35,482 nucleotides of DNA from Candidatus Omnitrophota bacterium (GTDB lineage: Bacteria > Omnitrophota > Gorgyraeia > Zapsychrales > Fredricksoniimonadaceae): the NCBI GenBank assembly GCA_013287965.1, contig JABDCU010000001.1, positions 69,910 through 105,391 of the forward strand, in the 5' to 3' direction. Position 1 is the first letter of the stretch. Each line of letters opens with the position of its first letter. A model generated the notes under the pieces. It was not told the DNA's origin and ran no database searches. It saw only the letters and a list, made by a program, of their open reading frames with translations. Made by a program: the position numbers and the translations under genes. This document shows positions 1-35,482 of the stretch, piece after piece.

Positions 1-3000
1 ATTCATCACCAAAACCTGCTGGGTCTCGGCAATGCCTAATTCCATGGGAAGCCCAGCGTGTTTGATGGACGTCTGTGGGGATGCGCCAGTGCCGCCTTCA
101 TAGCCGGAGATCAACACATGATCTGATTTGCCTTTGGCAACACCTGCCGCGACAGTGCCCACCCCGACCTCAGAAACGAGCTTAACGGAGATCATGGCCT
201 GCGGATTAGCATTCTTGAGATCGTGAATTAATTGCGCCAAGTCCTCAATGGAATAAATATCATGATGGGGCGGCGGTGAGATCAAGCCAACCCCGGGTGT
301 CGTGTGACGGGTATAGGCAATTTCCTGGGACACCTTGTGCCCCGGAAGCTGTCCGCCCTCGCCGGGCTTGGCCCCCTGGGCCATCTTGATCTGCAGCTGG
401 TCCGCGTTGACTAAATATTCGATCGTCACCCCGAAACGGCCCTGGGCCACCTGTTTGATGCGGCTGCGGCGCCAATCACCGTTGGGATCTTTTTTAAAAC
501 GCACGGCATCTTCGCCGCCCTCGCCGGTATTTGAAAAACCGCCCAAACGGTTCATGGCAATGGCCAGGGTCTCATGAGCTTCCCGTGAGATGGAACCATA
601 GCTCATGGCTCCCGTGGCAAAACGTTTGACTATTTCCAGGGCCGGCTCAACTTCTTCAATGGGTATGGGATGCCCTGTTTTGAATTTTAAAAGCCCGCGG
701 ATATTGGCTATTTGCCGGCTGTGTTCGTTGACCGCTTTGGAAAATTGTTTAAAGACCTGGAAATTGCCCGAGCGCGTGGCGTGCTGCAAAAGGGCGATCG
801 TCGTCGGATTCAATTGATGATATTCCGCTTCTTTGCGCCAATAATATTCTCCGCCTTCTTCTAACATGCTGTCCTGGGAAGGCCAGCGGGGATACCCTTT
901 GTCATGACGCATCAAGGCCTCTTGGGCCACTGTATCAATGTTGATCCCGCCGATGCGTGAAGGTGTCTCGGTAAAATATTTATCTATCAGCTCCGGGCCT
1001 AAACCCACCGCCTCAAAGATCTGCGCCCCGCAGTAAGATTGGATGGTGGATATCCCCATTTTAGAAATGATCTTATACAGGCCCTTGTGACAGGCTTTCA
1101 GAAAATTCTTCTCCGCTTCCTTGAAACTCATCGACAATTCAAATCTTTCGTCCTTGGTCATCGCTTCAATGGTCTCAAAAGCCAGATAAGGATTGACCGC
1201 ATTAGCGCCATAACCGATCAGGACCGCAAAGTGATGCAGTTCCCTCGCCTCGCCTGTTTCAACCACGATGCTGACCTTGGTGCGCGTCCCCCGGCGGATC
1301 AGGTGATGGTGCAGGCCCGCGCAAGCCAACAGCGACGGGATAGGAACTTTCTTGGCGGAAATATCACGGTCCGAAAGGACCAGGATGCTACTGCCTTTTC
1401 CAATGGCACGATCGGCCTTGGCACACAAAGCTTCGAAAGCTTTTTCAACCCCCGCGATGCCGTCCTTCTTGTCAAATACCATCGGCAGGACCAGGGTCTT
1501 TAGTGACCCGTGACGGATGCGGCTGATCTTTTCCAATTCTTCATTGGTCAGCACCGGACGCTGTATCCATAAACGGTGGCAATGCTGCGGGCCTTCCTCG
1601 AGCAAATTGCTCTCAGGCCCCAACATCATGTCCTCAGCCATGATGATCTCCTCACGGATGGCATCAATGGGAGGATTGGTCACCTGGGCGAACAATTGTT
1701 TGAAATATTCAAAAAGATGCTTAGGCTTATCCGACAATACCGCCAGAGGCGTATCTGTCCCCATGGAACCGGTGGCTTCTTCACCCAACGCCATCGGCTG
1801 CAATAAAATTTTAAGGTCTTCCAACGTATACCCAAAGGCGCGCTGGCGTTCCAACAAGGTCTTTTCATCAAGGCCGTTCACTTTTTTAGGCGCGGGAAGT
1901 TCGCGTATGTCCACGATATTTTCCCTGAGCCATTTTTCATACGGCTGACGGCTGGCATAGGTTTCTTTGACTTCACGATCATCGATGATGCGGCCTTCCT
2001 GAGTGTCCACCAAAAACATTTTTCCCGGCTGCAGGCGTCCTTTAGTAATGACTTTTTCAACAGCAATGGGCAATACCCCTGCCTCTGAGGCCATGATCAC
2101 GATATCATCGTTCGTGACCAGATAACGCGACGGGCGTAAGCCATTGCGGTCAAGGAGCGCGCCGACATAGCGTCCATCGGAAAAAGCAATGGCCGCAGGA
2201 CCGTCCCAGGGCTCCATCAGGCAGGAATGGTATTCATAAAAAGCTTTTTTTGAACGTTCCATCCCCTGATGATTGCTCCACGCTTCAGGGATCATCATCA
2301 TCATGGCGTGCGGCAAAGAACGCCCGCAAAGGACGAGCATCTCCAGCACATTGTCAAAAGTCGCGGTGTCTGAACCGTGCGGTACGACGATGGGCAATAC
2401 TTTTTTCAAGTCCGCGCCAAATGCTTTAGAAACAAATTGTTTCTCGCGCGTCTGTATCCAGTTGACATTGCCCCGTAACGTATTGATCTCGCCGTTGTGC
2501 GCGATATAGCGGTAAGGGTGGGCCAAGGCCCAGCTGGGGAAAGTATTAGTGGAATAACGCGAATGCACCAGGGCAATGGCTGAAACCATCACCGGGTCAC
2601 TGAGATCCGGGAAGAAACGGTCCACCTGCTCGCTCATCAATTGGCCTTTGTAAACCATGGTGTGGCTGTTAAGCGAACAGAAATAATAAAAATTCTTCTG
2701 CGGCAAGGTGGAATTATAGACCTTGTTCCACAAACGCTTGCGGATCACGTAAAGTTTGCGGTCGAAATCTTCCCGCGGGGTCTTGGCGCCTCGGGCAATA
2801 AAAAGCTGTTTAAAAGCCGGCATCACCGAACGGGCCACACGGCCGATCTTGGAGGGCTCATGAGGCACTTCCCGCCAGCCGATCAGTTTCTGTCCTTCTT
2901 CGTGGATAATATGCTCGGTCCACTGTTCAATGATATTGCGGTCTTCCAAAGAAGTGGGCAGAAAAACCAGGCCGGCGCCATAATCACCGAGAGCCGGAAG

Positions 3001-3249
3001 ACCCAGGTCATTTTTAACCAATTCCTTGCGGAAAAAAGCATCCGGCATCTGGATCAAGATACCTGCCCCGTCACCGGTTTCCGGATCACAGCCGCAAGCC
3101 CCGCGATGGGCCAGATTTTCTAATATTTCAATGCCGTGGCGGACAATATCATGGCTCTTTTGTCCCTTGATATGCGCAATGAAACCTACCCCGCAGGAAT
3201 CGTGCTCAAATTGCGGATCGTATAGGCCTTGTTTCGGCGGAAGACTCAT
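1..3249 (-). CDS. gltB: Glutamate synthase large subunit (GltB), C-terminus cut by window edge
   Basis: Transfers the amide nitrogen of glutamine to 2-oxoglutarate, giving two glutamates; with glutamine synthetase it forms the GS-GOGAT ammonium assimilation route. The frame is open for 1083 codons and runs off the left edge (family members are about 1500 residues). The N-terminus [20 protein letters not shown] carries the class II amidotransferase nucleophile Cys19, normally exposed as residue 1 by propeptide removal. Further on are [12 protein letters not shown] and [10 protein letters not shown] of the glutaminase domain. The last residues include GGTGASP of the FMN-binding synthase barrel. 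The 3Fe-4S cysteines would lie outside the window. The chosen ATG is the only one close before the DSCGVGF motif; its ribosome site (GGGAC) is weak. The gene is divergent from the TPR gene at 3382, and no ANTAR-type leader is seen. A GltD partner is not in view. Confidence 0.97.
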
Positions 3250-3297
3250 CTTGACTTTGTCCCATCAGGATTGAATGTTGTTGCAATCAAAGGGGTT

Positions 3298-3326
3298 ATT
3301 TTATTATTATTCGTCGTAAAAAGCAA
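3298..3326 (-). promoter_or_regulatory. Possible gltB promoter
   Basis: On the minus strand TTGCTT (3321-3326) and TAAAAT (3298-3303) are separated by 17 bases, giving a start near 3291 and a leader of about 40 bases. The region is AT-rich, so such matches are easy to find by chance. No other candidate looks better. Confidence 0.35.
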
Positions 3327-3336
3327 ATTAAATTAG

Positions 3337-3365
3337 TTAACGATTAAAACAATTGAAAATACTAT
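3337..3365 (+). promoter_or_regulatory. Possible promoter of the TPR-GT-C gene pair
   Basis: TTAACG (3337-3342) and TACTAT (3360-3365) with 17-base spacing lie just before the TPR gene and would give a very short leader. The matches are moderate and the DNA is AT-rich. Confidence 0.3.
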
Positions 3366-3381
3366 TTTGCTAATATAGGAT

Positions 3382-4092
3382 ATGACAATGCTTCCTGTAC
3401 GCGCGCTTCTCCTTCGTTTCTCCCTGACCTTTGGTCTTTTGTTTGTCTTGGCTTTTGTGCTTTTGACCGCGGCTTACCAGCCTCTTAAAGACCACATCCT
3501 TGAAACCCAACAAATCACCGATTTAAAATCCAAATCTCTCGTCTTGGGCTACCAGACACCTGATTTTAAGCATTTGGCCCAATATATCCTTGAAGGCCAT
3601 CACTTTAAACCCGAAGAGTTCAACTACCGCACAGGGACGGATTACCTGGCTTTTTTCAAAAAAGGCTCTGAGCTTTTTCCCCAACTTTTTGAAATGTTTT
3701 ATATGCAAGGGGTCTGCTATTCCTGGCTGCAAGATGCCCCTGACGCTGAAGACGCCTTGCGGCAATCCTTACAAATTAATCCTGTGTTCTTCTGGTCTTA
3801 TTATGATCTGGGGCTTCTTTGCCTGAAAAACGGGCAAATTGATGCGGCCATTGCCTTGCTTTCCACGGCCAAACGCATCCCGCCGCAGGTGACCGGAAAA
3901 TTCCTGCATGACCTTCAGGCTTTTCAGATCATTTGGCGGTATATGCCGGACCCTGAAGGTTACATCACCCGCCATTTGCAGCAGGCCGATCAAAAGATCG
4001 ATTCCCTTTTACTGATCGCTTTAGCTATCAAGAACCATCATGATGCTGATGTGCATTTTGATCCAAACCAATGGGACCCTGTATTTTTTTAA
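3382..4092 (+). CDS. Membrane-anchored TPR protein
   Basis: Protein of 236 residues of unknown specific role. Residues 9-30 form one hydrophobic helix (signal anchor), so the rest probably faces the periplasm. Two tetratricopeptide-like repeats are visible at about 98-165 (FYMQGVCYSWLQDAPDAEDA, then SYYDLGLLCLKNGQIDAAIA). The same layout is found in the 225-residue protein at 10107-10784, which also precedes a GT-C glycosyltransferase, so the two look like distant paralogues. An AGGA at 3377-3380 has better spacing to the in-frame ATG at 3388 than to 3382, so the true start may be two codons later. The gene is followed after 4 bases by the GT-C gene, probably in one transcript. The role is inferred as a partner or scaffold of that enzyme. 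Confidence 0.75.
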   Translation: MTMLPVRALLLRFSLTFGLLFVLAFVLLTAAYQPLKDHILETQQITDLKSKSLVLGYQTPDFKHLAQYILEGHHFKPEEFNYRTGTDYLAFFKKGSELFPQLFEMFYMQGVCYSWLQDAPDAEDALRQSLQINPVFFWSYYDLGLLCLKNGQIDAAIALLSTAKRIPPQVTGKFLHDLQAFQIIWRYMPDPEGYITRHLQQADQKIDSLLLIALAIKNHHDADVHFDPNQWDPVFF

Positions 4093-4096
4093 AAAT

Positions 4097-5482
4097 ATGA
4101 TAATCCGCCTCTTATGCCCTGACCCTGTTTTATTCTGGGCCTATCTGATCCCCGTCCTCTACTGGACCTATTTGACATTAACAACCAACTTTGTCCTGGT
4201 CTTTGACTCCGTCGGGTATTTCAACCTGGCCCATTTATTTTATGATCCCGGCCAATGGACGGAATATTTTCGCGGGGGCCCAAACAGGGAGCCCCTGTAT
4301 CCTCTATTGATCGCGGCTTCCATGAGTGCTGGCAAGTGGCTTGGAATCTCCTATGCCTATCCTTTAAAAATATTCTCCTTTAGTTTTTTAGCAGCCACCA
4401 TGGCCTTGATCCAACAGGTCCTTAAACTCCTCAACGCCAACCGGTGGGTCCAGGCAGCGACGGTGCTTTACACGGGACTCTCTCCCATTTTGATCAATTC
4501 CGCCCTATGTTTATACTCGGAGATCGCAAGCTTCCCCTGGCTTATCGGGGTGGTATTAATGAGCGTTTATTTCCTGCGCTCTTTACGCTCGCCGGGCCTC
4601 ACCCATTGTTCCGCGGCAATAGGGCTGGGCTTTTGCTTTTTGGCCTTCACCTTTGTCAAGGGCATGGGGGAAATCCTTGCCCCTTTATATTTATCCTGGC
4701 TTTTCTTCTATGGATGGCGGCAATCCGGGCTTAAAATACTTTCCTTCCTGTGCCAGTCGAGATCAAAGATATTGCTTGTCCTTTTAATTTTCTACATACC
4801 GTTGATGGGCTATAAATCCCTCAACTACGGGTTTAATGGTCACTTTGTCCTCACCAACCGCGCGACCATGGCCCTTTATGGTAACCTGAACCTGCGCGCC
4901 CAAAGCCCGCTGACCATGGACCATTTCCTGGGCCATTTATTGACCGTGCCTGTTTCCTACGACCTGTGTTCCGGCTCTTCACTTAATAAAGAGTGCGGCC
5001 ATTGGAGCATGTCCGCCTCGGATGAGACCTTTCTCACCCGTCGAGACCAACTCACTAAACAAAATCTCACCCCGGCCCAACAAGAGAGCTATTTTAATCA
5101 AGGCATCCTGGGAGCACTCTTCAGCCATCCTCTCGCGCAGTTAGTGTACTTGGTGCAGGAAGGGATGAAAATGTTTTTCTGGGAGACGTCTCAAGGCGCC
5201 TTTGTGGTTTACCCGCCTTGGCTGGACCATCTGTTCAATATTCATAGCGTCGTGGTTTTGATGTCTTTAGGAGTGGGTGGTTTATGTCTATGCGGATTTT
5301 TAATGGCCTGCAGTATGCTTAAAAACGAATTGATCTTAATTACCGTCGTGCTCACCGGTTTATTGGTCCTTTGTTTTAGCTTTGTGCTTGTCCTTCACCG
5401 CTACGCCATTGCCGCGGCCCCTCTGATGATACTGATCAATGCGTCTGTACTTTCTGCTTTAACAACCCGATCAAAGCGCTGA
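4097..5482 (+). CDS. GT-C type membrane glycosyltransferase (GT39/ArnT-like)
   Basis: Polytopic membrane protein of 461 residues. GT-C enzymes move a sugar from a polyprenyl-phosphate carrier to a lipid, polysaccharide or protein on the outer face of the membrane. The sequence shows an early helix followed by an acidic loop motif FDSVGY (Asp37), then REPLYPLL at about 64-71 as in GT39/PMT-like proteins, and many further hydrophobic helices. I start it at the ATG at 4097, 4 bases after the TPR gene's stop. An upstream in-frame ATG at 4040 would add 19 non-membrane residues and overlap the TPR gene by 53 bases. Neither has a clear ribosome site. The 3' end overlaps the convergent gene (ending at 5436) by 47 bases, so no terminator separates the two transcripts. 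Acceptor and sugar are unknown. Confidence 0.8.
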   Translation: MIIRLLCPDPVLFWAYLIPVLYWTYLTLTTNFVLVFDSVGYFNLAHLFYDPGQWTEYFRGGPNREPLYPLLIAASMSAGKWLGISYAYPLKIFSFSFLAATMALIQQVLKLLNANRWVQAATVLYTGLSPILINSALCLYSEIASFPWLIGVVLMSVYFLRSLRSPGLTHCSAAIGLGFCFLAFTFVKGMGEILAPLYLSWLFFYGWRQSGLKILSFLCQSRSKILLVLLIFYIPLMGYKSLNYGFNGHFVLTNRATMALYGNLNLRAQSPLTMDHFLGHLLTVPVSYDLCSGSSLNKECGHWSMSASDETFLTRRDQLTKQNLTPAQQESYFNQGILGALFSHPLAQLVYLVQEGMKMFFWETSQGAFVVYPPWLDHLFNIHSVVVLMSLGVGGLCLCGFLMACSMLKNELILITVVLTGLLVLCFSFVLVLHRYAIAAAPLMILINASVLSALTTRSKR

Positions 5483-7127
5483 TATCCTTCCCCAACCCTA
5501 ATTGCTGGCTGGCCAGCGCCGCCTTTAAAGCATCCTCATAACGGCCCTGAGAATACAGGACCATGGCGAATTGAAAAAACTCCTGGGCCCGGTTTGACCG
5601 CTGGGAGATGACCTCATAGAGCGCCTCCGGACCTGCGTTGGTATAAATTTTATTGACTGTTAAACCAGGTTCAAAATCTTTGGGGTCCTCATCGGAGCCA
5701 TAGATCAGGACACAGGGGCTTTGCTGCTTTAATAGGGCCAACGGGACAATTTGCTGGGCGCTGTCTTTAAAATCCCCGCCAAAAATATCGTAATAAACCA
5801 GGTCAGGATAATAAGTTTTCAAGATAGATGAATAATCTTCACGGCCCAGCACACGGTCCCAGAATACAAAACCAAAGCCCGGCGTGGAACTGCGGTAAAA
5901 CGGGCAGACCCGGCATTGCGGGTAATCATTAGCGATCGTATTGAGCATGGCCCTGGTCTTATTTGTTTCTTCATTGACCTGCCATAGGTCCACTGCCATC
6001 ATTCCCAAGGACACCATCCCTATGGCTATCACCACGTATTTCAATCCCCTGTGCCACCAGTCAGGAAAAGCTTTGTACAAAAAAGCTAAACCTAAGGAAG
6101 ATAACCCGATCATGGGAGCCATATATTGGTACGATGTTTGTTTGGCCATGATGATCACCTGGACCAGTCCGCCTAAAGCCACTGCTAACAAGACCCTGGA
6201 TATTTTAGGACCTATCTGCGGCTTGGGGACAAGAACCGAAACCATCCCTGCCAATAGCCACCCGGCGACAAAAAACCAATAGCTCTTAATGGTCCCCACC
6301 AAGGCCTGAAAATACCTGCCCGCGTCAAAACCTTCCCCGCCATGACCGTGCATGCCCCGGGCCAAGACCAGGCCTTTGACCCAAAATATCATGTGCGGGT
6401 AGGAGCCCCAAATAGGGCAGGTCAATAAAACAAATCCTCCTGCTGCCACTGTCCCCATTAAGATCCGCTGCGGCCAGGTTTCAAGGATACAAAGGGCAAC
6501 GACAAAAAATGGTAGGGCCGTAAATTTAGTAGCCATGGCAAAAGCCACCGCTGCCCCTAAACAGGCTGCCTGGGAATGCTCCCTTATTTTGGGACTGAAA
6601 TAGTGGCATAAGACGGCCAAGAGCATTAAATTGACCGCTGTCATCATCATCGTATCTGAATTAACGTTGGCACTGATGGGCAATATCTTCTCCCCGTTAA
6701 AAGAACGGACCATGACCAGCCATAAACTGCTCAATAAGATCAATCCTGTAAATACCCTGTCCTGGGACTTTTTAAAAGCATAGAAACCCAAGGCCATCAA
6801 GGACGCGGCATAGGAAATAACCATCAAAAACCAGACGACTCCAAGCAACTGCTCTGCCCGGGGCGCGTACGTCTGCAACCATGGAGTATTGGGTAAGGGA
6901 GCAAAAAATATTTTTACAACCAAGGCACCCAGCATATCCAGCGTCGTTCCTGGATGGTCAACGAATTGCGGGCTTTTGCCTTCGAGGATATATAGAAAAT
7001 TGAAAAGATAAAAATAAGAGGGGTCGTTATTATTGCCGAAATAAAACGGGCCGCTGCAGTAACGGAAAAGCGAGGCCATCCCAACCAAAAAAAATGCGAA
7101 AATGACGATTTGAAGTTTTACTTTCAT
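5436..7127 (-). CDS. GT-C type membrane glycosyltransferase with C-terminal TPR-like tail
   Basis: Protein of 563 residues with many membrane helices. After the first helix come NNNDPSY (Asp35) and VDHPGTT (Asp57), the acidic loop pattern expected of GT-C enzymes. The last 60 residues (AQEFFQFAMVLYSQGRYEDA onward) form a TPR-like pair, so here the TPR appears fused rather than encoded separately. The frame is open further upstream, but those residues overlap the preceding gene in a different frame and are not membrane-like. I choose the ATG at 7127, 5 bases after that gene's stop, preceded by GAGGGG at short spacing. It is the last gene of the long minus-strand run. Substrate is unknown. Confidence 0.8.
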   Translation of the reverse strand: MKVKLQIVIFAFFLVGMASLFRYCSGPFYFGNNNDPSYFYLFNFLYILEGKSPQFVDHPGTTLDMLGALVVKIFFAPLPNTPWLQTYAPRAEQLLGVVWFLMVISYAASLMALGFYAFKKSQDRVFTGLILLSSLWLVMVRSFNGEKILPISANVNSDTMMMTAVNLMLLAVLCHYFSPKIREHSQAACLGAAVAFAMATKFTALPFFVVALCILETWPQRILMGTVAAGGFVLLTCPIWGSYPHMIFWVKGLVLARGMHGHGGEGFDAGRYFQALVGTIKSYWFFVAGWLLAGMVSVLVPKPQIGPKISRVLLAVALGGLVQVIIMAKQTSYQYMAPMIGLSSLGLAFLYKAFPDWWHRGLKYVVIAIGMVSLGMMAVDLWQVNEETNKTRAMLNTIANDYPQCRVCPFYRSSTPGFGFVFWDRVLGREDYSSILKTYYPDLVYYDIFGGDFKDSAQQIVPLALLKQQSPCVLIYGSDEDPKDFEPGLTVNKIYTNAGPEALYEVISQRSNRAQEFFQFAMVLYSQGRYEDALKAALASQQLGLGKDISALIGLLKQKVQTH

Positions 7128-7132
7128 ACCCC

Positions 7133-8971
7133 TCAATGATTGACCGGGACATATAAAGCGCTTTGTGTGGCACCCTGCTGGTCTTTCAAAGACCAGACCT
7201 GGCCATAAACTCCTGAAGGCAAGACGATCATGGACGGGCGCTCTGCGGCCAACAGCACCACGGCGCAAGGATTAAATTTACCCAGGGGATAATCTAATTT
7301 CCCTGTAGGATTCAATACATCAATGTGTTCCAATCTTGATAACGGCACTTTAAACCAGCGCATGGTCACCCATAATAAATATTCTTTAGCATTCTCACCA
7401 TTGCCCTCGTCACTGATCAAACCGATGTCCCCGCAGCCTAAAGATCTCAATTGACCGGAAAGACCCACCATGGGGCTGGCCCACGATGGATACAGGTTAA
7501 AATATTCCTGGATGCGCGGATTGCGTGCGGAGTTCAAATCCTGCAATAGAGGTTTGCTGTGATTGAATAAAAGCCACGGGATAGCCGTAAGCAAGACCGC
7601 CAGCCCGACGACCAAAAGCGCCTTTTTGGGCAATAGCTTTTCCAAAACAAAGGCTGTCCATGCGGAACCTAAAACAAATATGGCCAGATGAAAGCGGCTG
7701 TTAAATGGCTGGAACCGCAGGGCCAGGCATAATAAAAAGAACATCCCTCCCACGCCCAAAGCATAAGACCATTGAAAACCTCGCCGGCCTTGAAGGGACC
7801 TTACGCCCGCAGTGATCAGAACAAAGATAAAGATCAGAGCGCTCAAAAAATTCCCGGCATAATCCTCATTGAACATCAAGCTCGTCACTACAAACTTCTG
7901 CGCGCTGAAACTGCCCTGCGGCGGGTTAAGATCAATATGTAAAAATGCGCTCAGGTCTTGCAGCCTATCAACCACCCATTCATTGTATGGCACGTAAATA
8001 GTGCCCAAATGCAAAGCGGCATTGCGCAGTACATTGGCCAGCCATATGCTCAACGATATCCCCCCATTAAAAAAGTGTTCCTCTGACCATAGGATGCTGC
8101 CAAAAGCATGCCCATTGCGATAAAAATAGCCGGTGTTCAATAACAACGCTACAGCGACGACGAATAGGGCAGCACCCGCGCGCCGCAGCCGTGCCTTTGG
8201 GGCACCGCTTGACAAATACCAGACCAAAAAAGGCAAAGCATACAAATACGCATATCCTTTGGTCAAAAAAGCCAGCCCCAAACTTAACGCGGCCAAAAGC
8301 ATTGATGAATTTAAAAAGAAATAAACAAACAAGACCAGCCACATGGTCACCACATAATCATTCTGTGTGCTGGTGGCCTGTAGAATTCCCATCGGCAGGC
8401 AAGCAGACAATAAAGCTGCCAAAGACTGTCCCGTCACCCCTGCTCCCAGCCAGCGGGCGATCAGGGAAACCCCGATGGTACTGGCCATCATGGCCGCGCA
8501 TTGAAGGAGCCCGGCAAAATAATCTCCGCCGGTCAAAAGACGCAAGTGTAAAAGCGCCCATTCGTCCCAAGGCGGATAGGCGTCTTGGCGGGGAATATGT
8601 GTGGGATAATACGCGATGGTTTTATTCTGGGCCCAATGCTCGACGCGAGGCAGGTGATAGATCATGGCGTCCCACGTATTAGGCACATGAACAAAGGCCA
8701 CGAGGGCCAGCACCATAAAAATAAGGAATGTGCCGGCCATGAAAATCTTGGCGGTCAAAGGAATGGAAGGATGTTCGTTGTTCTTAAGATATTTTTTCGG
8801 AAAGGCAAACAAAAAAACGGCGGCGGCCAAAAAACAAGCTCCCCATCCGATCATCAGCCCCCTCGCGTCAAGCTGATGCAGGGCGCTTAAGAGTTCTGTT
8901 AAGATAACGACGGCGGTCCCACCGATGACCAACCCTGCCAATACTGATTCCCGCCTGCCAAGATCGCGCAT
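7133..8971 (-). CDS. GT-C type membrane glycosyltransferase
   Basis: Integral membrane protein of 612 residues. The motif NTWDAMIYHLPRVEHW (Asp101) in the first large loop and YPPWDEW (Asp136, Glu137) resemble large GT39-like bacterial mannosyltransferases. Hydrophobic helices fill most of the chain up to about residue 470, followed by a soluble, probably periplasmic C-terminal domain ending ALYVPVNH. A GAGG overlapping the stop codon of the upstream gene lies 9 bases before the ATG, suggesting translational coupling. Donor and acceptor cannot be told from sequence. Confidence 0.8.
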   Translation of the reverse strand: MRDLGRRESVLAGLVIGGTAVVILTELLSALHQLDARGLMIGWGACFLAAAVFLFAFPKKYLKNNEHPSIPLTAKIFMAGTFLIFMVLALVAFVHVPNTWDAMIYHLPRVEHWAQNKTIAYYPTHIPRQDAYPPWDEWALLHLRLLTGGDYFAGLLQCAAMMASTIGVSLIARWLGAGVTGQSLAALLSACLPMGILQATSTQNDYVVTMWLVLFVYFFLNSSMLLAALSLGLAFLTKGYAYLYALPFLVWYLSSGAPKARLRRAGAALFVVAVALLLNTGYFYRNGHAFGSILWSEEHFFNGGISLSIWLANVLRNAALHLGTIYVPYNEWVVDRLQDLSAFLHIDLNPPQGSFSAQKFVVTSLMFNEDYAGNFLSALIFIFVLITAGVRSLQGRRGFQWSYALGVGGMFFLLCLALRFQPFNSRFHLAIFVLGSAWTAFVLEKLLPKKALLVVGLAVLLTAIPWLLFNHSKPLLQDLNSARNPRIQEYFNLYPSWASPMVGLSGQLRSLGCGDIGLISDEGNGENAKEYLLWVTMRWFKVPLSRLEHIDVLNPTGKLDYPLGKFNPCAVVLLAAERPSMIVLPSGVYGQVWSLKDQQGATQSALYVPVNH

Positions 8972-8977
8972 CCTCTT

Positions 8978-10117
8978 TTACCTCACCGGATGTAAATAAA
9001 GGGCTGAAGCTAAAATTTCCCTATACGTCATTAATCCCCGTATGACCATCAATCCTCCCAGGATGATCGATACGTTCATGCAGACCCAAATGTTCTTGCG
9101 GGCCCAATGCCATAGGTCAAAACCCGCCAAAGAAAACATCAATATGTCCGCGGGTGCCAAATAGACCAAATAACGGTTGGAAAACCCGAATTGAGAATTT
9201 TGCGTAAATAGATCAATGAAAAGCACCAGAAACCCGCTGATCGAGAACAATAAAAAGACCGGTAAAAAGAAAATGTTCGCAGGATATCTTTTACGTTTTT
9301 CAGACAGTACCCATGCGGTCAACGCGTAGGCGGCATAGACAAACAAGCGCTCCGGCATCACCGCTTCAAAGAAGATCGGTAGAAAATCATAACTTTTGAA
9401 TTTATATATCGGGACAAGAAAAAAGAAGACTAAAAAAATGCCCATGGGCAAGACCCAGGTCCAGACCAATTGCCATTTCCTGTATCCTCCCTTTAAAAAA
9501 AGCATCATCGCCATGATGGAAATTTGCAGTATGCTGCCGGGGGTCGTTAAAACCAATAATATATGCGTCCCATAGATGAATTTGTTCACTTTTATTTTGG
9601 GAGAAAGGACGGTGGAACAAAAAAACAATAATTGGGCCGTGGTCAATAAAAACCATAACGAATACGGCCTTGCCTCCACCCAATACAGCCATACCATGGG
9701 TGAAACCAATGCCGTTAATAAGGCATAGATCGCGGTGAACAAAGAAAAGGACCTTGTAAAATAATAAAAAATGCCTGCCAGGGCCAATGACATGTAGACA
9801 TTGGAAGGGATGCGCGTAATGACCTGTGAGCGGGCATCCAGGATGATATTTAGCCCATGGATATGGGCAACAGACAGCTTGCAGGAAAACAGGTCGGCAT
9901 TGATCTTTTGGATAAGATAAAAAAGAGGGCATTTATTGCCGTCGGGGATCTGTAAGGTCAGGATGTCCTTATAAGATTGGCTGTCAATGCTGTCTTTTTG
10001 GGTAAAAAATTCGTCCGTCCAAAGCGCTTTATGCCGGCTTAACGAAAAACCGACGATAAACAGCATGGCAAATACCACGGCTGAAAAACACAAGCTCTTT
10101 AAGTGGTCAAAACGCAT
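8978..10117 (-). CDS. GT-C type membrane glycosyltransferase
   Basis: Membrane protein of 379 residues. After the first helix comes ALWTDEFF with the Asp35-Glu36 pair typical of the first loop of GT-C enzymes, and further on VEARPYSL, seen in GT39-type proteins. It is the shortest of the three minus-strand GT-C genes. It starts 11 bases inside the end of the TPR gene (10107-10784), repeating the TPR then GT-C order found on the plus strand at 3382-5482. Function beyond lipid-linked sugar transfer is inference. Confidence 0.78.
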   Translation of the reverse strand: MRFDHLKSLCFSAVVFAMLFIVGFSLSRHKALWTDEFFTQKDSIDSQSYKDILTLQIPDGNKCPLFYLIQKINADLFSCKLSVAHIHGLNIILDARSQVITRIPSNVYMSLALAGIFYYFTRSFSLFTAIYALLTALVSPMVWLYWVEARPYSLWFLLTTAQLLFFCSTVLSPKIKVNKFIYGTHILLVLTTPGSILQISIMAMMLFLKGGYRKWQLVWTWVLPMGIFLVFFFLVPIYKFKSYDFLPIFFEAVMPERLFVYAAYALTAWVLSEKRKRYPANIFFLPVFLLFSISGFLVLFIDLFTQNSQFGFSNRYLVYLAPADILMFSLAGFDLWHWARKNIWVCMNVSIILGGLMVIRGLMTYREILASALYLHPVR

Positions 10118-10784
10118 ACGGCACCAATTTCACTTTTTTTATCAACCCTTCCAGGTCTTTCCTGTATGCCATTTGGTTTAATATCCGCAGCAGGTCAAAG
10201 CTGGCCTTATACAAAATTTTAAGATGCCGGGCGGTGGCCCCTATGGAATCTTTCCCGCCCGCCTGTAAAAGAGGCGCGTACACAAATTGGGACGCGAACA
10301 TCCTCTCTAAACTTTTTTGAGGGTCCAAAAGTTGTAATTTTTGCAATAAGGCGGCTGCTTCCTGATAACGGGATTTATTAATATCCATGGCCGCCAAATT
10401 ATAATAATTCCACGGGTAGATCGGATTACTGGCAATGGCTTTTTCTAAATAATCGATCGCACGGGCATCATCCCCCAAATAATAATAACAATAGCCCAAT
10501 ATCCCATAGGCATCCCGGAGAGAGGGAAAAACCTGGAGCAAATATTCATAGTAATCCCTATAGTAACGGATCTGGTCCCTGTCTATGGGGGCCTGGTTAA
10601 TATTGACTTCCCAAAAATAATCCATCGGCCGGGGGCTAAGATAATTTGAAGCGGATATATAGGCAAAAGGAATGGTTTGAAGGACGCTGCGGCCCGCGAT
10701 AAAAAAAGCACTCAACAAAAAAAAAGCAAGGATGATATTAACGGTTGGGAATAAAAAAAGTTTTAATGGTCTTTTGAAGAACAT
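10107..10784 (-). CDS. Membrane-anchored TPR protein
   Basis: Protein of 225 residues with one hydrophobic helix at about 9-31 and two TPR-like repeats (AYGILGYCYYYLGDDARAID and WNYYNLAAMDINKSRYQEAA). Size, anchor and repeat position match the protein at 3382-4092. It overlaps the upstream GT2 gene by 22 bases and the downstream GT-C gene by 11, so it is embedded in the same transcript. No obvious ribosome site precedes its ATG, which suggests coupling to the gene before it. Likely an accessory of the neighbouring glycosyltransferase, but this is inferred from position only. Confidence 0.75.
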   Translation of the reverse strand: MFFKRPLKLFLFPTVNIILAFFLLSAFFIAGRSVLQTIPFAYISASNYLSPRPMDYFWEVNINQAPIDRDQIRYYRDYYEYLLQVFPSLRDAYGILGYCYYYLGDDARAIDYLEKAIASNPIYPWNYYNLAAMDINKSRYQEAAALLQKLQLLDPQKSLERMFASQFVYAPLLQAGGKDSIGATARHLKILYKASFDLLRILNQMAYRKDLEGLIKKVKLVPYAF

Positions 10785-11467
10785 AAGAACCGGTATTTAA
10801 TGATGGGCCAGAACATTTCCAGGGCGGTGGACCATTTGATCTTTTTGCCGGCCTTGCGGCTTCGCGCCGTATAATCAATGGCCACTTCCTTGATGGTACA
10901 CCCCCGACGCAAAAGCTTTACTGTAAACTCGGTCTCAAAGGCAAAATTCTTGGAAGTGATCACCATCCCTTCCCAGGCCCGGCGGGTAAAGACCTTGTAG
11001 CAAGTATTGATATCAGTGATCTTGGCGCCATAAAGAAAGCTGAAGGTCCGGTTAGAGATCTCATTGGCCCAGCGGTTGATCGGCTCCATCCCCTCAATAC
11101 GGCCCAAGAAACGCGAACCATAAACCACCTCAGTGCGTCCGTCCAAAATAGGCTGTAAAAGTTTGGTGTATTGCTGCGGGTCATACTCCAGGTCAGCGTC
11201 CTGGATAAGCAGGATGTCCCCGGTGGCATTCTTGAATCCGGTTAAAAGCGCCGCGGTTTTGCCCTGATTGCTTTGGTGGACAATGACCATGCCCGCCTGT
11301 CCGCTAAAACGGCCTAAAATATCCCCTGTCCTGTCTTTGGAGCCGTCATTAACGACCACGATCTCACGCGAAAGCCTTTCGGGCAGGGGCGCCGCCTGGA
11401 CTTTTGAAATGATCTCTTCGACGGTGGATTCTTCATTATACGCGGGAATAACAATGGATAGTTTCAT
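10763..11467 (-). CDS. GT2 glycosyltransferase, DPM1-like polyprenyl-phosphate sugar synthase
   Basis: Protein of 234 residues without membrane helices. Family 2 GT-A motifs are clear: VIPAYNEE at 7-13, VVNDGSKD with Asp41, and the metal-binding DAD at 90-92 followed by LEYDP, then YGSRF. This set fits polyprenol monophosphomannose (or glucose) synthases, which charge polyprenyl phosphate with a sugar from a nucleotide sugar on the inner face. The product would be the donor for the GT-C enzymes downstream. The frame is open 17 codons further upstream, but the ATG at 11467 places MKLSIVIPAYNEE at the N-terminus as in the family. It overlaps the NAD+ synthetase stop as ATGA and has AGG 8 bases ahead. 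Confidence 0.88.
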   Translation of the reverse strand: MKLSIVIPAYNEESTVEEIISKVQAAPLPERLSREIVVVNDGSKDRTGDILGRFSGQAGMVIVHQSNQGKTAALLTGFKNATGDILLIQDADLEYDPQQYTKLLQPILDGRTEVVYGSRFLGRIEGMEPINRWANEISNRTFSFLYGAKITDINTCYKVFTRRAWEGMVITSKNFAFETEFTVKLLRRGCTIKEVAIDYTARSRKAGKKIKWSTALEMFWPIIKYRFLCSSKDH

Positions 11468-13047
11468 TCTTTGTACCTGTTGGTGATCGGCAGGCGCCAG
11501 TCTTTGCCGAAAGCGCATGGGGTAATTTTAACACCGGGCGGGGCCTGGCGTCTTTTATATTCATTCATATCAACCAGATGAACGGTCCGTGCCACCAGTT
11601 TGGCATCCATCCCTGAGGCCACGATATCCTGCGGTGAGGCGTGTTTTTCAATATAAGCCATCAAAATCTTATCCAGGTCCTCATAAGCCCCCAGTGTTTC
11701 TTCATCCGTTTGGTTCGGTCTAAGCTCGGCAGAAGGCGCCCTGAGCAAAACGCTTTTAGGGATCACGGCATCCCTGGACATACTATTACGGAAACGTGCT
11801 AACTCATAGACCTTGGTCTTAAAAACATCTTTAATGACAGCATACCCTCCGGACATGTCCCCGTAAAGCGTGCAATAGCCCACGGCCATTTCACTTTTAT
11901 TACCGGTGGTCAGGATCAGCCCGCCGAACTTATTGGCCATGGCCATTAAAATATTGCCCCTGATGCGCGCCTGGATATTCTCCTCGGTGGTGTCCACGCC
12001 AAGACCGGAAAAATAGGGCGCCATGGTCTTTAAATAAGCCGCGAAGGTCCGTTTGATGGGGATCTCTTTGAGTTCGATCTTTAAATTTTTAGCCAATGCC
12101 CTTGCATCCTGGCGGGTGGCCTTGGCTGTAAAAGGGCCTGGCATCGAAACGGCCGTGACATTCTCAGGGCCAAAGGCATCACAGGCAATGCAGGCAACCA
12201 GGGCAGAATCCACTCCTCCGCTTAAACCCAGCGCCACTTTCTTAAAACCATTTTTAGATGCATAATCGCGGGTGCCCAGCACCAGGGCTTTATAAATTTC
12301 CTCGGGCTCATCCAGGACAGGCGCTACAGTGTCATTCAGCAACTGCTCTTCAAATTGCCGGGCACGCGCCAAGACCGTCCCTGCAGGAGATATCACCATG
12401 CTCCCCCCGTCAAAGACCAGTTCATCCTGGCCTCCGACGCTATTGACATAGGCCACCTGTGTTTTTGTTTCCCTGGCACGGGCCGCCAAAAGTTCCTGGC
12501 GGGCCTTCAATTTCCCCGCGTGATAAGGAGATGAGGAAATGTTGACCAACACGCTTGCCCCTGCCTTGGCCTGGGACTTATAAACCGCCTCATCGACCCA
12601 GATGTCCTCACAGATATTGATGCCCACCTTAACGCCCTTGACCGTCCAGACCCCGGAATTCTTACCGCAAGAAAAATACCGCTTCTCATCAAAAACGCCG
12701 TAATTGGGCAATTCCTGTTTGTGGTAGACGTCCTGCAGTTTTCCCTCGCTAATAAGGGCCGCGGCATTGTAGATCTTCCCAACGGAGTCACTGTCCACAA
12801 AGCCCGCGATAACGCTTATCCCCCGGACCTTCTTGACGATCGCGTCCAGCGCTTTAATATTGTCCGCCACAAAATGTTTCTTTAAAAGCAGGTCTTCCGG
12901 CGGATAACCGCAAACAGCCAATTCAGGGAATACCACCAGTTCTGCGCCTGCTTTTTGGGCCAGTGCCGTGTATTCCAGGATCTTTCTGGTATTGCCGGCT
13001 AAATCTCCAACGGTCGGATTGATTTGAGCTAAAGATATTTTTAACAT
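11464..13047 (-). CDS. nadE: Glutamine-dependent NAD+ synthetase
   Basis: Makes NAD+ from nicotinic acid adenine dinucleotide, ATP and glutamine in the cytoplasm. The 527-residue chain has an N-terminal nitrilase-type glutaminase domain with triad Glu42 (VFPEL), Lys110 (YHKQELPN) and Cys146 (INICED). The C-terminal synthetase domain has the ATP pyrophosphatase loop SGGVDS at 276-281 and, later, TTGNKSEMAVGY. Length is normal for the two-domain form. It sits inside a glycosylation operon, overlapping the DPM1-like gene by 4 bases. The start lies 12 bases after the end of the large inverted repeat (13060-13236), and no clear ribosome site is seen. Confidence 0.95.
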   Translation of the reverse strand: MLKISLAQINPTVGDLAGNTRKILEYTALAQKAGAELVVFPELAVCGYPPEDLLLKKHFVADNIKALDAIVKKVRGISVIAGFVDSDSVGKIYNAAALISEGKLQDVYHKQELPNYGVFDEKRYFSCGKNSGVWTVKGVKVGINICEDIWVDEAVYKSQAKAGASVLVNISSSPYHAGKLKARQELLAARARETKTQVAYVNSVGGQDELVFDGGSMVISPAGTVLARARQFEEQLLNDTVAPVLDEPEEIYKALVLGTRDYASKNGFKKVALGLSGGVDSALVACIACDAFGPENVTAVSMPGPFTAKATRQDARALAKNLKIELKEIPIKRTFAAYLKTMAPYFSGLGVDTTEENIQARIRGNILMAMANKFGGLILTTGNKSEMAVGYCTLYGDMSGGYAVIKDVFKTKVYELARFRNSMSRDAVIPKSVLLRAPSAELRPNQTDEETLGAYEDLDKILMAYIEKHASPQDIVASGMDAKLVARTVHLVDMNEYKRRQAPPGVKITPCAFGKDWRLPITNRYKE

Positions 13048-13059
13048 TAATGTCTTTCA

Positions 13060-13236
13060 TGATGATGGTTAAATGGTGTTGTTCCCGAAACGGGATATTT
13101 TGGCCGTCTGCTTCGGTTTATGACAACAATGTTCTAAAGATTCTCTTCATTTGGAACATTGTTGTCATAAAACCTCGCAGACATTTGGCCAAAAATCCCT
13201 GAATGTTTCGTCCACAACACCATTTAACCATCATCA
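13060..13236. repeat. 177-bp near-palindromic element between amidotransferase and nadE
   Basis: The outer 23 bases (13060-13082 and 13214-13236) are exact reverse complements. Inner blocks also pair: TTTATGACAACAATGTTC (13117-13134) with 13154-13171, GTCTGC with GCAGAC, and GGGAT(A)TTTTGGCC with GGCCAAAAATCCC. The centre loop is 13139-13149. Differences are mainly small gaps and clustered mismatches. The stop codon of the amidotransferase gene (13224-13226) lies within one arm. It encodes no plausible protein. It could be a MITE-like non-autonomous transposon or a folded mRNA element. No clear target-site duplication was found. Confidence 0.85.
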
Positions 13237-13931
13237 GCAATAATTTCCAAAAAATTCTGATACAGCCTTTGTGCTTGGGCGTCGAAGGCTTTTTTGTGTT
13301 TCCAATAATCATCCATCATTGATTGCGCGTGGTCCAGGCGCCCCGGCAGGTCTACCGCGCAATATTCTTCACACCATTCCTTGATGCTCTTGTCCGTGAC
13401 CTCGACGTGAAACTGCAAGCCATAGGCATTGCTCCCGACTTTTAAGGCCTGGTGAGGGCAGCCCTCAGCCGTTGCCAGAAGCTTGCCCTGGACAGGGATT
13501 TGGAACATGTCCCCGTGCCAATGGTAAATGGGGTCTTGCGGCTGAAAACCCTTGAATAGCGTGTCTTTTTTCCCTTCAGCTGTCAACTGTACCTGATACC
13601 AGCCGATCTCTTTAACAGGCGACTTGACGACACGGGCCCCGGCAGCCTTGGCCAAAAGCTGTGAACCTAGACAAATCCCCAGATACGGGATTTCTGCTTT
13701 TAAAACTTCCCTGATAAAATCATTTTCCGGCCTGAGGAACGGATAGCGGTCTTCCTCGTCGACATTCATGGGCCCACCTAAGACAACCACTGCCTTAAAG
13801 GCCTTCGGATCAGCAGGCAGCCCTTCGCCGGCACCAAGCTCGACAATGCGAAAGGGCTCTCCCCGCGCTTTCAAAAAATCCCCCAAGGTCCCCGGGCCTT
13901 CGATGTCGATGTGTTTAACGATCAGGATCAT
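13224..13931 (-). CDS. Class I glutamine amidotransferase (GMP synthase GATase-like)
   Basis: Protein of 235 residues with the class I triad: Cys87 in GICLGSQLLA, His175 and Glu177 in GLQFHVEVT. VVLGGPMNV at about 49-57 is also family-typical. It is a stand-alone domain, not fused to an ATP pyrophosphatase, so it resembles the GuaA-like amidotransferases that hydrolyse gamma-glutamyl compounds or serve an unknown partner. GAGG lies 7 bases before the ATG, and the gene follows the GT2 gene by 3 bases. Its last codons and stop fall in the palindromic element, which may have altered the C-terminus. The true substrate is unknown; true GMP synthetase is unlikely given the missing domain. Confidence 0.85.
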   Translation of the reverse strand: MILIVKHIDIEGPGTLGDFLKARGEPFRIVELGAGEGLPADPKAFKAVVVLGGPMNVDEEDRYPFLRPENDFIREVLKAEIPYLGICLGSQLLAKAAGARVVKSPVKEIGWYQVQLTAEGKKDTLFKGFQPQDPIYHWHGDMFQIPVQGKLLATAEGCPHQALKVGSNAYGLQFHVEVTDKSIKEWCEEYCAVDLPGRLDHAQSMMDDYWKHKKAFDAQAQRLYQNFLEIIADDG

Positions 13932-13934
13932 GCC

Positions 13935-14867
13935 CTACCTCTTGACGATCTCATCAATGATATAGAGCGGCCTTTTTTTGACCTCATCATAAATACGGGC
14001 AATATACTCACCCAATAAACCGTTGCTGATCAACAACAGTCCTCCGACAAAAAAGATCGAGACCGTGATGGTCGTAAAACCGCTGACGACATTAACATTG
14101 GCGATCCTTAAAACAATGAGCACGAAGCCGTAAATAAAACAAGTGGCACTCATGATGGCGCCTAAAACAAAACACGCCCTTAAGGGCCGGTAACTGAAAC
14201 TGAAAATAGCATCCATGCCGTACTTTAATAATTTGATGACGGATTGTTTGGGGGACCCGATCGAACGGTCATCGCGCACATAGAGAATGCGCGTTGTCTT
14301 AAACCCAACCCATGCCCTTAATCCCGGTAAAAAACGGTTGCGTTCTTCCAATAGTAAAATGTGGCGTACCACCACTTTGTCCATTAACCCGAAAACACCG
14401 GAATCCACTTTTAAAGAAGCGTCAACCAAGAACGAGAACAGGCGGTAAAACAGGCCAAAGACCGTCCGCCTAAGAAAATTTTCTTTGCGGCGCTTCCTGA
14501 CCGCCAAGACCACCTTAAAACCTTTTTCCCATTCCTTGATCAGGTCGAGGATGATCTCCGGAGGGTCTTGCAGGTCAGCGTCCATGATAATGACCGCGTC
14601 CCCTGTCGATTGCGCGAGCCCGGCCGTGATGGCAGCCTGATGGCCGAAATTCCTTGAGAAACTCACCCCTACGGCACGGCTGTCTTCTTTGGCCCATCGG
14701 TCAATGATCTCCTTGCTTTTATCCATACTGCCGTCGTTGATCAAAATAAATTCCCATTGGAAATTTAACGGCTTGACCAAATTTTCAACTTTTGTTCTCA
14801 AAAGAGGCAGGATGGCCTCTTCATTAAAAACAGGTATGATCAAAGATATCTTCACTATCACATCCAC
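13935..14867 (-). CDS. GT2 glycosyltransferase, ArnC/GtrB-like with two C-terminal membrane helices
   Basis: Protein of 310 residues. The N-terminal GT-A domain has IPVFNEE at 11-17, INDGSMD (Asp45), SRNFGHQAAI at 71-80 and MDADLQDPPE (Asp96, Asp98). Two membrane helices follow at about 230-255 and 265-285, then the family ending GEYIARIYDEVKKRPLY. This is the layout of bactoprenol glucosyltransferase GtrB and ArnC, which attach a sugar to undecaprenyl phosphate on the cytoplasmic face. It is a second donor-forming enzyme for the GT-C enzymes of this cluster. The genes on either side are only 2 and 3 bases away. Confidence 0.9.
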   Translation of the reverse strand: MDVIVKISLIIPVFNEEAILPLLRTKVENLVKPLNFQWEFILINDGSMDKSKEIIDRWAKEDSRAVGVSFSRNFGHQAAITAGLAQSTGDAVIIMDADLQDPPEIILDLIKEWEKGFKVVLAVRKRRKENFLRRTVFGLFYRLFSFLVDASLKVDSGVFGLMDKVVVRHILLLEERNRFLPGLRAWVGFKTTRILYVRDDRSIGSPKQSVIKLLKYGMDAIFSFSYRPLRACFVLGAIMSATCFIYGFVLIVLRIANVNVVSGFTTITVSIFFVGGLLLISNGLLGEYIARIYDEVKKRPLYIIDEIVKR

Positions 14868-14869
14868 GG

Positions 14870-15598
14870 TTACCGGGTTGATCTATTGACAGCGCATGCA
14901 AAAATACTGACGCCAAAAGGGAAATTGACCCCCCTTAATATCCTGGATTCTACGGCACAATATAAGCCAAACAAGGCATTGGACACAGGGCTTGAACTTG
15001 ACTTGAAATCGCACTGCTGTTTCGATAACTTAAAGATCCTGCGTCTGAACCAAATGACCACATATAACATGCAATAAATGTAAGAGATTTTCGTAATGTG
15101 TAAGGATGGTGATCTCTCTAACAATGCACGCATCGTCTTGACCGTATAACGCCGATAGTGCGATAATTGCTCGTCCCAATCGCTCCACAGGCTCTCAAAC
15201 GCCGGGACGGTGATGATAAATTGCCCCCCTGGCTTAAGATATTTCAACAGATCATCAACCACCGCTGAGTCAAGTTTCAAATGTTCCAGCACATCAGTGG
15301 CAATGATAATATCGAAACAACGGCCTAGATCAGGCAGCCCGCGATTAAGGTCATGTTCAACCGTTTGAATGCCATATTCTAAATGAATATGTTCACAAAC
15401 TAAAGAAGAAATATCTACGGCAACGACCCGTGCCCCTTGGCCCTGCATTTGACAGCATAGCATCCCTCCGCCGGCACCTAAGACAAGGATGTCCTTGTCC
15501 TGCGGCTTGATGTGCCCCATCAAAAGGTTTCTTTTGGCAATATGCCACCAATGTGTTTTTTCCTGTTCAAATAATTCTTTTAATAGTTCCGCGCGCAT
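14870..15598 (-). CDS. Class I SAM-dependent methyltransferase
   Basis: Protein of 242 residues. SAM-binding motif I is VLGAGGG at about 39-45, followed by the acidic end of strand 2 (VAVDIS, Asp62) and IIIATDVLEHL with the post-motif acidic residues. These are features of methyltransferases acting on small molecules, lipids or sugars. The ATG at 15598 is preferred; a TTG two codons earlier (15604) is possible. A short hydrophobic stretch (ISYIYCMLYVVIWF) suggests membrane contact. It lies between the YfhO-like gene and the ArnC/GtrB-like gene, so a carrier-lipid or sugar substrate is a reasonable but unproven guess. Confidence 0.82.
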   Translation of the reverse strand: MRAELLKELFEQEKTHWWHIAKRNLLMGHIKPQDKDILVLGAGGGMLCCQMQGQGARVVAVDISSLVCEHIHLEYGIQTVEHDLNRGLPDLGRCFDIIIATDVLEHLKLDSAVVDDLLKYLKPGGQFIITVPAFESLWSDWDEQLSHYRRYTVKTMRALLERSPSLHITKISYIYCMLYVVIWFRRRIFKLSKQQCDFKSSSSPVSNALFGLYCAVESRILRGVNFPFGVSIFACAVNRSTR

Positions 15599-15616
15599 GA
15601 TCAAATGCCCATCGCC

Positions 15617-17644
15617 TTAAACAAATATCCTCAAAACCAATAATCCCATGCCGGTAATGGCGCCAAAGCAAAGTAAATATTGTAAACAGGCCGTTGCCGC
15701 GTCGAAAAAATGGAATTCAACGCTGCGCGTTTGGATGCCTACAGGCACTGCCTTAAAACCATCCACCGTCTGTTGGATCTTGGCTGGTACTCCGTCGACC
15801 AAAGCCTTCCAGCCGGGATCGAACGCGTCCGCATAATAAAACCAGCCAGGCTGCGCCACCGCTGAGACCTTGAAAATGACCTTGTCCGGATCAAAATAAC
15901 TTGCCTCTGCTTCGAGCGGCATGATGAATTGGTATACGTCGCCCCCTGGAATCAGCGGCAGCTGCCTTAATAATGCGCATTTAGGCATCCCGTTGCAGCC
16001 GGCTATTTTTTGGTAATTCATTTCTTGATTGTCCTGGGACTTTTCCCAAGTATTCAGGACCGCCTTGTTGACGACCTGTACCGTTGTATCCGTGTGGCAT
16101 GTGTCAAAATCCAGGGTGTTGAACATGGTGACATAATTACGGCCCCGCCCTGTTTTTTGGACCATCGTCGTCATGAGCCATCGAAGGTCCCGCGGGCTGT
16201 CCAATCGTGTGGTATCAAAATGCGTCGGCCTGACATGCGTAAAAACCTCGACCATGTCCGGAAGAAAAGGGTCAACCTTCGGATAACTTTGTCTCAACAA
16301 ATTTTGAAACACTACCGCTTCAATGATCAAGACCAGCAGTATCACCGTTTTGACCCGGCCATCCCATGGTTTTGACCAATAAAAACCGATGAATAACAAA
16401 AAAAAGATGGCCGGGACCAGTTTCAAAGGATGTCCCAGCGCCATGTGCCACCCCTGCTGCCCTTCCATCATGATAAACCATATCATCAGAGGTATCATGG
16501 TCAGGCGCGTGGCCTGCTTCTTTTGTTCAAATAAATATTTGAGCCCGAAACCGGCGCCTATCAATACCAGCACCTTGATCAACGGCGCTGCCAGCCCGAT
16601 ATGCCGGTATAGGCTCATGCCCGGTAAGAAATAAAACAACCTGGTCGATAAGCCGCCCAGAGAAAAAAGTAATATAAAAACTAATCCTATGAGAATTGAC
16701 CGGAAAAATAGATCCCTGCAATAGATGAGCGCCGTCATAAGAAAAAGCCCCGTAAGCATTCCCACATAAAGCGTGTTATCACAGCCGCTGCCCAAGGGTG
16801 AATAAAGATCCCCCATGAAAAATAGCTGGGAAAATAATTGCCCAAGATCCATGGTCCCGCCATGGGTCAAAAAAACATCCATGGAATTTTGCGCGTGGGT
16901 GTCCCGTATGGTCAGGCTTAGGTCTGTAAAACTTTTAAGCATCACCAGCCCGTAGGTCAACACTAATGCGCCGGTCACGCCCGCCGTTAACTTCGTCAAT
17001 GCATCGCGAGGCCAAAATAAGGACGGTTTGATCTTCTTGGCAGTACATAAAACAACGGTGATCACGGCCAACGTATAGTATGTCACAATGGGCATATAGA
17101 TCGAGTTGCCCATCGCTCCCAGCACACCAACAAGCAGCATCATCCAAAAAAACTTTGGGTCTTTTTGTTCGACGAAATGCCATAACAACAGCAGCGCCAA
17201 AGGCAGAAAATAAATGATGCGTAAATTAAAAAAAACATTTGAATACGACTCCATGCTGATGATCGCTGCTAAACTGATGGCCGTCGCGGTCCATCGGTCC
17301 TTAAAGAGCGCCTTGATCAAAAAATATGCGCTGATGATGAAAAAAATCTCCTCGGACAACAGGGTTATCTTGAACAAAAGCATGACATCTGTCGTTCCAA
17401 GAAGTTTTCCGGTCAGCATGACAAGATAACTTAACGGCGAGAGTGTAAAGAATTGGAAAAACAAGGAAGGAATGCCGTAGGTGATCTTCGGCATCCATTG
17501 GGGCCATGTATTATAATAATAAAAATGGTTATAAGAATGGTAAAACGTGCTGAAAGCAAAAAAGGTGTCGTGGCGTGGAAGGATGGGCTGCTGAAAATAA
17601 TATAGTCTCAAACATACGCATAAAATAAAGATCAAGATCGGCAT
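15617..17644 (-). CDS. YfhO-like polytopic membrane protein
   Basis: Protein of 675 residues dominated by membrane helices, with a soluble domain in the last third and a final helix. LPRHDTFF (Asp26) after the first helix fits the GT-C acidic loop. Near the C-terminus YADAFDPGWKALVDG (DPGW at about 609) is the hallmark of YfhO-family proteins, which in Firmicutes glycosylate lipoteichoic acid using a lipid-linked sugar. It is the first gene of the minus-strand glycosylation run, separated from glnA by an intrinsic terminator. Confidence 0.82.
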   Translation of the reverse strand: MPILIFILCVCLRLYYFQQPILPRHDTFFAFSTFYHSYNHFYYYNTWPQWMPKITYGIPSLFFQFFTLSPLSYLVMLTGKLLGTTDVMLLFKITLLSEEIFFIISAYFLIKALFKDRWTATAISLAAIISMESYSNVFFNLRIIYFLPLALLLLWHFVEQKDPKFFWMMLLVGVLGAMGNSIYMPIVTYYTLAVITVVLCTAKKIKPSLFWPRDALTKLTAGVTGALVLTYGLVMLKSFTDLSLTIRDTHAQNSMDVFLTHGGTMDLGQLFSQLFFMGDLYSPLGSGCDNTLYVGMLTGLFLMTALIYCRDLFFRSILIGLVFILLFSLGGLSTRLFYFLPGMSLYRHIGLAAPLIKVLVLIGAGFGLKYLFEQKKQATRLTMIPLMIWFIMMEGQQGWHMALGHPLKLVPAIFFLLFIGFYWSKPWDGRVKTVILLVLIIEAVVFQNLLRQSYPKVDPFLPDMVEVFTHVRPTHFDTTRLDSPRDLRWLMTTMVQKTGRGRNYVTMFNTLDFDTCHTDTTVQVVNKAVLNTWEKSQDNQEMNYQKIAGCNGMPKCALLRQLPLIPGGDVYQFIMPLEAEASYFDPDKVIFKVSAVAQPGWFYYADAFDPGWKALVDGVPAKIQQTVDGFKAVPVGIQTRSVEFHFFDAATACLQYLLCFGAITGMGLLVLRIFV

Positions 17645-17651
17645 AAGCGAT

Positions 17652-17680
17652 ACTATATATTTTCTAAATATAAATTACAA
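17652..17680 (-). promoter_or_regulatory. Possible promoter of the glycosylation operon, near-leaderless
   Basis: Minus-strand TTGTAA (17675-17680) and TATAGT (17652-17657) are 17 bases apart, directly downstream of the glnA terminator. The predicted start would fall within a few bases of the ATG at 17644, so the transcript would be nearly leaderless. Confidence 0.4.
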
Positions 17681-17683
17681 CAG

Positions 17684-17714
17684 AAAAGGGGCGGATAAAA
17701 TATCCGCCCCTTTT
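17684..17714 (-). terminator. Intrinsic terminator of glnA
   Basis: A perfect 14-bp stem (AAAAGGGGCGGATA and its complement) with a 3-base loop starts 25 bases after the glnA stop. On the minus strand it is followed by TTTTCTGTT. The A/T flanks would also let it work in the other direction. Confidence 0.92.
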
Positions 17715-17738
17715 GTTTGCACAGACTTAGACTTGATG

Positions 17739-19880
17739 TTACGCATTCATCAACAGTATTTCCGCGTAACTCGGCAAAGGCCATATATTCGCCGGAACAA
17801 GTGCTTCCAGGGCATCAATGGACTCACGCAGCTTGGCCATGGCGCCACCGATCTTAAGGCCGTCGTGCTTTTCCAAGGTTGCCTCCAAGGCATCGCAATT
17901 GCTCAACGACTGGTCGATCAGGCCGGAGAGTTCCTTAAGCAGCTTCTTCTGCCCTGTGGTCTTTCCAGCGCTGCCCACCGTCTTGATGGTTTCAGCCAAC
18001 TGTTTTTGGTATTCAATGGCCGCGGGGACCAATTGGGTTTTAGCCATGGTCAGGGCGCAATCACCTTCCAGGACCTGGACCGTTGTATAAGCATGTTTAT
18101 TGATCTCATAACGGGAAGCCATTTCCACTTCACTCAAGACCCCATGCTTGACCATGACCTGGATATTTTTCTTGGCCTTGATCACTTCCAGGGCTTCGGG
18201 TGTGTTCTTCATATTGGGCAGGCCGCGCTTTTTAGCTTCGACTTGCCACTCTTGGATATACCCGTCTCCGTTATAAACAACCCGCTTATGTTTCTTAATG
18301 ATCGCCTGCAATACTTTTTGCAGGGATTCATTAAAATTCTTACCGGCCTTTTTATCTGCTTCTAATTGATCGCAGATATCACTCAAGGCTTCTGCCACGA
18401 TGGTATTGAGCACCATGTTAGAGGCAGAAGGATTTTGGTTGGAACCTACAGCACGGAATTCAAACTTGGCACCGGTGAAAGCAAACGGTGAAGTTCTATT
18501 GCGGTCAGTAGTGTCCTTCGCCAAGGACGGCAGGGCATCAACACCCACATGGATAGAACCGCCTTCTTTGGAAGACTTGGCCCCACCCTTTTCAATTTGC
18601 TCAATGATATCTGTTAATTGTGAACCTAGGAAGATCGACACGATCGCCGGAGGCGCTTCATTGGCACCCAGGCGATGATCGTTGCCCGCAGTGGCGACAG
18701 TGACGCGTAAAAGATCAGCGTAAGTGTCTACCGCCTGAATGACCGCGCATAACATGGCCAAAAATTTGGCATTTTCATGCGGGGTCTTGCCCGGATACAG
18801 CCAGTTTTTTCCGTCAGGACCGACCACTGACCAGTTATTGTGTTTGCCGGAACCATTGATGCCGGCAAAAGGCTTTTCATGTAAAAGACAGGTAAGCCCA
18901 TGCTTGTCCGCGATCTGGCGCATGAGGTCCATGACGATCATATTATGATCAACACCGCTGTTAAGGTCTTCATAGATCGGGGCCATTTCATATTGGGCAG
19001 GAGCGACTTCATTGTGACGGGTCTTGGAAGGGATCCCCAACGCCCACAAGGCGCGGTCCAGATCTTCCATGAAGCCCATGATGCGGGGCTTGATCGCACC
19101 GAAATAATGGTCTTCCTGCTGCTGATGCTTGGCCGGTTTTCTGCCGAACAAGGTGCGGCCGGTCTGTACCAGGTCCATGCGTGCTTGAAAATGGGCCTTG
19201 TCGATCAGGAAATATTCCTGCTCCGGGCCTAAAGTACAATAAGCGCGCTTGCCCTTGGTATCAATGCCAAAAAGGTTGGCCAAACGGCAAACTTGCTTGC
19301 TTAAAGCCACCATGGAGCGCAGCAAAGGCGTTTTCTTGTCCAGGGCCTCGCCATGATAGCCGATATAAAAGGTCGGGATACACAAGGTGGTCGCTTCCGG
19401 GCCTTCTTTAATAAAGGCCGGAGAAGTCGGGTCCCAGCCGGTATAGCCGCGGGCCTCAAAAGTCGCACGCAAGCCGCCGGAAGGGAAAGAAGAAGCATCC
19501 GGCTCACCCTGGATAAGGTTTTTACCGGAGAAATTCAAAACAACGCCGCCCGCATTGTCCCAATCAATAAAGGAGTCATGCTTCTCGGCCGTGACACCGG
19601 TCAAAGGCTGGAACCAATGGGTATAGTGAGTAGCGCCCTTGGCAACGGCCCATTTTTTCATGGCCTCGGCCACTTCATCAGCGATAGAAGCGTCTAATTT
19701 ACCGCCTTCTTTAATGGTCTTTTCGATGGAAACGTATGCCTTCGGAGAAAGCATTTCTTTCATCACCTTAAGACTAAACACGTTTTCGCCGAAATGTTCA
19801 GGCAAATGTTCACTGAAAGAACCGTTGCAGCAGCTCTCCTCAGCGCAAGCCTGAATGACCTCTTCGCGAGCTTGACTCAT
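17739..19880 (-). CDS. glnN: Type III glutamine synthetase
   Basis: Makes glutamine from glutamate, ammonium and ATP. The length of 713 residues is typical of type III enzymes (about 700-730) and much longer than type I (about 450-470). Visible motifs are [37 protein letters not shown] and [16 protein letters not shown], all characteristic of GSIII active-site segments. CNGSF near the N-terminus and the long C-terminal helical extension also fit. AAGGGGG lies 6 bases before the ATG. It has a private sigma70-type promoter, a leader with ANTAR-type stem-loops and a strong terminator, so it is monocistronic. The leader implies control by premature termination rather than only by a repressor. Confidence 0.97.
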
Positions 19881-19934
19881 AAAAAACCCCCTTAGTTTTA
19901 CGGTTGATCTATAACTTAGCCCTAAAAAGCAAAA

Positions 19935-19986
19935 TCCTCCTTGAAATTAACCTGCTATGGTTTTCAAGGAGGACGTCAACGCCCTC
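19935..19986 (-). promoter_or_regulatory. ANTAR-type leader attenuator of glutamine synthetase
   Basis: In the minus-strand RNA, stem 1 is GAGGGC-GUUGAC-GUCCUC (19969-19986), a 6-base loop with G at position 4 but G rather than A at position 1. It overlaps the start of a long hairpin at 19935-19973 (arms UCCUCCUUGAA/UUCAAGGAGGA) whose tip is AACC-AUAGCA-GGUU, a hexaloop with A1 and G4. AUUUUGCUUUUU follows. Stem 1 and the long hairpin share the GUCCUC segment, so they exclude each other. This fits known ANTAR antitermination targets (two hexaloop stems, the second in the terminator). Confidence 0.75.
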
Positions 19987-20001
19987 AATAAATGTAGCCA
20001 A

Positions 20002-20030
20002 ATATTACCTCTCAACATCAATATTGTCAA
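20002..20030 (-). promoter_or_regulatory. Sigma70-type promoter of glutamine synthetase
   Basis: Minus-strand TTGACA (20025-20030) and TAATAT (20002-20007) with exactly 17 bases between. The predicted start near 19995 gives a leader of about 115 bases that holds the ANTAR-type element. Confidence 0.85.
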
Positions 20031-20048
20031 GATTTTTTATGCCATGGC

Positions 20049-23000
20049 CTAATTGGAATTGAGCATCATCTGGAAGGCGCCGCTGACGCTCAATTCCGAC
20101 GTGAAACGGACAATATTGAAGTTAAACCCTTTAAAACCGTCAGGCATCCTGGAGATGCCCGCTTCCCGGAAAAACGCCGGACTTGGACTGGAAGGCCGTT
20201 GGATGTATTGGGGCTGAAAGTTCAAATCAATCCCGCCTTCTTTTTTGACCGCAGAAAACATGGCAGCATTAACCGAGAGCCCTTTCTTTTGGGCTCCATT
20301 TATTTTTTTCGCCTCTTCTACGATCTTAATCTTTAGGGCTTTCCAATTCCCGACTTTTTCCCCTGAACCAACCGATGCATTTGTCTTATTATAAAGCCTG
20401 ACCATGATCTCTTTCATCCTCATATTGTCTGTCGCTCTGCCGTTAGACAAAAGCGGTCCCCAATAACGTGCGAGTGACAGGCAACTAATACTAAAGGTAA
20501 AAAACATATTTAAGAAATTAAAAGGGATAACCCGCGCAATGCTCAGTATGACTTGAACAATGAAAATGGCAGTCGGTATCAAAAAAAGCAGACGCCCGGT
20601 AAAACTGCTTATCCTTGTACTCTGACTCGTTTCTGCATATCCATAACTACCAAACCTTTCCCCTTGAAAAATGACCTCCTTCAATTTTTGTAGGCTAAGA
20701 GTGACATACCCATTAATGTCATTATACGTGCCCGGTCTGATCAAATTTCCTATCCCCATAAGGTCTCTAAGGTCGGGTCCTAACTTTTTCACTGGTTTAC
20801 GTGCCACAAAATCATAGCCCAAACTCCATGTTGTTATCCTATTGATCGCTTCTTTCTTTTCCCCCTTATGAAAATGTTCATTCACTGACGTGTTTACATT
20901 TACCCTTCCCTGGAGAATATCTAAATACTTTTCGACTTTAATCATCTTTAAGAACATTTTATCCCTATTCTCCAGGTACCGCTTCTGCTGGTCCGTGGTT
21001 AAATCCTTGGCCTTAAAACGATCCGCCAGGGCATTGACCGTTCTATTGGCAAGCTTCATAAAATACGCGTAACTGATCTGATACGCCTGATTTTCAGCTG
21101 ATGTTGCCTGGACATCCATCAGGTGCGGGGTATACGGTATTGCATCAAGGATGTTATCGGCAAGTCCGTTTATTTCTGCCTGAAGACCAAGCAACTGATC
21201 CGTCGAGTATCTGTCATTTCTTGAAAAATTCATCAATTTACCATACCAATCTATTATAAAATCAGCCGCCCTTGGTTCCACCCTATTACTATCAATTCCT
21301 CCGCCATTTCCATTCCCATTTTTATTATTCAGGGATTTCGCGTCTGAAACATTCATTAATTTTTCTAAACTGGAGAATTTTCTATCTTTCCAGTCCAAAA
21401 ACATTGGGACCAGGATAAATGCTGCCCCGCCTGTCATTAATAAAATACTTGTAAATAGGCCTGTATGGTATGTCCATCTCAGGGCTCTCCACCACCAGGG
21501 GCCTGTATAAATTTCCTGATTATTGGCATCCATGCGTGCAAGAATATCGTCCCTGTATTTGATTATTTTATCAACCATTTCTTTGTCTTCGACGGAAATG
21601 GCGGCTTTTTGGGTCAAATAATCATCCTGCCCATCAGGATTGTTCAGAGAATCCAAATCCTGGTCGATCTGGTTTAATAAATCGATTTGCGCGTCGGAAT
21701 AAACCGCCCCTCCCGCTGTATAAACATTTTTCTCCCCCACTTTAGGATAGATGTCCTTAAGAACAATGATGGCCCTTTTCAAGGCTATGAATTTGGCCTG
21801 TGCGTCCTGCGTAATGGTGCCGCCTTTAGTTAAACCTTTGAGCGCCTCGGTCAGCTTAATGGAAGAATAGGTGTTCTGGATAGTTGTCTGGATCCAGTCT
21901 TGATTTGTCCGGAGGTCCATGATGCCTAAGGCCACACGGAATATGCCCATGGCAGAGGGATTTTTAATGGTTTTGGCATCTTGCTTAATAGTGTTGATCT
22001 GATAAAGAAATAATTTTTCAATTTTCTTACGAAAAGCATCATCCGAAGACTCTTGTGCATATATCCGCAGCAGATCAATACGACCGTCTTGGCTCGCCAT
22101 CAACAGACCCAAAACTTTATCTAAAAGTAACGGGCTTTTTATCATTGACCGGGCCTCAACAATGCGGCCTAATTCAGAATTTGTAGCGGGTTTGAAAGTG
22201 ACTCCGTTGGCGGTGGTGCCTCCCATGGAATATTTTTCTTGACCCTCCTCATCAAGGCTGCCAAATAATCTCAAGCTGTCTTGAGCAGCCACCGTGCCGG
22301 GAACTTCCAGTAACGGATTTTTATCTGATTTTTCTGTTGGGTTTGCCTTGAGATCAGCCCTGGCCAAAGCATCAAATCTGTCAGTGGCTCCTTTTGTCAA
22401 ATCCGGCCGCAATTTTCCCATTTGCTCCCAATCAGGATCATCAAAGAACAGCTCGTAATCCTTGGGGAGTTCTTGTATTTGGCCCCGGGCAATATTAAGC
22501 TGATTAATATCGATTTCAAGTGAGTCCGTATTCTGGATTTCACCTTCAGTAAAGTGCCCCCTGTTGGCCTCTAAAAATATCCTGCGGATCCCTATATTCC
22601 TGATCCGGTCTCTTGATGTTTTAATCCGCTGATCATTCGGATGTTGACCTAAATACCTGTCCAGCTTATTGTATAATCTGGCGAGTTGATTAGTGTTCAA
22701 GTAATTACTATATAAGAACGGGGCTTGGCCAAGTCCTCGAGGGTCCTGGTCAATAAAGGTTAGTAATACACTTTCTGCATCCGTGAGGGAAGCAAGAATA
22801 GTGGTTGGGTATAAACCATTCAATACTTCAGGATAGTCCTTAAAAATATCACCCAGTTTTTGATACGCCAAATTAACCGCCTCCTTGCTGCCTTCCTTAC
22901 CCTGTCCCTTAATAATGACATTGATAAAGAAGGGCAAGTCCTTACGTTCAACCGCCGTCCTAAAAATCTCCTCCAATGCAACTGAAGAAGGATGGCCCAG

Positions 23001-26000
23001 GACGTAACCGGCAAGTTGTTGGGCAGATTCCTGGTCATTAGGAATGTCCTTGAGAAGATTCAGTGTTTGCTGACGATTCAAAGGATTAGAATCACCAGAC
23101 ACTCCCAGCGGATTATTATTTCTTAAAGCGCTGTGGGTGACAGTCTCCGGAGAGGGCCCCTCGATCTTGTCCTGGGCGGCCAGCGGCATGACAGCAAGAG
23201 CAATGATTGATACAAGTCCAAAGATAAAATTTCGAAGAGACGATGAAAATGCCAGCTGTGCTTTATTCCCCGTGCTCGGGCTGGCTTTCACCAAGGACCC
23301 ATCCCAAACTCCCATTTTTATTAAATTCTCCCGCTGCTCCAAATATTTTTCCTTAGGATCAAGGGACTCAATCGAACTCTTGGTTAAATCCCGCCGTTGG
23401 GTGGTATATGTATACTTCGGATAGACCCCCGGCTGACTGGCGGGTATTTCCCAAATTTCAAGAGCAGTTTGATATCCTTCCTGTGTCGTTTTAATTCCCT
23501 TACTGGATGAGTTATTGGCAATGACCGTTTGATGCAGTTCTTTTTCAAGTTCACCTTCTCTTTGCTTAATGATAGCGTCAGCTTTTTCTTTCTGTATGGC
23601 AAGACCTTGAATTTCTATATCCGTTAGTTGGTTTTTTATATCGAATCCAGCCTGTAACAAACCACTCGTCCCTGTAATACTTGAACCTCTTTCTATGGCA
23701 CCGCTACCATAAGGTTCATAAGGCAAACTGCTCATATTGGTATTCGGGACAAGCGATCCAACGGTCAAGGATGGTTTTTTCTTTAATCCCTCTTCCTTTA
23801 TTTCAGCCAGGACAACGTCCAAATCAGCCCAGGCCTTGCGTAACCGTGGGTCCGGGCTAATGTCCTTGGCCTGTTGGAAAATCGGCGCCATTCTACTGTC
23901 ACTCTTTGTGATCTTTTCAATGGCCTCATCCAGGCTTTTATAGCCCGCTTTTTTCAAAACTTTTTCCAAATCATACTTTGTCTTAAAACGCACCTTGGTG
24001 TTATCTCTGGGGTCATCGCGCCAAATACCATCTTTTTCATTATATGGATTAAAAATATTCTTCTTGTCCTTGTCATTCTTGATGAAATTAATCCCTGAAA
24101 ACTTTGATTTTTCAACAGTCCCGTCTGCCAGAAGCTTTGTAAGCATCTTCTGTTCTGCTTGCTGTGTGATTTCGGGGAAATCACCTGTCAAAGTCAACTG
24201 TGCAACCATGTGCGGACCACCCACTATTTTTTCACCCATCAAAAAATTAAGATCACTGGTCAATGCTTCCTCTTCAGCCTCTTTATCCTGGATCTGTTTT
24301 TGGACAGCAGGTATCTCCTTATCAATTTCTAACACCCTGGAATGTTCCGTGAGCTTATGCGCCTCTGCGGCTTGCGCCCCTCTGCGCGCCTCTTGCAAAT
24401 CATTTAGCAATGCCTCTGAATTTGCGATTCCTTGCTGGACGATGCCTAACTTGGTGTACAAAACTTTTGCAACATAGATTTGCTGTGCCAGCGCTGTTTG
24501 CAAAGCATACCCGGCGGAATTTTCCCCCGCGCTGTACACTGCTTCCTGCTTGCCTATTTTATCTCCGATGCGATCACTAACACTGCCCAAGACATTCCCA
24601 AAAACCAAAGCCCCGACATTATAGAGATCACCTACCGTTAACGCGCTTGTCACGCCATTAACTAACCTGCTGGCTCCGCCAAATCCGGATAATCCACCCT
24701 TGCCCCCGTAAAGACTGACGAATATGCTGGTTTTTTTAGCCCCGGGTATGAACTTCTCTATTGTGCTTAACATCACATTATAAAATTGTTCGGCCAGCAG
24801 TACTCCTTGATTTTCGGTCACCTTTTGGACTACTTGCTGGAGACTTACAATCTGCCCTTGGGGGGTATAATATTTGGGGGGCACTATTGGGGCAATGAAT
24901 TGACCAACGGTATTTTGTGCAAAAAGTTGAGAAGCAAACCCTTGGAGCCCATCAGGTGGCGGCGGTAAAGGGGCGCCCCATGTTGAAGATAATAATGCAT
25001 CCTCTGGAATAAACCCCGTGGCCAATGCGATTTCTTTTTCTTTATCAGTTAACAATTTAAGGGGAAATCTCATACCCTTACGCAAAAAATGGTTTGGATC
25101 ATGCATGGTCACTTCAACAGAATACGCCGGACCTATTACCGTTGATACGACGTGTGGGGTTGGGTCAACAGCTGTCACTTCACCTAACACCGGACCTGCC
25201 GGAGCCATGCCCTCGACAATAGCCCCACGCTGAACTCCTGCAGAATAATAAATAGAATATGCGCTGCCCTTGAGGTCCCCCAACAAAACCTTGTTATTAT
25301 TAGTAGTAACCACCGCGCTCTCTTTTTGATAAACATCTGTTCCATTCTTTCCTGTCCAGGTAACAACGCCGTCCTGGTCAGCCCTGATCTCCAAATGAGA
25401 AATCGTATCTTGAAGGTCTTTTGCTTCTGCCTGCAGACGGCGTATATTAGAATTGATCTTGTCCACTTCATCCCGATTGATAATGACGCCCCCATTAGGA
25501 AAAGAAGCTCGAGTAAGCTTTATCTTTTCACCCTCCATTTGAGTAAGCACCGTTTCCAGTTGTATTGCAAAAGGTTCACGGACACCTTTGACCATGACCT
25601 GCCCCCTTTTGACCTCATCTCCCTGATTAACTTTGAATTCATACGAATCCAGCGCCGGGACATGCTTGGTGTACTCATTAATTGGAGGAACCGGCACATC
25701 GGTTGTTGCCCTTCCCTTAAAAATGGGGATATCACGACCCTCGTCAGACGCATAAAAGGTGGCGTGGAATTTCACCTTTTGGCCCGGAGATATGGGTGTC
25801 TGCGGCGTCACAATGAAACTCACCCATATATTTTGGACAGAAGAAGCCGACTCAGACCAGTTAAACCAAAAAGTGCTTTCAGCAGGTTCTCCGTCAATAG
25901 TAACAGCAGCCTTTTGAAAATAAACATTGTATGGGATTTCAATATCAAACCGCGATCTTTTCCTGTCATAATATCCTGCCAGGACTGTGCCAGGACCTAC

Positions 26001-28511
26001 TGTATCACCTTCTGCGACTTTAAAATCGTTAACCGTAGAATTATACGGCGCTTTTTTTACGCCTGATCGTTCTATGAGCTTGGCATTGGCTAATTGCCCT
26101 TGTAAATCTAAAAGCTTTAGTCTGGCATTGACCACATCCAGGGCGCTGGCTCCACCTTCCTGCTGCGCTTCTTCTGTTTCCTTTAACGTCTTTTCTTGGT
26201 CACTGATATTGCCATTTAATTCTTCAATGTGGTCCTTATTTTTTTGGTCAAGAACGGTTAGTACCCTTGTGTCATTATTATAATTTTTTTCCTGCACATT
26301 CAAGCCGGTAATGACCCCTCCGGTTTGAGTCACTATTTCATTTTTCACGTCAGCAGCCTGCATTATTTTATAGGGTGCATTAGAGGGGTATGAATAGACA
26401 ACTTTGTTATGTGTAAAGGAAGGCACCTTTCCTGACTCTCTGGCGAACCGAGGCGGCGGTGGGGCCGCTCCGCCGGTTGATTCCCCCCTCGTTTCACTAG
26501 AAGCTGGAGCTGTAAATGTTCCTGATTTAGCATCTGCAGCTGCTTGCGGTGCAGGCGCCATTGGTGGAGCTATTTTTGGTGCAATTACTGCTGGCTTAGG
26601 CGGAACTGGTATATCTACTATTGCTTTAGGAACTGCTGACACAGCTACTGTTGGCTTAGGGGCCGCTGACACAGTTATTGTTGGTTTAGGAGATGCTGAC
26701 ACAGTTACTGTTGGTTTCGAAATTACCAGCGCAGTTACTGTTGACTCAGGCGCTGCTTCTGGTGCAACTTCTGCTGGTAGAAGCGTTGGTGGTGCAGATG
26801 AGGGAGCGGCTTGTTGGGGCGCTGGAGAAGCCTGGGGTTGAGAAATTGGTAAAGAGGCAGCTGGCAGTGCTGTATTGTCAGCTATACTGTCAGCTGCTCG
26901 AGAAGTACCCTGTCGTCTTTGGTCGGGTACTTGTTGACTTGCTGGCTTAGGCATTACTACTGGTGCAGTTGGTGACGCAGCTGCTGCTGGTGCAGTTGCT
27001 AGCGCTGATGCAGATGAGGCTCCCGGCGTTGGAATAATAAATTTATCACCCTCATATATTAATTCAAGTCCGTTCCTCTTGTACTTGATAGGATTTTGTA
27101 TATTACCTTTCACCGGATCCCCAACCTTTGCCACCACGCCATTCTCACCCCACAAGGACTTATGGTAAATCTTCCACATAAGATCTGAAAAAGTTTTATC
27201 CCCTTGCTGCACTTCTATTTGGGTTTTGCCATCAGGCAATGGTGTGCGTATTTCACCGTGGGCTGTTACAGTCGCCCCCAGAGAAAGCGCCACGAACACA
27301 AGAACTTTAAACAAGGTCTGCTTACTCAATTGTGCCGCATTCGCCGGCAATACCAACGGATCCTGGCCGATAGAAAGAAGCTTGACCCTCATATAACCAA
27401 AAAATTTATCTTTTAACTCAACAAAATGTTCTTTTAGCGCGGCAAATTCAGGCACCTGTATATTAAGCATCCACGCCGAGGAATCTCCAAAGTACTCCCC
27501 GCCGGAAAAATACTTGCGCGGGACCACTTGATTAGTGACCGGATCCACGTCTTCGCGGATATAGTTATAGGCGCCTTTTTTGAAAATACGCAAATACTGT
27601 TTATATATCTTTTCCGTGGCACCTTTGTCCACGTCATTAACGCCGGAAATTTTCTTCTTATTGACATACACATCAGAGAGGATATTGCGTTTCAACTCAC
27701 GCTTAAACCAATCAGCCAGGACCAGGGAATAAAAGACCTGGCGCACCGGGGCAAAATTCTTCCCCTCATTGACCTCTTTTTGCAGCTCAGGCAATATGAT
27801 CTCTTTGGTGATCTCGGAAGTCAATGTATGGGCCCTTCTGGCCCCTTTGTCCGCCCTGGCCATATTTTTCTTAAGCGCCAGATAATCTTCTTCCAACATC
27901 ACCTTAAGATGCGTGTCGCCCACCATGGCACTGTCACCCATGTCATAGACAACGGCCTTATCCGGCACGATCCAGACCTTGTTATACGTATTGATCGGCA
28001 GGTCCGTTGTCCCGTATTTTTCAAACGCTTTTTTGTAAACCTGCGCCCAGAATTTCTTACCCAGGGAGGTTTCGGGATAGGTCAACGAAGAAGATATTTG
28101 CTTCAAGACCTTGTCCTGGTCAAGCAGGGTGTTTCCGGCATTGGTCAGGGCCAATTCATTGGGAATGATGCGGCTTTTTTCATAAGGAGAGAGATTGACC
28201 CAAAGATCTTCTTCGGGAATGGTCAGGAAGGTGAGAAAATATTTGACCAGAAGGGACGTTTCCTTTTGGTCAAGCGCCTGGCGGTTGCCTGAATCAACCA
28301 CAAAATCAAATTCAAAGGGTTTGTTTGGATAAACACGCATCCCGCGTAAAACGGGGAAAGAATACGGGGTAGAAAGGTCAATATAGTTGGGGGATGGTAA
28401 AAAAGGCGTGCCTTGGGCCTGGACCTGTTCCAGGTTATTCTGGACCAATAAACAGGCTAATAAAAGACAAATTACGCGGAAAAACCTGGATTTCTTCTTC
28501 AGGATAGCCAT
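20049..28511 (-). CDS. Giant envelope protein: LysM-like, adaptor-like, TolC-like and helical-repeat regions
   Basis: Single uninterrupted frame of 2820 residues. Residues 1-32 are a signal peptide; LLAC at 17-20 is a marginal lipobox. 45-380 is a conserved-looking block (TIPEEDLWVNLSPYEK, PRKYFSGGEYFG) that I recall from Omnitrophota giant proteins. 398-417 is a second signal-like helix ending VTA. 430-495 is LysM-like (VQQGDKTFSDLMWKIY, YEGDKFIIP). 496-700 is a Pro/Ala/Val stalk with 10-residue repeats (KPTVTVSASP). 700-1165 resembles HlyD-type adaptors: coiled coils around 760-810 and 980-1040, and sandwich-hybrid motifs such as KVAEGDTVGPGTVL and ADQDGVVTW. 1225-1430 and 1610-1690 resemble the two halves of TolC-type proteins. 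1756-1779 is a third signal-like helix. 1800-2340 is an alpha-helical repeat. Membrane helices lie at about 2350-2371, 2639-2660 and 2662-2683. No strong ribosome site is seen. Function unknown; a role in envelope transport or anchoring is inference. Confidence 0.9.
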   Translation of the reverse strand: MAILKKKSRFFRVICLLLACLLVQNNLEQVQAQGTPFLPSPNYIDLSTPYSFPVLRGMRVYPNKPFEFDFVVDSGNRQALDQKETSLLVKYFLTFLTIPEEDLWVNLSPYEKSRIIPNELALTNAGNTLLDQDKVLKQISSSLTYPETSLGKKFWAQVYKKAFEKYGTTDLPINTYNKVWIVPDKAVVYDMGDSAMVGDTHLKVMLEEDYLALKKNMARADKGARRAHTLTSEITKEIILPELQKEVNEGKNFAPVRQVFYSLVLADWFKRELKRNILSDVYVNKKKISGVNDVDKGATEKIYKQYLRIFKKGAYNYIREDVDPVTNQVVPRKYFSGGEYFGDSSAWMLNIQVPEFAALKEHFVELKDKFFGYMRVKLLSIGQDPLVLPANAAQLSKQTLFKVLVFVALSLGATVTAHGEIRTPLPDGKTQIEVQQGDKTFSDLMWKIYHKSLWGENGVVAKVGDPVKGNIQNPIKYKRNGLELIYEGDKFIIPTPGASSASALATAPAAAASPTAPVVMPKPASQQVPDQRRQGTSRAADSIADNTALPAASLPISQPQASPAPQQAAPSSAPPTLLPAEVAPEAAPESTVTALVISKPTVTVSASPKPTITVSAAPKPTVAVSAVPKAIVDIPVPPKPAVIAPKIAPPMAPAPQAAADAKSGTFTAPASSETRGESTGGAAPPPPRFARESGKVPSFTHNKVVYSYPSNAPYKIMQAADVKNEIVTQTGGVITGLNVQEKNYNNDTRVLTVLDQKNKDHIEELNGNISDQEKTLKETEEAQQEGGASALDVVNARLKLLDLQGQLANAKLIERSGVKKAPYNSTVNDFKVAEGDTVGPGTVLAGYYDRKRSRFDIEIPYNVYFQKAAVTIDGEPAESTFWFNWSESASSVQNIWVSFIVTPQTPISPGQKVKFHATFYASDEGRDIPIFKGRATTDVPVPPINEYTKHVPALDSYEFKVNQGDEVKRGQVMVKGVREPFAIQLETVLTQMEGEKIKLTRASFPNGGVIINRDEVDKINSNIRRLQAEAKDLQDTISHLEIRADQDGVVTWTGKNGTDVYQKESAVVTTNNNKVLLGDLKGSAYSIYYSAGVQRGAIVEGMAPAGPVLGEVTAVDPTPHVVSTVIGPAYSVEVTMHDPNHFLRKGMRFPLKLLTDKEKEIALATGFIPEDALLSSTWGAPLPPPPDGLQGFASQLFAQNTVGQFIAPIVPPKYYTPQGQIVSLQQVVQKVTENQGVLLAEQFYNVMLSTIEKFIPGAKKTSIFVSLYGGKGGLSGFGGASRLVNGVTSALTVGDLYNVGALVFGNVLGSVSDRIGDKIGKQEAVYSAGENSAGYALQTALAQQIYVAKVLYTKLGIVQQGIANSEALLNDLQEARRGAQAAEAHKLTEHSRVLEIDKEIPAVQKQIQDKEAEEEALTSDLNFLMGEKIVGGPHMVAQLTLTGDFPEITQQAEQKMLTKLLADGTVEKSKFSGINFIKNDKDKKNIFNPYNEKDGIWRDDPRDNTKVRFKTKYDLEKVLKKAGYKSLDEAIEKITKSDSRMAPIFQQAKDISPDPRLRKAWADLDVVLAEIKEEGLKKKPSLTVGSLVPNTNMSSLPYEPYGSGAIERGSSITGTSGLLQAGFDIKNQLTDIEIQGLAIQKEKADAIIKQREGELEKELHQTVIANNSSSKGIKTTQEGYQTALEIWEIPASQPGVYPKYTYTTQRRDLTKSSIESLDPKEKYLEQRENLIKMGVWDGSLVKASPSTGNKAQLAFSSSLRNFIFGLVSIIALAVMPLAAQDKIEGPSPETVTHSALRNNNPLGVSGDSNPLNRQQTLNLLKDIPNDQESAQQLAGYVLGHPSSVALEEIFRTAVERKDLPFFINVIIKGQGKEGSKEAVNLAYQKLGDIFKDYPEVLNGLYPTTILASLTDAESVLLTFIDQDPRGLGQAPFLYSNYLNTNQLARLYNKLDRYLGQHPNDQRIKTSRDRIRNIGIRRIFLEANRGHFTEGEIQNTDSLEIDINQLNIARGQIQELPKDYELFFDDPDWEQMGKLRPDLTKGATDRFDALARADLKANPTEKSDKNPLLEVPGTVAAQDSLRLFGSLDEEGQEKYSMGGTTANGVTFKPATNSELGRIVEARSMIKSPLLLDKVLGLLMASQDGRIDLLRIYAQESSDDAFRKKIEKLFLYQINTIKQDAKTIKNPSAMGIFRVALGIMDLRTNQDWIQTTIQNTYSSIKLTEALKGLTKGGTITQDAQAKFIALKRAIIVLKDIYPKVGEKNVYTAGGAVYSDAQIDLLNQIDQDLDSLNNPDGQDDYLTQKAAISVEDKEMVDKIIKYRDDILARMDANNQEIYTGPWWWRALRWTYHTGLFTSILLMTGGAAFILVPMFLDWKDRKFSSLEKLMNVSDAKSLNNKNGNGNGGGIDSNRVEPRAADFIIDWYGKLMNFSRNDRYSTDQLLGLQAEINGLADNILDAIPYTPHLMDVQATSAENQAYQISYAYFMKLANRTVNALADRFKAKDLTTDQQKRYLENRDKMFLKMIKVEKYLDILQGRVNVNTSVNEHFHKGEKKEAINRITTWSLGYDFVARKPVKKLGPDLRDLMGIGNLIRPGTYNDINGYVTLSLQKLKEVIFQGERFGSYGYAETSQSTRISSFTGRLLFLIPTAIFIVQVILSIARVIPFNFLNMFFTFSISCLSLARYWGPLLSNGRATDNMRMKEIMVRLYNKTNASVGSGEKVGNWKALKIKIVEEAKKINGAQKKGLSVNAAMFSAVKKEGGIDLNFQPQYIQRPSSPSPAFFREAGISRMPDGFKGFNFNIVRFTSELSVSGAFQMMLNSN
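26635..26754. repeat. 30-bp tandem repeats inside the giant gene
   Basis: Three consecutive 30-bp units (26635-26664, 26665-26694, 26695-26724) and a degenerate fourth, each beginning GCTGACACAG or similar on the plus strand. They encode the 10-residue repeats KPTVTVSASP, KPTITVSAAP and KPTVAVSAVP of the stalk. Unit number could vary between strains. Confidence 0.85.
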
Positions 28512-28653
28512 AAATGGAACCGATTGATTCTCTATTGGTTTCGTTCCAAGTATAGCCGGTGATTGTTAATTATATATTAAGGATGTATTAATGTTATATA
28601 TGGTATATAACTATACGGAGGGCAATGGGTTGCAGTTTTAAAAATCAGGGCAC

Positions 28654-28715
28654 AGTAAAAGTAGTGACAGGCACGACTTTCTATTAAAAAAGTCGTGCCT
28701 GTCACTACTTTTACT
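28654..28715. terminator. 27-bp perfect inverted repeat, REP-like; probable glnB terminator
   Basis: Bases 28654-28680 and 28689-28715 are exact reverse complements around an 8-base loop. The core is GTAGTGACAGGCACGAC. The hairpin begins 16 bases after the PII gene's stop and on the minus strand ends in CTTTTACT, so it probably terminates the amt-glnB transcript. The sequence type resembles palindromes mobilised by REP-associated tyrosine transposases (recalled, not searched). The rest of 28512-28730 is AT-rich with a possible TATACT -10 box at 28549-28554 for the giant gene and no convincing -35. Confidence 0.8.
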
Positions 28716-28730
28716 ACTTTTAAACACCCA

Positions 28731-29072
28731 TTAACCGATGGCTTTTGATCCTTCTTCGCCAGTGCGGATACGGATACATCTGGGCAGATCCAGGACGAAA
28801 ATCTTGCCGTCCCCGATCTTGCCGGTGCGGGCCCCTTTGATGATGGCCTTAATGGTCGGTTCAACGAAATCCTCGTTGACCGCGATCTCTATCTGCACCT
28901 TACGCAGCAAGTTACCTGTTTCCTTGACGCCGCGGTAATACTCGTCAACTCCCACCTGACGGCCGTGGCCCAGGACTTCGGATACAGTGATCAAATTCAC
29001 ATTCGCCGCATAGAGCTCCTGCTTAACATCATCGAGCTTGTAGGGCTGAACTATTGCTATGACTAATTTCAT
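28731..29072 (-). CDS. glnB: PII nitrogen regulatory protein (GlnB/GlnK type)
   Basis: Trimeric signal protein of 113 residues that binds ATP/ADP and 2-oxoglutarate and typically blocks the Amt channel or tunes nitrogen enzymes. Diagnostic residues are present: Gly37-Arg38-Gln39, Lys58, the B-loop [11 protein letters not shown] with Gly87-Asp88-Gly89-Lys90, and Arg101/Arg103. In the T-loop Tyr46 is present, but position 51, uridylylated in enterobacteria, is Glu ([10 protein letters not shown]). GlnD-type control at that site is therefore not possible. AGGAGG lies 9 bases before the ATG. It follows amt by 26 bases, the usual GlnK arrangement, so GlnK-like behaviour toward Amt is likely. Confidence 0.96.
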
Positions 29073-29098
29073 GGCTTGATGCCTCCTTTTCGATTTTC

Positions 29099-30391
29099 TT
29101 AGTCTAAGATTGTATAAGCACGCTCATGATGCTGGCTCAAATCAAGGCCGATCACTTCATCTTCGGCAGATGCACGCATACCGATGGTTTTGTCAATGAT
29201 AAAACAGATGATCAGGGTGACAATAAAGGTATAGATGGTAGTGACAGCGCAGCCTTTGGCCTGGGTCATAAACTGGCCGGCGTTCCCGTCAAACACGCCT
29301 GAACCAGCGGAGTTAACGACCTTCACGGCAAATAATCCGGTGGCTAAAGCACCCCATAGCCCGCCGATATAATGCACGCCAAAAGCATCCAGGGTGTCAT
29401 CATAGCCGAATTTCGGCTTGACAAACGCCACCATGCAATAGCAGAACACGCTGACTAAGAAGCCGATCCACAATGAACCTCCGACATCCACAAAACCTGA
29501 AGCCGGTGTGATGGCGACTAAACCAGCCACAGCACCTGAACAAGCCCCAACCAGGGTGGGTTTGCCGGTAAAGATCCATTCACAAGCAGCCCAGCTGATG
29601 GCCGCGGCAGCTGTTGCTGTATTGGTCACAACGAAAGCACTGGTTGCCAACGCTCCGGCGGAAATCGCTGAGCCGGCGTTAAAACCAAACCAGCCGAACC
29701 ATAAAAGGGAAGCACCGATCATGACAAAAGGCACGTTATGCATGCCCGGCTTGTCAGTACCAAGGCGTTTACCCAAGTATAAAGCTGTTGCTAAACCCGC
29801 GATACCGGCATTCATGTGCACGACTGTACCACCGGCGAAATCCAAAACACCCCAGTGATTTTCAATCCCGTCATGTGACCAGACCATGTGGGCAACCGGG
29901 CAATAGACAACAAGCAGCCATAACACGGTAAACCAAACCCAGGCCGAGAACTTGACCCGTTCGGCAAAAGAACCGATGACCAGCGCCGGTGTAATGACCG
30001 CGAACATGCACTGGAAGATCATGTAGCATTGATTAGGAACAGTTGAACCATAGGAAGTGGTAGGGTCCCACTTGGGATCAGACGTCCAGTGTTCAGGGGT
30101 ATACATGGATACATTATGTAACATGAACCAATCCAAACCTCCGACAAACTGCCCTAGCCAGCCGTGACCAGGGCCAAAGGCCAAACTGTATCCAATGACT
30201 ACCCATAGCACACTGACTATGGCCAAACACATAAAACATTGCATCAATATACTGTTGACGTTTTTACGTCTGACCATGCCTCCGTAGAAAAGGGCCAGGC
30301 CTGGTGCCGTCATCGCCAAAACAAGGGCGGATGAGGCCAATACCCATGAAATGTCCCCATCATTGAGTTGTGGTGCTGGTGTTGTTCCCAT
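29099..30391 (-). CDS. amt: Ammonium channel Amt
   Basis: Inner-membrane channel of 430 residues for ammonium/ammonia. The N-terminus ([20 protein letters not shown]), [12 protein letters not shown] and the twin-histidine region ([11 protein letters not shown] and [12 protein letters not shown]) are typical of Amt/MEP/Rh proteins. The C-terminal tail with [17 protein letters not shown] matches the conserved Amt tail that couples gating and PII binding. AGGAGGT lies 9 bases before the ATG. It is preceded by a 40-codon membrane-peptide gene (27-base gap) and followed by the PII gene, all behind the leader at 30575-30693. Confidence 0.97.
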
Positions 30392-30418
30392 TACGTTTTA
30401 CCTCCTGTTTTTTACTGG

Positions 30419-30541
30419 TTAAACAATATGTGCCCGCAAAGCCCAAAACAAGCCCAAAACCAACGCCACTTGGACCATGGTGAACAAAAATGCCGCCATA
30501 CGTTCTACTTGATGTATAGATTGTGTCGGGGTAATTTTCAT
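30419..30541 (-). CDS. Small single-helix membrane protein upstream of amt
   Basis: Forty residues, MKITPTQSIHQVER followed by one hydrophobic helix (from about residue 15 to 35) and a short tail RAHIV. A good ribosome site, AGAGAGG, lies about 9 bases before the ATG at 30541, stronger than for any upstream in-frame start (the frame is open to 30625 through hairpin sequence). The stop is 27 bases before amt. I do not recognise the family. The position in the amt transcript suggests a regulatory peptide or small subunit of the channel, but it could also act as a translated leader peptide. Confidence 0.6.
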   Translation of the reverse strand: MKITPTQSIHQVERMAAFLFTMVQVALVLGLFWALRAHIV

Positions 30542-30559
30542 CTGAATACCCTCTCTTTC

Positions 30560-30574
30560 TGCGCCTTTGGCGCA
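30560..30574 (-). promoter_or_regulatory. Short hairpin before the small membrane protein
   Basis: TGCGCC-AAA-GGCGCA forms a 6-bp stem just upstream of the AGAGAGG ribosome site. It has no U-tract after it, so it is not a terminator and could affect mRNA stability or ribosome access. Confidence 0.4.
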
Positions 30575-30582
30575 ATAAAAAA

Positions 30583-30619
30583 TCCGGTTCTCATGTGCTT
30601 CCAAGCACATAAAACCGGA
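30583..30619 (-). terminator. Second terminator-like hairpin in the amt leader
   Basis: On the minus strand TCCGGTT and ATGTGCTT pair with AAGCACAT and AACCGGA around a short loop, followed at once by TTTTTTATTG. It lies before the first gene of the unit, so it would act as a second attenuator in series with the ANTAR-type element. Confidence 0.7.
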
Positions 30620-30644
30620 CTTCAATGCCCTAAAAATAAAAAAA

Positions 30645-30693
30645 TCCCCTTTTAAGTCTGCTGCTTTCTCTAAAAGAGGACGTGTCTATGCCC
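30645..30693 (-). promoter_or_regulatory. ANTAR-like leader attenuator of the amt unit (degenerate)
   Basis: Minus-strand RNA has GGGC-AUAGACAC-GUCC (30678-30693), then a hairpin UCCUCUUUUA/UUAAAAGGGGA (10 pairs, 30645-30680) followed by UUUUUUUAUUUUU. GUCC is shared by both structures, as in the glnA and DUF2934 leaders. The loops deviate: the first is 8 bases, starting with AUAGAC (A1, G4), and the second is enlarged and starts AAAGCA after only a weak GAG/CUU stem. The architecture matches the other two leaders, but ANTAR recognition is less certain. Confidence 0.55.
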
Positions 30694-30752
30694 GCGGATC
30701 TGTCTGGAACATCATTGCTCCGGACTTTTTTCAATTTTCAAACTATACTGCA

Positions 30753-30781
30753 AATATACCTGCCCCAAAAACAATTGTCAA
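30753..30781 (-). promoter_or_regulatory. Sigma70-type promoter of the amt unit
   Basis: Minus-strand TTGACA (30776-30781) and TATATT (30753-30758) with 17 bases between, 30 bases downstream of the DUF2934 stop. The predicted start near 30746 gives a leader of about 205 bases. Confidence 0.8.
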
Positions 30782-30810
30782 GTAAATTTTATGAGCCTTG
30801 TGCAACTAAT

Positions 30811-31026
30811 TTATGCGCCTTTGACAATTTGCTCTGCTGCCAGCCAATCCTCGACGTCATAACCATGAGCACAGCCGCGCGCTACAAAAAGCTGATAAGC
30901 TGTTTCCTGCACCTTTTGATTGAAGTCTTCTTTGGGATAAGCTATTTGTTCCGAAGGGTTTTCAAACCTGTTTTTGGATGCGGACGATTTGGGCGCCGTC
31001 CTTTTAAGTGTTGTTGCTTGTCTCAT
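30811..31026 (-). CDS. DUF2934 domain small protein
   Basis: Protein of 71 residues. The second half, QKVQETAYQLFVARGCAHGYDVEDWLAAEQ (written as two motifs: ETAYQLFVARG and GYDVEDWLAAE), matches the DUF2934 pattern. That family has no established function and is often found near nucleic-acid or stress genes. The N-terminal half is basic and Ser/Thr-rich. GGAGGG lies 4 bases before the ATG. The gene has its own strong promoter and the clearest ANTAR-type leader in the window, so it belongs to the same regulon as glutamine synthetase and Amt. No terminator follows, so transcripts may read into the amt leader. Confidence 0.8.
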   Translation of the reverse strand: MRQATTLKRTAPKSSASKNRFENPSEQIAYPKEDFNQKVQETAYQLFVARGCAHGYDVEDWLAAEQIVKGA

Positions 31027-31054
31027 AAAACCCTCCGAATTTAGAAATAAAAAA

Positions 31055-31098
31055 TCCTCTCTTTAACATCACTGTTTTAGAGAGGACATCCTTGCCCT
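31055..31098 (-). promoter_or_regulatory. ANTAR-type leader attenuator of the DUF2934 gene
   Basis: Minus-strand RNA: stem 1 AGGGC-AAGGAU-GUCCU (31083-31098), hexaloop with A1 and G4. The hairpin at 31055-31086 has arms UCCUCUCU/AGAGAGGA and tip AAC-AGUGAU-GUU, a hexaloop with A1 and G4, followed by UUUUUUAUUU. The UCCU segment belongs to both stem 1 and the terminator arm, so they are mutually exclusive. Both loops match the ANTAR consensus, and this is the best example of the three. Confidence 0.82.
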
Positions 31099-31113
31099 TT
31101 AAATTACAACCGT

Positions 31114-31143
31114 AATATACACCCGATAAGGCAATTCTGTCAA
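31114..31143 (-). promoter_or_regulatory. Sigma70-type promoter of the DUF2934 gene
   Basis: Minus-strand TTGACA (31138-31143) and TATATT (31114-31119) with an 18-base spacer. The start would be near 31107, giving a leader of about 80 bases. It lies just after the ANTAR gene's stop. Confidence 0.78.
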
Positions 31144-31158
31144 TAAAAATTTTTGGAC

Positions 31159-32388
31159 CTACTTTTGCAATTCCGCCATTAAAATGACTGACTCGGCGAT
31201 GTCCTTCATGGAGCGGCAGGTGTCCATGCTTTTCTTGTGGATAAGGCGGTACGCGGCTTCTTCGGAAAGATTGTTCATCTTCATCAAGATACCTTTGGCC
31301 CGCTCAATGAGTTTACGGGTTTCCAGAGCTTCGCGGGCTTTGAGGGCTTCTTGCATCAATTTGGTGTTCTCTACCGCCACCGCGGCTTGGTTGGCAACTA
31401 TCTGCAACACGCTGATCTCTTCGTCATCAAAGTGATGCGGCTGTTTGGTGTACACGCTGATAACCCCAATGGCTTTATCCTTAACGATCATGGGTACGGC
31501 CACCATGGAAGTCAGCCCTTCTTTAACGGCCAGGTCGCGATAAGCATATTTTTCTTCCTTGCTGACATCGTAGACACTCGCGGGCTTTTTGGATTTAATG
31601 ACAGAGCCGATCAGGCTGTTCTCTACCTTAATATTGGGCTTTAGCTTATACTCCGAACTTAAGGACTGGGTGGCCTTGATCGAAAGCTCTATGCCTTTTT
31701 CATCCAAAAGCATGATGGAACAAATTTTGGAATTCAGCATCTCGGCAGTGACCACCACGATCAGGTTAAGGATCTCGTCTAAATAATCCTCACTGGTGAT
31801 CGAGCGGCTGACCTTGATCAAGGAGTCAAATTGCAGGGCTTTTTTCTTTGTCTCTTCAAAAAGCCGGGCATGCTCAATGATGCCGCCGACTTGTTTGGCG
31901 ATCATGTCGATCAGGTTAACTGTCTCCGCTGAATAATCCTGCTGGCTTTTATGCTGGACGTTCACGACCCCGATGGCTTTTCCCTTATAGATGACCGGAA
32001 CGGATAAAAAAGCCTCATAACGGTCTTCAGGGAGCACATCGAAACTTTTAAAACGCGGGTCGCGGTAGGCGCGTGATTTGATGGCCACTGTCTTGTTTTC
32101 ACGGGCCACCCATCCGGTGATCCCTTCGCCGGTTTTCAAGACCACATTGCCCAGTTCTTTTTTATGCGCGGTCTTGGAGGCCATCAGCACCAGGTTCTGC
32201 TTGCTTTCATCAAAAAGATAGATAAAAACAGAGTCCGCGTCCGTCATTTCGGTCACGATCTTGACAATTAACTGCAGGGTGAGATTTAGATCCAGCTCGG
32301 AAGAAGCGATGTCAACGACATTGCGCAAGATCTGCAGCTCTTGGGTACTGGTCACGCTTAATTTCTTATTTTTCAATCTCTCGGGCAT
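31159..32388 (-). CDS. GAF-GAF-ANTAR antitermination regulator
   Basis: Cytoplasmic protein of 409 residues. Two GAF sensor domains occupy about 34-175 and 200-342 (each with the VPM/VPVIYKGKAIGVV-type strand), joined by a helical linker. The C-terminal ANTAR domain is at about 349-405, with ETRKLIERAKGILMKMNNLSEEAAY and the MDTCRSMKDIAESVI helix. ANTAR domains bind paired hexaloop hairpins in leader RNA and prevent termination. No receiver domain is present, so the signal is probably a ligand or redox state sensed by GAF rather than phosphorylation. It lies beside two leaders with fitting RNA targets. The only start supported by a promoter is the ATG at 32388. Confidence 0.93.
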   Translation of the reverse strand: MPERLKNKKLSVTSTQELQILRNVVDIASSELDLNLTLQLIVKIVTEMTDADSVFIYLFDESKQNLVLMASKTAHKKELGNVVLKTGEGITGWVARENKTVAIKSRAYRDPRFKSFDVLPEDRYEAFLSVPVIYKGKAIGVVNVQHKSQQDYSAETVNLIDMIAKQVGGIIEHARLFEETKKKALQFDSLIKVSRSITSEDYLDEILNLIVVVTAEMLNSKICSIMLLDEKGIELSIKATQSLSSEYKLKPNIKVENSLIGSVIKSKKPASVYDVSKEEKYAYRDLAVKEGLTSMVAVPMIVKDKAIGVISVYTKQPHHFDDEEISVLQIVANQAAVAVENTKLMQEALKAREALETRKLIERAKGILMKMNNLSEEAAYRLIHKKSMDTCRSMKDIAESVILMAELQK

Positions 32389-32394
32389 TCGAAT

Positions 32395-32423
32395 AAGATA
32401 CCATAAGCCCCACGTTCCCTCAA
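32395..32423 (-). promoter_or_regulatory. Possible near-leaderless promoter of the ANTAR gene
   Basis: Minus-strand TTGAGG (32418-32423) and TATCTT (32395-32400) with 17 bases between; the ATG at 32388 begins 6 bases after the -10 box. No ribosome site is seen, which fits a leaderless message. Confidence 0.45.
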
Positions 32424-32439
32424 GTACTTTAGTATCCTC

Positions 32440-32467
32440 TTGACAATATTTTGTTTATTTCTATGAT
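32440..32467 (+). promoter_or_regulatory. Promoter of the nuoJKLM genes, near-leaderless
   Basis: TTGACA (32440-32445) and TATGAT (32462-32467) with a 16-base spacer. The start is predicted near 32474, a few bases before the ATG at 32481. It is divergent from and close to the ANTAR gene promoter. Confidence 0.6.
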
Positions 32468-32480
32468 GAAAGAATACAAT

Positions 32481-33002
32481 ATGTCCCCCTATTTCTTTTA
32501 TCTTTTTGCCGCTATCCTCATTTTTGCAAGCCTTTCGGTCGTATTGGCGCGCAATCCTTTGTATAACGTCCTGTCCCTGGTCGTTGCGATTTTCTCCTTG
32601 TCCTGCCTTTTTGTACTGCTGGAAGCATTTTTTGTAGGCATGGTCCTTCTCCTGGTTTACGCGGGTGCTGTGCTGGTTTTCTTCCTCTTTGTGGTGATGT
32701 GCCTGAATCTTAACACAGTTACCTTGACCTCTGCCCAACAAAGCCGCTTTCGCTGGCTTGGCACTATTGTGGGATTGATGTTCGCCTCCTCCTTTGGTTT
32801 AGCCATCAAAAGTTTTATCAGGGCCCAGACCATGGAACCATCGTCGATCCGCGGGACCATCGAGGTCATCGGCAAGATCCTATTTACAGATTATTTATTG
32901 CCTTTTGAATTAACATCGCTTCTTTTATTGATCGCGATCTTTGGGATCGTTTCTCTGGCCCAGGGCGCGCTCAGCACCGGCAAGGACGTTGAAAACGCAT
33001 GA
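32481..33002 (+). CDS. nuoJ: NADH-quinone oxidoreductase subunit J
   Basis: Membrane subunit of respiratory complex I, 173 residues from the ATG at 32481 (E. coli NuoJ is 184). The N-terminus MSPYFFYLFAAILIFASLSVVLARNP, here split as FYLFAAIL and VVLARNPLYNVL, and the TM3 region VYAGAVLVFFLFVVM are typical. Upstream in-frame starts at 32463 and 32466, and a TTG at 32451, overlap the predicted promoter and add atypical residues, so 32481 is preferred. The stop overlaps the nuoK start as ATGA. No nuoA-I genes precede it here. Confidence 0.93.
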   Translation: MSPYFFYLFAAILIFASLSVVLARNPLYNVLSLVVAIFSLSCLFVLLEAFFVGMVLLLVYAGAVLVFFLFVVMCLNLNTVTLTSAQQSRFRWLGTIVGLMFASSFGLAIKSFIRAQTMEPSSIRGTIEVIGKILFTDYLLPFELTSLLLLIAIFGIVSLAQGALSTGKDVENA

Positions 33003-33301
33003 TCTCTCTTGGCTCCTATTTGATCTTAAGCGGCATTGTCTTTTCCATCGGGCTGGTGGGTGTCATGACCAGCCGCAATGTGCTTAAGGTGCTTTTGTCT
33101 TTGGAACTTTTGTTGGCCGCTTCCAACCTTTCCTTTGTGGCCTTCTCCAAATTTAACGGCGATTATGCGGGGCAATTGATAGTATTTTTTGTCATCCTGG
33201 TGGCCGCGGCAGAAGTGGCCATAGGGCTTGCCATCATCGTCGTGATGTACCGTCGCCTTTCCACGATCCAGGCTGATGAGTTAAGGACAATGAAATGGTA
33301 A
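32999..33301 (+). CDS. nuoK: NADH-quinone oxidoreductase subunit K
   Basis: Complex I membrane subunit of 100 residues with three helices, exactly the family length. The conserved membrane glutamates for proton transfer are present at Glu36 (LLSLELLL) and Glu72 (VAAAEVAIG). It overlaps nuoJ by 4 bases and nuoL by 7, so translation is coupled. Confidence 0.97.
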   Translation: MISLGSYLILSGIVFSIGLVGVMTSRNVLKVLLSLELLLAASNLSFVAFSKFNGDYAGQLIVFFVILVAAAEVAIGLAIIVVMYRRLSTIQADELRTMKW

Positions 33302-35163
33302 ATCCTCACTTAGTTTGGATCGCTTTTTTTGCACCGCTCGTTGCCTGTGTTCTCATTACATTCTTTTTCCTGCGCAATAAAACATTCAGCTCCCTGACGG
33401 CCATCGCCGGTATCTTAACTTCTTTTGTTTGCAGTTGTTTGGTCTTTACTCAAATCTTTCAAGTTAACCCTCCGGCCCAACTCCAGCAATCCCTGACCTG
33501 GATCTCAATTGATGGCTTGACCATTAATTTTGGTTTTCTGATGAACCCGTTGGCCATCATGATGCTCTTGATCGTCACTGGTGTAGGCAGTGCTATTTTT
33601 ATTTACTCCCGTGGGTATATGGATGAGGACCCCAGCTCTCCAAGATTCTTTGCATTCTTAAGCCTCTTTGCCTTCTCCATGATCGGCATTGTCCTGTCCA
33701 ATAATTTTATCCAGCTTTTCATGTTTTGGGAACTGGTAGGCTTATCTTCGTACCTGCTTATCGGTTTCTGGTATGCCAAACCTTCGGCCGCGGACGCGGG
33801 GGTCAAGGCTTTCATGGTCAATCGTTTGTCTGATTTCGGATTTCTTTGCGGGATCATCATGTTATGGGGCCTTTCTGATACGGGTGCGGGCCGCAGTTTT
33901 CAATTCACGGATTTGGTCAATGTGGTCCCTCATTTAGACCCTTCCTTGCTCACGATCGTAGGCCTTTTGCTTTTCTGCGGGGTGATGGGAAAATCTGCCC
34001 AGGTACCTTTACACGTTTGGCTCATTGATGCCATGGAAGGTCCTACACCGGTCAGCGCCTTGATCCACGCAGCCACCATGGTGGCTGCCGGTATCTATCT
34101 TTTGGCCCGCACCTTTTTTATTTTCGAACCTTCGGCAACAGCACTCACCTTTATCGCGTATACAGGCGCCATCACTTCACTCATGGCTGCCATACTGGCC
34201 ATCGTTGAGAATGATATTAAAAGGATCCTGGCTTATTCAACACTTAGCCAATTAGGCTTGATGGTCATGGCCTTAGGCTTAGGCGGGCCCATGCAAGGGA
34301 TGTATCACCTGACAACCCATGCTTTCTTTAAAGCGCTCTTGTTCTTGGGCGCTGGTTCTGTGATCTATGCTTTACATCATGAACAGGATATTTGGAAAAT
34401 GCGCGGCCTCTTAAAGAAAATGCCCATCACCGGCATCACCTTTCTCATCGGGACCCTGGCCCTCTGCGGTATTTTCCCCTTAAGCGGATTTTGGAGCAAG
34501 GACGGCATCCTGGCCCTGGCCTTTGAAAATAATATCGTACTTTACTTGATCGCGGCAACAGCCAGCGGCTTAACAGCCTTTTACATGGGACGCTTGTTCT
34601 TTGTAGCATTCTGGGGCGCTCCGGCAGCATCTCACGGGAAAAAGCATGGGCATGATCATGACGTCCACGAATCTCCGGCGGTGATGACCTTGCCCCTGGT
34701 CTTTTTAGCCATTCTTTCCGCTATCGGAGGATACATTGGGATCCCGCATTACTTATTCCCACAAGAAGCCCCTGACAATCTGAATATGAAGGTCGCTGTT
34801 ATTTCTTCTGTCGTTGCCCTTTTAGGGTTAGGCTTCTCCTATATGATCTATGGTAAACGCACGGAAAATGATCCCTTGGTAACAAAACTTGGCGGTTTCT
34901 ATGCCGTCTTAAAAAATAAATTCTATTTTGACATTGTTTATGGATGGTACGTTGACCATATCCAGCAGAATGTGGCCCTTTTCTTGGCGCGGGTTGAAAA
35001 AGAGATCATCGTCCGTTTGTGCGTTGGCGGGCTTACAAACCTGGCCCGTAACGGCGGCAAGACTTTTCGTTATTTGCAAAACGGCCTGGTCCAGTTCTAT
35101 GCCCTGGTCTTTGTTCTTGGCGTTATATTATTATTTCTCTGTTTGATGCTTAAAATTTTATGA
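33295..35163 (+). CDS. nuoL: NADH-quinone oxidoreductase subunit L
   Basis: Antiporter-like proton-pumping subunit of complex I, 622 residues (E. coli 613). Key residues are visible: Glu146 in FMFWELVGLSSY, Lys233 in GKSAQVPLHVW, His258 in EGPTPVSALIHAATMVAAG, His338/His342 with Lys346, and Lys402 in SGFWSKDGI. The C-terminal part includes the segment that forms the long lateral helix and the last membrane helix. A loop at about 447-458 is unusually rich in His (SHGKKHGHDHDVH), which could bind metal. The stop overlaps the nuoM start as ATGA. Confidence 0.97.
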   Translation: MVNPHLVWIAFFAPLVACVLITFFFLRNKTFSSLTAIAGILTSFVCSCLVFTQIFQVNPPAQLQQSLTWISIDGLTINFGFLMNPLAIMMLLIVTGVGSAIFIYSRGYMDEDPSSPRFFAFLSLFAFSMIGIVLSNNFIQLFMFWELVGLSSYLLIGFWYAKPSAADAGVKAFMVNRLSDFGFLCGIIMLWGLSDTGAGRSFQFTDLVNVVPHLDPSLLTIVGLLLFCGVMGKSAQVPLHVWLIDAMEGPTPVSALIHAATMVAAGIYLLARTFFIFEPSATALTFIAYTGAITSLMAAILAIVENDIKRILAYSTLSQLGLMVMALGLGGPMQGMYHLTTHAFFKALLFLGAGSVIYALHHEQDIWKMRGLLKKMPITGITFLIGTLALCGIFPLSGFWSKDGILALAFENNIVLYLIAATASGLTAFYMGRLFFVAFWGAPAASHGKKHGHDHDVHESPAVMTLPLVFLAILSAIGGYIGIPHYLFPQEAPDNLNMKVAVISSVVALLGLGFSYMIYGKRTENDPLVTKLGGFYAVLKNKFYFDIVYGWYVDHIQQNVALFLARVEKEIIVRLCVGGLTNLARNGGKTFRYLQNGLVQFYALVFVLGVILLFLCLMLKIL

Positions 35164-35482
35164 TAAGTCCTAATCTTTCCTGGATCCTTTTGCTGCCCTT
35201 GCTGGGCTTGAGTATTGTCTGCCTGGTACCGGCGGACAAGACCTCTTTGATCCGGCGGATCTCAAACGTCACTGTGCTTGTGCCGTTTATCCTGTCTGTC
35301 TGGGTTTACGCGGCTTACGATCACGCGGCCGGAGGTTTTCAATTCGTCCAGAATATTCCCTGGGTCGTGCCTTTTGGAATCTCCTATCATCTGGGTGTCG
35401 ACGGGATCAACTCCCTGCTCTTGCTGCTTTTGGGAGCGGCTTCTTTTGCCGCTGTTTTAATATCTGCCTCCATCAAGGAACG
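35160..35482 (+). CDS. nuoM: NADH-quinone oxidoreductase subunit M, N-terminal part
   Basis: The frame opens with an ATG overlapping the nuoL stop by 4 bases and runs off the right edge after 107 complete codons. The first helix (LSWILLLPLLGLSIVCLV) and YHLGVDGINSLLLLL, equivalent to the GVDG(I)S motif before TM3, identify NuoM. The order J-K-L-M matches the end of a standard nuo operon; nuoN would be expected next. Confidence 0.93.
   Translation, partial: MISPNLSWILLLPLLGLSIVCLVPADKTSLIRRISNVTVLVPFILSVWVYAAYDHAAGGFQFVQNIPWVVPFGISYHLGVDGINSLLLLLLGAASFAAVLISASIKE

Follow-up and report, generated by a model that had tools for sequence, protein, structure and literature searches.

A predicted fusion of two periplasmic adaptors and an outer-membrane factor in a giant protein conserved among Omnitrophota

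The window, a stretch of 35,482 nucleotides from a Candidatus Omnitrophota genome (contig JABDCU010000001.1 of assembly GCA_013287965.1), carries a giant gene between the glutamine synthetase III gene and the genes for P-II and the ammonium transporter Amt, the whole setting covering window:17739-30391. Positions 20049-28511 of the reverse strand form a single open frame of 2820 amino acids (aa). The source genome is incomplete (70%). Close relatives within the genus encode frames of 2794, 3037, 3086 and 2912 aa that keep the parts in the same order, so the frame is real; the 2794-aa relative lacks the C-terminal transmembrane (TM) part. Over the first 400 residues these relatives are 45-68% identical to the window protein; beyond that, identity drops to roughly 15-37%. 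A function deduced from the nitrogen-related neighbours was considered and rejected, since glutamine synthetase III, P-II and the ammonium transporter are not found beside the orthologs examined.

Much of the layout that an earlier note had read from the DNA letters was recovered (Table 1), including a Sec-type signal peptide, a conserved block (residues ~30-345, with ~25 further copies in the same genome), a Pro/Ala stalk (~495-700), and a helical region followed by membrane helices, here resolved as one and then two C-terminal TM helices. That note had passed over the hydrophobic segments at 395-418 and 1762-1780 and the C-terminal module. Three orthologs (L058, L059 and L060) carry, between the TM pair and the C-terminal module, an extra ~300-aa domain of no known family that the window protein lacks.

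Table 1. Features of the 2820-aa protein, with residue numbers and positions in the window
Feature	Residues	Window positions	Strand	Basis
Signal peptide, Sec-type (MAILKKKSRFFRVICLLLACLLVQNNLEQVQA, then Q)	1-32	28416..28511	-	Hydrophobic segment; paralogs show the same n-h-c layout
N-domain, ends PRKYFSGG	33-343	27483..28415	-	Matches in own genome, relatives and phylum
Internal signal-peptide-like or TM segment, NAAQ before	395-418	27258..27329	-	Conserved in orthologs
Segment read earlier as LysM-like	430-494	27030..27224	-	LysM not confirmed
Pro/Ala-rich stalk	495-700	26412..27029	-	Sequence; ortholog lengths vary
Adaptor module 1 (lipoyl halves, alpha-hairpin ~756-815, beta-barrel)	~716-945	25677..26366	-	hhalign, PDB profile, AF2
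Adaptor module 2 (lipoyl halves, alpha-hairpin ~979-1038, beta-barrel)	~946-1170	25002..25676	-	NCBIfam, PDB profile, hhalign
Outer-membrane-factor (OMF; TolC/OEP-like) module	~1230-1735	23307..24824	-	hhalign; OEP in orthologs
OMF beta-hairpin 1	~1263-1280			AF2
OMF long helices	~1287-1425
OMF lineage-specific insert	~1475-1580
OMF second strand pair	~1597-1655			Placed by analogy
OMF second long helices	~1629-1732
Hydrophobic signal-like segment (...FIFGLVSIIALAVMPLAAQ), NKAQ before	1762-1780	23172..23228	-	Hydrophobicity
Helical domain	~1785-2340	21492..23159	-	No family match at cut-off
TM helix	2352-2370	21402..21458	-	Conserved in L059 and distant orthologs
Inter-TM domain	2371-2633	20613..21401	-	Sequence; inference
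TM pair	2634-2672	20496..20612	-	Hydrophobicity
C-terminal module (GGIDLNFQPQ...FKGFNFNIVRF...), VNAAM before	2759-2820	20052..20237	-	GGI-type tail pattern

The order adaptor-adaptor-OMF, which the earlier note had proposed to look for in other Omnitrophota, is retained by 18 of the 92 related genomes, in ORFs of up to ~3300 aa. Seventeen of these genomes belong to the window's own family and one to another family of the same taxonomic order; several of the frames are interrupted by contig ends or gaps. In two genomes (G005, locus L061, and G026, locus L192) the gene is apparently split, with N stretches at or near the breaks, and assembly gaps are the likelier cause.

The earlier note's reading of two or more HlyD-type modules with coiled coils was borne out as two complete tandem modules, with NCBIfam, PDB profiles, Foldseek and hhalign all matching the adaptor family within ~716-1170. 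The NCBIfam family RND_mfp matches residues 959-1175 (E 2.7e-15), with a score of 56.1, below the NCBIfam full-length cut-off of 94.9. PDB searches retrieved EmrA (2.5e-11), MacA and MexA with a profile of six relatives and a MacA-MexA chimera (1.9e-12) with one of 16; the EmrA and chimera matches fall on module 2, and module 1 matched MexA, HlyD and MexJ. When the fused region was aligned by hhalign to stand-alone adaptors of the same order, which are Pfam HlyD proteins, two tandem matches were obtained, at 98.2% (E 2.7e-14) for module 1 and 98.6% (E 1e-15) for module 2, and Pfam HlyD families were found in up to 11 of 16 ortholog adaptor regions. An AF2 model of residues 700-1757, of low confidence (pLDDT 50, pTM 0.32) and best in the adaptor helices, shows the hairpin of module 1 and gave AcrA, MexA and MacA in Foldseek (E 3e-7 to 1e-5). 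The barrel-sandwich (lipoyl) domain split by an alpha-hairpin, which defines periplasmic adaptors, is therefore detectable here by profile. A Pfam OEP match at 759-811 of the window protein coincides with the adaptor hairpin; we took it as a coiled-coil cross-hit and did not use it for the OMF. The motif RxxxLxxxxxxS, through which adaptors contact TolC (PMC3391258), is intact in its S/T form in 6 of 8 stand-alone adaptors of relatives and absent from every fused hairpin tip checked, in the window protein and its orthologs; hairpin 1 of many orthologs retains only the L and the S/T.

The OMF module was recognized mainly through its relatives. A five-row profile (A6) run against 92 genomes retrieved, via model positions 625-812, stand-alone proteins of ~410-480 aa, and the two that were scanned are Pfam OEP proteins (2.6e-41 and 9.2e-39). 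Aligned by hhalign to 12 stand-alone OEP proteins, the fused OMF region of 16 sequences matched at 98.0% (E 2.1e-13) over 299 columns that run through both OEP halves, and crossed controls between the adaptor and OMF sets gave 1.7% and 2.9%. Scanned singly, 10 of the 16 ortholog OMF regions matched Pfam OEP (PF02321; best 2.5e-13), and any other family matched at most one member; the profile match across the two homologous halves that characterizes OEP proteins is thus provided by the orthologs. The window protein's own OMF region, scanned alone, has no Pfam match. In PDB searches a six-sequence OMF profile gave helical and coiled-coil chance matches only, and a 16-sequence profile gave only OprJ and an OprJ-like protein (0.025-0.034). 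The 50 best PDB matches of the AF2 model in Foldseek are all adaptors, with no TolC structure among them; for the OMF part this low-confidence model predicts a beta-hairpin, containing the TSIFVSLYGG strand, and a helix of ~90 residues. Two TolC-like segments (1225-1430 and 1610-1690) had been proposed before; their likeness to TolC holds, but rather than separate segments they make up a single complete protomer, one half each, parted in the window protein by an insertion of ~100 residues. In two orthologs (L198 and L200) the OMF part is shortened to 262 and 237 aa.

The LysM-like domain that the earlier note had placed at 430-495 was not confirmed. Pfam gave no LysM (PF01476) match there, and hhalign against LysM reached 19% with three sequences and 2% with the window sequence alone, which does not exceed the values of control windows. 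Within this stretch, three orthologs have a segment resembling PG_binding_1 (PF01471; E 2.2e-4, 7.3e-4 and 0.15) below the Pfam cut-off (the two best score 21.8 and 20.1 bits against 23), and the Pfam scan of the window protein itself gave no such match. The proposed peptidoglycan anchoring is therefore weakly supported; contact with the cell wall through the linker stretch is possible.

The window protein is a member of a larger, apparently unnamed family that spans the phylum Omnitrophota and is built from a signal peptide, an N-domain of ~310 aa, a payload that varies between members and, at the C-terminus, a GG[IV]D module. A search of the source genome gave 26 N-domain matches, the ~25 further copies being ~50% identical, and dozens are found per genome across the order. 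The full-length query matches 80 of 92 relatives through this domain, and its profile matches 63 of 190 genomes of the phylum. At the loci examined (L031-L164) the sequences that bear it are Omnitrophota in almost every case; one (L136) is labelled as a Phenylobacterium sp. MAG and is probably a mis-binned Omnitrophota contig. The N-domain has no Pfam match, the high-confidence core of its AF2 model has no match in a PDB fold search, and its profile gave a single non-significant match against PDB. A pattern search picked out a GGI-type tail in 85 of the 99 family ORFs whose 3' end is intact, and a variant tail can be read in several of the 14 others. Payload domains include acyl carrier proteins, enolase, TIM and GAPDH-like domains, the enolase and TIM being extra, diverged copies of enzymes that relatives retain in normal stand-alone form. 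In one member (L064:2-9343, reverse strand) TIM, a weak GAPDH-like match, DeoC/aldolase and enolase lie between the N-domain and the C-terminal module.

The segment at 395-418 resembles a second signal peptide, with a basic start, a hydrophobic core and an A-x-A-like end. Its hydrophobicity peak is at least 2.0 in 7 of 10 measurable orthologs (70%), a threshold reached by 2.3% of background windows and by 13% of the remaining family members. This conservation hints at a possible removal of the N-domain before the remainder of the chain acts. A true TM helix here, following a cleaved signal peptide, would place the adaptors in the cytoplasm, so the segment has to be cleaved off, be carried across the membrane, or be of another nature. 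The signal-like segment at 1762-1780 is present in L057, L059 and L061 and was not found in more distant orthologs. Positive charges after the first TM helix suggest that residues 2371-2633 are cytoplasmic.

Four lines of sequence evidence, together with conservation across a bacterial family, support the central claim of the earlier note, that an adaptor and an OMF are joined in one natural chain, as real and conserved. From module order, homology and conservation we infer what the fused chain might do: we give a probability of about 0.5 to an exported, envelope-spanning chain of two adaptors and one OMF that works as a 6:3 exit duct on trimerisation. The N-terminal signal would route the chain through Sec, and the OMF part would insert in the outer membrane with both its flanks remaining periplasmic. 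Three chains would trimerise via the TolC-like part, their three OMF modules forming the exit duct and their six adaptor modules the usual ring, giving a 6:3 set from a single gene. The C-terminal TM helices would anchor the chain in the inner membrane, leaving 2371-2633 and the tail on the cytoplasmic side, and a separate inner-membrane transporter would supply the duct. Both the N-domain and the C-terminal module would be general targeting or handling modules of the Omnitrophota family, outside the duct itself. According to the part of PMC4446572 used here, a 3:6:3 stoichiometry dominates among tripartite pumps and fused adaptor dimers occur in nature, which makes two adaptors per OMF the expected ratio. 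We found no RND, ABC or MFS transporter domain in the chain (Pfam, NCBIfam) and no transporter gene conserved next to the orthologs, whose neighbourhoods differ; one could be encoded elsewhere. Also counted against the duct are the loss of the RLS motif, the low-confidence AF2 model and its missing TolC match, the window protein's own OMF region without a Pfam match, the shortened OMF of L198 and L200, and the topology conflict at 395-418. Of the new envelope machine that the earlier note had envisaged, the fusion stands, and the machine, given the missing transporter and the eroded TolC-contact residues, may be put forward as a proposal.

A different processing of the chain is suggested by a short motif, [DNS]xAM, which occurs 267 times in the family's payload regions (L063-L083 and L085-L164) against 44 expected, a ~6-fold enrichment (100 shuffles gave at most 62), and 177 of the occurrences have D at -3; some other family members have D-x-A-L variants. 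At the sites in 23 paralogs of the window's own genome all synonymous Ala, Asp and Asn codons are used and SD-like stretches are few, pointing to selection on the protein rather than on a translation start. The motif lies at domain junctions in both members examined closely, and the segments between motifs are whole domains: acyl carrier proteins start at the M, and the L064 enolase begins exactly at the M of NKAM. Of 53 hydrophobic segments, 11 have the motif immediately before them, where 3.3 would be expected; these include internal Sec- or Tat-like signals, one of them the Tat-like KAKTSRRDFLETS. L067 (ORF 15754-19998, reverse strand) has an internal Tat-like signal (KAKTSRRDFLETSVRAVIVAGLG) that immediately follows DLAM. 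These observations, and the conserved signal-like segment after the N-domain, would fit a polyprotein precursor, in which a protease cuts beside the junction motifs and frees the N-domain from an adaptor-OMF protein with its own signal (395-418), with a third piece using 1762-1780 and the C-terminal module as further products. However, the motif is mostly missing from the orthologs of the window protein, which itself has NAAQ and NKAQ in the motif's places and NAAM only before the C-terminal module; the polyprotein is therefore a rival here and not the main explanation. No candidate protease was identified, and the N-domain's signal peptide is hard to square with cytoplasmic processing, so that we regard this reading as rather unlikely. 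An argument that the payload enzymes are sole copies and hence need processing was rejected, since stand-alone TIM and enolase occur in nearly all relatives. More tentatively, and with a slightly lower chance, Omnitrophota genomes might each encode dozens of exported polyproteins, bracketed by the N-domain and GG[IV]D and cut at [D/N/S]xA-M, of which the window payload would be a 2:1 adaptor/duct unit.

The adaptor and OMF folds might instead have been recruited as non-conducting structural pieces of a giant surface protein, forming an envelope fibre or scaffold. Giant ORFs of Omnitrophota are thought, in the part of PMC10066038 drawn on here, to serve attachment or predation, and the fast evolution of the body relative to the N-domain, the lost RLS motif, the two shortened OMFs and the missing linked transporter would all suit such a role. 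Most orthologs nevertheless keep the two OMF halves and the two complete adaptor modules in order, beyond what a fibre would need, and we consider this reading improbable. The diverged enolase, TIM and GAPDH-like domains in other members, whose relatives have normal copies, would also agree with the chain being one of many accidental fusions, in which host genes came to lie between the N- and C-modules of the family and drift without a function. Against such a decaying fusion, frames of up to ~3300 aa with zero internal stops and a constant module order are kept across one family, which makes it very improbable indeed. The exit duct thus stays our preferred reading.

Should the fusion function as a duct, a single gene would fix the adaptor-to-OMF ratio of 6:3, offering a natural test of long-debated assembly models and a covalent construct for structural studies. 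It also gives one large unannotated Omnitrophota ORF a testable mechanism, and the N-domain and C-terminal module define a phylum-wide family missing from Pfam. We found no adaptor-OMF fusion in the literature searched; reviews of tripartite pumps, in the parts used here, mention natural and artificial fused adaptor dimers and two-adaptor systems.

Like the giant Omnitrophota ORFs of PMC10066038, among them the 39,678-aa protein of Velamenicoccus, the window protein is huge, has TM helices and few annotated domains; those ORFs are described as adhesion or degradation proteins, and the part of that paper considered here does not mention an adaptor-OMF fusion or the N- and C-modules. DSY0927 of Desulfitobacterium hafniense, as cited in PMC4446572, likewise has two adaptor modules per chain, but the part of that source used here mentions no OMF for it. 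TriABC-OpmH of Pseudomonas aeruginosa (PMC8277102) also has two non-identical adaptors (TriA and TriB) per unit, encoded however by separate genes and accompanied by the RND pump TriC. With AcrA-TolC, MexA-OprM, MacA and HlyD-TolC the fused protein shares the adaptor fold with its alpha-hairpins and a two-half OEP-type OMF, and its two adaptors per OMF match the 6:3 ratio of tripartite pumps and type I secretion. It differs from the tripartite pumps in being one chain instead of separate proteins, in having no transporter and an eroded RLS tip motif, and in carrying an additional N-domain, helical domain, TM helices and C-terminal module.

Follow-up and report, generated by a model that had tools for sequence, protein, structure and literature searches.

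A giant open reading frame of an Omnitrophota bacterium as a candidate polyprotein from a family with a common header, a common tail and lineage-specific junction motifs

Polyproteins are the rule in many viruses and single curiosities in bacteria. The window analysed here, a stretch of 35,482 nucleotides from a Candidatus Omnitrophota bacterium (contig JABDCU010000001.1), contains a single open frame without a stop (20049-28511, minus strand) encoding a protein of 2820 amino acids, in the interior of which two hydrophobic stretches resemble signal peptides. This locus raises the question of what a signal peptide could do in the middle of a chain, and whether the chain is one protein or several. 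The idea of an earlier note, that secreted units are made as one chain and cleaved at these stretches, is partly supported by the present analysis and much extended by comparison with relatives of the protein in its own genome (1.52 Mb, 70% complete) and in other genomes, all of them MAGs as far as the records say. The parts of the protein are as follows.

20049..28511 (-): whole ORF, 2820 aa, an unbroken frame
28416..28511 (-): N-terminal signal peptide, residues 1-32 (MAILKKKSRFFRVICLLLACLLVQNNLEQVQA-Q), assigned from sequence and from the signal-like beginnings of paralogues with an intact start
27498..28415 (-): header (N-)domain, residues 33-338, its end set by the invariant RKYFSGG present in 24/24 aligned own-genome copies
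27330..27341 (-): candidate junction 1, residues 391-394, NAA-Q, a Q variant of [DNS]xAM, proposed from counts at the orthologous site; pLDDT <50
27261..27320 (-): stretch 1, residues 398-417, internal and signal-peptide-like by its pattern in orthologues
23259..27260 (-): unit 2, residues 418-1751, an Ala/Pro-rich linker followed by a HlyD-type adaptor and TolC-like region (about 705-1751)
23256..23267 (-): candidate junction 2, residues 1749-1752, NKA-Q; the equivalent place reads NQAM in G006, SAAQ in G005 and DHAL in G004
23175..23246 (-): stretch 2, residues 1756-1779, internal and signal-peptide-like, found in 4/14 orthologues
20262..23174 (-): unit 3 (C unit), residues 1780-2750, with membrane helices at 2352-2370 and 2641-2659
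20259..20270 (-): junction 3, residues 2748-2751, NAA-M, a canonical [DNS]xAM eight residues ahead of GGID
20052..20237 (-): GGID tail, residues 2759-2820, with 26 matches in the own genome

In a 19-residue Kyte-Doolittle scan with a threshold of 1.6 only four internal segments of the protein stand out: 399-417 (1.88), 1761-1779 (2.19) and the two helices of unit 3. The first two are the hydrophobic stretches of the earlier note, which had described them correctly as preceded by basic residues and followed by VTA-H or PLAA-Q, and had placed them to within one codon. In stretch 1, which ends at 417/418, residues K397 and K402 are placed immediately ahead of the core or at its beginning, and R1760 occupies the corresponding position in stretch 2, which ends at 1779/1780. 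Both present a basic n-region, a hydrophobic core and small residues at -3 and -1, a pattern commoner here than in membrane helices. The basic-then-hydrophobic form of stretch 1 is kept in all 17 orthologues (fetched from 14 relatives, then from further ones), and 11 of the 17 passed a signal-peptide rule, as against 1/30 C-terminal membrane helices of the same orthologue ORFs and 0/19 helices of the window's ammonium transporter and NuoL-like protein (p = 7e-6); the rule was devised after the sequences had been seen and is strict, since 25/86 true N-terminal signals of the family pass it. A signal model trained on the family's N-terminal signals could not distinguish either stretch from a membrane helix, with scores of 8.4 for stretch 1 and 11.7 for stretch 2, as compared with 8.3-25.6 (median 18.4) for held-out signals and 0.4-16.8 for the helices of the two transporters.

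Stretch 2 is less widespread. A hydrophobic segment was found at its place in 4/14 orthologues, all of the same genus, three of them Sec-like behind NKA-Q, NQA-M and SAA-Q and one Tat-like behind DHA-L; in the remaining 10/14 unit 2 runs uninterrupted into unit 3. Units that join unbroken are expected on the same side of the membrane, which weakens the reading of stretch 2 as a simple membrane helix. Homologues without hydrophobicity, which the earlier note had held to speak against it, thus exist for stretch 2 and were not seen for stretch 1. The other objection that it had foreseen, burial in a soluble core, found no support for stretch 1: the AF2 model shows a low-confidence helix (397-410) after two stretches with pLDDT <50 (334-371 and 391-394), and nothing in it suggests that stretch 1 is buried in the header.

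The topological paradox that had been pointed out, namely that plain membrane helices would leave the adaptor/TolC-like region in the cytoplasm, is real. At E up to 0.01 unit 2 of the orthologues matches the Pfam families HlyD_3 (7/10), HlyD_D23 (7/10) and OEP, the TolC family (8/10), and its match in the PDB is MacA (1.5e-9); the window protein alone gives OEP only, with 18.9 bits, under the cut-off of 22. Judged by these orthologue profiles, unit 2 should belong in the periplasm. It resembles tripartite efflux and type 1 secretion systems in combining both families, and differs from them in that adaptor and outer-membrane channel form one chain behind a header and an internal signal. The LysM label of the earlier note was not borne out: at E up to 0.05 Pfam detected no family in residues 420-501, which follow stretch 1. 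The window ORFs scanned included no transporter ATPase that could serve the adaptor/TolC unit. The neighbouring genes (window 4040-19880 and 29099-35163) include those for an NAD synthetase, a glycosyltransferase, an amidotransferase, a methyltransferase, a type III glutamine synthetase, an ammonium transporter and a GAF-ANTAR protein.

Orthologues or partial relatives of the C unit occur in 10/293 genomes of the class, the own genome counted, and no relative was found in the PDB. One partial relative (G017) follows a header domain without the middle unit; another (G134) is part of a 1271-aa ORF that begins with an N-terminal signal of its own, and the search for a header in that genome gave none. 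The separate-gene homologues that the earlier note had called for did not turn up: among 55 relatives, and for the complete C unit among the 293 class genomes, neither the middle unit nor a complete C unit forms a stand-alone gene. The orthologue of G005 is split just past stretch 2, in another reading frame. Two orthologues (L057_3/L057_1 of G005 and L056 of G026) are broken by frame changes or by runs of N in the assembly.

The window protein has relatives that share its two ends. A search of the own genome returned 25 places, the window protein itself and 24 others that match its N-terminal part only (residues between about 5 and 402) with roughly 50% identity, in ORFs of 296 to 3139 aa. 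The header of about 340 residues, aligned in 24 copies including that of the window, ends with RKYFSGG in every row and becomes variable right after it. The window protein has the family's N-terminal signal, header and GGID tail. The header is present in 71/237 Omnitrophota genomes and absent from 166/237, and one genome has 59 matches; the 80 header loci in named records belong to Omnitrophota or to loosely assigned MAGs, one being labelled Bacteroidales. Among 87 independent header ORFs 62 end in the GGID tail and 17 are cut by the end of the locus. The core of the header is modelled by AF2 with pLDDT >90; Foldseek gave no match at E up to 0.001, the best hit by VIA having Z 4.1 over 115 residues, and no convincing Pfam match was found. 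The tail model is poor (pTM 0.22). As a short conserved tail on otherwise unrelated proteins it may be compared with C-terminal sorting domains such as the CTD of T9SS. Short recurring inserts in some header copies (L013, L025, L029 and others), e.g. VIPAKAGIQN and HSERSEES, look like translated genomic repeats.

Between header and tail the bodies share little and carry unrelated units, cytosolic enzymes among them. In an own-genome paralogue (L010:2-9343, minus strand) a signal peptide is followed by a 'glycolysis chain' of triosephosphate isomerase, a GAPDH-like domain, an aldolase and a nearly complete enolase, enclosed by header and tail; the enolase starts right after NKA-M and keeps SHRSGETED and KVNQIGT, which we take to be intact enolase motifs. 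Another chain (L133) contains six PRTase-like units in tandem, each about 300 aa long and 45-54% identical to one another; five of them start at a canonical junction and the remaining one at DRA-I, with one more junction ahead of the tail; of three methyltransferase units in L139, two start at a junction and one does not. Further bodies contain PGK, enolase, glutamate dehydrogenase, transketolase, alanine dehydrogenase, PPDK, radical SAM enzymes and methyltransferases, and also HTH domains, MutS, a histidine-kinase ATPase, response-regulator-like parts and acyl carrier proteins; a scan of 56/87 bodies found no family in more than two of them. Where checked, chain-borne enolase or PGK stands beside an ordinary copy (enolase in G000; PGK in G431, G433 and G447), the second-copy PGKs being carried by ORFs of 2730, 2405 and 1162 aa; the enolase of G433, an incomplete genome, was found only in its chain. 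Being often second copies, the chain enzymes may not work in the cytoplasm at all. Two further arrangements were observed: an enolase in body residues about 560-1000 of L125_6 (L125) that looks circularly permuted, with the C-terminal barrel ahead of the N-terminal domain, and a header ORF (L019:940-3873, plus strand) in which five consecutive acyl-carrier-protein matches and the beginning of a PEPCK were detected, several of these parts being separated by [P/L]SAAM junctions.

What recurs in these bodies is a short motif. In the own genome the dipeptide AM is about three times commoner in the bodies than expected. Of its 158 occurrences there, 121 have D, N or S at -3, where 27.0 would be expected (p = 3e-60), and among 360 dipeptides tested in this way the next best reached only p = 1e-3. 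Because rows are related, such p-values are on the optimistic side; the shift and shuffle controls given below address position, not kinship. The independent set of 87 ORFs from other genomes gave [DNS]xAM in 148/277 against 49.7 expected, and ORFs outside the family showed no excess (15 vs 11.1 and 48 vs 53.5 expected). At the DNA level the own genome has 126 copies of the pattern in the coding frame, whereas the remaining five frames have 2-4 apiece (169 vs 4-21 in other genomes), and the codons vary; the motif is thus one of protein, and a DNA-level element such as a recombination or mobile scar was rejected on the same data. Its serine is always encoded by AGY (29/29, overall 856/2314), which we ascribe to single-step change from Asn or Asp codons.

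The motif lies between units. It is found within 80 aa after the header in 19/23 own-genome bodies (4.1 in random windows) and in 41/82 independent ones (5.2 in random windows), and often directly ahead of the GGID tail. Inside 29 Pfam stretches totalling 3238 aa there was no junction against 11.4 expected (0/5000 shifts); the test of domain edges alone is weak (9 vs 5.1 expected, 306/5000 shifts). Ends of homology blocks fall within 6 aa of a junction in 11/110 cases against 3.6 (0/1000 shifts), and the blocks shared between different chains hold fewer junctions than expected (10 vs 21.7, 5/1000 shifts). Signal-like segments stand behind a junction in 11/41 cases against 2.6 by chance (0/2000 shifts), whereas other hydrophobic segments do so in 9/77 against 5.3 (159/2000 shifts). 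At the level of the family, then, the chains have what is expected of polyproteins: units that correspond to complete proteins, and recurring sites between them and outside domains. Against the polyprotein reading count the 30/41 signal-like segments without a junction near, and DSAM at residues 193-196, a match to the motif inside the window protein's own header. In L020 a histidine-kinase-type ATPase domain and a junction are immediately followed by a borderline Tat signal (TIGR01409, 16.2 bits, cut-off 16.7); the same profile gave no match in L065.

Two other genomes use another sequence at this place. Twenty-six independent bodies have no xAM at all, and in xAM-poor bodies the top tripeptide is SSP (42 vs 8.4 expected). 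In 12 bodies of two genomes SSP occurs 38 times against 2.0 expected, always followed by V, I or L, and xAM only 4 times; 8 bodies outside the discovery set have 12 SSP against 1.20 expected, 12/12 followed by V, I or L, and 48 control ORFs have 3 against 2.36. Usage of [DNS]xAM or SSP differs by genome, and some genomes show neither: in header ORFs of the PEAR, CAIOTT and CAIUQE records (L099, L114, L090, L102, L111 and others) neither xAM nor SSP is in excess, and a third junction motif may exist there. A switch of the whole site between lineages with its place kept is what one expects of a recognition site together with its enzyme.

At both stretches the window protein has the Q variant, NAA-Q and NKA-Q, each directly ahead of its stretch. 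By script, [DNS]xA[MQ] was found between header and stretch 1 in 11/17 orthologues (shuffles: mean 1.13, maximum 6), a count that misses the DAAQ of L053, where the automatic header end was set too late. The Q variant occupies the orthologous site 1 in 8/17 against 0.56 expected, these rows being related and not independent. No enrichment of AQ was found family-wide (25/125 vs 21 expected), and a change of M to Q as a family-wide variant is not supported. The case for the window protein itself would thus rest on a Q variant that is supported only at orthologous site 1.

We consider it probable that the window ORF encodes a polyprotein that is cut at the junctions, each stretch thereby becoming an N-terminal signal peptide. 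Signal peptide with header, adaptor/TolC unit, C unit and GGID tail would be made as one chain; where the earlier note suggested three units, there are probably four with the tail. While the chain is being translated or shortly afterwards, a putative sequence-specific endoprotease would cut it on the cytoplasmic side at the short junctions, which in this lineage read [DNS]xA-[M/Q], the cut bond being presumably A-M or the one after M. As encoded, both stretches are internal, and they reach an N-terminal position only after such a cut, which would make stretch 1, and in this genus also stretch 2, the beginning of a new protein. Sec would then export the freed unit and signal peptidase would remove the stretch at VTA-H or PLAA-Q, while units elsewhere that lack a signal (enolase, triosephosphate isomerase, methyltransferases, acyl carrier proteins, HTH regulators) would stay in the cytoplasm. 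The cytoplasmic side is favoured because a chain that is being exported needs no second signal, and a signal behind a junction is useful only if the cut precedes export; cutting there would also explain cytosolic enzymes in chains led by a signal peptide, which would make no sense uncut.

An internal signal behind an exported domain enters the membrane wrongly oriented for signal peptidase. The proposal that signal peptidase acts alone at the internal signals agrees with the signal-like ends of stretch 1 in 11/17 orthologues; with the header already outside, it would need the segment to form a hairpin, for which about 20 residues seem short, and we hold it to be very improbable. A polyprotein is strongly suggested by the family-wide junction motif, and because of the wrong orientation a cut ahead of each signal is needed, for which the motif supplies a candidate. 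Such units could also arise from internal translation starts, with the M of xAM or a codon ahead of the stretch as start codon, and the junction M does coincide with natural starts, e.g. that of enolase. Shine-Dalgarno-like sites, however, precede 12/119 junction M against 135/570 other internal M and 9/22 true starts, and none of 10 orthologues has one at stretch 1; there the orthologues have GTC, GTA, ATA or ATT as often as ATG, and the SSP lineages have no M. On the Shine-Dalgarno and codon data internal starts were rejected, and we give them next to no credence.

Two readings deserve more weight than these. The whole chain might pass through Sec and be cut afterwards, in the periplasm, at the surface or in a compartment, with header and tail as sorting signals, second-copy glycolytic enzymes that work or moonlight outside, and stretches that are leftovers or hairpins. 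The signal-like beginning of intact-start members, the constant, sorting-like appearance of header and tail, and the presence of the L010 enolase and the three PGKs beside ordinary copies are all in keeping with this; it leaves unexplained why units have signals of their own, two of them Tat-like, and why HTH, histidine-kinase, MutS and response-regulator-like parts should be exported, and we regard it as unlikely. That the chains are uncut multidomain proteins, in which junctions are bound or modified linkers or marks of module shuffling and stretches are membrane helices or hairpins, appears more doubtful still. No cut has been observed, the domains are clearly shuffled, and any linker motif would be depleted inside domains, as linkers lie between them; yet there is no reason for a passive linker to conserve four residues as a motif that in other genomes switches wholesale to SSP[VIL], the varied codons show that it is no DNA scar, and cytosolic enzymes sit behind a signal peptide. 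Cutting at the junctions on the cytoplasmic side, ahead of export, is the reading that we retain.

Parallels to such an arrangement are partial. The Bradyrhizobium japonicum precursor FbcH (cytochrome b / c1) reportedly belongs to the 'prokaryotic polyprotein precursors'. As is proposed for the window family, FbcH has one bacterial ORF, two mature proteins and an internal signal peptide ahead of the second; unlike it, the internal signal follows a membrane protein that ends in the cytoplasm, so that no junction is needed, and it is a single case without a header/tail family or a junction motif. Viral polyproteins likewise join their units by short sequence-recognised sites with a lineage-specific consensus, whereas here the host is bacterial, dozens of different chains occur per genome, and no protease was recognised inside the chains.

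Giant ORFs with several membrane helices have been described in Velamenicoccus and relatives within the Omnitrophota (PMC10066038). The present family resembles them in host phylum, great length and membrane helices, and 141 positions of the C unit have a counterpart in a 37,731-aa ORF of G144:C3 (L180-L186), which has 44 hydrophobic segments. That ORF differs from the family in that xAM is not enriched (5 vs 8.2 expected); the only header in the same genome is a distant one and belongs to a different ORF. Among the published articles covered, PMC10066038 and PMC12057145 included, no report of Omnitrophota polyproteins or of the header family was found.

Considered for the family as a whole, the evidence inclines us to think that these bacteria make a sizeable part of their proteome, including extra glycolytic enzymes and envelope machinery, as signal-led polyproteins with common header and tail, from which a co-evolving protease cutting at lineage-specific sites would free the buried signals. 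There would be 25 to 59 such chains per genome, with the same header, mostly the same tail and sites that vary with the lineage. If true, this would amount to a new form of organisation for gene expression and export in bacteria, and it would explain why such ORFs have resisted annotation. It also provides exact candidate cut sites and points to a putative site-specific protease that could become a tool.
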